Made by a program: the position numbers and the translations under genes
Notes under the pieces: model-generated
What the model was told of the DNA's origin: nothing
Seen by the model: only the letters and a program-made list of their open reading frames with translations
Database searches by the model: none
In this document: in pieces, positions 1 through 64,000 of the stretch
Layout of the letters: every line of letters begins with the position of its first letter
Numbering within the stretch: the first letter of the stretch is position 1
Source of the DNA: Geosiphon pyriformis
Lineage: Eukaryota > Glomeromycota > Glomeromycetes > Archaeosporales > Geosiphonaceae
Length of the DNA: 64,000 nucleotides
Reading direction: 5' to 3'
Assembly: GCA_016748015.1 (NCBI GenBank)
Contig: JAAOMT010000697.1
Span: 1,243,281 to 1,307,280 of the forward strand

Positions 1-180
1 TGAACTATATATACTATTGAATTTATAATAAACTGGCCAATTTTATATCAATTACTTGTACAATTACTTTGCAATAAAAGTCAACTCTTTTACAAAAAAA
101 TCTTATTTATAAGTTTTTTAATTAATATATAGTTACTTTGCTATAAAAGTCAATTTTTTTACAAAAAATTTCGACTGTAA
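1..180 (-). repeat. LTR/leader fragment of a Ty3/Gypsy-type element, cut by the window edge
   Basis: Read on the minus strand, this stretch resembles positions 16,115-16,265, which lie upstream of the gag pseudogene at 16.4 kb. Both carry a 'GTAAAAGAGTTGA...CAAAGTAACT' block and a 'TGGCCA' block in the same order. The block occurs twice here (about 62-95 and 133-170), so it is also a short internal direct repeat. The rest of the element would lie beyond the left edge. Assignment to an LTR or leader rests on the comparison alone. Confidence 0.45.
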
Positions 181-483
181 ATTATCTAATAATATAAAAA
201 AAATAATGAAAAAAATTATAATTAAGAAAAAAAATAAAAAATTATACTAAAGAAGTTATTTTGAATTTAAGCTTAAAGATTATTAATAATTAATAAAATT
301 AGTAACTAATTAATTTTAAAATATTAGTATATAAAAATAAGTTTCAAAGTAATAATTTAAAAAGTTTATGTTTTATAATTTAATATATTATATTTGTGTT
401 TAGTACAAATTAAAAACTTTTTTCTCTCCTTCATTTAAAATTCCCAAAAAAGAGTTAAAAGTTTTTTGAAAAAAAGTTTTTTA
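181..483. other. AT-rich spacer
   Basis: Very AT-rich with homopolymer runs. No ORF, repeat or RNA gene is visible. It separates the LTR scrap from the LINE 5' end. Confidence 0.6.
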
Positions 484-551
484 CCATTCAGTACGATAAA
501 TTAAAACTGTTTTTTGATTTCAAGGCCACTGTTGGTCTTAATATTGCCATC

Positions 552-2354
552 ATGAAGAAAGCTGCCAAAAAATCTGGCTCTAGTGGTAGTCTTAGACCAG
601 TTCTACCAAGGAAAAAGAGAAGGGGTGGTGTCTTAGATGACATTGTCAAAGCTAAAATGAATTCTACTGGTGGTTCAGCTAGTTGTTCTTGGGGTTCAGA
701 AACTGGAAATATGACCAAGTTGGAAAGTATGGATATGGAAGAGGAGTGTTTAGTGGAAGAGACCAGTTTTTAACAAGAAAATGAGAAGGAACTTGGTAGT
801 GGCAATGCTGATATGACTTCCAAAGGTCTCAAAAGGACTGTTACAAAGTAATCTTTTGGTAAACCCATTGGTACGATTAATTTCAGTAAGAAATGTGATG
901 ATAATGATGATGTGTTAGATGAGTTGCTCTTACTCCTTCCTCCTCTGTCTCTTAAGCCTGTGGTCCAAATCTTGGTCAGAAAATTTTTTGCATTGGATAT
1001 CAATCTGGTTGCAGTGGTTGGGAAATTTTCTCAAGAGAAACTAAATTTTGTCAGGAAAATTTTTTCTGGTGTGAATGGTTTTGGGGGGGCCTCTATCCTC
1101 TTAAAATTTGGTGGCATAATCCGTGCTACTTTCACTTCTAATGAGACAATGATAGCTGTAGCAAATCTGGCAAATGATTATGATATTGTGGTGAACACTG
1201 GTCTCAAGTGCCCTGGCAACAATTGTATGAATCGGTCAATTGTGCTGAAAAAAATTCTTGTAGGAACATCTTTAAAGACTGTGCATGCAGCTGTGTCTGA
1301 GTTTGGTAAGATTGTGAAAATCAGAATGCAATTGGTAGGTTTGTGGTAAAAAGCGATTGTCAATTTAGAAGATCAAAATCAGGCTGATCTCTTGGCTTCT
1401 AAGTGGTCTATTCTTATTGGGAAAGATGTGGTTTGTGTGGCCAGAGCTGATGTAGATAAACAAATGTGGAATGCCAGGAATGAGTATAGGGCTTTGTTTT
1501 ACACTCTTCCTATGGGAACAACTGCTCATAATCTATGGGATTTTATTGGTTCAGTTAGTAGAAAGACATGTGTCATTGATCATAATTCTGTCAGCTATTC
1601 ATGTGCTCACTGTGCAACTGTGTGCTTTGGTTCTAGGTTTGATCTAGTTGATGCAATAAAAGTGACTCCCATTATAAAAGGTGTTGGTCTCCATTAGTCT
1701 TATCTCTCTTTGGTGTTGTGTTTGGTTTGCAAGTATTCTGGTCATACATCTCTTATCTGTGTTTTGGTTAAGGATGACTCAACTCTGAAGAAAAAAAAGG
1801 CTCTCTTTTTTATGCATGACCGGGCCAGATTGGCCAATATTTATGCAAAGAAGTCTGTACCTATATCTCATCCATTGTCTTTTGGTGGCAAAACCTGGAC
1901 TTCAGTAGTTGGTGCTTCTTCTAATGTTTCTTTTCATCAGGTTTCTTCTTTTGGTTCTATAGAACATAGTAAACTTCTCCCTTCTGTTGTGAATGATTTA
2001 GAAAGACAATTAATTGGCATTAAGAACAATTTCATCAGTCTTGTGGAACAAATTGTTGAGTTGGCTAAAAGATTGGATTCACTCATGCTAACAGTTTCCC
2101 AGTCTAGCTCTGAATGTCAGCTGCTGGTGACCTCCTTATCACAGAATCAAGAAGAGGATATAGTGATGGGAGCAAATTTGGGTGAAGCCACTAGTGACAA
2201 AACTGCTGCATTTAAGGACTTTTCAGTGTCCTCCCATGTTATCAAGTTGGAAAATATGTTAGAGGACTTTTTCAGATCTGTGTTGAGCTTATTTGCCCAC
2301 TTTGACAGTTTGGCTTTGGCTGGTGATGCTTTTTTTTTACCCATTTCTCAATGA
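552..2354 (+). pseudogene. LINE ORF1 protein (nucleic-acid-binding, CCHC zinc knuckle), disrupted by stops
   Basis: ORF1 of the LINE, expected to bind the element RNA. One frame runs from ATG 552 to TGA 2352-2354 (about 600 codons) and is interrupted only by four stops at 771, 849, 1347 and 1695. Text on both sides of each stop continues the same protein. Features in order: a Lys/Arg-rich N-terminus (PRKKRRGG, about residues 17-24), a central globular region, a CX2CX4HX4C zinc knuckle at 1,719-1,760, and a C-terminal Ser/Leu-rich part. The TAA after Trp at 1,347 and the TAG at 1,695 look like Gln and Trp codons lost by C:G to T:A change, judging from relatives I recall. The ORF1 stop overlaps the ORF2 start as ATGA. 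Confidence 0.85.
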
Positions 2355-5300
2355 GTGGTCTGGTTTGAAAAATTGCCATGTATAATGTTCGGGACATAAA
2401 CAATCCTGCAAAACAGGATGATGTTGTTTGTTGGCATAAAGATATAGGCAATTTGATTTTAATTGTTACTGAAACTATGTTGAAAGGTGGGATCCATCCT
2501 TGAATCATGAACAAGTTTGATAGTGTTCAGGTTTTTACTTCCAGTTTGGATGTTGGTCATTTGGATTCTGGTGTCACGATTATTATAAACATTTCTTTGG
2601 CTCGACATGTGTGTAAGGTTTTGGACATTTCTGGTTGGCTTCTTTCTATTAGATTACTCTTCAAAAATAAACTTTCTGTGTCAATTTTGGGACTGTATGC
2701 TGGAGCATTTCTGGCAGTACATTTTTTCTAGGCAGGTGAGATTAATTTTATGATTGTAAAGACTGTAAATGAATCTTCTTTTGTTGTCTTGGGTGGCAAT
2801 TTCAATGAAGATGGCTTTCACAAGAGCACTAGCTTCAAAAAATATTTTAACTTGGGTTTGGTCAATTTCTTGGATGGAAGCTCAATGAGAAAGTTGCCAA
2901 CTTTGTGCAATTTACGTGGTGTCACCAAAACAATTGATTACGTGTTTGTCTCCTCTAATTTGGTTAATGCTATTGTGGATCATAATGTGATGAGTGTTGA
3001 TGACTTTTTTGATACTGATTATAGAGCTGTTTTGGTTTCTGTGGGTCTGGGTGGTTTGTTGGATGTTCAATTGAATTCACTGTGCAAGCAAGCAAACAAG
3101 AATTGTTGAAAATTTGATTTTAAAAATGCAGATGATACTAGATAGTGTAAGTTTAAAGTGTTTACAGTGACCAATACTGCCATGTTTTCGGATGTGTTCT
3201 CTTTAGCCATGAGGTTTTCGGATTTGGATGTAATATGAGACACTGTTTGCAAGATTGTAATTCTCTCAGCAAATGGAACTTTCAAAAAGAAATGGTTCAA
3301 AGATTTTGATAGTGTTTACAATAAAGAGTTCTCTAGGTTTCATAAATTAAAGTTGCTGGTTTCTAAGCTGGTTAAGACTTCTTATTTGGTGTCTAATGCT
3401 GACTTTGTTTTTTTGTTGGAGAGGTGGGATGATTTTGACTCTTTTGGTGTGTTAGCAGTAAAATCTCTTTTTCTTTTGGGTTCTAGTTTTGATTCTATTT
3501 GGTCTGCTCTGGCCAAAACTAGGAAGTTATACTGCTCCTTCAAGCTGTCAGAGTTCAGATGTGCTGAGGAGTCTCACATTAGGCTGGCTATCAATAAAAG
3601 GATAAAAAGTTTTGAGTTAAACAAAGATCATACCATCAGGAGTGTTCTAGAGTGTTCTTCTCACAAGGTTGTTCTGGATCATCTGGTAATGGATGATGAA
3701 TTGATTTTGGAGCCTAATTTGGTTAAATCTAAGGTAGATGTGATTATGGAAGGATGGACCAGAAAACATAGGGTTGCGTTTGATTTTTCTGATGACTGAA
3801 TTTGCCAATATTAGCCACTAGATTATGTGTTCAATGATGCTTTTTCTGGTGTCATGTGTTCGATTAGTTTTGACAAAATGTTTGCTGTGATCAAGGATCT
3901 GCCTGATAGAAAGGCTGCTGGTCTCTCTGGCATTTCTAATGAGCTGTGGAAACATTGTGACAAGTCTGTTTTGGATATGCTTCTGGTGTTTTTGAATTTT
4001 TGCTTGGTTAGTGAATCAATACCTGGACTTTGGAGGGAAGCTTGGGTTTCAATGATTCCCAAACCATATGAATGAGAGAGTGTACTTACCAACACCTATT
4101 CTATTGCTTTGATTAAAACAGCCCAAAAGATTTTTTTCAAGATTCTTTCAGATAGAATTTCTTCCGCTTGTAGTGCTTTTGATGTTCTTTGTGGAGACAA
4201 TTTTTCCATTTTGAAAGATACAATAACACAGTCTCCCATTTTTGTCATTGGTTCAGTAGTTAAGGATGCATTGGAGAAGAGCAGAAAACTTTGGCTGGTT
4301 TTACAAGACATGCATAAAGCTTATGACTTGGTTGGTTGGGAACATCTCAAGGGGAGTCTGGTTAGGATCAAGATGTGTGACAAGTTTATAAAATTTTTTG
4401 GTGGCATTCACAAGGGTTGTATCAATAGGGTGATGACTGATTTTGGCTTAATAGATAAATATTGCGTTTATGATGAGTTGAATCAAGGAAAAGTTTTCTC
4501 ACCTCTCCTTTGGCGTATATTCTATGACCCACTTTTGTGTGAGATTAAAAGACAGAAGAGTGTATGTGGTTATTAATTGAATTCTCATTTTATTTCCAAA
4601 ACTGGTCAAGAGGATCCTCGTGTTGGGCTGACCTTGTTTCTTACTGCTGGTGCTTTTGTCAATGATATGATTTGGGTTGGTAGTAGCCAGACTGTTACAC
4701 AGCACATCTTTGATATTGCTAGTGAATTCTTTAGGATCAATGACATTTCAGTTAATAATAACAAAACTGTGGTCATCCTAATCAATTGTCGAGTTGTGAT
4801 CCCATGTTTTACTATTAGTGGCTCTCCTATTTTTATCACCAAAAAGAAAGTATCTTATTGTTATCTGGGTATTTTTTTGTCAACTGATAATATGTCAAGG
4901 CCCAGCTTGGCTAAGGCTTATTCAGATGTTTGGGTTTTTGCTAATCTTGTTTTGAAGAAGACAATCTCAGACAAACAATTTGCATATTTGGTGTCTGCTG
5001 TCTTTTTTCCAATTATCTGTTACAGAACTCAGTTCAGTTATGTCCCACTTAGTATATGTAATAAATGGGATGCTTTGATTTGCAAGGGCTTGAAGTCTAA
5101 GTCTAGCCTTCTACTCAATTTTCCCAGTAATGCTCTTCACCATCTTTCTTTGTATGGGCTGAAAACTTTTGAACAGATTCAGACTAAAAACAAGTCAGCA
5201 TCAGTCATTTTCTTTGCAAATTCTGTTGGTACTTTGGGTTGTCTGTTCTCCCACAGGTCTCATAATCTTCAGGTTCTCAGCTGGTGCTCCCATCACCCTT

Positions 5301-7039
5301 TGCAGTTTCCGGCTCATATTTGAGTCAGTCTTTCAAATAATTTTTTGTCAGGTGTGATCCATATTTTTTCTGGGTGCAAGTTGTCTCTGGGTGGTTCTCT
5401 GGTTGGTGCTTTTTGCTTTGGTAATGGCACTTCTATGTCTCTGGTTCTCAGCAAACAATATTTTTTCAAGTGTGTCTCCTCACTTCATTGCTATGGTATT
5501 GCATTCATGGAGCAGTTGCAAGACCAGGTTGGTGCTATTTTTAGTTAGAAAACCTTTAAAAGGTAGAAACAGTTGGACCCACATGGCCCTGTCCCTCTCT
5601 AATTTGAGCTTTCTGTTTGTTTTCTTGATAGTATGACAGCTTCTTTTTCTGGCCTTCCTCTGGTGGTTGGTCAGATTTCTTTTGATGTTCTACAATCTCA
5701 TAAGTTTGATGTCATTGGTAATAGTTTGTTGTGTGCTGGTGCTGCTTGTTTTTCTGTATTTACGGATGGATTTTTGAGTGGCTTGGATACTTCTGATATG
5801 AGAGCTGGCACTGCTGCATACTTTGAAAATATAGACTTGGGTTTGGGTGTGGAGATGTCAGGCTTGGTTTCTTTTACAATGATGGAGTTGCAAGTGATAA
5901 CTTTAGCTTTCAAGTGTGTTCTTTTCTTTCATTCAGTCAATCTGTTTTCTGACAGCCAGGCAGTCTTGGATGCTTGCAGGTCTGAGTCTTCTTTGTTTTA
6001 TCCAGATTTCAGAAATAGATGTTGGATTGAACACCATCACATAATGAATGTCATTCATCATAAAAATTTGGATGTAAACTGGATTAAAGTTAAAGGCCAC
6101 TTGGGAGTTTTGGACAATGAATATGCTGATGCATTGGCTAAAGCTGCTGTGTTATCTGATAGGCATCTGCCACATATGGTCAATAAACGTTTTTTGGTGG
6201 CTGATGGTACTGCTGTTTCTGGTAACTCTAGACATTTTGTTTATAATGTTTTTTGGTCTGTTCATTATGCACGTTAGAAGATTAGCTATGGTTCTCAGGT
6301 TGTGACAAGTAGTCTTAGTGCTAATATTGATTGGTCCAAGTTATTGTTGGTTTGGCATCCAGATTCTCATTTGGCTGTTGGTTTTACTAGTGTACAGACT
6401 GCTGGTCTACATTCTTATTTCATGAAAACTTTACATCACCAGCTCCTGGTGGCTGTATGGAAGCATCTTTAGAATAAGTGTTATTCTAATGTTTTATGTC
6501 TGTTCTCTAGGGACATTGAGGTCTCAAATCATGCCTTTTCTTGTTTGTTTGAAGCTTCTGTTCATGTTTGTTTGTTGGACATTTGTGCCTCTGCTTGGGA
6601 GATGTGTTCTGATTTGCTTTGTTCCTCCTTGTGCATTTTTCAGTTGTTGTATACTTGTGCTTTGAATGTAGACATTAGTGTTGCTCTGTATAAGAGCTTT
6701 GTTTTCAAAGATTGGTTTAATAAGTCTGTTGCCATCTTCAAAAATCCCAAGGCCATGAGTGTGTGTATAGTGAACTTTGTATGTAAGTTGTGTGCAATGT
6801 TTCGTGAGAAGGTTTAGCTGGTCTATGCCAAACACTGGGTGTTTATGGAAAAAAAGGGGTTGATCCCAAGTGACGGCTTCATTTTTTCTTTGGTTTCTGG
6901 TCTCTTTTCAAGGCTTTCTGCTGGTGTAGTCAAGTTGTTAGGTATTGCCAATGCTCGTGATATTGGTTTTGGGTTTCGTAAGTCTTGTCAGTTTTTTTTG
7001 GGTATTGGTGACATAGTCTCTGTTTATATAAGTGCCTAG
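2351..7039 (+). pseudogene. LINE ORF2 polyprotein (AP endonuclease, reverse transcriptase, RNase H), disrupted by stops
   Basis: ORF2 would nick the target and copy the element RNA. One frame of about 1,560 codons runs from ATG 2351 to TAG 7037-7039 without a frameshift, but has 17 internal stops (2366, 2501, 2729, 3107, 3143, 3236, 3797, 3812, 4073, 4574, 5321, 5546, 5564, 5600, 6275, 6470, 6815). The endonuclease (about 2,370-3,080) shows GGNFNED and TDYRAV where active members have GGDFN and a TDH-type motif. The RT (about 3,830-5,000) has FVND at 4,655-4,666 instead of the catalytic FVDD. The RNase H (about 5,740-6,150) keeps its acidic set (TDG, MEL, SDS, NEYAD). A C-terminal cysteine/histidine motif near 6,500 is degraded. 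The copy cannot encode an active enzyme. Many stops sit where relatives have Trp. Confidence 0.92.
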
Positions 7040-7044
7040 TGTTG

Positions 7045-7100
7045 TTTTGATTGGCCTGAGTGGCTAGTCACATGTAAAAAATGCATGATTCGCACCTAAT
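7045..7100 (+). repeat. LINE 3'-terminal motif
   Basis: The 3' UTR ends with a GTGGCTAGTCACATGT block followed by an A-rich stretch and GCAT. Similar blocks end the LINE fragment at 34.33-34.38 kb (minus) and stand alone at 56.23-56.26 kb, so this is probably a conserved 3' end recognised during reverse transcription. Confidence 0.6.
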
Positions 7101-7249
7101 TTAGATCATTTGAATAATGTATCGTACTAGGCCACATTTGGACTTCACTCATTAAATGTTTAAAAAAAAAATTAAATTAAATTATTAATTAAATAATAAT
7201 TTAGATAATTTGCTAAAATAATAAGTAATAAATCAAAATAATAATATAT

Positions 7250-9935
7250 GTTAATTAATAATAAAAATTATAAAAATAATTTTATTTTAATTAATATCTT
7301 AAATTTTAATTAATAATAATATATTTACTATATATAATTAGCTATTTAACCAATTTAAACTACAATATACAGACATTATATTACTTATTATATTATTTAT
7401 AGCAATAAAAAACAAATAATAAAATTATTTTTTAAATAAATTACATAATTTTTTTTAATACTAAACAAAAAAATTATTTTACTTAAAATATAATTAAAAA
7501 GTTTTTTGATATTAACCAGAGCTAAAATTTTTATTGACAAAATTCTGAATTTTTTTAACTTTATTTTAAGTTTTAAAATAAACAATCAAATTTGCTTTCT
7601 ATAACCAAAAACTAAATTATATACAAAATTTATTATTTTAAAAAAAGCCAGTTTAGTATATTTAAAAGCCATTCTGACTTTAGCCACTTATAATTTGAAC
7701 ACAAAATTTTTACATAAAACTATATACAAATTCATATTAAAAACACTTAAATTAAGTTTTAAAAAATAATAAAAGAAAACAAATTAGTATTAAACAAAAA
7801 GTATCATAAAATTGAATATACAATTAAAAAATTATATTATATTATTTGGTTTTCTTAACAGACAAAACTATAATTAAAAATTTTTATTTTATTATAATAT
7901 ATACAAAAAACACTATGATAATGTTTATTATAAAGTTTTTTTAATAATCATTAACAGTTTATAATATAAAGTCTTTATAATATAAATATATAAACTTGTT
8001 ATGAATTTGTTAGTAAAACTAGTTGTTATATATGAGTTAAGATGCCATATTAAGACTATTGCTTCTTAATTAATATTATTAACATATAAAAAACTTACTA
8101 TATTAGGCACTAAAACTTATTTTTTATAAGATTTTTCAAACAATATTATCTAAAACAGCTTTTTTACCAGTTATTATATAGCTTTCAAACACATTAGTAA
8201 AAAGTATTAAACCAGAATAAATTGTAAAATCTGTTAAAATATTGGCATATTTATTGTTTACAATTTTTAAATATTTTTTTATTTTTATTTATTTAACAAA
8301 CAAATTTTTATTATAAATAATATTAATTATACAATAACACTTTATTTAGTAAAAATTTTAAAGATCAAGTTTTAATAAATACAATTCAAAATAATAAGCA
8401 TCAATAGTAACTTGGCTATCTAAAAAAATTTTAACATAAGAAAAAAAATACACACTTAAAAAACAAAATAAAAACTAATAATTCAGTTAAAACTAAGAAG
8501 AATAGACTATTTACTTGTATATTTATACCTAAATTTAAACTAAAAAAATATGTTATTGTATTAACAACAACAAAATATAACTAAAATTATTAACAAAATT
8601 ATTTGTAAAGATTGATAAAATATTTGAATTATTATTTTTTAAAATAGATTTGATATCAAAAAAAATCTAACATATTTAATATACTTAACTTAATAAAAAC
8701 TTGAAAAGATAAATTAAAATTTATAAAACTCTCTAAAAGTACAAATTTAAACATCAAAAAAAATTAAAGCTCTTAAAATTTTTCTAAAAAAAACACTTTT
8801 TTAAACTGTTCAAAAATTGTTTAGCTAATATTATTTCAAAATACTTCAAAAATTTGACAATTTTAGAATACTTAATAATCTTTATAATATCTAAAACAGA
8901 AGAATTATAATATTACTTAAAAACAATAACTTGTAAATCTATAATTTTATATTTAAAAACTATTTTAGAATGCTATTAATATTAGCAAAATTAACAATAA
9001 AAGCAATTTTATTTTTAATTTAAGCTTAGTTAAAAGACTTTAGATTGTAAAATAAGAGATAATACATTATATTACTTGAAAAAGTTTTTGGCAAACCAGT
9101 ATTAAACTTTAAATTATGCTTAATAATCAGATTTTATTTTGTATATAAATATTTATTAACAAAACTAAATTGTATTTTATAGCACAAAATAAGATACAAA
9201 ACAGCAGAAACCAAATATGTAAATTGTTTGTTTAAAATAATTTTTTATTAAACAATTACTAAAAAAAATTTTATATTAAAACTGGTTTTTTTAAAGTTAG
9301 ATATTAAAAGATTTTTTAATAATATATAAATTTCTAAATATTTATAAGGCTTATTAAATTTAATAATTAATATAGTGAAATTATTTATAATCAAATTAAC
9401 TTTTAAAGTTTACATATTAATAGATATAGCAACAGTTTTATTTAAATTAATAGCTATATTATTAATATTAAAAAACTTATCAATAATATTCAAAATATTT
9501 TGCATAGCTAAATAACTGTGTTTAATTCAAATTGTATTATTAATAAAAACATATACTATTAAAAATAACATCAATTTTATATCAAATTCAATTTTATTGG
9601 TCTTAATTATATATTTAAAGTCAATTTTATAACTAAAAAAATATTATGTTCTCAGACTTTATATAAAAATAGATTATAAAAAATTCTTTATATAAAAATA
9701 AAACATTTTACTTTAATTTAGATTATTATAAACTGTATACTTACTAATTAAGCCAAAATTTGTTATAATTTTGTTAATATAGCTATTATAAATATAATTA
9801 AAAAATTTAATAAACTTTAAACACATTTTAATTTTTAATAAGCATTTTTGCAAATATAATTAATCTACTAAATTAAAATATCTACCAAAACCAAAAAATT
9901 ATTTTTTTTAAAATATTATACTTATTATACATACT
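7250..9935 (-). pseudogene. Second LINE copy, ORF2 3' half, heavily AT-eroded
   Basis: Translation of the minus strand reproduces the ORF2 of the first LINE almost residue by residue, although the DNA is now very AT-rich. Examples: KMCLKFIKFF and ITNFGLISKY (about 9,840-9,740) match the RT; KQFTYLVSAVLY (about 9,220) matches KQFAYLVSAVFF; SLIWH...SFTNKF (about 8,050) matches LLVWH...GFTS; KNFVFK (about 7,720) matches KSFVFK. The catalytic box reads VFINNT at about 9,555. Replacements are V to I, P to L, D to N, H to Y and G to S, with many stops. The 5' part is missing; the copy ends abruptly at the LTR beginning near 9,940. The 3' boundary near 7,250 is approximate. Confidence 0.82.
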
Positions 9936-9941
9936 GTTATA

Positions 9942-10850
9942 GGTGATTATTTAAGGTGTTGAAATAAATAACAAATCTGTAATTTGGTATTCAATAGTTA
10001 TTGATAATGGTAATTTCTGAAAGTTTTGTAATTTAAAAGTTTTGGTTAAATTTTTTGTATAATAGACAAAGATTCAAACTGGTTGTTTCTTTTGTAAATT
10101 TTTTTTTTTAGTATAGTGATTGGTTTAATTTAACAGTTATATTCTTTTAATAAATTATTTTTAAGTTTTCTATTTTTGTTTTATGGGTTTTTTATCAAGC
10201 TATTCTTTATATTAATTACTCAATACTTAATCTCTTAATCAATTAATAACAAAAAAATAAAAATAAAAAATTAATATTTTGTTAATAGTTATGATCAAAA
10301 GCTATTGGTTTAATATAGTTAAGTATTGGATTTTATTAACATAGATTGTTGATAATATAAATATAATTAATATTTTTTAATCAAGCAATGATAATATAAA
10401 TTAGATAATAATAAAATAAACAAAATATTAGCCAAAAAGAAAATTAGCAAAGTTATTTTTATAAAAAATAGATTAATTAATATTTTATTAATATGGATAT
10501 AATTTTACTTTAAGTTATAAAAAACTATCTTTTAAAGAAAAAAGTATTTGCTAACTATTAATTATTTGTTACTGTTTTGTTTTTTTTGTTTTTAATACTT
10601 TTACTATATATACATAATTTGTATTATATAAAATTCTATATATTTTTACTTTTTTTTACATTTCTTTTTGAAAATGTACTCATTCTTGAAAATATGTTGT
10701 AATTTTTTGAAAATATGCTATAATTTCCTAAAAATATACTTGTTAAATATTATTTTCTTATTGGTCTATTTTATAATCTGTTTTTTATTTTTTTTTTGTA
10801 TTTTTTTTCTATAAATAATAATATTTTTTTTTAGTATTGAATTCTGTTGA
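9942..10850 (-). repeat. Ty3/Gypsy LTR, left arm of a large inverted repeat
   Basis: This segment is the inverted counterpart of 12,990-13,820. Over one 69-base stretch (10,257-10,325 against 13,412-13,480) I count roughly nine differences. It contains a TATATATACATAATTTGTATTATATAAAA promoter-like block (about 10,603-10,632) that is also in the other arm. Lying downstream of a minus-strand integrase, it reads as the 3' LTR of a minus-strand Gypsy element that abuts, and probably truncated, the second LINE copy. Confidence 0.65.
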
Positions 10851-10859
10851 AATTTTTAT

Positions 10860-12960
10860 TTTGAATTAAGTTTATTAGTTTTTTTTTCTAATATTATTTG
10901 TTTAATTTTGGTTCTTATATCTTTGAATTAAGAGTTGGTTATTTTTTTTCCACTGGTTAATAATTATTGTTTTTATGTCTAAAAATAATAGTATTTCTGA
11001 ATAATCTTAAAATATAGTATGTAATTAATAAATTGTTTTGATGTATAGTATAAAATTTGTTTTTTTTATAAAGTTTTTAATTTGTTGTACTATTTTTTGA
11101 TTGAACATTTTTTTGGATTTGTTAATATATAATTTCTAAATATTCAGCTTTTGTTTTAACTGATAATAGCAATATGTTATTAGAAGTTGTTTTATCTATA
11201 GCTTTCAATTTTATTTAATTAATTTTTCAATTGAAATAGTAATTAGTATTTTTTTAAAAGTGTTTTTTACTTTTTCTATAATTTTATTTGATAAATGCTT
11301 TGTTTAGTTTTGTGGTTGTTAATATAAAATAATTTTTTCTTTTTTTTTTTCTTTGTGTTTTATAACAAATTATTTGAAATTAATAATTATTTTTATGTCC
11401 AATTGTTGTTGATTTATAATTTGAAATAATTGTTGTGTTATTGTATAGATGTAGTTTGGAATTTTTATTTTTTATTATTGTTTTTGTCATATATACTGAG
11501 TTTTTATATATTATTAATTTGATTTACTTTTTTGCATTTTTTTTAATAATTATGATTAATTCTAAATCTTGTAAAATTTTATCTGATTTAATTAGTATTT
11601 TTTGTATTTTTAGTTGTAGAATATTATTGGTAGATAATAATACTATATTGTAATATGGTTTCAATCAATTATTATGTACTGCTTTAATTAAAATTTTGTT
11701 ATTCTATCTTAATTTATAAGTTATATTTTCTAGAATTTTTTTGATGTAAAATGAATTATTTTATTTAGAATTAAACTTTTTATTCTATTGTTTTTTTGTT
11801 TTGATATAATGTAAAAATACTTTGTTTTCAATTTTAAATTTGACCAGTTTATTTGGTAATTGGTTGTTATGTTATTTTTTTTGTTTTTTATGATTTTTGT
11901 ATATTATTAAATATTTTCATCTTTTGTTTTTTAGAGTTTTATTAAGTTATATGTTTTTTTCAACAATGTTTTTTAAATCTTGGCTTCTGTTATTGGTTTT
12001 ATTAAATATGTATTGATATCTATCTCAACTGATAATATTGCTGTTTTTTTATATACTAATTCAAATGATATTATTTATATAATATCTTATTTTATTATCT
12101 AATAAGCAAATAATACTAATAATATAAACAAATCTTATTTGTTTTGGTTTTTTTGGCTGATTTTAGATATTGTTTTGTATAATGTTTTATTAAATCTTTT
12201 GACTAAATTATTTGTTTATAAATAATATAAAAATAATAACAGTCTTTTAATTCCAAATTTTTGACTTAATTTTATTAATGTTTTGTTTACAAAATAAGTT
12301 TCTTAATCTAATAACAATTTTTTTAAACATTTATGTCAATAAATCAAATCTTGATATATAAATTTAGCTACAAATTTTAAATCTGCTTTTTAAATGGTTT
12401 TAGCTTTTGGCTATTTTGTGAGATAGTAAATGACTACTGCTATATATTAATTACTTTTGCTAACTATTATTAATGGTTTTATTAAGTTAATTCTAATCTA
12501 ATCAAATAGTTGTCTCACTTTAATTGGTTTTAATGATTTATTGGATTTTGTTTCTTTTTTTTTTTAATAAACATTACAATTTTAAACATATTGAATAATA
12601 TTTAGATATATTAATAGCTAATAGTAATTTTTTGGAGTTTTTTTATGTTTGCTTTTTTATAAAAATATTTTGCTATTGGATCTAAATACATATTAAATAG
12701 TATTGTTTTTTTTTTGGTTTTGTGATTATTTTGAGTGGCTGGTTTAGATTTTTTCTGTTTTTTTAATATAATATATTTTGATAAGTAATAAAGTATTTTA
12801 ATTGTTGTTTTATGTTGTTTTGTTTTTTTTAAAATAATTTTTTCTTGAACTATTGAGTATTAATATAATATTAAAATTGTTAATATTTTTATGTATTTAT
12901 TTTTTGATATATTTTTGAAATGAAATGTTTTATTTGTGACAAGTTATTAACATCTCTATT
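10860..12960 (-). pseudogene. Ty3/Gypsy pol remnant: integrase zinc-binding region, core and C-terminal part
   Basis: The minus-strand translation shows a retroviral-type integrase in order. An AKYF...KLQK stretch is a relic of the zinc-binding domain (about 12,690). PIKVRQLFD (about 12,520) is the linker, VIYYLTK (about 12,430) the first catalytic block with its Asp lost, and DLKFVAKFIYQDL (about 12,370) part of the core. RFNKTL and KISQKNQN (about 12,200-12,140) are the conserved 'ERFN' helix, followed by FELVYKKTA (about 12,030). After about 11,650 it becomes unreadable. Integrase joins element cDNA to the host genome, but this copy has many stops and shifts. The RT and RNase H parts expected upstream are absent because the region ends at the opposed LTR near 12,990. 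Confidence 0.75.
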
Positions 12961-12989
12961 TTTTTTATAGTACACTGTATAATTGAATA

Positions 12990-13820
12990 GTAATAAATTT
13001 ATTTTCTATTTTGCATGCTAATTATTGTTAATTATAAAAAAAGATACAAGAAAAGATAGAAAAAACAGATTATAAAAAAATAAACCAATAAGAAAATTGT
13101 AATTAATGAATAAATACATTTTTAAAAATAAGCACATTTCTAAAAGTAGCACAAAAAAAAGTAGAAATGTGTAAAATTTTATATAATACAAATTATGTAT
13201 ATATAGCAAAAGTATTAAAAGCAAAAAAAACAGAACAGTAATAATTAATTAATAGTCAACAAATATTTATTTTTTTAAAAGATAGTTTTTTATAATTTAA
13301 AATAAAATTATATTTATATCAATAAATATATCTATTACTATTCAATTTATATTATTATTGTTTAATTAAAAAATCTTAATTACTTTCATACTATTAAAAA
13401 TTCATGTTAATAAAATTTAATACTTAACTATACTAAACCAATAACTCTTGATCATGATTATTAACAAGATATTAATTTTTTATTTTTTTTTATTTGGTTT
13501 TATTATTTACTAATTAATTAAAAAATTAAGTACTAAATAATTGATATCAAAAATAATCTGGTAAAAAACTCATAAAACAAAAATAAAAAACTTAAAAATA
13601 GCTTACTAAAAGAACATGACTGCCAAATTAAACAAATTATCATGCTAAAAACAGAAATTGAGAAAAAACCATTACTTGAATCTTTGTTCATTATACAAAA
13701 GACTTAACCAAAATTTTTAAATACCAAAACCTTTAAAAATTATCATTAAAAATAGCTATTAAACATCAAATTACAGATTTGTTATTTGTTTTAACACTCC
13801 AAATAATTATTTGTAATATT
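12990..13820 (+). repeat. Ty3/Gypsy LTR, right arm of the inverted repeat
   Basis: It is the inverted counterpart of 9,942-10,850 and is followed directly by a primer-binding-site-like TGGTGCTC and then a gag pseudogene on the plus strand. It therefore reads as the 5' LTR of a plus-strand element. A TATA-rich block lies at about 13,180-13,207 on the minus-strand reading shared with the other arm. Boundaries are approximate (about 20 bases). Confidence 0.65.
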
Positions 13821-13832
13821 TGGTGCTCTTTA
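13821..13832 (+). promoter_or_regulatory. Candidate primer binding site of the first gag element
   Basis: TGGTGCTC starts exactly where the LTR similarity ends. A PBS starts with TGG because it pairs with the CCA end of a tRNA. The second gag element has TGGTGTTC at 16,401 in the same position and the same TAATATT just before it. The priming tRNA is not identified. Confidence 0.45.
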
Positions 13833-13881
13833 TAAAGTATAATCTAACAGAAAACCAGTACTAACATCTATTATTCAGAAT

Positions 13882-15512
13882 AATGACAAAATTAGAAATA
13901 ATAAAGACAAATCACTTAAGATTTACAAAAACTTTATTTCAACATTATTAAACTTACTTTGAATTGACAAGTAATTATTGGCCAACAAAATTAGCTTTCA
14001 ATTTTTATGTCAATAAAAAAATTATATTCTACTTAAAAAACCAAAAAAATTCAGAAACCACTTTCAAAAATTTCTACAGTAAATTACTTTAAAATACTAC
14101 ACTTCTACAAAATTATCTGTTTACTACACTAATCATAGAAATAAATCAAAAAATTGAAAACACACTCAACTAAATTTCTTATTATCTTTGTAAACAAAAA
14201 AAAAAGTTATAAATCCTAGCAAAAACACCAAAAAAAATACAACTGCTTATCTAAAAAAAACCAAAAGTTATTTTACTTATCTATTTATTATATTATTATA
14301 AACCTAAAAACATTATTCAGATAATATCAACAGTTATATCTACATCAAAAATACCATTAGCATGAATATTATTTTAAAGTAATTAAAAAAAAACTAAATT
14401 ATTAAAAACTTATAACAATTTATTCAAAAAATTTAAATTACAACTAACAACTTTATTAGAACTCTAAACATTGTCATTTTAATCAAATTTCGAATTTATC
14501 AGTAATTGGACAAAAACTGAATCAAAAGAAAAAGAAAACAACAATCAAAAAAACAATAATCAAAACTCAATTCCAAAAAATCCAGAAGTTCAAACTCAGC
14601 AAAACCCAAAAAATTCAAACTCTACTCCTATTTTCAACAACAATTTACCTTTAGTTATCTAAATTAATTCTTCTATTATACTAATAACCATTTTCATTAA
14701 CCACCAATCAACTTATCTTTAGAACAAATAGTATATGCACCAATTGTTAAACTTAAAAAATTTACCAATAAAGAAAATAACACCTAAGCATAATTAAATG
14801 ATATAGTAAAAACTATTGCAGTCAATAAATGAGATAACACTAAAGCTATTTAAAAAATTCTCTACTTTTTACAAGATATTACTAACTTGTAATATTAGAG
14901 TCTAGTCAACAAACCACAAACTTTTAATATATTCCAAGTCGTGTTTCTACAATATTTCAGTAATTACAACAGCATTAATTGGTTATTACTGGTTTTACTA
15001 CAATTAAGCAAAGTAATAACAAAGCAATTATCACTTATTTAGGACATTTCTACAAAAATTTATGCCAAATTCAAGCAGTTAATGCTGACTATTTTACAAT
15101 ATTACAGATCTTGAATCAATTTATTTATAAATTATGTAGAAATTTGTTATAACAAATATGCTTATTACATTTTAACACACTTCAAAACACAGATACTTAT
15201 ACCAAAAATTTTAAGTTAGTTAAACTCAAAGCCAATTACACCCAAACTGCAAATCTAGTAATAAACTAATTATTTGAGTTAGATACCAAATTGAAACAAT
15301 TTAGACAAACAATCAACCAGAAGATTAAGGAATATTTAACTTATAATTAAACAATTTATCAGTTTTTTTAATATCATAATAATCTAAAAAACTATAATTA
15401 TGATTTTAGTTAGTTATATCTATTATTATTAAATCAGTCATGGCAACAAAAAACATGTATCTGTTATTACTATAGTAAAAAAGAATACTTAAAAATAGAT
15501 TGTAAAACAAAG
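13882..15512 (+). pseudogene. Ty3/Gypsy gag pseudogene with a ruined zinc knuckle
   Basis: Gag would form the particle that packages element RNA. A first segment (from about 13,882) is weakly readable, then a Gln/Asn/Pro-rich linker (14,507-14,640). The capsid-like retrotransposon gag domain follows: VYAPIVKLKKF (14,731), SLVNKPQTFNIF (about 14,910), then from 14,997 one frame reading TTIKQS, ITYLGHFYKNL and ILQILNQFI. The zinc knuckle at 15,462-15,503 reads C-YY-Y-SKKE-Y-LKID-C: the CX2CX4HX4C spacing is intact, but the second Cys is now Tyr and the His is now Tyr, each one C:G to T:A step. At least two frameshifts and about ten stops break it. No pol follows, so the element is truncated near 15.51 kb. 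Confidence 0.75.
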
Positions 15513-15599
15513 TTAAATAAATAAATAATTAGCATTAATTAGTATATATTATTATTATTTCAATTATAACTTATTAGTTAATCAAATTATCAAATATTA

Positions 15600-16400
15600 T
15601 TATTTAATTAATAATTCGATTTGTATCATAAAAATTAAGATGATTAAATTACACAATATCTTGAACTATTTAATATTCAAAAATTCATCAAAATTAGTAA
15701 AAATTGGCTGAAATAATCAATAATTTGTAGAAATAACTTGTAGTTTGCCAAAATGTATTTTTAGTTTGCCAAAATTATAGCAAAGAGAAAAGTACAAGTT
15801 CAAAAACTAATACTACAGCAAGTTGTATAAAAGAAAAACTTTTCTTTTCAAGAAAATATATTTTACTTTAAATATCTTAATTAAAACAAATCATTTTTTA
15901 TACATATTTATAAAATCAAATAAAAATTAAATATTCAAAAACCAAATCCTTAATTATTATACTTGAAATTCACAAAACTCAACTAACATTTTGAAATTAA
16001 TTAGCTACCAATTTCAATAATCTGTTAGTAACTTTAAGCCTAAATAGAAAACGTTTTCCTTGACAACATTTTTTTTTTTTTATTATAATCATTAGGATAG
16101 CCTACAGATAAAATTCCTGTAAAAGAGTTGATTTTTACAGCAAAGTAACTACATATTTTTAATGAGCTTTCAGACAAGCAATTTCTAGAAAAAAGTTAAC
16201 ATTTACTAAAATATAATTACATAAAATAACTAGTATGGAATTGGCCATTTCATTTATAAGTCCAGCAGTTCAAATTATAGGAGATAATTTGAAGATAAAT
16301 TCAGTTATCAAAAGTTCAATTACTTCCAGAAAATGTGAATTCACAGTCAATAGGCATTAACAATATTTAAGAAAAAAAACCAAAAACTTTCAATAATATT
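15600..16400 (+). repeat. LTR and leader of the second gag element
   Basis: A gene-free stretch between two gag pseudogenes, ending at TGGTGTTC (16,401), the same junction seen after the LTR at 13,820. Part of it (16,115-16,265) recurs inverted at window positions 1-180, as expected for a dispersed LTR. The left boundary is a guess. A TTGTATAAAAG element at about 15,821-15,832 could be the LTR promoter. Confidence 0.45.
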
Positions 16401-16410
16401 TGGTGTTCTC
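16401..16410 (+). promoter_or_regulatory. Candidate primer binding site of the second gag element
   Basis: TGGTGTTC lies 42 bases before the gag ATG and corresponds to TGGTGCTC at 13,821, differing by one C to T step. Assignment is by position and similarity only. Confidence 0.4.
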
Positions 16411-16442
16411 TTACAGAAATAATACAACAATAATAACTTCAA

Positions 16443-17657
16443 ATGGTGATCACACCAGACACAATAACTCTAGAATATTATCAGTCAATTTACACTTATT
16501 GCAAGCAAAGATTTAACATCCAAGACGAAATTAAAATTTTCAAGAAAACATTATACTAATATATTAAAAATATCATCAAAAATTATCTTTTTGGAAACTA
16601 CAACATTTCAGAAGTTAAAAGCCACTTCTATAAAAATCTATTATATTATTTTAATTTGAAAACTAAAGACCTTAGCAGTAAAATACTTGACATCTGTTTT
16701 CATGAACTTAACTATAATATTATTCAGTATTGTAAAAAAAAATATTTAGTACAGTTTAAATACTTTCTTGACTTTGAATCAAAACCAGAAAATAGCAACA
16801 GTAGAAAACAAAAAAAAACATTTTAAGTTAGTTATACAACTTACAATACACTAAAAACAACTGCCAAACACTTGCAAACACTCAAACAAAAAATCAATGC
16901 CAAATTACCACTTTCTATTACATTATTTTCAATTTTACTTGTTTAACCACAAACTTCCAACTTATCACTTATCTAGTTTTCAAGACTAGAAAATTTTCAG
17001 TCATCTAAAAGTCCTATTTAACAGCAAGAACCAATATCAACCAGCACCAATCTTCTTGATTACTTAAAAAAAAACCAAAATAATTACTTAGAGAACTTAG
17101 AAAGTAAAGAAACTGAATCAAAACAAGAAAAAACTATTAAAAACAAAAAAGAAATGGCAACTATATACATTGCAAAAATCACTGAATTTACAAGAAAAAA
17201 TGCTAATACTGGCCCATAAAAATAGCTTGACAAAATCCAGAAAGCAGAAAATGTAAACAGATAAAATACAACAAAAATGGTAAAAGCAATCTCATACTTT
17301 TTTCAAAAAACAGCAGGAGAATAGTTTGAAAATCTAACTGAATCTTTTGAAGACTGTCAAGCATTTAAAGATGCTTTTTTGGAGCAATTTACTAACAACA
17401 ATACCTTTATTACTCTTTAAAATTGCTTTTACAATATTAAACAAAAATCATCTGAAACTGTTATGACTTATTTTGGAAGATTTAATAAACTTCTCAAATG
17501 AATTCAACAATTAAAAGCCAATGATTATTACTCCAATGCTCAGATTTTGGATCAGTTTATTGCAGGATTAAAAAATAACTTAATTAAGAAAGTTTGCTCT
17601 TATGCTTCAACAAACTTAGCTACAGCCATACAATATGCAAAAAACTATATACATTAA
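16443..17657 (+). pseudogene. Ty3/Gypsy gag pseudogene, one frame with 11 stops and no frameshift
   Basis: ATG at 16,443 opens a frame that can be read to TAA 17,655-17,657 (405 codons) with 11 internal stops. The N-terminal 230 residues include IYTYCKQRFNI and YLFGNYNISEV, followed by a Gln/Ser/Pro-rich linker. A retrotransposon-gag capsid domain starts around codon 238: MATIYIAKITEF (17,154), KAISYFFQKTAGE, FKDAFLEQFTNNNTF, VMTYFGRFNKLL and AQILDQFIAGLK. I recall close relatives in Glomeromycotina. The stops fall where those have Gln, Trp or Arg. No zinc knuckle or pol follows; the reading ends where the capsid helix ends, so the copy is truncated. It is less eroded than the gag at 14-15.5 kb. 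Confidence 0.85.
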
Positions 17658-17881
17658 AAACTTAATTAGATAGGTATTTTTTAAAGTTAATAAAGTTTGC
17701 TAGTAGACTTCGAATTATAATTAATTTATAAAAAGTCTATTCTAACTAATTGATTCGACTTCATTAAATATTATATTAATTAAAAAAAGACACTAGTATT
17801 TTTTATAGCTTTATAAAACTTTTTTAATATATTTTGGTCTTGCTAAACAATTTTTTATTTAAAATACTTTAACTTAAAAGA

Positions 17882-18550
17882 CAAGAGCTTACAGAAAAAG
17901 TAGCAAAATGAATTACTCTCAAACTTTATCTATTTTCAAAACTTACATTTAAAGAAATTATATTTTAAATTTCAATATACTTAAATTTCTTTTTTTGAGC
18001 AAATCTTACTGATTGTTTCATTAAAGCCAAATTATTTTTTATTTAATAAAGTAATGCCAAAATACATCAAATTTTATACTGAGTTCTAAAAGATATAACT
18101 TTTTTAAATAGATTTTGTGTAATATATTTGTTAAGTAAAAGATGCTCAAAACAAATAAAAGTTTAAAGTTTTAACAATTTAGATTGAATATCAAAATAAA
18201 TATTGAAGTTTAGCTTTTTTATAATGATTTATTGACAAAAGTCATAAAGTAAATGTCTGAATTATTAACTTGTAGAAATCTAAGATAAATTTTATGCAAG
18301 TAAAAGCTAAGAAAATTATATTAAATCTGTTATTAAAGCTATTACTAAAATTGAAAAAGCGACTAGAGTGAATGAAAACCATCACAACCTTAAAACTAGA
18401 TTATGTATTTAAGAAATTTATAAACTATTAAAACCAGCAAACTATAAGTTTTTATTTAAAAATAGCAATAAGACAATAATAACTATTAATAGTTTTTGCA
18501 GTTATTTAAGTTCCAGATGTTTAAACCATGTAAATAAAAGAATAAAGTAA
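17882..18550 (+). pseudogene. Unidentified eroded ORF
   Basis: A single frame can be read from 17,882 to TAA 18,548-18,550 (223 codons) with about 17 stops, many at CAA/CGA/TGG-like positions, and no frameshift. Between stops the composition is protein-like rather than random: QELTEKVAK, LFSKLTFKEI, CFIKAKLFFI, IKAITKIEKATRVNENHHNL and YLSSRCLNHVNKRIK. The last 75 codons have only one stop. I do not recognise the family. Position between a truncated gag and a kinase gene suggests another mobile-element or gene relic. The style of decay matches the neighbouring gag. Confidence 0.4.
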
Positions 18551-18574
18551 GGTCTATTTTCAGAACTTTCTAAT

Positions 18575-18690
18575 ATTTCTGATTTAATTTTTTCAGAAAT
18601 TTGAAATTCTTATTTATTAGTCTTGAAAATTCTTTTTTACCCATACAAAACATTTAAGATTTAATAATCTATTTGTGTTGCTTGAAAATT
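18575..18690 (+). promoter_or_regulatory. Upstream region shared with the inverted paralogue
   Basis: The 115 bases before the ATG at 18,691 resemble the 137 bases before the ATG of the minus-strand paralogue (53,813-53,950). Shared blocks include CTTATTTATTAG, TTACCCATA/TTACTCATA, AACATTTAAGA/ATATTCAAGA and TTAATAATCT/TTAATAGTCT. Likely promoter or 5' UTR of the kinase family. No clear TATA box. Confidence 0.4.
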
Positions 18691-21669
18691 ATGTCTTCAA
18701 AATTATCAATTGAAAACCCAACTTTATTCTTTGACTGATTTGAAGGAATATTTATAGTTATCAATAAAAGTTTGTTCATTTTTCTAGCTAGTAAATATTC
18801 AAAAGTTGTTGACTTAGTTAAAATTTATCTTGTACACAATCAGAAAACTCTTAAAGACTTATTTAATTGCTTAAATAATAAAAATCCAAAGCATTTAATA
18901 GACAATATCTTGCTTGGCTTTTGTTTAGAACATGGAATTGAAACTATTCCTAATTTGACAAAAGCATTTTTAAAATTTCAGAAAGCAGCAAATGCAGAAA
19001 ATTCTTTTAGACAATTTTTTTTAGATTATTGTCATAATAATAGAATTGATACTTCAAAAGATCAAGAAAAAGCATTTGAACTCTATTTAAAAACAACAGA
19101 GATAGGACATTTAGATACACAATACACTTTTGTAATTTGCTATGCTAACGAGGAAAAAACAACAAAAAATAAGGAAAAAACATTTAAGCTTTATTCAAAA
19201 GTTGCAGAGATAAGACATTTAGATACACAATACAATCTTGTAATTTGTTATCAAAATGGAGAAAGAATAACAAAAAATGAGAAAAAAACATTTTAACTCT
19301 ATTCAAAAGCTGCAGAAGCAGAATATTTAGATGCATAATACAGTCTTGTACTTTGTTATAATAAAAAAAAAAAACAATGAAAACTTCAGAAAAAGCATTT
19401 AAACTTTATTCAAAAGCAGCAAAAGTGAAACATTTAAATACACAATATATTGTAATTTGTTATGCTAATAGAGAAAGAATGACAAAAAATTCAAATAAAG
19501 CATTCAAACTTTATTCAAAGCAGTAGAGACAGGACATTTAGATGCATAATACACTTTTGTACTTTGTTATAATGAAGTAGAAAAAATGACAAAAAAAGAA
19601 AAAAAAGCATTCAAATTTTATTCAAAAGTTGCAAAGACAAGACATTTAGATGCACAATATGCTCTTGTACTGTGTTATGTTAATAAAGATAGAATAATGA
19701 AAAATAAGAAAAAAACATTTGAGTTTTATTCAAAAATTGCAGAGACAGGACATTTAAATACACAATATGTTCTTGTATTTTGTTATGCTAATAGAAAAAA
19801 AACAACAAAAAATGAGGAAAAAGAATTTGAACTTTATTCAAAAGTTATAAAAGCAAGACATTTAGATACACAATACAATCTTGCAATTTGTTATGAAAAT
19901 AGAGAAGAAATAATAAAAAACAAGAAAAAAGCATTTGAATTTTATTCAAAGACTGCAAGAGCACAACATTTAAATATATAATACAATCTTGCAATTTGTT
20001 ATGAAATGGAAAAAAAATAACAAAAAACGAGAAAAAAGCATTTAAGTTCTATTTAAAGGCTGCAGAGACAGAACATTTAAAATACACAATATAATCTGGC
20101 AGTTTGTTATACTAATAGATAAAAAACAACAAAAAATGAGAAAAAAGCATTTGAACTCTATTCAAAGACTGCAAAGTAGAACATTTAAAGCACAATATGC
20201 TCTTAGAACATATTATTGAAATCGATTAAAAACAACAGAATATTTAGAAAAAGTGGAAAATCTGAATTCACAAACTAGTATTAAAACATATTATTGAAAT
20301 GATGGGAAATAGTAAAAAATTATGAAAAAATATTTCAATTCTATTTAAAAACTGCAGAGACAAGAAATCAAAATACATAATATAACCTTGAATAATGTTA
20401 TTAAAAAGGATAAGAAATCACAAAAAATCTCTAAAAAGCATTTGAATTCTATTTAAAAGCAGTGAAAGTAAATAACTTATGTTATCGAAGTAATATTACT
20501 AATATCAATGTCTATAAACTTATTTTAGAAAACCAAAACAATCTTGAATATATTATTTTATGATTTCAAAATTAAGACTTTAAACATCTTGATAATTTCA
20601 ACAGAGAATTTTTAGATTTTAAAGCTTTTTTTAACCAGTTTTTAGATGAATTTAAGTGTTTTAAATATGGCAACTTGAGTATAATTATTAATGGATTTCC
20701 TATATGTCTATTTTGTGATACTGATAATAGTGATAATAATGTTTTTGAAACAGATTTGTCAAAATGTTCAGAATGTAATAACACATTAAAAGATCCACTT
20801 TTTTGAATCATTATGATTTTTAAAGATTTAGAGAACATGAGATAGTAGAAATGATAATATTAATCAGTATATATTATTTACACAAAGTATTTTTGAAAAC
20901 CGCAAAAACTGTTTGGAATAGATTTCTTTTGACAAAATCGAATTTTTTGATTAAGTGGGAGAAGAAAAATTTGGTATTGTCAAAAAAAATAGATGGGAGA
21001 ATAGTAAAATTTTATTTTGGGACAAGAATATTTAAAAGTATGAATGAACTGGGATTACAAAAGTTGTTTTGAAATATCTTAAAAATAGCCAAAATATAAA
21101 ACATATTAATTCAGATAAGATATTTTTTTTTAAGAAATCTATGTGATTTTTATTATTCCAATTTCTTTTTTAAACTAAAAACTGTATTTGTATAGTTTAT
21201 TGTGCATCATCAAAGTGCCACCTGCAAATACATTATTAAATGCTATGGAACCAAAAATCTTATAACTAATGAATTTATTATAGTTTTACTATTTATAGAA
21301 CACAGGAACTTCAAAGCTTGTCTCAAGTAAAAATATCTTCATTTAACTTGAGAAATATTTGTTTATATTTTTTTTTAAATTGTTGGTGGGCTAAAATTTA
21401 TACATAAATTAGAACTAGTGCATAGAGATTTACATCTTAAAAATATTTTTGTTTTGAAAACAAACCTCTTAAAAATTGTTATTTCTGATTTTGGCCTCTG
21501 TTGTCTTGCAGATGATGCTCTACAATCTAGAAACACTTATGATGTTCTTGAGTATCTTGCACCTAAAATTTGCAAGGGTGGTTTTTATACTAAATATAAC
21601 AATATATATAGCTTTGCTATTATTTTATGTAAAATTATATCAGAAGAAAGACTTTTATATGTTCAATGA
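18691..21669 (+). pseudogene. Sel1-repeat / zinc-ribbon / protein kinase pseudogene (paralogue A)
   Basis: Start ATG at 18,691 (MSSK) matches the paralogue at 53,812 (MSSN). The first break is TGA at 18,736, where the paralogue has Trp. An N-terminal helical domain (LVHNQKTLKDLFNCLN, HGIETIPNLTKAF) is followed by at least 11 Sel1-like repeats. The 'ACATTTA' anchors run from 19,107 to 20,181 at 104-108 nt, i.e. 36 residues. Then come two CXXC pairs (20,718-20,781, CLFC and CSEC), and a kinase with the glycine loop VGEEKFGIV (20,955; one Gly now Glu), TKVVLKYLK, HRDLHLKNI (21,421), SDFGLC (21,484), LEYLAPK and NIYSFAI (usually DIYSFAI). Numerous stops and several frameshifts, especially after 19,290. 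Tyrosine-kinase-like/Sel1 proteins are expanded in Glomeromycotina; the substrate is unknown. Confidence 0.8.
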
Positions 21670-21799
21670 ATAATAAAACTTTCATTTATCATATTTAATG
21701 GTCAAGAATTTTTTGATCTAAGCATCTTTTTTTCCAGATCTAGATTTTTCTATTAGCATCAATCATATAAATAAAAACACACTTGACAAAATTAGTAAG

Positions 21800-22870
21800 T
21801 ACTTTCAAATTATTTTAATATTTTTGTAATAAATTTATAAATAAATAAAAGTATATTTTATTATATTGAAAAATAAAATGTAATAAATACTATAATTAAT
21901 ATGGTTAAAGTTTTATCATATATTAAATTTATACAAATATATACCTTATAAAAATATTTCAATAATTATTATTATTTATCAACTATTTGAAAAGTTTTTC
22001 AAAAAATATGACACTACATCTATTTAGTACTCTCTTGACAAAATTCACACTTGTTGCAATTATAAACATATAGACCTTTTTTATTAATTTTTTTGTTTTC
22101 CATGATTTAAATAAAAGACAAAGAATAAGAGATAAAATATAAATTAATTGCTATTGAAGAAAATTTTTTAAAGCTTTATTTAATAATATATTAGAAAAAA
22201 AAATTTCCAACAAGTTTGTATTTACATTAGCACTGTTATAGTCAATATTTCAGAATAAGCAAAGCTAAGTGTTTTAATACATAAATTTCAGAAATACACA
22301 TGTAAAAATAAAGTGTTATTTACTTTATGTAAGACAAATTTTCAATCACATATAATATTGATATCAATTCATTTGAATAAGTGATTACCAATTTCTATTG
22401 TAAAAGAATATTTGTGTATTAATTATGTGTAAACAGGAAGAAACCGTTATTCTTATTAAGCAAAAAATCTAAGAATCAACATATTTTTTTCTTTAAACAT
22501 CCATAATGTATCAATTCTAAATTTAACTAGTCTTATTACTTTTGTCAAAGAAATTCTTAATAATATAATAAGATTATACACATTATTTACTAATTAAAAA
22601 TACAGAAAAGTTTTATTTACTTCTATTTTATTTTTATCAATAATATTGTAGTATTCTAAAGCTATATATATATACATTAATAAATAAAGATCAATTTATC
22701 AAATATGTTACTTATAACTCAAATTAAGCAATTTATAAGTTTTAGAGTACTGCATTTGCTTCTAGCTATTTTTTTAATTTGCTTATTAAGTTCTGTCTAT
22801 TATTAAAGAACATTGTATTAATAATTTACCTAATTGATACATATTTGAAATAGTTGTATAGGAATTATTC
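21800..22870. other. AT-rich spacer
   Basis: No assignable ORF, repeat array or RNA gene. Short TA-runs (for example at 22,664) only. Confidence 0.55.
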
Positions 22871-22884
22871 TCATTACATATGAT

Positions 22885-23721
22885 ATTATTTCAGTCTGTC
22901 AATAAAATGTCGAATTCTTTGTTTGTTTTATTTCTATGCTTAAAATCAATAAGAACATATTTATACTCTTTAAAATTATTTGAATTATAAACAATATTTG
23001 ATAAACAAATGTCACAATAAATATAACCAAATTGATGAAATCTTTTTAGTTCTATAAGCAAACTGCATGTCATCACATATGTTGTTTACTAGTCTTTTGG
23101 TGGGTGTTTAATGCCACATGTTTTCAGTTTGATTATATATTCCTCTGGCCAATCTGCTTCAAAGATTGGTCTTTCTAAGACCTAAATGAATCCATACTAA
23201 TTTTTGGCATGCTTGTACATAAGTTTTAAATGTATTGACACAATTGTTCTTTTTCTCAAAGTCATAGAGTTCACTGGCTAATATAACTTTCTTGACATAG
23301 TCTTCAAAGAAAATAATTGTAGAATTTCTGAGTTGTAGTGATTTATTGAGAGAAATTACTTTAATAGAGAAGGCATTCTTGATGATTATGGTTTTAAAAA
23401 TGCAAACAGTATTGATAATTATCTTGAAAACTGTGAATTAAATATTTACATTGTCTAGGTAAAGTTCTGTAAAGAGTGGAACTAATGTCTTGCTATTAAT
23501 TACAAAAAGCAAATAATATTTTTTGTTATAGCATAACAAATTAAAAGTTTAATATTACCAAAATATAATGAATTGAGTTTACTAAACTTGAATATAAGTT
23601 TTTTTTTGGCAGTTTCTAACTTGTTTTGTGCAGCCTTTATTTCATTTTTTATTACTTGTATATTCTTAACATATTCAAGAAGATTAAGTCTAGAATTTTT
23701 GTTGCTATTGGAGTTAAACAT
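22885..23721 (-). pseudogene. Protein kinase-like pseudogene with N-terminal coiled coil
   Basis: Minus-strand reading begins with MFNSNSNKNSRLNLLEYV (23,721) and a charged helix likely to form a coiled coil (KNEIKAAQNKLETAKKKL). A middle part follows in another frame (FFEDYVKKVILASELYDF, CQKLVWIHLGL), then ADWPEEYIIKLKTCGIKHPP (about 23,160) and LLIELKRFHQFGYIYCDICLSNI with YVLIDFKH. The last two are the catalytic-loop and DFG-equivalent segments of a divergent eukaryotic kinase, where relatives I recall have HCD and DFEH. His to Tyr and Glu to Lys are again C:G to T:A steps. At least two frameshifts; the N-lobe is not recognisable. Confidence 0.55.
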
Positions 23722-24408
23722 TAAAACAAAAACTAATAAACACTAAAAACAGCACACAAAATAATACATACGTCTCAGTTGCATTACTGGAAAATTTGAT
23801 TCAAAAATTAGAGTTACAGCAGAGAAATTCTAGATAACATATGGTTAATAAACTCACAGGTATAATTATATCTCCTTTGATTACAATTTTAGTAAACTCT
23901 ATTTCAAAAAGGACATGCTTGATCATAATGCTAATTTACTCTTTTATCTATTTTATTAAAATAGAGATAGTCATAAAGTTGTTAAAACTGACTATTGTCA
24001 AATAAGATAATATTGTCAATTATAAATAGATTAAGAACAGCTAATATGAAAATCAAGGTCATATTTTTGCTAAGTCTAAGTAATTAATCATGAAAAGCTT
24101 TGCAAAAAAAAGTGCATTAAGGAGGTTTAGCAACTGGCCAGCATAAGTTTGATAAAGTATCAAATGACTAAATAAGGTTTGCACATATGAACTTAGTGTT
24201 TTCAGATTTTATTGTTTAAATTATTAAAAACCAAAAAACTATCAACATTGATGTATAAATCTGTGTTAAAAATTACAATACTGTTGTATGGTCTTTTTGG
24301 AAAAAATTTGATTTCTACAAGTAAAACAACATTCAAAAATGTTAAAGTTGTAAAAAAGTAACACACATAAGTCAGAATTAGTACTCAAAGTTATAAACTC
24401 TGTTTCTA

Positions 24409-24765
24409 ATGTCTAAGTTACAAGTCATGAAATCGTTACCTATCTTGTTATTTCTATCAAAACATTTTGTAGTTTTTGCATTTGTGTCTTCCATTCATTT
24501 TTTTCTAATTTTAATTATTTGCTTCTTCCAACTCTTTTTTTTCTTTTACCTTTTCCTTTGCTTTTCATCTACATTTTTTTTTTCTCTCAGATTCTTCTTT
24601 AATTTTTTTAACCTATTTTTTTTCTCACTCTTCATAAACTTCTTTAGCTTTTCAGTGTATTTTTTATACTTAGTCTTAGCTTTTTTCAATACTTGTTTAA
24701 TATCTTTAATGCTCTCTATGGTGTTTTGTGTGTTGGGATGATATAGCTTAATATATGTTTGATTT
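24409..24765 (-). pseudogene. Lys-rich coiled-coil ORF fragment
   Basis: The minus strand reads SIKDIKQVLKKAKTKYKKY, KLKKFMKSEKKNRLKKLKK and EKKNVDEKQRKR before a stop near 24,550, then continues lysine-rich. It is very likely a coiled coil. It could be the 5' exon of the kinase-like pseudogene that ends at 22.9 kb or a separate gene. The plus-strand ORF over the same bases is its Phe-rich shadow. Confidence 0.35.
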
Positions 24766-25149
24766 GTGTCAGATCTGTATAAATTTATGTCCTATGTTCT
24801 ATAATTGTTATTTTATTGTGCAATATTTATTAATATATTTATTAAAATATAATTGTTTGTTATTATTTTTTATATATTTTAACATTAAATATAAATCATT
24901 TTTTATTATAAAATAAAGACTTTAAAATATTGTGGAATAATTTTAAATTTAGATTAAGTATATATTATTTGGAATTTGGCCAACTTCCAAACTTATAAGA
25001 TTAGATTATAGAAATTTTAAAATAAAATAAAATTAGAATATTAAATATTTGGACAAAATTCAGACCAAGTAATTTTTAAAAAAATCTAAATTTTTTTGGT
25101 TTTTGTAATTTTTTGATAAAAATTGATAGTCTCTAAGATATTTTGTTAC

Positions 25150-26840
25150 ATATTAATTTTTTCTTATAACAAAATACAAGTTGGTATTGTGTATTTAATT
25201 TGCTATCTTTGTTGTTTTTAAATAGAATTTAAATACTTTTTTCTTATTTTTTGTTGTTTTTTATCTATTTAGATAACACTATTTAAGATATTATTATGCT
25301 TTTTTATGTCTTATTTTTGCAGCTTTTAAATATAGTTTTTATGTTTTTTATTATTTTTTATCATTTTTTATTTATTATTATAACAAATTGCAAGATTTTG
25401 CTGTATATTTTTATTATTTACTTCTGTTATTATTAAAAAAAGTTCAAATGCTTTAATTATATCTTAAACAATTTTTTTTGAATTATTGTTATTTTATAAA
25501 ATTGGCACTTTTTAAGAAAATTTTTGATATTTGTTGTTTCTAAAATTTTAGAAATACTTTTATTAATTTAAGCTTTGTTTTAATTTTATATACTAAAGAG
25601 AACCCAAGTAAAATATAGTGAATAGAGGTTTTTATAGTGTTATTACTTAAATAAACAAAATATTTTTTGGTGTTTTTTTATTGCTCTTAAGATATTATTT
25701 TATTGTGTTAACAATTTTTAAATAATTATTAAGCAACAAACTTTTTTTTGATGATATTAAATGGTTTTTTAATTATATTAAAGAGTTTTCATAATTGAAA
25801 TTAATCTGTTAAAATTGAAATTACTGAATGTTTTCTCAGATTCAATGTTTTTTTAAAAAGAAAAACTGAATTGCCATTCAATTTCGTTAAGACAATTAAT
25901 TATTTCAATTATAGATAGGCAATTTTGTAATAATTTATTTTAACATTCAGTGTAAAATTGAACATATTTGACAGAAGTTTTTAAATTGGGTTTTTTTTGA
26001 GTTATTTTCAATAATAAAGAATATCTACTTAATAGCTTTTATAAAAGCACTTTCAGTATATATGTATCAAATTTTTTATTTTATATATATTGAGAATTCT
26101 TAAAGCACTGTAGTTCAATATATGTTAATTGTTTATAAATCAACAAAACTTTTACAATAAGTTTTTCTAATTTTAAAAAGGCCAAGATTCACAATTTTTA
26201 TAGAATTATAGTGAACTATAATATTTAAAGAATTCTTTTTAGAAAATTCAAAAATCAAATAGTTAAATAATATCTTCTGCTTTTTAATTATATATTTTTT
26301 ACTTACTAAATCTCTATGAATAACATTTTTTTATGAAGGCAGAAAATCTTCCAGGTTAGCTTTTTTGCAAGCCATAATTTTTTTACAATTTTTATTTTAG
26401 AGAAGTTTGATTTAAGATATTTATTTATAGTTTTTCTTTTTGTATATTTTAAAACAAATATGTAGTCCTTTCGACCATTTGTTGCAATCCAAAAACTTTT
26501 TTTAATATTTTAGAAGGAGTTTGTATTTGATAACTTAAAAATTATCTTTTCCTAGAGTTTTTGTGACACTATAAAACTTCATAATAAGTCAGACTTCTTA
26601 AAAATTGCATCTTTATAAAATGAAGATTTATTTTGAGAGTTATATTTTATAGCAAATATATTTGAAAGTGATCATATGAATGTGAGTTTATATTTCTTTA
26701 ATAAATTCTGTCAACTCAGATATTACATTTTTCAAAAATTGTTTTAACTGTTTCAATACAAATCGCAAATCTTATCAACTTGGCACTAGAAGTCTTAAAA
26801 ATAGTTTAGTAATATTTATCCATATCTTTTTATAAATATG
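25150..26840 (-). pseudogene. Protein kinase with C-terminal Sel1-like repeats, heavily eroded (relic B)
   Basis: The minus strand, read from 26.84 kb down, gives a fading kinase. An F-x-x-VTKTLGKDNF stretch (about 26,570) corresponds to the hinge strand region. NGRKDYIFVLKYTKRKTINKYL lies at about 26,490, and KNVIHRDLVSKKYIIKKQKI at 26,325-26,270 is the catalytic loop (HRD intact). The DFG region is no longer readable. From 25,650 to 25,150 eroded Sel1 units follow (AFELFLIITE, QNLAICYNNK, KKYLNSI) at roughly 108-base spacing. Kinase first and Sel1 repeats last is the order seen in the 43-45 kb gene, opposite to paralogues A and E. Confidence 0.55.
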
Positions 26841-27549
26841 TATTAAAAAATTTAAATCTACATTTAAAAAAGCTTTAAGGCTTAAAATTTCTATAAAATC
26901 TTAATTTTAATTTTCTAAAAATTTTGTTAATTATTTTAACTCATGTTTATTTATTAAAAAAAAGAATCAAAAGATTTTTAATTATTTATTAAGCCATACA
27001 AAAATAGATCCTAAATTTTAATTTTTTAAAAATTTTAAAATATTTTTATTCTATTTAAATTCACAAATCTTATAAAGTAATTTAATAAAATTTTATATTA
27101 ATTATCAACATAAATTGTCAATTGATTCATAAATTTTATTATATTTTAAGTTTTAATGAAAGCCTTGAAAATTTTAAACATAGATTATAATATTTTAAAT
27201 ATTATAAAACACTAAATATTTTAACTGAGACTGAAAATTTTTAAAATAATTTTTTTGATATAAATCATTATCAAAAAAGTACTATAATTGAAATAAAAAA
27301 TATTATAACCAGTTTTTTTTGTTAAACTCTTATAAAAAATAATGTTATTTTAAGTGAATAAAAAATTTAAACTATTTAACTTGTGTCTTTAAGAAATTAA
27401 AATAAATAAAAATAACTTTTATATATTTTTTTAAATATTTGTATATAATTTTTTAATTAATAAATGAAATAGTAATATTATATATTGTAAAGTTTTAAAT
27501 TACAAGTTTAAATAAATAGTGCTATTTTTTTTACATACTTTATTAAATT

Positions 27550-27767
27550 AAATCAAACATTGTGCAAGATATTTTCCCCTCCATAAATTTTTTCGAAACC
27601 TTTTTCTATGTTTCTTTTGACTATGTTTTAAAGATTCTAATAAAATTTAAGTTAAGAAAGTTAGATGGCTAATCAATTACTTTAGAAAAATTACTAAAAA
27701 GAATTTTTAGCTTTATGATAAATGTGATTCAAATTGTTATGATGTTGGGATTGTCAAAATTTTTTGA
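27550..27767 (-). pseudogene. Tc1/mariner-type transposase fragment
   Basis: The minus strand reads FDNPNIIT (27,757) and, 25 residues later, VID-stop-PSNFLNLNFI (27,680-27,640). This has the spacing and wording of the Tc1/mariner catalytic region: an Asp-Asn block, then W-P-S-N-S-P-D-L-N-P-I. The changes (Trp to stop, Ser-Pro-Asp to Phe-Leu-Asn, Pro to Phe) are mostly C:G to T:A. Only about 70 codons can be read. No terminal inverted repeats were found. Confidence 0.5.
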
Positions 27768-27799
27768 ATTATCTGATTTAACTGAATTTAAATTAGAAA

Positions 27800-29600
27800 A
27801 AGCATAGCAAATCTAGATGATATGAATTTTTATTCAAATACTTTTTTTACATATTTTATGTTGTTTATTTTTAATACTAATGAATAAATAATAATATCTT
27901 AATTAATTAATAACTTTTTATTTATTCAATCTTATAATTTGCTAGTAAATTAAATAGTGCTTAATTAAAGAGCATATTAAATTAGGATAAGTTTTTTTAA
28001 TATTTTTTATATTTAATATTTGTCTCAATTATGATTTATTATGCATTATAGTGCTTTAATTTCGACTGCTATAACAAAAGAATTTTTATACATGATTTTC
28101 CAGCCATGAGGAGTTAATTTGTGTATCAGTTTTTTGATTTTTTTAGTCTTAAACTTTGGCTAACTAAATAAGCTCTTGTACTGATTTAATAAATTTTAAA
28201 ATTTCGTCTCTAAAGAAAATTTTATTTATATCACAAATATAATGTTAATTATTTAAAATAACATAGCTTATGAAAAATATTAGGAGAAAAAAACAGTCAT
28301 TTTAAATACTTTTTACAATTTCGCAAAGTTTAAGAATGGTTTCACAGATTTTTTATATTTTTAATTAAAATTAGAATTTTTGCTAAAATTGTATTATTAT
28401 AAATTGAAGTAACAAGCTAACAGATAACCAAAATAATTTAAAAAAAAATTAATAAAATAAATGCATTAAACTAAAATGAACTAATAATCATAAAAATTAT
28501 TTGTTTTCAAAACTGTTTTAAATATTAAACTTTTATGCAAAAAATTACTATAATACAAGTTTATAATATTAATCTCTGTATTATTATACCCAAAATTTTG
28601 AATATATTTCTTTTATCAAATTTAGAAAGTACCAAGAATAATTTGAGCATTAAAAAAATCACATTTGCATAAATAAATAAAAATCTATAATTAATTAAAA
28701 TGAAACTTAATTTAAAAGATTTAGATATTAGATTTTATATGACAATAAAACTCTTATCTATTTGATCCAAAAATTATTATGTGTAATCAGTTTTGACAAT
28801 AATATTCTAAGATATATTAAAGTCACTTGAGCATTGATAACTCTTAAGTAATAAATCAAAATTTTCACATATTTATGATAAAAATATATTAAATGACCAG
28901 ACTAAACATGATTTTTAGCAAGTACTTTTACTCATTATTTTTTTTTGAAAATGCTTAATTTTTCATTCACAGTTAATCAAATTAATACATTTTGATAGTA
29001 AGAGCAAAAAGTTTTTGATTTACATGATAAAAAAGTATATTAAGTATGCTCAATATTGTCTAAATTTTAATATTTAAATTTGAACTTGTGTAAAAAAAAT
29101 TTTAAGAATATTTAACTAGTGGTTTAAAAATAAAGTTATTATTGCTTGGACTTAAGCTAATATTAGCAATTCTTAAAGTTATTACTGAACTATTATTATT
29201 TAAAAATATTTATATTAATTATAATAGTTTAGTATATATTAGATTTCTTAAATATTTTATATTAATTATTTCAAATTTCTGAATTAAATTTCAATAGGCT
29301 TAAACAATAAACAGTAAATAACAAGAGTTTATCAAAATTGGCAATGGGTGAACAATTTTTTTATATAGATTAGATAAATATAGAAAAGATAATTAACAAA
29401 TATGGCTACCTTTTCTTGCTTTTCACTTTTGTAAGAAATCTTAAACTAAAACTACCTCTTCCTGCTTTTTATTCTTGTAAAAAATCTTAAACTACCTTTC
29501 TTCCACTCTTTATTCTTATAAGACATAAATAACAGACTAACAATTATCAATTTCTTACCACCTAATTCTAAAATTTAATTCAGTTATTTGATGATTGATT
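27800..29600. other. AT-rich spacer
   Basis: No supported gene. Two CCTTTTCTTGCTTTT/CCTCTTCCTGCTTTT-like blocks (29,410 and 29,455) form a short local duplication. Otherwise nothing is assignable. Confidence 0.5.
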
Positions 29601-29632
29601 GTTCATAAATTTCTATTTCATATTCATTAGCT

Positions 29633-29992
29633 ATTTGAATATTGAATTGTGAATTACTAGTGAGCATGGCAATTCAAATATTGAGATGCAAATTATTGGT
29701 AAATGATAGTTATTCAAATGTTGAGTTGCAAATTATTGATGGGTGATGATTATTTAAATGTTAAATTTGCACATTTTTGATGACTAGTAGTTATTTGAAT
29801 GTTAAGTTGTGAAATATTGGTGAATAGTTATATTCAAATGTTGAATCACAAATTATTGATGAGTGATAATTATTTGAATGTTAAATTCATGCATTTTTGT
29901 TGGGTGATGGTCATTCAAATATTGAGTTGTAAATTATTGGCAAGTGGTGGTTATTTCACTTTTGAATTTGCAAATTATTGGTAGGCAGTGAT
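29633..29992 (+). repeat. Minisatellite, 40-base period, nine units
   Basis: The anchor ATTCAAAT/ATTTGAAT occurs at 29,633, 29,672, 29,712, 29,752, 29,793, 29,832, 29,872, 29,913 and 29,953 (last one degraded), i.e. spacing 39-41. Units tend to alternate between TTGAGTTGCAAATTATTG and TTAAATTTGCACATTTTTG types, suggesting an 80-base higher-order unit. Confidence 0.8.
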
Positions 29993-30127
29993 TATCAGTC
30001 AATTGTTGGTATTAAATTAGAGTTAAGCTCAATAGAATTTTTTTTTTCTGTCAATTTTGCCAAGTCTGTTCTATTAGCTGTGGTTTTACTAAATAGTAGA
30101 TAGAAATAATTTAACCTATAATGCACA

Positions 30128-30395
30128 TTAATAACTATAAGTGAAAACAAACATTTAGCTGGAATACAACAAGTACAGAGATTAAATAACAATTTATGTC
30201 ATTGACTATAAGTAAAAGCAAACATTCAGCAAAATGGATATATGCACAAAGGTATAACAATTCATGTTATTGATCATCAGTAGAAGCAGACATTCAGCAG
30301 AATGTATATACACAGAGATATAACAATTCATGTTATAGATTGTAAATAAAAACAGACATTTGGCAGAATGGGTGCATGCACAATGGTTAGAAAAC
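30128..30395 (+). repeat. Minisatellite, about 68-base period, four units
   Basis: The anchor ACATTYAGC/ACATTTGGC occurs at 30,151, 30,222, 30,290 and 30,356 (spacing 71, 68, 66). Each unit also has AAGCA before it and TTATGTTATTG-like text after it. It lies only about 135 bases after the 40-base minisatellite but is a different sequence. Confidence 0.75.
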
Positions 30396-30399
30396 ATTA

Positions 30400-31730
30400 C
30401 ATTTGGCAATATAAAGGAGTTAAAAATTCTGTACTTGGTTGAGTTTCTTTGGTTAAGATTGGAGTTTTTTTTGGTAAAGAATGTCTTCTTTCCTCATCTA
30501 ATACTTAGAGTTAAAAAAGATATGTCAGCACTCTTACTTGTATTGTTCTTGGAAATCTGGAGATGAGAATAAACATCTCTTAGATTTTTTTAGTGTTTTT
30601 TAAATTTGTGAGTCATGAGTAGTGAGTTGTTAATCATATTGGTTATAGTTATTAGGTTTGTGAATTGGTGAATGCTAGTAATTCATTGCCAATAAAGATA
30701 AGTTTAATTCCATATAGAATAAAATTTTGCTTAAAAGCAAAAAACACTTTTTTATATATGTTACTGCTTCTAAGTTGTTGATTTTGAGATCAAAAATTAC
30801 ATGTTTGTTTTTCACATAAAAACACAAAAACAAGAATACAAAAATACAAAAATACAAAGATGGAATTAACTAATATATAGTAATTAAAAACAAAGCATTA
30901 CTTTTTGAAACTTTGGTACTTTCTGGAAATTTTTTATATTATTATGCAGATTCTCATGACTAATACAATATTAAGCAAATACTTATGACTTATTTTTTTG
31001 ACTTTGTTATCCTAAAATGGCTAAATACAATCAGTATAAAAATCAAATTTACATTTCTCTTAAAACTGTGGGATTTATTATAACATTTAATTTAACTCTT
31101 CTCTTTGTCTAAAAAAACAATATAAATAGTCACAGATGAATTAATTATTAAGAACATGACATCCATATCTTGTATTCAAAAAAAATTAATATACTAGACT
31201 GAATAATATAAAAAAAATAGAAAACCACTGGGTGTAGCCAATACACGTACTTTCTGTTGTAACACGGAATCTGGAAACATGATTGTTTACTTAAAACATA
31301 GTCTCCAAACATCTAAAAGATTTCAAAACAAGTTTAGTGTTCATTATTATTATATTTCGATCAAGATTATATTTTCAGTTTAGTTTTAACATTAGATACT
31401 AAAAAAAAATAGGAATTTAGCAATAAACAACAAATAACAAAGAATTGAAAAAGTATTAACAATCAACAAATAATTAACTATCTAATTTAAAGACTTGAAT
31501 AAAATTGAGTACATTATTTTAAATAAATTCTATTTTATGGAAGCATATTTCCCCCTTAATTTACATAACAGAAAGTTCAAATATTGGTAAATATTTACAT
31601 TTTTAGATGAATAATTGATTTAATTCACTTGATTTAATCCACTTAAACAGGCTTATTGTCAGCCCATTTACATAAATTAGTCAAAAAATTAGGCACAATA
31701 TGGAATTTTTAATTATTATAGATAATTCTT
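30400..31730. other. AT-rich spacer
   Basis: Short ORFs only, none with recognisable features. A CACAAAAACAAGAATAC/AAAATAC microrepeat occurs at about 30,826-30,860. No gene is claimed. Confidence 0.5.
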
Positions 31731-31739
31731 AAAAATTGT

Positions 31740-32170
31740 ATTTGGTAAATTATTATTCACAGTCAACCTAAATTTATAGAATTATTGAATATCTAGCATC
31801 TAAGATTTGTAATGAGGCTCTTATACTAAAAAAAAAAATATCTATGGTTTTGTCATCATTTGCCAGAAAACTATTTTAGATGTGATTAGTGGAAAGCATT
31901 TTGTAATAGAAAAGTATACATCTCAAAAAAAATTAGCAGATGCAAAGTAAACAAATCTGTTTATAAAAAAAGAAAAAATACAAGATGCTAGCATGTTATA
32001 ATATGGCAAGATATAAAATTCAATAATCTCAAAATTTGGATTTTCTACAAATGGTAAGTCTTTTATTTATTATATTCAAAAAGCTTTTAATCTAAAAATT
32101 TTTATTAATAATATGAAAATTAAAAATTGAGGGAGGAATCAGTTCTTTAAAATATAATATATTAGCATAT
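31740..32170 (+). pseudogene. C-terminal scrap of the Sel1/zinc-ribbon kinase family (relic C)
   Basis: RIIEYLASKICNEA (31,770-31,815) matches the kinase activation-segment end of paralogues A and E (VLEYLAPKICKGG, VLEYLVPEISKGN). Further on, GATGCTAG...GGATTTTCTACAAATGGTAAGT (31,985-32,065) aligns with the end of paralogue E, including the same exon end followed by GTAAGT. A shared trailing block GAGGAATCAG (32,133; E has GAAGGAATCGG) supports common descent. The front of this copy is not recognisable. Confidence 0.5.
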
Positions 32171-34320
32171 ATCTAATTTCATCTTTAAATCTCTTTTAAG
32201 AGAAGCTTTTTGAATAAAAGTTATTAAATATAAGGCATTTGCTTATCAATTTTATTTATGTACAAACACGTTTTGAAAACTTTATTCTTTTAAAACATTA
32301 TTTATACATATTTTTAATATCTACCTAAATTAACATTTCAATTGATCAAGCTTATTTAAACTTAAAATAATTTTTTTTCTTTTGGTTTAATACATTAAAT
32401 TTTATATTTTATATTTTACATTTTATAAATGAGTACATTTTAATAAAATTGTAGTTTTTAAATATAAGCTAAATATTGAAAGTATACAATTAAATTTATT
32501 TTTTGATTTGTTTCTATTTTATTTTTTAATAAAAAAACACATCAAATTAATATTAATATAGAGAATTTATGTATGTATTACAATAACTTTACTTTTATTT
32601 TTAATTAATTTTTTAATAATATTATATATATAAACTATTATAAACAAATTTTAATTTATATAAATATTAATAAAAATTTTTATAACTAACAAATTTTAAT
32701 TTATAATATTTTGAAATATTAAAATTTTGTTACTATAATAAATTATTATTATAAATTGATTTATAATATTGAATTCTAATTGTAATAACCAATTAAAAAA
32801 CTGAATTTTGATATGACACAAATAAATTATTAATACTTTTTCGAAAAAACAATTGCTTGAAAAAAATAATTGCTAATCAATTTTGTTTTTAATTATTTTT
32901 TATTTTCTTCTATTGTGATATTCATCTAAATTTTTGAAAAGCTTAAATAATTAACAAGGTAGAATAATTTTTTTAAATAATCAAGTTAACCTTAAAGATT
33001 CTAATTCCTTTTCTCAACTCCACTACATTTGATAAAAATGCCTTTGATTGCTTACTGGTCAAGTAACCAAGAGTTTTATTTTTTTTAACATATGCTAGAT
33101 CTTCTCTCCAAATCAAGTTAAGCAAAGTTTAAAAATGAAATAATATTATAGCTTTCTAATTAATTTAAAAATAAAAAAAATAACTGTATAATTTTTAATT
33201 AATTACAATGCTTAAAAATTATGTCATAATTTATTGGATCTTATTTTAAAAAATTGAAAGAGAACCAAGTTTATTTATATTTTTATTTAGAAAGTCTCAA
33301 ATAATAGAGCCTATAACTTTTTCGATTATGACAGTTGGATTTTATTCTATTTTAAATATTACAAGTAGAGAAAAATTAAAATTACAATGCATAGGTGCTA
33401 AGAAACTCAAGTTAATTATCTTTCTAAAACGAATAATTATTAGTAAATTTTGACATTTTTTTTAATAATTAAATCTTCTAATTAATATTTTTCTGGTTTT
33501 TTCTATCTTTTCGAATAAAAATTTTCCAATTGAAATTATTATTAATTTTTGGCTATATTAAACAGAACATAAAAATAAAGTTTTCAGTATTAGTCCATTT
33601 TAACTGAAAATATTTGAATATAGTTTAATTTTATTCTTTTGTAATAATAAGTAAAATTATGTTTATCTTCAGCATTATTAAAAAATTACTTTTCAACAAA
33701 TAGAGTAAAAAATATATAGAGAAATTTAAATTTAAAACTGTTTATTTTCATTTTTAAAAACTGATCTTTACAAAATATTAATAAATACTTATTAATTTAC
33801 ATTTCTTATTATATATTAACTATGACTAATCAGATATTAATATAATTTAATTGCAAAGAATTCAAAAAAAATTTGTCACCACTTTTTTTATCTAATTAAT
33901 TCTCACATTTTACAGGAGAAATTTGAAAATCCAAGTATTTTTTTCAAATAAACAGTAAATTTTTTTATATAATATAAAATGCATAAAACATTTATTTAAC
34001 TAGAAAAAATGTAGTAATAAATTCTTGATGCCTTTTCTAACAGTTTGAATAAAACATATTTTTTAATAAAGATTACAAACTTTATTTAAATAAATATTTT
34101 TTGAAATATAATATAAGTTTACTATGTTTATTAAATAATTTTTGTTTATACTTAAACATAATATATTATTTTGTTATTTTAAATATTAAATATTATATTT
34201 TTAAAATTTAAATTATTTTCTGTTATTAATTAAAATTTTGTTAAAAATTTGTTTAATATTACACTAACTTTTTAATAAAAAATTCAAATTTTATAATATA
34301 TCTTTTTTTATTATATAATA
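32170..34320. other. AT-rich spacer
   Basis: Extremely AT-rich. No coding pattern, array or RNA gene visible. Confidence 0.55.
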
Positions 34321-34325
34321 ACGAA

Positions 34326-34720
34326 AGCTTATGCTTAATTATATGTGATTAGCCACCCAAGCCAGCCATACTCTGAAGACTGACACAAATCCGAGATTAA
34401 AAACAAGCCCTTAACAAAACTAAAATTCAGATTAATTTTTTTGACAAAACCAATCTTATAAATTGCTATATCATTAAGCAAAAAAACCGAATCTCTAACA
34501 TCAGAAATTACAAAACCAGTATCATTAATTAGACCCCTTTGCTTACACTTTGCCAGATCAGATCTCTATGGGCCATGACCTAACTTTAAACAAGATCAAT
34601 AATATGTAAAGCAGCAACATCAACTTGACCAAACTTATAAACAGATTCAGAAAACCAATCTGCAAATAAATTGTTTTAATTAACAATATTTTCAATAATC
34701 TTCAAGTTTTGAGAACATTT
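34326..34720 (-). pseudogene. 5'-truncated LINE fragment: ORF2 C-terminus and 3' end
   Basis: Clearly less AT-rich than its flanks. The minus strand reads FADWFSESVYKF, VAALHIIDLV, MAHRDLIWQ, INDTGFVISDV, YKIGFVKKINLNF and VKGLFLIS. This has the layout of the extreme C-terminus of the 0.5-7.2 kb LINE (VFKDWFNKSVAIF, VYAKHWVFMEK, GLIPSDGF, FGFRKSC) but diverges, so it is probably a related family. It ends with GGGTGGCTAATCACATATAA, the 3'-terminal motif. Short 5'-truncated copies are typical of LINE insertion. Confidence 0.6.
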
Positions 34721-35174
34721 ATTAGTTAAATTTGAATTACAAAATTTATTTTTTGAAATGCAAACTGAAGTTTAGAGAAAACAGATAGTTATAAAAAAAT
34801 TTTTAATTACATTTTTTTGAATATTTGGAAATTTAATTTTCAATAAAAATAATAGAACAAAATTGGGTATTTCGAGTTTATTAGAAAAAAAAACTCTATT
34901 TTAAAAAATACTGCATAGAAAACATCTATTTTATTCAAAATTACTTTATCGAATATTAATTTTAGTGTATTTTTATTTCACTCTGTGTAAAAAACCAAAC
35001 ATTATCTAATATTTATCATTTTAATTAGTGAGATAAAACATGATCATATATTATAATTTTATTATCTGATATAAAATAGACTATAAAATATTCTGCCAAT
35101 GAAAATTTTCAAAATAAAATTTTACTTTTTAAAAAATATATGATTAAATTAAATAAAATTAAATTTAGTTATTT

Positions 35175-35630
35175 TTGATATAAAAAATTTCATATTCCTT
35201 GACAAAAAAATTTATTTGCTGATATTTTAAGCCAAGCAATATAACAGGTTTATAATCTATTTTTCTAAACAACAGCATTCTGGGAGAATTTTAAAATTTG
35301 CCAGACAATAAGATATTTCTCCAAAAGAGAGTCTACAATCTTGTTCATTATAAGTTCTATTTTTACCAACAAAATTGCTAAGTTTAGCATTTTTAGCTTT
35401 GTTATCTCTAAGAAAAACTTTTTTTTCCATCCAACTAATTATCTCTAAAGTCTCATAATTGTAAATTATATCTGTCAATGAGCTAACCAGCTTTTTTTAC
35501 TTTAATTCTGCTTATTGTTCCTTTATTATCACATAATTAATAAAAATTAGCTAGGGTAAATCTGGTTTGATTGTATTGAAGTAACAATTTAAACTTATTT
35601 CCAAGTTGATATTCAAAAGAAATATTTTTG
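35175..35630 (-). pseudogene. TLDc-domain protein fragment
   Basis: Minus-strand reading: FKLLLQYNQTRFTLANFY, LCDNKG and IKVKKAG (35,590-35,490), then in a second frame WMEKKVFLRDNKAKNAKLS, FVGKNRTYNEQD, LSFGE and ECCCLEK (35,430-35,258). A third frame gives FFVKEYEIFYI (35,215-35,180). The order F-K-L-L...F...LCD..G.T...IKVK..G, then KNAKLS...SFG, then F.V.EYE.F matches the TLDc fold, often paired with BTB in Glomeromycotina proteins. Two frameshifts and several stops; no BTB part could be read upstream. Confidence 0.5.
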
Positions 35631-36189
35631 GCTTTTTTTTAAATTCAATTATCTAGCTGTTTTATATTATGCAATTAAAAAGACTTTGAATTAATATATA
35701 ATTATAATGGCTGAATATTTATAGACTTTTGATAACTACCTAATATAAAATAATGATGTTAAATATTTTATATAAAATTTCAAATAAAATTCTTGCAAAT
35801 GTATTTAAATCATGCCAATAATTTGTGAATACTATCAATAGAGTGTAATCTGACAAGAATTTGAACAAATATATCATTAAGATATAAGATTTTCGAAATC
35901 TTATAATAATCAATAAAAAACTTACTAATTAGTATTATTATCAGCATTTATTCAATTTATGTTAAGAATTTTTTATAAATTGCAGCTACTTAATTAATTA
36001 GCAAAGCAATTAATGGTCTAAATTGGTTATTAAAATAAATTAATAATTAATTAAAAAAACTAATATATATCTTAACTCATATATATCAAACAATGTTTTA
36101 GTTTTTATTATAATTGCACTTTTAACAATGGTGAGTCCAACACTTTTTTACAACCTAGTAATTTATACCAAAAAAAAAAGACTATCACT

Positions 36190-36545
36190 TGGTATTTGTA
36201 GTAAATTTTTAAGAACAGTTCTTATAAAAGCATTGTATATTTGGTTTTTTAATTGATCAAAAATCATGCAAAATTTTAAAGTTAGTAAAACATAAATTGT
36301 AATTGATGAGAAAATAATAAACAAAATTATTAGAATTACTTTTCAAGTATCAATTATAAGTAATTAAGAAAAAGATTTATATGGTCAATTCTCAAGAGCA
36401 ATTTTTATAAAAGTATTTTATATTTGGTTTTCTAATCAATTAAAAATCAAACAAGATTTTCAAATTAGTGAGGCTTCAATTATAATTAATAAGAATTGAA
36501 AAACAAAATTATTAGGATCACTTTCTAAGCACTGGTCATAAATAA
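36190..36545 (+). repeat. Two-copy tandem duplication, about 183-base period
   Basis: TATTTGGTTTT at 36,238 recurs at 36,421 with the same surroundings (CTTATAAAAG before, AATTGATCAAAAATCA after, AATAAACAAAATTATTAGAAT and TTTTCAAGTATCA... later). The second copy runs into the first unit of the satellite array, whose CTTTCTAAGCACTGGTCATA is the equivalent of CTTTTCAAGTATCAATTATA in the first copy. Confidence 0.65.
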
Positions 36546-38420
36546 TAAACAAAATACAGAAATCCATATGGATACAGAATAGTATTGAGTTATTTTAGTA
36601 TTGAGCATGCCAATATAGAAATACAGCAAGCACTAAAACGTTCTATAAAATACTAATAAGTCTTTTTTCAAGCATTAACCATAAGTATCTATAGAATAAA
36701 AACTTATATAAAAGTAGAATAACATTAAGTTATTCTAGTAAAAAGTGTCTTAATATAAAATACAACAAATATTATTAGGTGTTAAAAAGTCTCTTTTCAA
36801 GCATTAATCATAGATATCTATAGAATAAAAACTTGTATAAAAGTAGGATAACATCAAATTATTTTGGTAAAAAGTATGCTAACATAGAATACAACAAGTG
36901 CTAAAATGTTCTATTAGATGCTAAAAAGTTTTTTTTTAAGCATTGGTTATAAATATTTATAGAATAGAGACTTGTATGAGAGTAGAATAATATTAAGTTA
37001 TTCTAGTAAAAAGCATTTTAGCATAAAATACAGTAAGTAATATCAAGTGTTAAGAAGTCTTTTTTTAAGCATTGACTATAGGTATTTATAAAATAGAGAC
37101 TTATATAAAAGTAAAATAATATCAAGTTATTCTAGTAAAAAATGTCCTAATATAGAATACAGCAAACACTAAAATGTCCTATTAGATACTAAAAAGTTTT
37201 TTCTAAGCATTGGCTATAAATATCTATAGAATAAAAATTTATATAGAGGTAAAATAACATGAAGTTATTCTGGTAAAAAGCACTTTAGCATAAAAAACAG
37301 CAAGTATTCAAACATCTTGTCAAGTGTTAACAAGTTTTTTTTCAAACATTAGTCATAGGTATCTATAAAATAGAAACTTGTATAGGAATAAAATAATATC
37401 AAATATTCTGATAAAGAGTGTTTTAGCATAAAATACAGCAAGTACTATCAGGTGCTAAGAAGTTTCTTTTCAAACATTGATTATAGGTATTCATAAAATA
37501 GAGCCTTATATAGAGATAGGATAATATTGAGTTATTCTGGTAAAGAGTGCACTAACATAAAATACAGTAAGCACTAAAATGTCTTATCAGATATTAAGGA
37601 GTCTTTTTTTAAGCATTAATCATAGATATTTATAGAATGAAAACTTATATAAGGGTAGGATAACATCAAATTATTCTGGTAAAAAGTGCTTTAGCATAGA
37701 ATACAGTAAGCACTAAAATGTTCTGTTAGGTGTTAAGGAGTTTTTTTTCAAGCATTGGCTATAAATATCTATAGAATAAAGACTTATATAAGAGTAAGAT
37801 AATATTGAGTTATTTTGGTAAAAAGTGCTTTAGTATAAAATACAGTAAGTACTATTAGGTATTAAAAATTTTTTTCCAAACATTAGCCATGGATATCCAT
37901 AGAATAAAAACTTATATAAGAATAGAATAATATCAAGTTATTCTAATAAAAAGCATGTTAATATAGAATACAACAAGTACTAAAATGTTCTATTAAATGC
38001 TAAGAAATTTTTTTTCAAGTATTAGTTATAGGTATCTATAGAATAAAAACTTATATAGAGATAAAATAATATTAAATTATTCTGGTAAAGAGTGCTTTAA
38101 CATAAAACAAAGCAAATGTTGAAATGTTTTATTAAGTGTTAACAAATCTATTTTTAAACATTAGTCATAAGTATTTATAAAATAGAAACTTATATGAGAA
38201 TAGAATAACATCAAATTATTTTGATAAAAAGAGCTTTAGCATACAATACAGCAAATACTATCAGGTGCTAAAAAATCTCTTTTCAAGCATTGGCTATAGA
38301 TATTTATAGAATAAAAACTTATATAAAAGTAGAATAATATTAAGTTATTTTGGTAAAAAGCACATTAGTATAGAATATAGCAAGCACTAAAAGTCTTGTC
38401 AGGTGCTAAGAAGTTTTTCT
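36527..38420 (+). repeat. Satellite array, 14 units of two length classes (128-129 and 138-139 bases)
   Basis: The anchor AAGCATTGGCTATA (and variants) starts at 36,527, 36,670, 36,799, 36,938, 37,067, 37,205, 37,344, 37,472, 37,611, 37,750, 37,878, 38,017, 38,156 and 38,285. Spacings after the first are 129, 139, 129, 138, 139, 128, 139, 139, 128, 139, 139 and 129. The ten-base difference is the presence or absence of an AAAATGTTCT-type block after TACAGCAAGCACT. Every unit has GAATAAAAACTTATATA and TTATTCTGGTAAAAAG blocks. Scattered transitions distinguish units. No ORF spans it. Confidence 0.92.
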
Positions 38421-38429
38421 TTAATTTTT

Positions 38430-41400
38430 TAGACCAAAAAGTCTTATTTTCTTTAAAAAATCTGGATAATAAAAAATAATATAAAAAAAATAAAACAACA
38501 ATAGTAAAAATTAATTTATATTAGATATAATATTGTCTAATTACTTAAATATTAAAATCAACTGTAAATAAATATACAAAAACTGTCTAATATAAATAGA
38601 GTTTTTTTCATCTTATATATAAAAATTCTGAATATATACTTACAAAAGCTTAAAGATTTCTTTTAAATAAAAAAATTCAAAGGCTAAGAAGAAAAGTTTA
38701 TTATATAAGATAAATTTTTATTCACAGTTTGATTATAATATGTTAAAAATAAACTATAATTAAAGTGACTTATTTAATAACAATAAAATTGTATCATCTG
38801 CATTATTCTCCTATTTTTACATAATTGTAGTTAAAAAAACATATTAAGTACTGAGATATATCTTTTTAAGTCTTGAGTTTTTTAGCAAAACACATTTTTT
38901 TAAAGACTTTTGCAGTAGTTAGAAAATGTTGTACTCATAATCTACACAATTTTTTATTGTTTATCAAAGACATAGATTAACAAATTTTTGTTATCATAAA
39001 ATTATAGTCAAGATTATCTTAATATTCAATATAACAACAAAAGTATTAGAGAAATTTTTTCTCATAGTTATAAAATTCTATTAATTCCTTATGCATAATT
39101 CTACAAACAAAGCTATTTGAACAGTCTATCTGTATTAAAGTCTAAAAAAAGTTAGCATTTTATTACACAATAATTAGTACTTACTGCCATAAATTATTCT
39201 AACAATTCACATTCTCTGAATTTTAATTAACTTTTTTATTAAATTTACCAACATTTTTAAAAATTTTGAATCCTTTTATTTTAAAAAATTTAGTGTTAAA
39301 AGGATTAATTCATATTTCTGAAATTTTAATCAACATTATACTTATTTAATTTATATTTTTAATGTTTCTTAATATTCAAATATTATAGCAGTCTGATTGT
39401 AATAATTATATATTAAATGCTATATATTTTTACAAAAAACAGTAAAAATATTACAATTTTTTCTATTTGATAAATAAAAAAGTCAAGCTGTTAAAAATTT
39501 TAAGGACATATATTACGTATATTACAAATTTTATATAAACTAAATTACAGTATGATTCTTATTTGTATTTTTATTATTCTCTGTATTAATTTATCTTAAT
39601 ATTTTCTATTTTAATTTTAATGTTAAACTGGCTTAAATATATTATAGCTTTATTAAAAAACTACAAAAAGCTAAATTAAAAAACTTAAATAAATTTTGTA
39701 AATCTGCAAAGCTAAAATAGTTTTTTATATTCATATAAAAAATATACTGTGTTATAAATAAAGCTTAATATAATTATTAATAAGTTTTTTGATAATTATA
39801 ACTAAATATTTTTACTGTTGAATTTATTTTTTTTATTGTTTAAGAAAAAATTCTAAACTTTAAATCTTAAATAATTTATAAAAGTGCTATAAATAAAAAA
39901 GTTTTGTTTTTTATTTAAAAAATATATTTTATTAATTTTTATTGAATTATATTTATTTTTTATATATTTAAAACAATTAATAATCAACTATCTAAATTTT
40001 TTGTCTTGAAAAAAAAAATTATTTTCAAATATAAGAATATAAAAACATAATCTTTATAATTATATTAACTACAAATAAAAAATACTATTTAAAATTTTTT
40101 TATTAAAATAATACTTAGAAAATAAAATATTCAAAAATTATACTTGGATAAAATAAAAAAAAGTTAAAAAAGTATTTTACTTTTAATTTTATGTAAATTA
40201 TTAACTTGTTTTTTTTACCTAAAAAATTTTAAAACTTTAAACTTTTAAAGTCATTTTTAAAAGTGCTTTGCATAAAGAAATATTTTTGTTAATTGTTTAT
40301 TAATTTAATTGATTTTTTTTATATTTAAATATTGATTTTAGATTTTTAATATTTATATTAATAAGTATTCAAACAGTCGAAACTAATTATATTAAAAAAG
40401 TTATTTTTAAAAATAAAAAACAAAGAGTAATATTTAAAATTATATATATACTATAAACAAAACATATCAATTATAATTTTTATTAAATTAATACAGTTTT
40501 TATCAGAATTATATTAATAATTAATTCTATATTTGAAATATAGACATATAGTCATATACTATTTTGATTTTTTTTTTAAAAAAAATTAATATAAACAAAA
40601 CATATTATAAAAGCAAATAGTAGTAATTAATTTCAAATAACTTTTTTTATTAAAGTTTTATTTTGCTTTTTTTCTGCTTATTTTAATTATATTTACTGTT
40701 AAATTCATTTATTTTTTTAAAATAATTTATTAAAAATTTATAATAATAAAATAAAATAAAATAAATATGTTAAAAAAACATGTTTAAATATAATAATTTG
40801 TCACAGAAAAAAGATTTAATTGTCCAATTTTATATAAAAAGTAAAATATAAAAAAAAAGAGTTTAATAATAAATAATAAGTTTAGAATAGTTAATATATA
40901 GGGTTTGTTTTTTGTATATTTTAGAATAATTATATAAAAAAACAGGTTTGTTAAAAGTGTTTTGGTAAATTTTGATTTTAGTAGAAGTATTAATTTTATC
41001 TTTAATATTTTTTGTTATTGTTATCAGCTAAAATTTAAGCCATAATTACTGTTAATAATAATAAAAATTTAACCCAGACTTATAGTTATTACAAACCAGA
41101 CTATTAAACCAAAATTATAATTATCTCTAATCAAAATTTAGACCAAAAGATTGCTTTAATTTTTAATATAACAGATTATTTATTAGAATTCCCAATTATT
41201 TAAATTTTTATTGAAGGGTAAATATTAATTCTGCAATAAATTTTTATTGACAGGCAATGTAAGATTATTATAGAGAAATTAGTTGCTATTTTTATAAAAA
41301 AATGTCTTACTTTAAGCTGCTGTTTCCGAAATTTTAATGGAAAAATTTGATTTCTTTGAAAGATTTGTATAGGTTGAAAGAAGCTTCATAAAAAGTCCAA
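38430..41400. other. AT-rich spacer
   Basis: No supported gene or array; long A/T runs throughout. Confidence 0.5.
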
Positions 41401-41409
41401 ATTTCTTGG

Positions 41410-41660
41410 GTTTTTATTTATGAGAAATATTATACATAAAAATTTTGGAAACTCTTAATCTCTTAATCCATTGAGCAAATCCATTTGAGTCAATGGTTAA
41501 TAACTCATTCAAAAATTCCTCCACCATTTGTAAAAATATCCTCATTCTCATTGCCTGGATTTAATCTATAGTCGAATATGGTTTGAATTGATGAAGATTC
41601 ATTAGTGTTAGTGTCAAATTATCGAGTTAATATTCTAGATCTAAATTATTTTCAGCATTC
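41410..41660 (-). pseudogene. Unidentified coding-like stretch, acidic
   Basis: Minus strand: ATG at 41,660 (MNAENNLDLEY, then a stop), and in another frame TNTNESSSIQTIFDYRLNPG and NENEDIFTNGGGIFE followed by TGA near 41,512. Composition is less AT-rich than the flanks and reads like a disordered acidic protein end. Family unknown. A TATATAAAGG element on the same strand at about 42,033 could be its promoter. Confidence 0.3.
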
Positions 41661-42132
41661 ATAGTATATTAATTGAAATAATATATTTATCTAAAAAAAA
41701 TTCATAAAATGAGAGAAATTTTATTTTTACACAAAAATCAATATAAAATAATGAATTGAAATCTAATTTTAATGAAACTTTCAAGATTCTTTTTTCAAAA
41801 AAATCTTCCAAACAATAATCAAGCTTTAAATTTAATATCTAGAAATTTCATGCAAAGCTTGCAATTAATCCATAATTAAAAAGTAATATATATTAGTTTA
41901 TTATTTCATCCCAATATAAATATTAAAAGAGAATATAATAAGTGTCATCATTACAATCTGATCACGAAATAACGATAACACCCGATACCACTCCTTTATT
42001 ATCTATGGTAAAAAGACAGAATTTTACAACCTTTATATAGTCCTTTAAAACCCAATTTTTAGAGAAGCAATATAAAATCCAGACTTTTAAAGTGCAGAAT
42101 AGTTATATGTTCATTAGCTAAAATATTTTATA

Positions 42133-42797
42133 GCTTAAAGTTATTGGAAAACATTTAAATAAAAGCATACTAAAATTTTCACAAATTAGCATGATCATTT
42201 TATAAAAGGATATTTAATAAAATGGTTTTTTAAAACTTGTCACAGCTTAACACACTAAATTTATTCTTAAAAAACTTTGGTTTATAAAAGTTATTATTAT
42301 TGTTATAAATATTTAAATAAAATAAATATTATTTGCTTGCTAAGTCATATTTGTTTAAACTGATATACTTATCTAATAAAATAAAGAGAGTGTAATGAAT
42401 ATTTCTTTAATTTTAATGAATGTAATTTTTGACGAAAATAAATCTGATAAATTGAAAAAGTAATATATATAATTAAATCTTGAATATAGTTAAAAATTCA
42501 AAAAAGTTTTTTTTGAAAAAAGTATAAATGACCAATTAAATGGTTTCATATATGAGTTTTTTTAGTATTTATTTATTGTAGTTTTACTTAATGTGAAAAT
42601 TCAAATAAATACTTTAAAAACATATTAATAAAAATTTTAAAAATTGTAAACATAAATGTAGTCATAATCCAGTTTAATTACTAATACATAAAACTCCTTT
42701 GGTAAAAAAATGTTAAAATATTAAAAAAAGTTGCAAAATAAGAAATAATTTGGCATTTACTTTACTAGCTTCTGTCTATTTACTTTATAAATTTTTT
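42133..42797 (+). repeat. Direct repeat, upstream copy, flanking the kinase pseudogene
   Basis: This non-coding stretch resembles 45,309-45,906 on the other side of the kinase gene, in the same orientation. Examples: AAAGTTATTGGAAAAC / AAAGTTATTGAAAAAG; TTTGGTTTATAAAAG / TTTGGTTTGCAAAAA; TTCTGTCTATTTACTTTATAAATTT / TTCTGCCTATTTACCTTGCAAATTT. It is the 3' flank of the gene duplicated upstream. Confidence 0.6.
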
Positions 42798-43192
42798 AAA
42801 ATATTTAAGAATTTAAATGTATACTAAATTATCTAGTATAAATTTTATTGGTTTTTTATAATAAAGTTTTATATTCATGGTTAACAAAAATTTTTATCAA
42901 CTATATTAAGATAAAGTATTTTATTAATTAATAATTTCATATTTAAAATAATTAAAGCATAGTTGTTTTATTTCAATGTACATTTTATTAAAATCTAAAT
43001 CAGCTGCAACTATAACCTTTGTAAATTTTAACTAGTATATGTATAATGAAACCTAGCCACTTAAATCAAAATGATTTTCAATATCTATTATAACACTCTC
43101 TGTATAACCCCATCATAACGGCGAAAATTTTTGCTGTTCTAGTTAAATACTATACATTTGATTTAAAAATCCCGCAACTATTTCATCATAAA

Positions 43193-45187
43193 ATGATGTC
43201 TTTAGCTGCCAAGTTACCTTTGCTAAAAACACCAACGTTACCAGTATCAGTGGTCGAATAGTTTGAAACCTTTATTCATAACAAACAAATCAAATATTTT
43301 GAATTCAATAAATTTCATAACAAAAACAGCTTGGTGATGAAGCTTTCAGCACTTTAGAGAAGGCAAATTATACTATAGGTGGTATGGATATAATATTCGC
43401 ATTGAAAAAACTTAAACGAGTCCCAGAAGATGATAAAACAGAAATAGAAGAATTCATAAAAGAGGTCTGAATGAAAATTTTTTACATGATTAGTAAAGTA
43501 AAAATTGCTATATTATTTAGCTAAAAAATTTCTAAAAACTTTTAGCTGAAATTCCTGCAAGATATTGATTTTTTCCCTAAATTCAAAAATTTTATGGTCT
43601 TAACAAAACTATAGAAGGTATTTATTCTCAAGGCTCTATGATAAAATTTATTTTACAAATCCTAATCTTACTTTATGAAAATGCTTTAGATAATAATACA
43701 AAACATATTTTAGTTTTTGAATACGTTAAAGGAGGTTCTTTGTGTGATCATCTATCATTAGAGTTTCAAAATATGAATGGAAAAGAAAAGCTTCTGATGG
43801 CACAGGAATTAGCAAGGGGAATTCAATGTCTTCATAAAAACCAAATGATTCATTAAAATCTTGTAGGTTTTAGACTTTGAGATTTCAAAAGCTATTTAAA
43901 AATTAGACTCTACCACTAAATTGTTTATTTTTAGAATTCATCAAATATTTTAGTGCATAACAAAACGGTAAAAATATCCGAAAAATCTAAGTGAAATGGC
44001 TAGGGTTAGCCAATGAGCTTAAAGGCCAACCTGCTTACATAGACCCTCAATGTTTTAAAGATGAACAATTTATTCGAAATAAGAAATCAGACATTTATGC
44101 TCTGAGCGTCCTCCTATAGGAATTAACAAGTGGTCGCTCACCATTCAAAAATACTAAAAAGTGGACACTTATGTGTAAGTAAATTTTAATTTAGCATATT
44201 TCTTTAAAAGTTTACTTATATGTAAAAACTACCAAATATTATTAGTCCAAATTGCTAATGGTATACGAGAAACTCCTATCGAAAAGACACTAACTGAATA
44301 TATTGCATTGTATAAAAAGTGTTGGAATGAATTACTCAATAAACGGCCTAGCATTAACGAAATGAACGAAAAACTCAAGAGAATTCAATGGAATTCGGAA
44401 CATGCTTTGAGTTCTCAAACGGGCTACGTAGAATTAACACCGCAGTTAACAAGTGAAACCACCTTAGTAAGATCTATGGGTTTGGCTAATACAAGCATCA
44501 TGGCTCTTTTACAAGATATTTTCACTATAATCAACGAAGTCTTAAACATCTATACATATGAAGATATCTCAAAAATAATTCCTCGGGTAGAAAAACACCT
44601 TACAAATACTGGGCAAAGTTCGACAGATCTTTTCGAATCTGCTTGGTTTTTTTTACCAATTTGGAATTGAGATTGATATCAACTTGGAGCAGGCATTTTT
44701 AAAATATCAGAAAAGCGCTTCTCAAAAAAACCCCTTGGGACAATTTTTCCTTGGAAAATGTTATATTAAGGATACTGGCACTGAAAGAAATAATGCAAAA
44801 GCAGTTGAATGGTATACTAAAGCTGCGTAAAATGGACATTTAGATGTGCAAAATATTCTTGGAGTTTGCTATAAAAATGGGAAAGGAGTAACCAAAGACC
44901 TTGCAAAAGTAGTTGAATAGTATAAAAAAGCAGTGGAAAAAAAACATGTAGATGCACAGTTTAACCTTGCTTCTTGCTATGAAAATGGGAAAGATTTTGC
45001 AAGAGCTGTTAAATGGTATAAAAAAACAGCGGAAAAAGAACATTTAAGGGCAGATTTTAGCCTTGTTTCTTGTTATGAAAATGGGAAAAGAGTAACCAAA
45101 GATCTTTCAAAGGCAGATGAATGGCGTACAAAAGCATGGCAACTAAATACAAAAGGAAAGAACGATTTGATGTTTAAACTTTTATAG
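43193..45187 (+). pseudogene. Protein kinase with C-terminal Sel1-like repeats, intron-bearing pseudogene (D)
   Basis: The best-preserved cellular gene relic. ATG 43,193 (MMSLAAKLPL) leads to VVE-stop-FETFIHNKQIKYFEF, then a kinase. The glycine-loop region QLGDEAFSTLEKA lacks its glycines; FALKKLK carries the VAIK lysine; then comes ILVFEYVKGGSLCDHL. The catalytic HRD reads His-stop-Asn (43,851-43,859), and DFG is missing after VKIS. YIDPQCF, SDIYALSVLL-stop-ELTSG and KKCWNELLNKRPS complete the C-lobe. Introns fit GT-AG at 43,465-43,545, 43,863-43,934 and 44,175-44,245. After a 120-residue linker and a frameshift in a T8 run (about 44,652), four Sel1 units follow to TAG 45,185-45,187. Stops sit at Trp or Gln positions. 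The kinase resembles tyrosine-kinase-like families of Glomeromycotina. Confidence 0.85.
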
Positions 45188-45308
45188 ACTCTTAATTTCT
45201 TAGCAAGAACTATTAATCTTCACTATGGAATTATAATCTTGCAATATACTAGTTTGAGAATTGGTCGAAAATAATATTCTTTACTGAGATAATCTTTGCA
45301 TCACAATC

Positions 45309-45906
45309 AGCTTTAAAGTTATTGAAAAAGTTTCAATGGAGAACTTTTCTGAGACTTGCTACAACTTGATTTATTGAATTTTTTTTAAACGACTTTGGTT
45401 TGCAAAAACTGTCATTGTTGTTATCAATTTTTAAAAGTATATGTTTTACATATTAAATTATTTGCCTAGCATAATATATTAATCTAAACGAGAAAAAAGA
45501 ATATTTTCCTTAGTTTTAATGAGTTTTATTTTTAAAAAATTAAATTTTTAGAATGCTGAATTTGATAAACTGTGAAAACTAATAAAAAATAAATCCTTAA
45601 ATATAGTTGAAATTTAAAAATGCTTTCTTAAACATGAAAAAAATATATATTTATTTTGTTAAAACAATAATTTGGAACATAAGAAAATATAAATAAATTA
45701 TTAAATTTCAGTATCTTTTAAATTTATAACCAAGCTCTTTCATTCAATGACAAACAGGTTTACTTTTTCTAAACGGCTATCAACAATTATAGACATAATA
45801 TGGGTATTTAATTTAATAGATAATAAAATGCTATAATAGCAAGCTAGAAAAATAATTTCAGCAACAATATTACTAAATTCTGCCTATTTACCTTGCAAAT
45901 TTTTAG
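45309..45906 (+). repeat. Direct repeat, downstream copy, flanking the kinase pseudogene
   Basis: Partner of 42,133-42,797, offset about 3.1 kb. It begins about 120 bases after the kinase stop codon, so it is the natural 3' flank; the upstream partner would be the 3' flank of a lost tandem copy. Confidence 0.6.
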
Positions 45907-45918
45907 ATTATTATCATC

Positions 45919-45920
<2 letters not shown>

Positions 45921-45954
<34 letters not shown>

Positions 45955-45955
45955 T
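45921..45955 (+). repeat. (ATT)n microsatellite
   Basis: About eleven perfect ATT units. Confidence 0.9.
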
Positions 45956-46380
45956 ATATAAAATATTATTAAGCATTGTTCATATATGTTAAAGCAGTAT
46001 TTTGACATTTCTTATGAGGAAAGGTGATTCTCTTCCAAATGAATGAACATTTTTAAAATGATATTGTTATTTCGATTAAAATTAAATTGGCATGTGGGAT
46101 ATGAAAAAATCAGAATGAAATTTAAGCATTTAAAATTCTGATAATCTATATAGTTATTTTAGAAATCTCAAAATTTAAAGGGCATAAAGAAACCTGTAAT
46201 GAAATAATGACATTAAAAAAATAGGCTAAAACTCTGTAATTTAGAGAATTAAATAAATATTCTCAACACAAAACCGTTCTAATTGGAAGTTTTTTGGTAA
46301 CTCCAAAGAATAAAGTATTGAGAATTTCTCATGTTTTTATCAAGCCTAAAAGAAAGCCAAAGGTCTCGGAATCAGTCAAA

Positions 46381-46722
46381 TTAAAAGCAAAAATTTGAGA
46401 GAAAAAGCATCCTTAAATGCTCTTCTAAATATTTGAAAGCAACGCGTATTTTCTTTGAATATTTAAAAAATAGATGCCTAACATTTATTTTTGTATAGCA
46501 TGAAAAATTTGATTTATAGTCAAAAACTGACTGAACTATAATCAAAAGGCAAGGAATAAGCAAAAAAATAAAAGTTTCCATTTGTGAAAAACAGAAATAA
46601 ATTATTTCCAATAGTCGAACTACCGAGAAAAAAAATTCACTTTTCGCGCAGCCAAATATTTCCTTCGTGAAAAGTCTAATGTTAAGAAAACGATTTAATG
46701 ATAAATCTGAAATAAATTCCAA
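46381..46722 (-). CDS. Hypothetical ORF, possible 3' exon
   Basis: A 113-codon open frame on the minus strand, Phe/Leu-rich with one hydrophobic segment (TFIFLLIPCLLIIVQSVF, about residues 49-66). A good acceptor, TTTATTTCAG, lies at about 46,705, inside the ORF start, so coding could begin at LSLNRFLN after splicing from the ORF at 47.0-47.1 kb. It contains CpG-bearing codons, rare around here. No family recognised; chance ORF is possible. Confidence 0.25.
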   Translation of the reverse strand: MEFISDLSLNRFLNIRLFTKEIFGCAKSEFFFSVVRLLEIIYFCFSQMETFIFLLIPCLLIIVQSVFDYKSNFSCYTKINVRHLFFKYSKKIRVAFKYLEEHLRMLFLSNFCF

Positions 46723-46919
46723 AAAAATTCAAATTAAAGTTAAGCTTAAATCAATTTTTATATTTCCTAAAGAACCTATAATAGCTGTTGTCAGCTTTTG
46801 ATGTACAAAAACGGAAAAAAAATTTTTTCTTCATAAATTGATATTTTTATTAAACTAACTATTTTTTGTTTTTGCTTTACTATCAGAATTTTAAATTAAA
46901 ATTACTTTTTTGTCATATA

Positions 46920-47135
46920 TTAATTTATTGGAAAAATAAGATTATTAGCATTTGCAAAAAAATATCCATTCTCAATCGAAAATAAGTGTGCTATTTTGTG
47001 ATGATTACTTACCTGTGGTTTTTTCTTTCTGCATCCATTTATATCTGTCTCCTTTCCATTGAGAGAGATTTCGGGTGTGCTTATGGCACAAATTATCAAA
47101 TAATTTAGACCCAAGTTCTCTTTCCTATTTAACAT
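46920..47135 (-). CDS. Hypothetical ORF, possible 5' exon
   Basis: A 71-codon open frame (MLNRKENLGLNYL). Within it ACCACAG|GTAAGT at about 47,013 is a textbook donor, which would end the exon after GCRKKKPQ and leave the last part intronic. Paired with the acceptor near 46,705 it would define an intron of about 308 bases. An earlier AG (46,876) is an alternative acceptor. Function unknown. Confidence 0.25.
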   Translation of the reverse strand: MLNRKENLGLNYLIICAISTPEISLNGKETDINGCRKKKPQVSNHHKIAHLFSIENGYFFANANNLIFPIN

Positions 47136-47249
47136 AGCTAATCAAAATACGTATCTTTTTGCAGCTACCAGAAAGAAGAGGTCTTTTGATACGGGTTTTA
47201 TATCCTCAATATATGAAAATCTAAAACAATTTTCTAATCAAGTCAAGTT

Positions 47250-49850
47250 TGTGTTGTTTTTTACATTACATGTTGTCTCAATTTCTCAATTGATATTTGA
47301 GTTGATTAAAAATGGCTTTAACTAAAAATTGTAATCATTAATAATTTTACTTTGTAAATTAGAAGCATCTTATAAATTTCATTTTCAAAATAATTATTGT
47401 AAAAACAGTAATAAAATATTTGTAGTTGCAACTAAATTATGCATTTAAAATTTCTGATTATACTTAGATAAAAAATTCAAACGTATATTTAGAGTTTTGG
47501 TATTTTGTTCCAAGTATAATAGCTAATAAAAAAAATGTTTCTTCATGGATAAAATACTGAAATTCAAAAAATATATATGCAGCCCTTCATAATTTATTAA
47601 GTATAATTAAAAATATTTATTTTTTTGAAATTTTAAATACTTATTTTATTTTTTTAAAATTAAAATTTTCTATTATAAAAATTTTTATCATGACAAAAAT
47701 TAATAAACCCAAAATTTTATAAATTTGCATAAAGTTTGCAGAGGCGGAATTTATTAGTTTAAAATTTTTTATATAATTGTATTCATTATTTAATATTCCA
47801 ATATATATTTATATATATAATAGTTAATGATTATATTTTTAACATCAATAAAAAATCCTTCTTTGCTCAAATTTTTATCTGTTTTATTTAGATAAATAAA
47901 AGTGTCTTATAAAATTGCAAGTTAGAATATCTCTTAAAAAAAACAAAAAGAATGATTAAAACAAAATTTGCAAGAAATGAAATATTTTTTATAATAACCA
48001 ATATAGAATTCAGAATGTTATGCTATCTACATATTATTACTTATAAAAAACCAAAACAAAATTAAATTAATTATTTGAACAAAACTACTTGGCTATTTAG
48101 TTCGAATATTTCATTAATGCTAGATTAAAAATTGAATCAGAAAAGCCACATAGAATTGTTGTAAGATTTGATCTTCAATTTTTAGAACAGCAACTTTTTT
48201 GTTTTATTATTAAAATTATTAAAGATAAATTAATCTTCAATACTTAATTTCTATCTAACCATATATCATATGGTATTTTTTTTAATAAATAGTTTTATTT
48301 AGCAAATTTTTAGAAGAATTAATATATTATCCAATTAAAATTTGTTATTAATACAATAATATTATTTTATAAAGAAAGTAAAAATTTCAAGATATTTATT
48401 TTTTAAACATAATTATTATTTTAAGTTTTAAAATGAATTAAATATTTAATAACTTTTATTTATATAAGATAATAGTTTTGCAATTGTTTTCGTCACATTG
48501 ATTCTAATGAATCTAATAGTTCAAATTCATTTTTATTATTTAAATTTGATTCAAAAAAATTTGGTATTATTGCAACAGATCTTATTTTTTATAAATGTAA
48601 AAAAAATAGTCTTCATTAATTTAAGTTTTAAGTTGAAAATTTGGAATTATTTTCCTTATTAAGTTAAAAATAAAATAAAATAAAAATTATTTTTAATATT
48701 TGTAATAACTATAATTTAGTTAAATTTTACAATTAAAACTCATTTCTTTAGTTTATTAATAAGTAGTTTTAAATACAAAAGCAAAAAAAGAAATTTAATC
48801 ATTGTAAATAAATTTGGTTTGTTAAGTTTTGAAGTTAAAAAAATACAAATTTGTTAAAGATAAATTAATCAAATTATTTTTGAAAAAATAATTATTAAAA
48901 AATAACCATTTAATTGTTTTTGATTGATGTAAGAAAAAAATAATGTGTTATTGTGAATTTTTGAAAAATAAGCAATTTTTAAATTGCTTAAGAATTTATA
49001 TAATTATACATACATCAGAACCGTTTTTCCCAATTTTTACTTTTAGCTGATTTTTATTATAATTAATATTTCAAATTATATAAATATATATTAGTTTTAA
49101 TTGGCTATTGTCAAAATATATCAATAATATAAAGTATTATTTTCTTTTGTATATTTAACTTTGTTAATTGAGAATCGTTTGTTTTAAATTTTAAAAAGTT
49201 TTATATTATTTTTCAACAATTATAAATAAATTGTTAATAAGATAAATAAATAGTGAATTTTTGGTACCTCTTGAGAAATATTTGTGATACAAAAAAAATA
49301 GAATTTCGGTGTTGCGAATTATATTAAAACCAAAAAGCAAAAAACTGTAACATCTAAAGAATTTTAATGAAAAATTCCAAAGAATACATTTAGTTATTGT
49401 CTTAAATTTGAATTACATTAATACAACAAAAATTCATATAAATATCTTTGAAAATTTTTGGATAAATTCAAATAACCTAAAAGATTTTGATTATTCAGTT
49501 TAAGTTAGCTTAATGAAAATTTGAACATCATTTAATGTAAATATAATAATTTTAAATTAGATTGATAGATTACAACGTAATAAAATTAAAAGTACATCAA
49601 AAACGTTAAATCTAATTTCCGGAATAAAATACGTAATTTGTATTTGTGACAAAATAAATTAAGAATAATTATTTATTTTATATATAATTTTTAAAATATT
49701 GTAAATGTAAAATCTGATAAACAAAAACAAATTATTTTTTTTGATTGTTTAAAAACTTTAAATTATAATATTTTTATTTTTATAATTAAAAATTTACTTA
49801 TTAAATTTTATATTAAAATAACAATTTAGCCTTTGTGGCTTAATATATAC
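47250..49850. other. AT-rich spacer
   Basis: No supported gene. Weak coding-like fragments (for example around 48,150 and 48,520) are too short to call. Confidence 0.45.
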
Positions 49851-49948
49851 GTACATGAATTCCGTCACACAAGATGAACAAAGTGATGGGTCAATTAGCA
49901 TAAAATATTTCACAGTTGAAATAGATTTTTTATGTATCATTTTTCCAA

Positions 49949-50323
49949 ATGATGAGCAGCAAAAAGAAAACCATTGAAGGTAAAGCTGAAGCTAGTACTT
50001 TTGTGATAGTCAGTACTGATTCAACTATAGAAAATAAAAGAAAAAAAATAGATGTGAACCAGGATTTTATAATCATTGACGTTAATATATGTGATGCATC
50101 TAACCCAAGCAAAATTCCCCTGAAATCAGAACTAACTCAAGGTAAAATAGACTTAGTACAAGTATTGTTTTTTGGAGAATCATTTATTGTTATCTATGAA
50201 AAAATAGCTTTCCTAGACCTTGACTTTTATGTTGGTAAATCTGCCAAAGAAGATGTGGACAAAGAGGAATTTAAGACTCCAGGTCAAGATATTGCTTCAA
50301 CTACCCCAAACAAAAGACCATGA
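49949..50323 (+). CDS. Hypothetical protein, 124 residues, hydrophilic ends
   Basis: The longest uninterrupted, less AT-rich ORF outside the repeats. ATG 49,949 (second ATG 49,952) to TGA 50,321-50,323. The N-terminus is Lys/Ser/Thr-rich (MMSSKKKTIEGKAEAS), the middle alternates hydrophobic strands (FIIIDVN, LVQVLFFGESFIVIYEKIAF), and the end is acidic then Pro/Thr-rich (EDVDKEEFKTPGQDI, TTPNKRP). A second frame just upstream from ATG 49,856 (MNSVTQDEQSDGSISIKYF) reads well up to 49,975 and overlaps, so one frameshift may separate two parts of a longer protein. No domain recognised. It could be the N-terminal, low-complexity part of a lineage-specific gene or of a mobile-element ORF. Confidence 0.45.
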   Translation: MMSSKKKTIEGKAEASTFVIVSTDSTIENKRKKIDVNQDFIIIDVNICDASNPSKIPLKSELTQGKIDLVQVLFFGESFIVIYEKIAFLDLDFYVGKSAKEDVDKEEFKTPGQDIASTTPNKRP

Positions 50324-50329
50324 AAGAAT

Positions 50330-51800
50330 AATTATGTAATATTACTCTAAAAAGCATACAATTCTTCTTAAAAGGGAGTTTTAACATTAGTTGGGATCAA
50401 AAAAATTCATTTTTTGGAAAATAACATTTACAGTTTACCACAAAAGTAACCGACACTTTATAACTTGTTACATGGTAAAATAAATAAATAAATTTTATTT
50501 GAAAGTGTAAAATGTTACTCTGATACTAATCAACTCAATTCTAGTCAAAGTTTTTATAATTTTTAATCTACTTCAAAGGTTTTTTTATGTTTGTCAGTTA
50601 GTAAAAAATTTGGAAAGTGTAGCATTATACCTTCAGGTAAAAATTGTTGAATTGTGTCTACACTATTTTCTTATTTCCCGTTGTATATCAGTGGCAGTTA
50701 GATAAATTTTTTTTTTTGCAAGCTATACAATTTTGGCATCTTGTTTCGGGTTTGTGATTTGTTTTCAGCCAAATTTTGCTTAATCCCTAAAGTCTTTTGT
50801 TTCCTTCCATCTTTTAACCTAAAGAAGTACTGTAAGCTATCAAAACATTCCTAGTATAAATGTCAATGAGACTTCCTCATTTAAATAGCTTTAATATCAT
50901 TTGTTGATGTATTTAGAATTCGATATTATTCAAATCTTTAGATCTTTCCAATTTAAATCAAAATATAACCAAGTTCAAATTAAAGAATTATAGATTATTT
51001 CTCTTAAATTCACAACAAAATAATTCTTTTGTTCATGTAAAAATATACTTTAATTTAATCAATTCCAAATTTCACCTAACCCAAATTTGTTTAGTGTTTA
51101 TTGAATCTATAGAAAGATGTTTTAAAATATAAAGCAACAAATATTTTAAATAAGCAAATAGTTCTTAGTAGCAAATAACATATTTTAAATAATGAGTGAG
51201 ATATTTTAATGAAAAGGCAAGAATTATAACAGTTAAAGCAATTGACCACTAAAAAAATAATATTGATTAAAGAAATATATATGAATTAATTATCTTTGTG
51301 TTTTAATTCCGATTGAATCTGAGTGCTGCAAAAAAGTAAATTAGTTTCAATAAATTAAATAAGATACTCAGTATCTATTTAAATAAAATTAACGAGATTT
51401 AATGAATTGTAAAAATATGACAAAACATATTTATTCTTTCTTTCTATTTAATCTTAACATTTTAATATTTAACATGACAATACTTTAATATGAAAATGGC
51501 CACTAATTGAATTTATTAATTTATCCGAAATATTAAATTTTCTATCAAACATATTTATACATAAAATTTTTGAAAATAAAATGCTTTACAGTCAATAATA
51601 CTCATATTCAAAAATAAAGGTAAAACTTCTTTTAAAAATAAAACTATATATGATAGTCTATATTATATATAAATCTAAATATAAATAAAAAACCGATTCC
51701 TTCTCCAATTTTTCATTTGTTTCATTATTAAAGTGCTTACTGATTTTATAAGACACACATGTATTAATTCATCATTGCTAATTTAATCAATTCCCAAATC
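50330..51800. other. AT-rich spacer
   Basis: No supported gene. On the minus strand around 50,780-50,620, CQNCIACKKKKF and FLPEGIMLHFPNFLLTD read like protein fragments, perhaps a zinc-binding gene relic, but cannot be joined. Confidence 0.4.
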
Positions 51801-51824
51801 CAAATCCAACTCTAAAAAAGGTGT

Positions 51825-53812
51825 TTAGAGCCAAGCTTTTAAATAAAAAATATAATAAATGAAATACTTACCATTTGTAGAAAATCTTGGTTTTAAAATT
51901 AACAGGCTTCTATATCTTGTCCTATCTCGAATAGCATCTTGGGTCTTTTCAAGTTGATTTAAGTTACAATGATCATGAGCAGCAATAACACTTTGTTGGA
52001 ATTGTTCTGTGGTATCACAATAATATGGATCATATTGCCAATTTTTTTCAATCATTTCCGAATACATAAAGGTATATATTACATGAAATGATAGCAAAGC
52101 TGTATATATTGCTATACTTAGTATGATAATTCCCCTTGGAAATTTCAGGCACAAGATACTCAAGAACACTATAAATCTTTTCAGAATGTAGAACGTAATT
52201 TGCTGAATGACAGAGTCCAAGATCAGAGATGACAACTTTTAAGAAATTTGTTTTCAAAACAAAGATATTTCCAAGATGCAAGTCTTCATGCACCAGTTTT
52301 TATTCATGGATAAATCATAGACCACCAGCGATTTGAAAAAGAATATGAAGAAACATGTCCCAAATAAGAATATTTTTATTTAACTTGAGAAAAGCTCTCA
52401 AATTCTTGTGTTCTACAAATGGGAAAACCATAACATATTTATTGGTTATGATGTCTTTTGTAATCCCATAGTATTCAAAGATGTATTTGCAAGTGGCATT
52501 TTAATGATGTGCAATAAACTACACAAATATAGTTTAGTGTTAGAAAAAGGTAATAAAAATCACATAGATTCTTAAAATGAAATATCTTATCTGAATTAAT
52601 ATATCTTATATTCTGGCTATCTTTGAGATACTTCAAAGCAATCTTTGTAACCCCAGTTTGTTCATACTTTTGACTTTTCTTTTTTCAAAATAGAATTTTG
52701 TCTCTCTTCCAACTACTTTTTTTAACAATACCAAATCCTCTCTCTCTCACCTTATCTAAAAATTCAATTTCATTGGGAGAAATCCATTCTAGGCAGCCTC
52801 TGCAGTTTTTAAAAGAGCGTTGTATATATGAAATATACTGATTAATTGTATTACTTCTACTATTTTATGTTCTTCAAATCTTAACAAATTGTAAATTTTT
52901 ACAAAATTTACACCAAAGCAGATTTTTTGATGTTTTATAACATTCTAAAGGTCATGAACATTTAATTCAAGAAAATCACTTTGATAACATAGGTTATTTG
53001 CTTCTGCTGCTTTTAAATAGAATTTAAATGCTTTTTCGAGTTTTTTGTTGTTCCTCATCTATTTTGATAACACTATCTAAGGTTATATTGTGCAGTTTGA
53101 TTTCCTGTTTCTGCTGTTTTTAAATAGAATTGAAATGTTTCTTCTAAAATTTTTACTATTTCCCATCCCTTTCGATGATACGTTCCAATACTGGTTTGTG
53201 GATTTGGATTTCCCACTTTTTTCAGATCTTCTGTTGTTTCTAATTGATTTTGGTGATATGCTCTAAGAGCGATTTATCCAAATAAATCTCTCACCTTTAC
53301 TGCTTTTGAACAAAGTTCAAATGCTTTTTCTGAATTTCTCGTTGTTTCTTCTCTATTATCATAACAAACTGCAAGATTGTATTGTGCATTTAAATATCCC
53401 ACTTCTGCAGCTTTTGAATAAAGTTCAAATGCTTTTTCTGAATCTTTTGTTATTCCTCTTCTATTATCATAATAAAGTACAAGATTGTATTGTGCAAGAG
53501 AATCTTTTGCATTTGCTGCTTTCTGGTATTCTAAAATGCTTTTGTTAAATTAGGGATAGTTCCAATTCCATGTTTTAAAAAAAAATCGAGTAAAATATTG
53601 TCTATCGAATGCTTTGAATTTTTCTTATTCAAGCAATTGAACAAATTTTCAGATGTTTTCTGATTGCACACAAGATATTTTTTCACTAATTCAGCAACTT
53701 TTGAATATTCAATAACTGGAAAAATGGCCAAATTTTCTTTGATACCAATCAATGTTTTTTTAAGCCAGTCAAGGATTAAAGTTGCGTTTTCAGTTGATGA
53801 ATTTGAAGACAT
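51825..53812 (-). pseudogene. Sel1-repeat / protein kinase pseudogene (paralogue E, inverted partner of A)
   Basis: Start ATG at 53,812 (MSSNSSTENATLILDWLKK). The N-terminal 93 residues are open to a frameshift at about 53,540 and align with paralogue A (LFNCLNKKNSKHSIDNILL, HGIGTIPNLTKAF). Sel1 units follow (LAQYNLVLYYDNRRGITKDS, LNAQYNLAVCYDNREETTRN and weaker ones to about 53,000), then a WCKFC cysteine pair. The kinase shows CLEWISPNEIEFLDKV with the glycine loop RERGFGIV, TKIALKYLK, HEDLHLGNI (52,293; Arg now Glu), SDLGLC (Phe now Leu), LEYLVPE and NIYSFAI. A C-terminal tail (YDPYYCDTTEQFQQSV, DAIRDRTRYRSLLILKPRFS) ends with ATG|GTAAGT at about 51,875. It has fewer breaks than A but several frameshifts. 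Together with C this makes three copies of one family. Confidence 0.8.
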
Positions 53813-53950
53813 GATTTCAACCAAAACAAGAAGACTATTAAGTCTTGAATATTTTATATGAGTAAAGAAGGAGTTTGTCTTGCTAATAAATAAGGATTTT
53901 AACCTCTAATTACATTCCTGAAAAGGCTAAGCCTTGAAGAAATTAGAAAT
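53813..53950 (-). promoter_or_regulatory. Upstream region shared with paralogue A
   Basis: Conserved with 18,575-18,690 in the same position relative to the ATG. It shares CTTATTTATTAG and TTTTCAGGAAT/TTTTCAGAAAT blocks. The TTTTCAG could be a 5' UTR splice acceptor. Confidence 0.4.
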
Positions 53951-53959
53951 GTTGGAAAA

Positions 53960-55780
53960 GTTCTGAAAACACACAACCCCTCAGCCAGATTGATTAAATG
54001 GGTAGAGATTGTCTGAGAACTCAAATGTCACTGTTTTATTGCTATTTTAATTTAAATGAAATTTTTTTGTATAACAATTGAAATGCCGCCTTCAAAAAAA
54101 ATTCTTAATATTAAGAAAAGGTATATCACTCTACTTTATCAATGATAAACTTTAATAACAAATTTAAAGTAATTTCTTTGGCTTTCACTGGTGTAAATTT
54201 TATTTTGGATTTTTGGTGTATTGATACACCAATTTAATTAAACATTGTTTAGACACTGTTTAATGAATTTTATCCTGAAAAAATCTTTATTTCAATGAGA
54301 ATGCGTGAAATTTAAATTAATTATTTCAAGAAAATCACATTATTAAAAACTGAAATATTTGCCAAATTTTTGTTTTAGTTCACTTTGAATTGGACAATAA
54401 TATTTATTAAAATTATTTTAACATATAAATAATAAAAATAAAAAATATAAGAGTAAATGTGTTAAAATACACATCAAAAAATAATTGATCTGTTGTATTT
54501 TGGCAACTAAAATTAAATCTGAAAAGTTGACAAAAGATTGTTTATATTATAAAAATATAAAACTAAATTTATGGTGATATATTATTTTTATTAATTAATA
54601 CTCTTGAATTAAAAATAAATTGAAATTTATTACTTTTAAAGATAATTTAAAAAACAAAAAAAACTTATAAAAATTCAAAAATTATTGAGTAATCATTTAA
54701 ATGGCTTGAAATATTTTTGCTTTAATAACTACAATTTATTTATAAATAAACTGTTTTTTATTCAGTTTAATTACTTATTAATGTTTTTATCTGGTTTATT
54801 GTTATATAAATTTGTGTTAGTAAATTTTTTTCATATTGTTAATACAAGTTATAAATAAAACATAAATCGGCTTTTTGTAAAATTTATTTTAAAATCAAAT
54901 TTTAGACTTGAGTTTTTACAGTTAATTAACCAGGTAATTTGAGCACATAACAATAAACTAACCAACCAAATTAAACAATAAATTAAAACATTAAAGTTTT
55001 GTTAAAGCCAAAAAAAACAGTTTATAATATAAAGTCAAATGATTTAAAACTTTAACACTATTTTTGCATATAAAATTAATTATCGGGTCAATGTTTTATT
55101 TACAAGTTTTTAAAATAAACAATAAAATTACAAATCAACTAGTTTAATATAACAGCAATAATTTTAATAAAGATATTTGAGAACATTTTTTGATGTTATC
55201 AAAAAAATGTGATAATAAAGCTTAAAAAATTATATTTTGTAAATTAACAAAAATTTTAAACTATTTCTATTATGGCAATATATTTTATAATTTTTTTATA
55301 CACATATAAAATTTTAAAAATATTATAAATTGAAATAAAAAATTTATTAAAATTAAGCATTTTATGTAAACGACAACAAAAATTAATAATCAAATTAAAA
55401 ATTGTTTTTTTTAATTAATTTTTAAAACTATTGAACATTAATTGTTAGAATTCTAAAAAAACATTTTTTTTTACTTGATACCAAGTATAGATCTTGTTTT
55501 TAATTAATTTTAATTATATTGGGTATTTATTATATTAATTTTGAAAATATTTTATTTTATTAAAATAATAATTATTTTTAAATACTAAAAATATTTTTTG
55601 TTATAAAATTAAATATCTGTTTATTGAATAATAAATTTAAAATTTATATGTTAATTAATTGATTACTCCAATAATTTTAAAATAATTGAATTTTTCAATA
55701 TTGAGATTTTTTGGTTGATAAATTTTTTATATTTATTGTTGCAATTGCTTTTATTAAATTAAATAACAAATAATTGAGGA
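53960..55780. other. AT-rich spacer
   Basis: A 'GGTGTA...TTTTTGGTGTATTGATACACC' inverted motif (about 54,191-54,230) is the only local structure. No gene. Confidence 0.45.
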
Positions 55781-56045
55781 AGAAGAGAACAGCCAAAATA
55801 TTTTAATAGAAATCTAATCTGAGAGCCGAAAGAGATAGGTTTATTTGTGAATGATTTATATTGTATGCATGCTAATTTTGCTGTAAAAAAAGGTCGAAAA
55901 GTCAAAATAGTGAAAAGTTAACTCAGTTATGAAAGCAGTTTCTCAAATTTTTCTTTTCTGATAAGAGGAAAAAGGGTTTTTAACTGTTTAAAAAATAAAG
56001 CCGGAGTTTATCCAGCCCAAAGAATTCCTTGCACAGAAAAAAATG
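55780..56045. other. Composition island of unknown nature
   Basis: About 265 bases noticeably richer in G/C than either side (GAGGAAGAAGAGAACAGCC, GAGAGCCGAAAGAGATAGG, AAGCCGGAGTTTATCCAGCC). Neither strand gives a readable ORF longer than about 30 codons. It lies just upstream of a solitary LINE 3' motif and might be part of an inserted element or an exon/UTR. Confidence 0.35.
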
Positions 56046-56225
56046 ACAAACTACATTTATTATTATATATAAAAAATGTTTTTACTGGTTTTTTACATAA
56101 TGTTTTTTTAAAAGAAATTTATATAGTAATGATAAAAAATTTGTAGCAAATTCTTAAAAAAGTTTTTTTTTTATTAAATAATAGTCTTTTAAAAAATTAT
56201 TATACATATTATAAATTGGAAATAA

Positions 56226-56263
56226 TTCTGGGTGGCTGGTCACGTGTAGAAAACGCATAATAT
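56226..56263 (+). repeat. Solitary LINE 3'-terminal motif
   Basis: GGGTGGCTGGTCACGTGTAG followed by AAAACGCAT matches the 3' end of the first LINE (GAGTGGCTAGTCACATGTAA, AAAATGCAT). Here the CACGTG and ACGCAT CpGs are intact, whereas the LINE copy shows CACATG and ATGCAT. Little or no ORF2 is readable upstream, so it is a minimal or eroded 5'-truncated insertion. Confidence 0.5.
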
Positions 56264-56504
56264 TAAATTTTGTTATTAAGAACAATTTAGAAAGCATTTT
56301 TTTTTTTTGAAATTTAATAAGTACAAAATAATCTTTCGTTATTTTTAAATAATCTTTGTTAAACTTAAGCCCTAAACTAATTCATTATTATTGATAATAT
56401 GTTATAATCTATTAGTTTTGCGCAAAAATAGTAATGTTCATAAAATTGTTTAAGACATATTATTCACATAACACATATTATATATAAGTTAATAAAATTA
56501 AGCT

Positions 56505-56615
56505 AAGCTTTAAAAATTTTGGCTCAAATTCAGCTTGAGCTCAACTTATTTGAGCTTTGTACCAAACTAATTTGGCTCTTTTAAAGTTTCAGGCAAACAA
56601 ACCTTTATTTTTTGA
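56505..56615. repeat. Short GAGCT/AGCTC motif cluster
   Basis: AAGCTAAGCTT, GGCTCAAATTCAGC, TTGAGCTCAA and TTTGAGCTTTG follow one another within about 70 bases, forming several overlapping palindromes. Similar clusters occur at ends of some hAT-like elements, but no terminal repeat was identified here. Confidence 0.3.
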
Positions 56616-56639
56616 ATATACAATAATGTTATTTAAATA

Positions 56640-59600
56640 GAACAAAATATTTTATTTATTAATTATTAAAAAACAAAAAAAAACATTGTTAATATAAATA
56701 ATATAATTATGTGTTTATGAGTATTATAAAAACAGTTCTTTGTTAACTTTTAAATCTATTTTATTCATTAAATTGTTTAAGATTAAAGATAAAAAAATTA
56801 GTTTATGTTTTTATAATAATACTTTGTAAACAAATGTGGCTTTAATTAAATTAAAAAGAAAATAGAAAAAACAATTTAACTTTTAATAATAATACTGTTT
56901 TGTCAAATTGTAAAAAAATGAAAAAAAATAATTAAAAAATGTAATATTTTTAAAATTTATAAATTCGCAAAAGCCAATATATATCATATTTTATGTTTTA
57001 AATTTAGTTAACTAAACTTATTTTTTTGTTTAAATCTAAGTAATTTTGTATAGCATAGTTTTAATTGAGTAAAATTATAAAAAATACACAATTTATATTA
57101 ATATTTAACCATTATTAATAAATACATGTATATAATTATTTCAAAATATTTTAAAATTTAACCAATAATTTTAAAGCTAATCTTTAACAATTTAAGTTTA
57201 ATAATTAAGATATAAATAGCTATAATTTAATTGAAATCAATTTAATATTTTTGAAAAATAAGAAACTTGCTCTTATAATTTTTTAAATAAACAAATATTA
57301 AAATTATAACAGCTGTATTATTTTTATTACCAATTGTAAATTATTCTCTCTATTTTTAGATTTTTTTGAAAAAATTAACAACTATAATTTTAAGACCAAT
57401 TATATTAATTTATATTCTACTTTTATTCATTATTTTTAGTCTTTAGATATTTTTAAGAATAAATACTTTTATTTTATTCTATTTAGTCAATTATCCATAA
57501 ACAGAGAAAGGCTAAAGCAGAGTATATTTTACATAATACCAATTACTGATGTATAATTATATTACAAGAGAGAATATATAGTTAATCAATAATTTATAAG
57601 AACATGTATTTTATTTGTTAATTTTTTTAAAGAGCTTTTTGTGTTTTTTTTTAACAAATTTTACTGTTTTTTGATGAGTTTTAATCGTGTTTTTAATCTT
57701 AATAATAAATACTTCTAAGCCTAATATCTATATAAGCCCTAAATTTACTCTAACAACAAGTTGAAATGCTCTGAAATTTTTTGAATCTTGGTCAAAAGAA
57801 GAAACAGTTAAGTATTACTCTCTGGTAGTTATTGTTAATACTATTAAGAAATATGTTAATATATTAAGTCTTGGTAATTCTGCTCAAAATTTAGAAAAAA
57901 AAAAGTCGCAAACATCAAATATAAATTTTATAGACCTATAAAAACTTATTTTATTGGTATTATTAATTTAGAACAAGATATTTTGGAGATTATATTATAT
58001 CTAAGTAATCAAAAATATTATACTAAATTGTATTGTATTTCTCACCAGTTTTTGAGGTGTTTCCTAGCTCTATTTAAGATATTGTTTTTACACATTCCAA
58101 AAACTTTGGTGTCATAAATAGTTAACTCTAATAGATTTTACACACAAAATCAATAAATATAACTGGTATCTTTTTACATTATATGTTTGAAATAGATATA
58201 AATGTTGAAATATTAGTGTATATTTTTTGTATACAATAAAAATAATAAAACTATTACTGTAGCATTATAAATCATTGAAAAAAGTGTTTTTAGTAAATAC
58301 TTTAGTATTTTTTTTAGATCAAAGTAGTACTAAAGCAAATAGTATTAAACAAGTTTTTTTTGGTTTTTTTAGTAAGCAAAAATTTAAAATATTTTTCTTT
58401 ATTATTTATGTCATATAAACATAGATATTAAAAATTTATGATAAAAAACTTATAAAACTATGGTTTAGACAATACACAAAAGAACAAAAATTGGCTGTAA
58501 ATAACTATTTTAAAATATTACTAATTATTGTTTATTTTCTATTATCTTTATATATATTAAAAAAACTAATATAAAAAATATTTATTAGTAAACTCTTTGA
58601 GCACATTAATATTTACCTCTTTTTTTTAAATTATTTCTACAAATTCTCTTAAATTTATTACAGTTAATTCAAAAAAACAATATCTTATTTATATAGATTA
58701 ATTAGTAATTTTTTTTTTTTTTTGTGTTATATTTTTTTATATTGTCAGTTTTGTTCTAACTTTTATATTGTTTAATTTTATTTTAGATATTATTTATAAA
58801 ATTACTGCTCTTTTTAATATTAAAAAATTAAATAATTCTGAATATATTGTCTTTAATTTTTATTAAAAATAAATATTTGTAAATGATTGTAATTTGTTAT
58901 TTTTTTTCCAATATGTTAAAAAAAATAAAACTTTTTGTTAAAATGTTTTTTACAAGTTTTTTTCTGTAATTAGTTAAACTAAATAAGTTTTTACTAAAAA
59001 ATTATTAAAAATTCCAAAAATTTCATATTATAAAGATTTATGTATATATAATAATAATATTAAAACAAAAAAATTAACAATTTCTTTATTAAATCTTTTT
59101 TATTTAATAAAAATTAAATAATTTTAATAATTAGTAATTTAATATTTAAAGTAAATTTTTTCTAATATAAATTACAACAATAATTTACTATTTAAATTTA
59201 TAAATTAATATTTATTTTATTAAAATCATTTATTTTTAAATATTAAAGAGATTTATTCAAAAATTTAACTACATTAAAATAATAGTTTTTAATTATAGCT
59301 ATTAATAAAATACTAATTTTATTATTTTTTTCATCTTTTAGTTTTGTTTTATTTTGTTGTTAAGATAAATTAATTAAAAAAAAGTGCTAAAATTACAATA
59401 TTAAAAATTATTTGGTAAAAAATACAAGAATAAATATAAAATTAAAGTATTAATATTAAAATTGCTTACCAAAAAATAATAAATACTAAAATAAATTGGT
59501 ATTTATATTAATGTTATAAGTTATTAAATATTACTAACAGTTATTACTTAATACTTTATATTTTATAATAATTTTAACCAGTTAAAGTTTTAGATATATT

Positions 59601-60340
59601 AAAATTTAAAAATTTAATTACAAAATTTAACTAATAATTAAACTATATATTAATTTTTACTATGTTATAACAATAATAAAAACTACAATTATTTCGAAAA
59701 TTAATTTTTAATTATTGTTTTTAAATTAATTATTATTATTATTATAAACAAAACACATTAAAATTAATTGTAAATTATAATTAAGTTAACAATAATTAAA
59801 AAATTAATATTAAAACTTTGATTGCTAATTTCAAACTTGAACTATAAATTTTTAACTTAATAAAAACAATATTAATTATTTTAGTATTATTTTTTAATAT
59901 TTTAATTATAAGTATAACAATTATAAATTATTTATTAGTCATAATTATAGAAATTATTATAATTACAGCAATTACTTTAACAACAATTTTTGGTTCAAGT
60001 ACTAAATAGTAATTTAAATTTAAGAAGTATATAACAAAGCTAAAAATTAACAATTTTTACTCATTAAAAAATTTTAATAATATTAACTAACAACAAAAAA
60101 ACCATGCCAAAAATTTGACAAATTTACAATCTTAATTTCTAAATTCCTAAATTTATTTATGTCTTCTTATTATGTCTAATAACTAATATATTACTAGAAA
60201 TTTAAAACACAATATATTTAATAATAATATTTTATTAACTACAATTATAAAAAATGATATCTTAATAACAATTTTTTTAATTTAAATAAAGAATACAGCA
60301 AATTATTATTTAATAAAATAGTTTTTAACATTAAAAAACC
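56640..60340. other. AT-rich region with one weak coding-like stretch
   Basis: Mostly featureless. At 57,766-57,945 (+) the reading NALKFFESWSKEETVKYYSLV and VNILSLGNSAQNLEKKKSQT is open and protein-like. A TCTATATAAGCCC promoter-like element lies 5' to it at about 57,728. Too little to name a gene. Confidence 0.35.
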
Positions 60341-60890
60341 ACTCTCTTCTTCTTAATAATAATTCTCTTCAGCATGCTGACAGAAACGTTTTTTTTTGGA
60401 TTCAACTTTAAAAGTATTTTCAAAAGGGTCATCACCAAAAAAGAACTAGGAAGTAGAGTGTTAAATATGTTGTACTTATGGTCAATAAGGCATTATAATC
60501 AAATTAGCTGATTATTCTCTTGCTGTAGATACCCAATCAAAATAAGGAGCTCGCCTTTAAAGAAATTTCTATAATTAAAAAGAAGCCCTCTTTTAAAAGT
60601 TCAGACTTGCACTTAAAAAAGTTACTATAATATACACAACAAAATAATATTTAGAGAGATTCCATTCAAAGTTTAAAAGTAAAAAAGTTCACAATAATTG
60701 ATATTATTTATAGTTTAGATGTGTTATTATAGGAATTGACAACAGTGTATTAAAAAGTTAATAAATTTTATGGAATTATTTAATGCTTTTTTACCATCTA
60801 ACATAGTTATTTTAAATTTATAATGAATAAATAATTAGTTGAATCATTTTTCTAAATTTAATTCGAGAAAAACTTCTTAATATTATTTGG

Positions 60891-60926
60891 GAATTGCTAA
60901 ATCAACCCACCCGCAACATGTGATAT
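60891..60926 (+). repeat. Left terminal inverted repeat of the MULE
   Basis: Pairs with 61,844-61,880. Contains GCTAAATCAACCCACCCGC and ATGTGATAT. Confidence 0.8.
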
Positions 60927-61052
60927 CATTTACGTCATAGGGAACATATTAACGAGTTTATAATCAAAGAGCTCTAGAATAAACTTAATAAGTTTCTTTT
61001 GATTTTACAAGTAATTACATCTTTTTATTAAATTACAGATTATATTCATATA

Positions 61053-61722
61053 ATGTTACTACCTCCAGAAACATCATATAGCTCTTGTGAGATGATACAA
61101 AGTCTTAATACCTTTACATATTCCCAAGGATATGTAGTTACAAAATGATGCTCTGCTGCTAATGGTACTTGTATTATCTTCAAATGTGATCGGAGAAATG
61201 AATATAATGCTTCTAAAAGACTTTTATTAGAAGATCAACAATAAAAAACAGCAATTTGATTAACAAACTGCCCTTTTACTGTATATAGACGATTACTCAA
61301 AGCTGATGAATGCTGGCATTTAACAATTCGCAATGCTGAACATAATCATGAGCCATCTGATAATATTGCTGGACATCCTACTTAAATCCAAACAGAAAGT
61401 ATTAGTTTCACAAATATTAAGTGCAAGCATTACACCAAAGGCAATTTGAATAATATTATGACAGGAAGATCTTGAACAACATGCAATTTCAAAGACTATT
61501 TATAATAAATAGGCACATTTTCGAAAAATAGATTCAATTAATTTAACTGTTTTAAATTGCTTTAAACAAAATATTGCTCATCAAGAATCATCTATTCAAT
61601 GAAATTTATACTAATTTGAAATTGTTGAAAATGTTTCTTCTCAAATTCAAGTATGTAAATGTAAAATTTGTAAGAAACAAGACCATAATATTCAGATCTG
61701 TCCACAACAAAATGTTTTTTAA
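61053..61722 (+). pseudogene. MULE transposase remnant: FAR1-type zinc domain plus C-terminal zinc knuckle, catalytic core deleted
   Basis: From ATG 61,053 one frame reads SLNTFTYSQGYVV, IIFKCDRRNEYNAS, LTNCPFTVYRRL, CWHLTIRNAEHNHEPSDN and GHPT. The Cys...Cys...His-Asn-His pattern is the FAR1 DNA-binding domain found before MULE transposases. After a frameshift near 61,390 a second frame gives VLVSQILSASITPKAI, QEDLEQHAISKTIYN (start of the transposase body), then jumps to an end with CX2CX4HX4C at 61,660-61,701 (C-KI-C-KKQD-H-NIQI-C) and TAA 61,720-61,722. The DDE catalytic region (normally several hundred residues) is absent, so this is an internal-deletion derivative. Stops at several Arg/Gln positions show later erosion. 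Confidence 0.72.
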
Positions 61723-61843
61723 TTATAAAACACTATAATTACTTAAGGCATAATAAAAAATTTAATATATAATCTATATTCAATTTTATATAAGAAAAAG
61801 TTATTTTTTATTTTAATTAAACTAATATTTTATATATATATTA

Positions 61844-61880
61844 ATATCACGTGTTACGAGTGGGTCGATTTAGCAATTTC
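61844..61880 (-). repeat. Right terminal inverted repeat of the MULE
   Basis: Reverse complement matches 60,891-60,926. Contains CACGTGTTACGAGTGGGTCG, keeping more CpGs than the left copy. Confidence 0.8.
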
Positions 61881-61884
61881 TTAA

Positions 61885-64000
61885 CTTAATTTTAAAATAT
61901 TGTTTAAATAAAAATAATATATATAAATAAGTTTTTTAATTACTAAAAAAAACTTTTATTATAAATAAAATATTAAAAAATAAATTATATATTTTGTAAA
62001 CCAATAAAAAACAATTTTTTATAATTAATTTGTACATAATATTAGATTTAAAAAATATTACAAATAATTTAATTAATTGTCTGTTGTAATAATATTAGCT
62101 TTAATAATCAACAAAAAATCAGAAATAAATAAATATATTATCTTTAAAACTAAAACATTATTAATTAATATAAACAATTATTTTATAAATCAAACCATTT
62201 TAAAACATTCTTAATACTTTTTATAATTACTAAACAATTAGTTATTTAAATGCTACTTTAACTATTAAAAATCAGACCATAATAATTAATGTAATAGATA
62301 TATATATATATTGTTTTTAAAAAACAGCTATTAAAATAAATAAACTAATAATAAATTAAATATTATATAATTTTTTAATATACTTGGAAAAATACTTAAA
62401 AAAAATTTTTTATTAATAAAAACTTGTTATATAAAAAACAATTTAGAATTTAAAAATGTTTAAATAAAATTATAAAACTTTTAAAATTTTTAAAAAAACA
62501 ACTTTAAATATTTAAATAAAAATCTTAAAAATTATATATACTTAAATATTTTAATAATGTTAACTATTATTAAAAAAGTCAAAACTTTTATATAAAAATT
62601 TGATTTTTTGGATTTAAAACTTATTTGATCTTAATTTTTATATTTTATTAACAAAAAATAAATAAATTATTTTATTTTGAATTAAAAAATACAATTAATT
62701 AGATAATATAGTTTTATAAAAGCTTAATTTTTTAGAAAAAAATAATATTATAATTAAAATTTATAGTTTTTATTAATTATTACATATATTAAACTATTTA
62801 ATATTATATAATTAACTATTTTATTTTTAAATAAATTATTGATTTAATTACTAATTTAATTGTTAACTTAATTATTAATTTAATTACTAATTTAATTATT
62901 AATATCTTTTAGCAATTATATAAATAATAAATTTTTTAATAATAAAAAACATTAAATAAATAAGATAAAATATTAAATTTAATAAAAAATAATTATTTAT
63001 TAGATTTTATTGTATTTTATTACTTATTTTTCTTTTAATTTTTTATTTTCACATATTTTATTTTTTTTGATTTATATAATTAGAATTAACTTATAAAAGT
63101 ATTATTATTATTAACTTATTATTTAAACTTATAATAATATTAATTTTTATTTTTTTTATTTTTTTAATTTAAAAATTGGTTTTTTATTAATTATTAAGTC
63201 GAATTTATTTAGTTTATATTATATACTTTTTAATTAAGCTTATTTAAAAACAATTTTAAATATTAAATAATAATATAAATTAAATAATATTTTTAATTAT
63301 TTTAATAAATTATCTATTAAATTTGAAAGTTTAAATAATGAAATTTATAATTAAATAATAGTTTTTTAATTCATAAAATAAAACAAAAATAATAATAGAA
63401 AAATATAATATAAATAGCCAATAGCAGAGTATAAAATTATTAAAACATATAATATCAAAAAAAATATAAAATATAGTTAAAAAAACTAAAATTGTTTATT
63501 AGAAGAGTAAAGAACACCAGAATAATTTGATTACTATACAAAAAAGTTAAATATTAAGTATTATTAATCATTATATTAAATTTCTATCTATTATATAAAA
63601 AATTCTAACTTAAAATTTTCAAAAAAATTTTCAGATCTATTATTAATCATATTAAGTACCAATTTATAAAAAATTTTATAAATCTAGAAATTATTTGTAA
63701 TATTATAAACAAGAAATTATTAAATTATTTTTATCTTTTAAATTTAATACTTAATATAATAATTTTTTTACATAATATAATATTATAAACAACAATATTT
63801 TGTTAGTTTTTAAAGCAATTTAAACAATTTTTTTATTTTTATTTAAAGATAATATTCAAAATCTAATTAAATAATTAAAATTTTTTAAAAAAATTATGAT
63901 TGTAAATTAATATAATAATAAACATAAATTTTATTTTTTAACAAAAAAATTAAAAACTAATTTATTTATGTTTTGTAGTTTTTTGACAAAAAATAATATA
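61885..64000. other. AT-rich spacer to the window end
   Basis: Almost pure A/T. A short TTAATTACTAATT-type repetition occurs at about 62,846-62,900. No ORF, RNA gene or named repeat. Confidence 0.55.

Follow-up and report, generated by a model that had tools for sequence, protein, structure and literature searches.

Directional C:G to T:A decay of a triplicated LINE and other repeats in a likely arbuscular mycorrhizal fungus: a RIP-like signature with sparing of the tested gene duplicates

What kind of process fills a retrotransposon with stop codons and leaves its reading frames unbroken? The question is raised by a full-length non-LTR retrotransposon (LINE) at 420-7160 on the forward strand of the window, the whole stretch of 64,000 nucleotides analysed here, which lies in contig C317 of a genome of 124.7 Mb in 406 contigs. 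A full-length relative (E), 71% identical and with different flanks, aligns to 421-7155, and the 5' start is common to fragments of other copies. ORF1 (552-2354, forward strand) keeps one frame in translation, with internal stops at 771, 849, 1347 and 1695, and specifies a CCHC-like motif (CLVCKYSGHTSLIC); its 3' part found no match in a Pfam search. ORF2 (2351-7039, forward strand) likewise keeps one frame through internal stops at 2366, 2501, 2729, 3107, 3143, 3236, 3797, 3812, 4073, 4574, 5321, 5546, 5564, 5600, 6275, 6470 and 6815. Between these stops, Pfam recovers RVT_1 (4109-4573, E 3.9e-7) and RNase_H (5633-6274, E 6.1e-11), and this combination of an ORF1 with an ORF2 carrying reverse transcriptase and RNase H places the element among the LINEs with RNase H. 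The endonuclease motifs GGxFN and TDx of ORF2 are recognised by eye, Pfam giving no endonuclease match. The two frames meet in an ATGA (2351-2354), where the ATG of ORF2, retained in most relatives, overlaps the ORF1 stop, an arrangement that likely reflects termination-reinitiation.

The first-pass annotation had described this LINE as destroyed by nonsense changes only, with four stops in ORF1, 17 in ORF2 and no frameshift, and a recount gives the identical total of 21. In alignments of the window copy (W) to E and to two further copies (B and C) we find no frame-breaking indel in W: the gaps against E are all of 3 bp, and those against B and C are all located in B or C. The codons in relatives show 13 of the 21 stops to have been TGG (Trp), five CAA or CAG (Gln) and one CGA (Arg), as the same annotation had it in placing the stops mainly at Trp, Gln and Arg positions. 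C:G>T:A changes account for 19 of the 21; at 6470 a transversion (TAC>TAG) made the stop, and the codon at 849 reads TGA in B and C as well. The active-site changes that had been explained in the same way do each come down to one C:G>T:A step, namely GAT>AAT in FVDD, GAT>AAT in GGDFN and CAT>TAT in TDH. At sites where B and C agree, W had 63 one-step opportunities for a stop in ORF2, and random placement of its mutational load of 11.2% predicts 7.1 W-specific stops where 8 are observed; hence, the stops call for no special targeting.

The order of events can be read from the flanks, for W, B and C are copies of one duplicated block and not three separate insertions. The upstream flank (1-374) is common to copy B (contig C295) at 98.9% identity, and its part at 156-374 also to copy C (contig C239) at 99.5%, marking a segmental duplication. 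The downstream flank (7161-11819) is common to all three copies over at least 4.6 kb, with transition-to-transversion counts (Ts:Tv) of 133:14, 106:16 and 113:22, and the similarity of the W flank to C295 extends towards 17160 at about 90%. Copy C has a deletion of 514 bp, and the LINE of copy B carries an insert of about 10 kb (C295:929540-939366), with 6 bp of the LINE absent at the junction. Five stops (849, 2729, 3143, 5600 and 6275) are common to W, B and C, so the LINE was already dead before duplication of the block, and W acquired its private changes only afterwards. Errors of reverse transcription or RNA editing are thereby rejected as the source of the W, B and C differences, since the private changes follow the duplication and extend into the flanks. 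Two further observations concern this flank. A cold patch at 8971-9571 has only 2 (W-B), 6 (W-C) and 0 (B-C) transitions against 10-26 in neighbouring 600-bp stretches, and copy B lacks 186 bp inside it; gene conversion or a later insertion is possibly responsible. An element at 9946-13807, with inverted arms of about 0.8-0.9 kb at 72% identity and dozens of genomic relatives, is probably a DNA transposon.

The LINEs of W, B and C differ by ~10%, and nearly all of this divergence is made of transitions: the 702 (W/B), 629 (W/C) and 593 (B/C) substitutions break down into Ts:Tv of 689:13, 616:13 and 582:11, a Ts/Tv of about 50. Transitions no commoner than transversions would, in the first-pass annotation, have refuted its reading, and transitions are in fact far the commoner. 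When each copy is polarised by the other two, 11.8% of C sites have changed to T and 10.6% of G sites to A, and the load is about equal among the copies (W 245, B 216, C 207). Polarisation is safer than in this trio in a second family of LINEs, represented by five copies: there, C>T reaches 7.0% and G>A 4.9%, against 0.07% for A>G and 0.14% for T>C, and C>T or G>A make up 311 of 335 private changes, with 13 transversions. The changes are thus almost only C:G>T:A and on both strands, as in RIP. In W, B and C, 241 changes seem at first to run from A to G or from T to C, but this excess was set aside, 174 being expected from context double hits and the five-copy family showing rates of 0.07-0.14%.

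The context of the changes is distinctive. CpG sites in W, B and C are mutated at 47% and 63% as against about 10% elsewhere, although these figures rest on only 19 CpG sites per strand. With CpG as the hottest context, again resting on few surviving CpG sites, deamination of 5-methylcytosine (5mC) fits. The majority of the changes nonetheless lie at non-CpG cytosines, themselves ~20-fold accelerated relative to transversions, which implies dense non-CG methylation or enzyme-promoted deamination. Among the non-CpG contexts TpC exceeds GpC about two- to three-fold; in all groups TCA, TCC and TCT stand at 10-12%, and ACA, ACT, GCA and GCT at 3-4%. No preference for CpA is seen; in W, B and C it is mutated at 8-10%, the same as CpT and lower than CpC. 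The RIP indices that had been put forward as a check, TpA/ApT (0.70) and (CpA+TpG)/(ApC+GpT) (1.48), are not RIP-like for the LINE, where RIP would make the first high and the second low; they return a false negative, as the favoured contexts here are CpG and TpC and CpA is not among them. Neither strand runs nor clustered spacing of the mutations were found in eight copies (all |z| <2).

Duplicates of host genes provide the baseline. The kinase-Sel1 gene region of the window (42600-45546, forward strand), with paralogs at 90-95% identity, gives Ts:Tv of 51:25, 107:31 and 77:18, with 8, 16 and 7 gap openings, respectively. A Sel1 gene region (18601-21635, forward strand), which has its paralog at 52076-53902 on the reverse strand, gives 89:41, 84:35 and 135:52, and a duplicated methyltransferase gene gives 50:22. 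Pooled, the gene duplicates stand at 593:224 (2.65), and those of the kinase and methyltransferase genes at 2.0-4.3; the baseline comprises seven pairwise comparisons in three families, some of them overlapping and non-independent and some with indel-prone tandem repeats. The excess of C:G>T:A in the LINE over the gene duplicates is ~20-fold (Fisher p<1e-44, a value that is indicative as comparisons overlap), and a single pair (W-K1) alone yields p = 2e-18. A genome-wide transition bias is rejected by gene duplicates with Ts/Tv of 2-4. Duplicates of 95% and 90% identity, each over 2.3 kb, and of about 89% over 1.1 kb are untouched, and those spared include host genes at a distance of some 36 kb from the LINE.

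The same baseline bears on the missing indels, which the first-pass annotation had treated as an anomaly. Between W and B the LINE shows 3 indels against 13 transversions, and the genes have 0.27 indels per transversion; as the LINE ratio equals the gene value, suppression of indels is rejected. Since indels per transversion match those of genes, the scarcity of LINE indels reflects the youth of the copies by neutral standards, C:G>T:A alone being accelerated. Of the fast directional process that had been envisaged soon after insertion, the directional C:G>T:A process survives, with a Ts/Tv near 50 as against 2.65 in genes; the proposed timing does not, the W-private changes having followed the duplication of a dead element and run into its flanks.

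The signature reaches well beyond one element. In the downstream flank (7161-11819), C>T affects 8.2% of C and G>A 5.7% of G, with TpC favoured; each C or G has changed there about 0.5-0.7 times as often as in the LINE, and the signature thus spans 4.6 kb outside it. In a wider set of LINEs, with Ts/Tv scored inside ORF2, the purest and youngest pairs give Ts:Tv of 180:0, 194:2 and 246:3 over 2551 bp. Across 153 LINE pairs the counts follow Ts = 179 + 3.19 x Tv, so that the long-term divergence proceeds at a ratio like that of genes and a constant number of transitions, unaccompanied by transversions, is added to it. The flanks of these other LINE copies with the same signature are mostly unrelated. 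For a different family of LINEs the counts are 200:4. All of the 39 relatives that score best against one LINE copy (L003) are 92-95% identical to it, with none closer among them. The tandem array of a 139-bp satellite unit at 36619-38418 bears the same signature as the LINEs: its 139 columns comprise 69 invariant A/T, 1 invariant C/G, 55 transition-only and 2 transversion-only columns. The array also repeats at a higher order, every 406 bp or so.

Genes for C5-methyltransferases lie at about six loci of the genome. Those on C355 and C327 are DIM-2/DNMT1-like, with a BAH match that is clear in one and weak in the other; by eye, the one on C96 is DNMT1-like and those on C307 and C346 look like DNMT2. 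The C318 gene is of the DNMT1 class and may be of RID, DIM-2 or DNMT1 type. On this contig the methyltransferase gene and a damaged inverted duplicate of about 89% identity lie 32 kb apart (L041 and L043, at C318:788.8 kb and 820.7 kb). As for the host, a search of the genome for the type I fatty acid synthase central domain (PF08354) came back negative, there are about 2000 Sel1 candidates in the genome, and kinase-Sel1 genes are present in the window. We take the combination of no type I fatty acid synthase with very large Sel1 and kinase families to point to a Glomeromycotina host, as supportive evidence and not as proof. An 18S rDNA primer pattern had no match in the genome, and we place no weight on this.

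On balance, we favour a methylation-coupled C>T mutagenesis of repeat chromatin that is RIP-like without being canonical RIP, and we hold this reading somewhat likelier to be right than wrong. With transversions and indels as the yardstick, transposon- and satellite-rich blocks gain C:G>T:A changes ~20 times as fast as gene duplicates do. The process acts on DNA that is already inserted, hitting single sites on either strand and in all contexts, most strongly at CpG and next at TpC, and it covers whole duplicated blocks inclusive of their non-coding flanks. The DNMT1-class and DIM-2-like enzymes encoded here may methylate repeat chromatin in the CG context and, more weakly, outside it, and 5mC would then pass to T via enzyme-promoted or poorly repaired deamination. 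What is observed comprises the mutational spectrum with its direction and context, the changes on both strands and over whole blocks, their recurrence in other repeats, the escape of the tested gene duplicates and the methyltransferase genes; the methylation of these loci, the enzyme, the timing and the host lineage are inferences. Such a defence would be directed by the state of the chromatin and not by a scan for homology. Among known systems, the mitotic C>T mutation in methylated repeats of Zymoseptoria tritici, which depends on Dim2 and needs no sex (PMC8016269), is alike in its C>T changes in repeats and its link to DIM-2, genes like DIM-2 and DNMT1 being encoded here as well. Against the favoured reading, CpA sites receive more than 98% of the C>T changes in that system and CG is no hot spot (PMC8016269), unlike the LINEs here with CpG hottest and TpC second; further, in the literature we examined, non-CG methylation is without demonstration in arbuscular mycorrhizal (AM) fungi. 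The RIP-like TpCpG mutation of Microbotryum (PMC5381629), which PMC4352252 takes as consistent with 5mC deamination, shares with our LINEs the T before C and the CpG context but differs in that non-CpG sites supply most mutations here, in a putative Glomeromycotina host.

The simplest rival dispenses with any defence: permanently silenced repeats might lose 5mC through spontaneous hydrolytic deamination, as at vertebrate CpG. The strength of CpG, the unclustered mutations that show no strand runs and reach the flanks, and the mCG of AM fungal transposons (PMC8647823) all agree with this, but the non-CpG cytosines, which account for most changes and are themselves about 20-fold accelerated against transversions, would oblige it to assume nearly full non-CG methylation together with very weak T:G repair; we judge it unlikely, if still to be taken seriously. 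The likeness to canonical RIP, in which a hidden sexual cycle would include a premeiotic scan for duplications by a RID-type enzyme that mutates all copies, is closer in form. As in Neurospora and other Ascomycota, the changes are nearly only C:G>T:A, on both strands, across whole repeated blocks with their non-coding parts, and leave frames intact and stop-filled; the about equal loads of W, B and C and the absence of any relative closer than 92-95% among the best-scored 39 of L003 would also suit it. Yet RIP would strike all duplicated DNA above a few hundred bp, genes included, and here the kinase-Sel1 and methyltransferase duplicates escape, CpA is not preferred and the classical indices are negative. 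In addition, the putative host is not an ascomycete, a review lists RID for Ascomycota only (PMC13297926), and none of the methyltransferases found here was recognised as RID, the DNMT1-class C318 gene being the one candidate. With the escape of gene duplicates and the lack of CpA preference, we consider canonical RIP decidedly improbable.

A cytidine deaminase of the APOBEC/AID type, acting on exposed single-stranded repeat DNA or on cDNA during retrotransposition, would explain the TpC preference, and five loci of the dCMP/cytidine-deaminase family are found in the genome. It should leave its mark in strand-coordinated runs or clusters, of which the eight copies (|z| <2) show none, and CpG is hotter than TpC; editing of cDNA, moreover, cannot have produced the changes private to W, B or C because they follow the segmental duplication and also lie in the flanks. 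We give this reading very little credence. Equally far-fetched in our estimate is the view that the pattern came from ordinary mutation under a strong transition bias throughout an AT-rich genome, or from assembly error in methylated repeats. Some C:G>T:A bias is to be expected in so AT-rich a region, but the kinase and methyltransferase duplicates keep their low Ts/Tv and each kinase pair its 7-16 gap openings, at odds with the LINE at the Fisher probability given above, and assembly error cannot plausibly corrupt about 11% of C and G with A and T staying right, nor yield shared stops.

A C:G>T:A repeat signature in a likely AM fungus contrasts with the reported absence of RIP from these fungi. 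RIP signatures are stated as undetected in Gigaspora margarita or Mucoromycotina in a passage of PMC8647823 that cites this result, and among 1,239 screened genomes ascomycetes alone were reported to show RIP-like enrichment (Badet and Croll 2025, PMC12543289). That screen tests k-mer enrichment in repeats over non-coding DNA, and it could miss the LINE signature because the mutated LINEs are still GC-richer than their surroundings (37% versus roughly 15-25%). In Rhizophagus irregularis, likely of the same subphylum, most transposable-element loci are highly CG-methylated (PMC8647823), providing the methyl mark that would feed mutation; the difference is that we found no mutational consequence described in that paper. 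The triplicated block is itself a natural experiment: an element of 6.7 kb is present three times with no less than 4.6 kb of its flank, and each copy offers hundreds of scored changes against a common clock of transversions and indels. We regard it as evenly balanced whether AM fungi have a C>T mutator of repeats whose distinct signature is CpG and TpC in place of CpA, and which destroys transposons and satellites but exempts large host gene families. It would have gone undetected since the RIP indices presuppose CpA and since k-mer screens set repeats against intergenic DNA that is still more AT-rich. If so, repeat-directed mutagenesis would be wider than thought and need not block the growth of gene families, which is the usual cost of RIP. 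Should the process be independent of sex, it would offer a defence to lineages long considered asexual; should it depend on sex, it would be a genomic trace of hidden sex in them.
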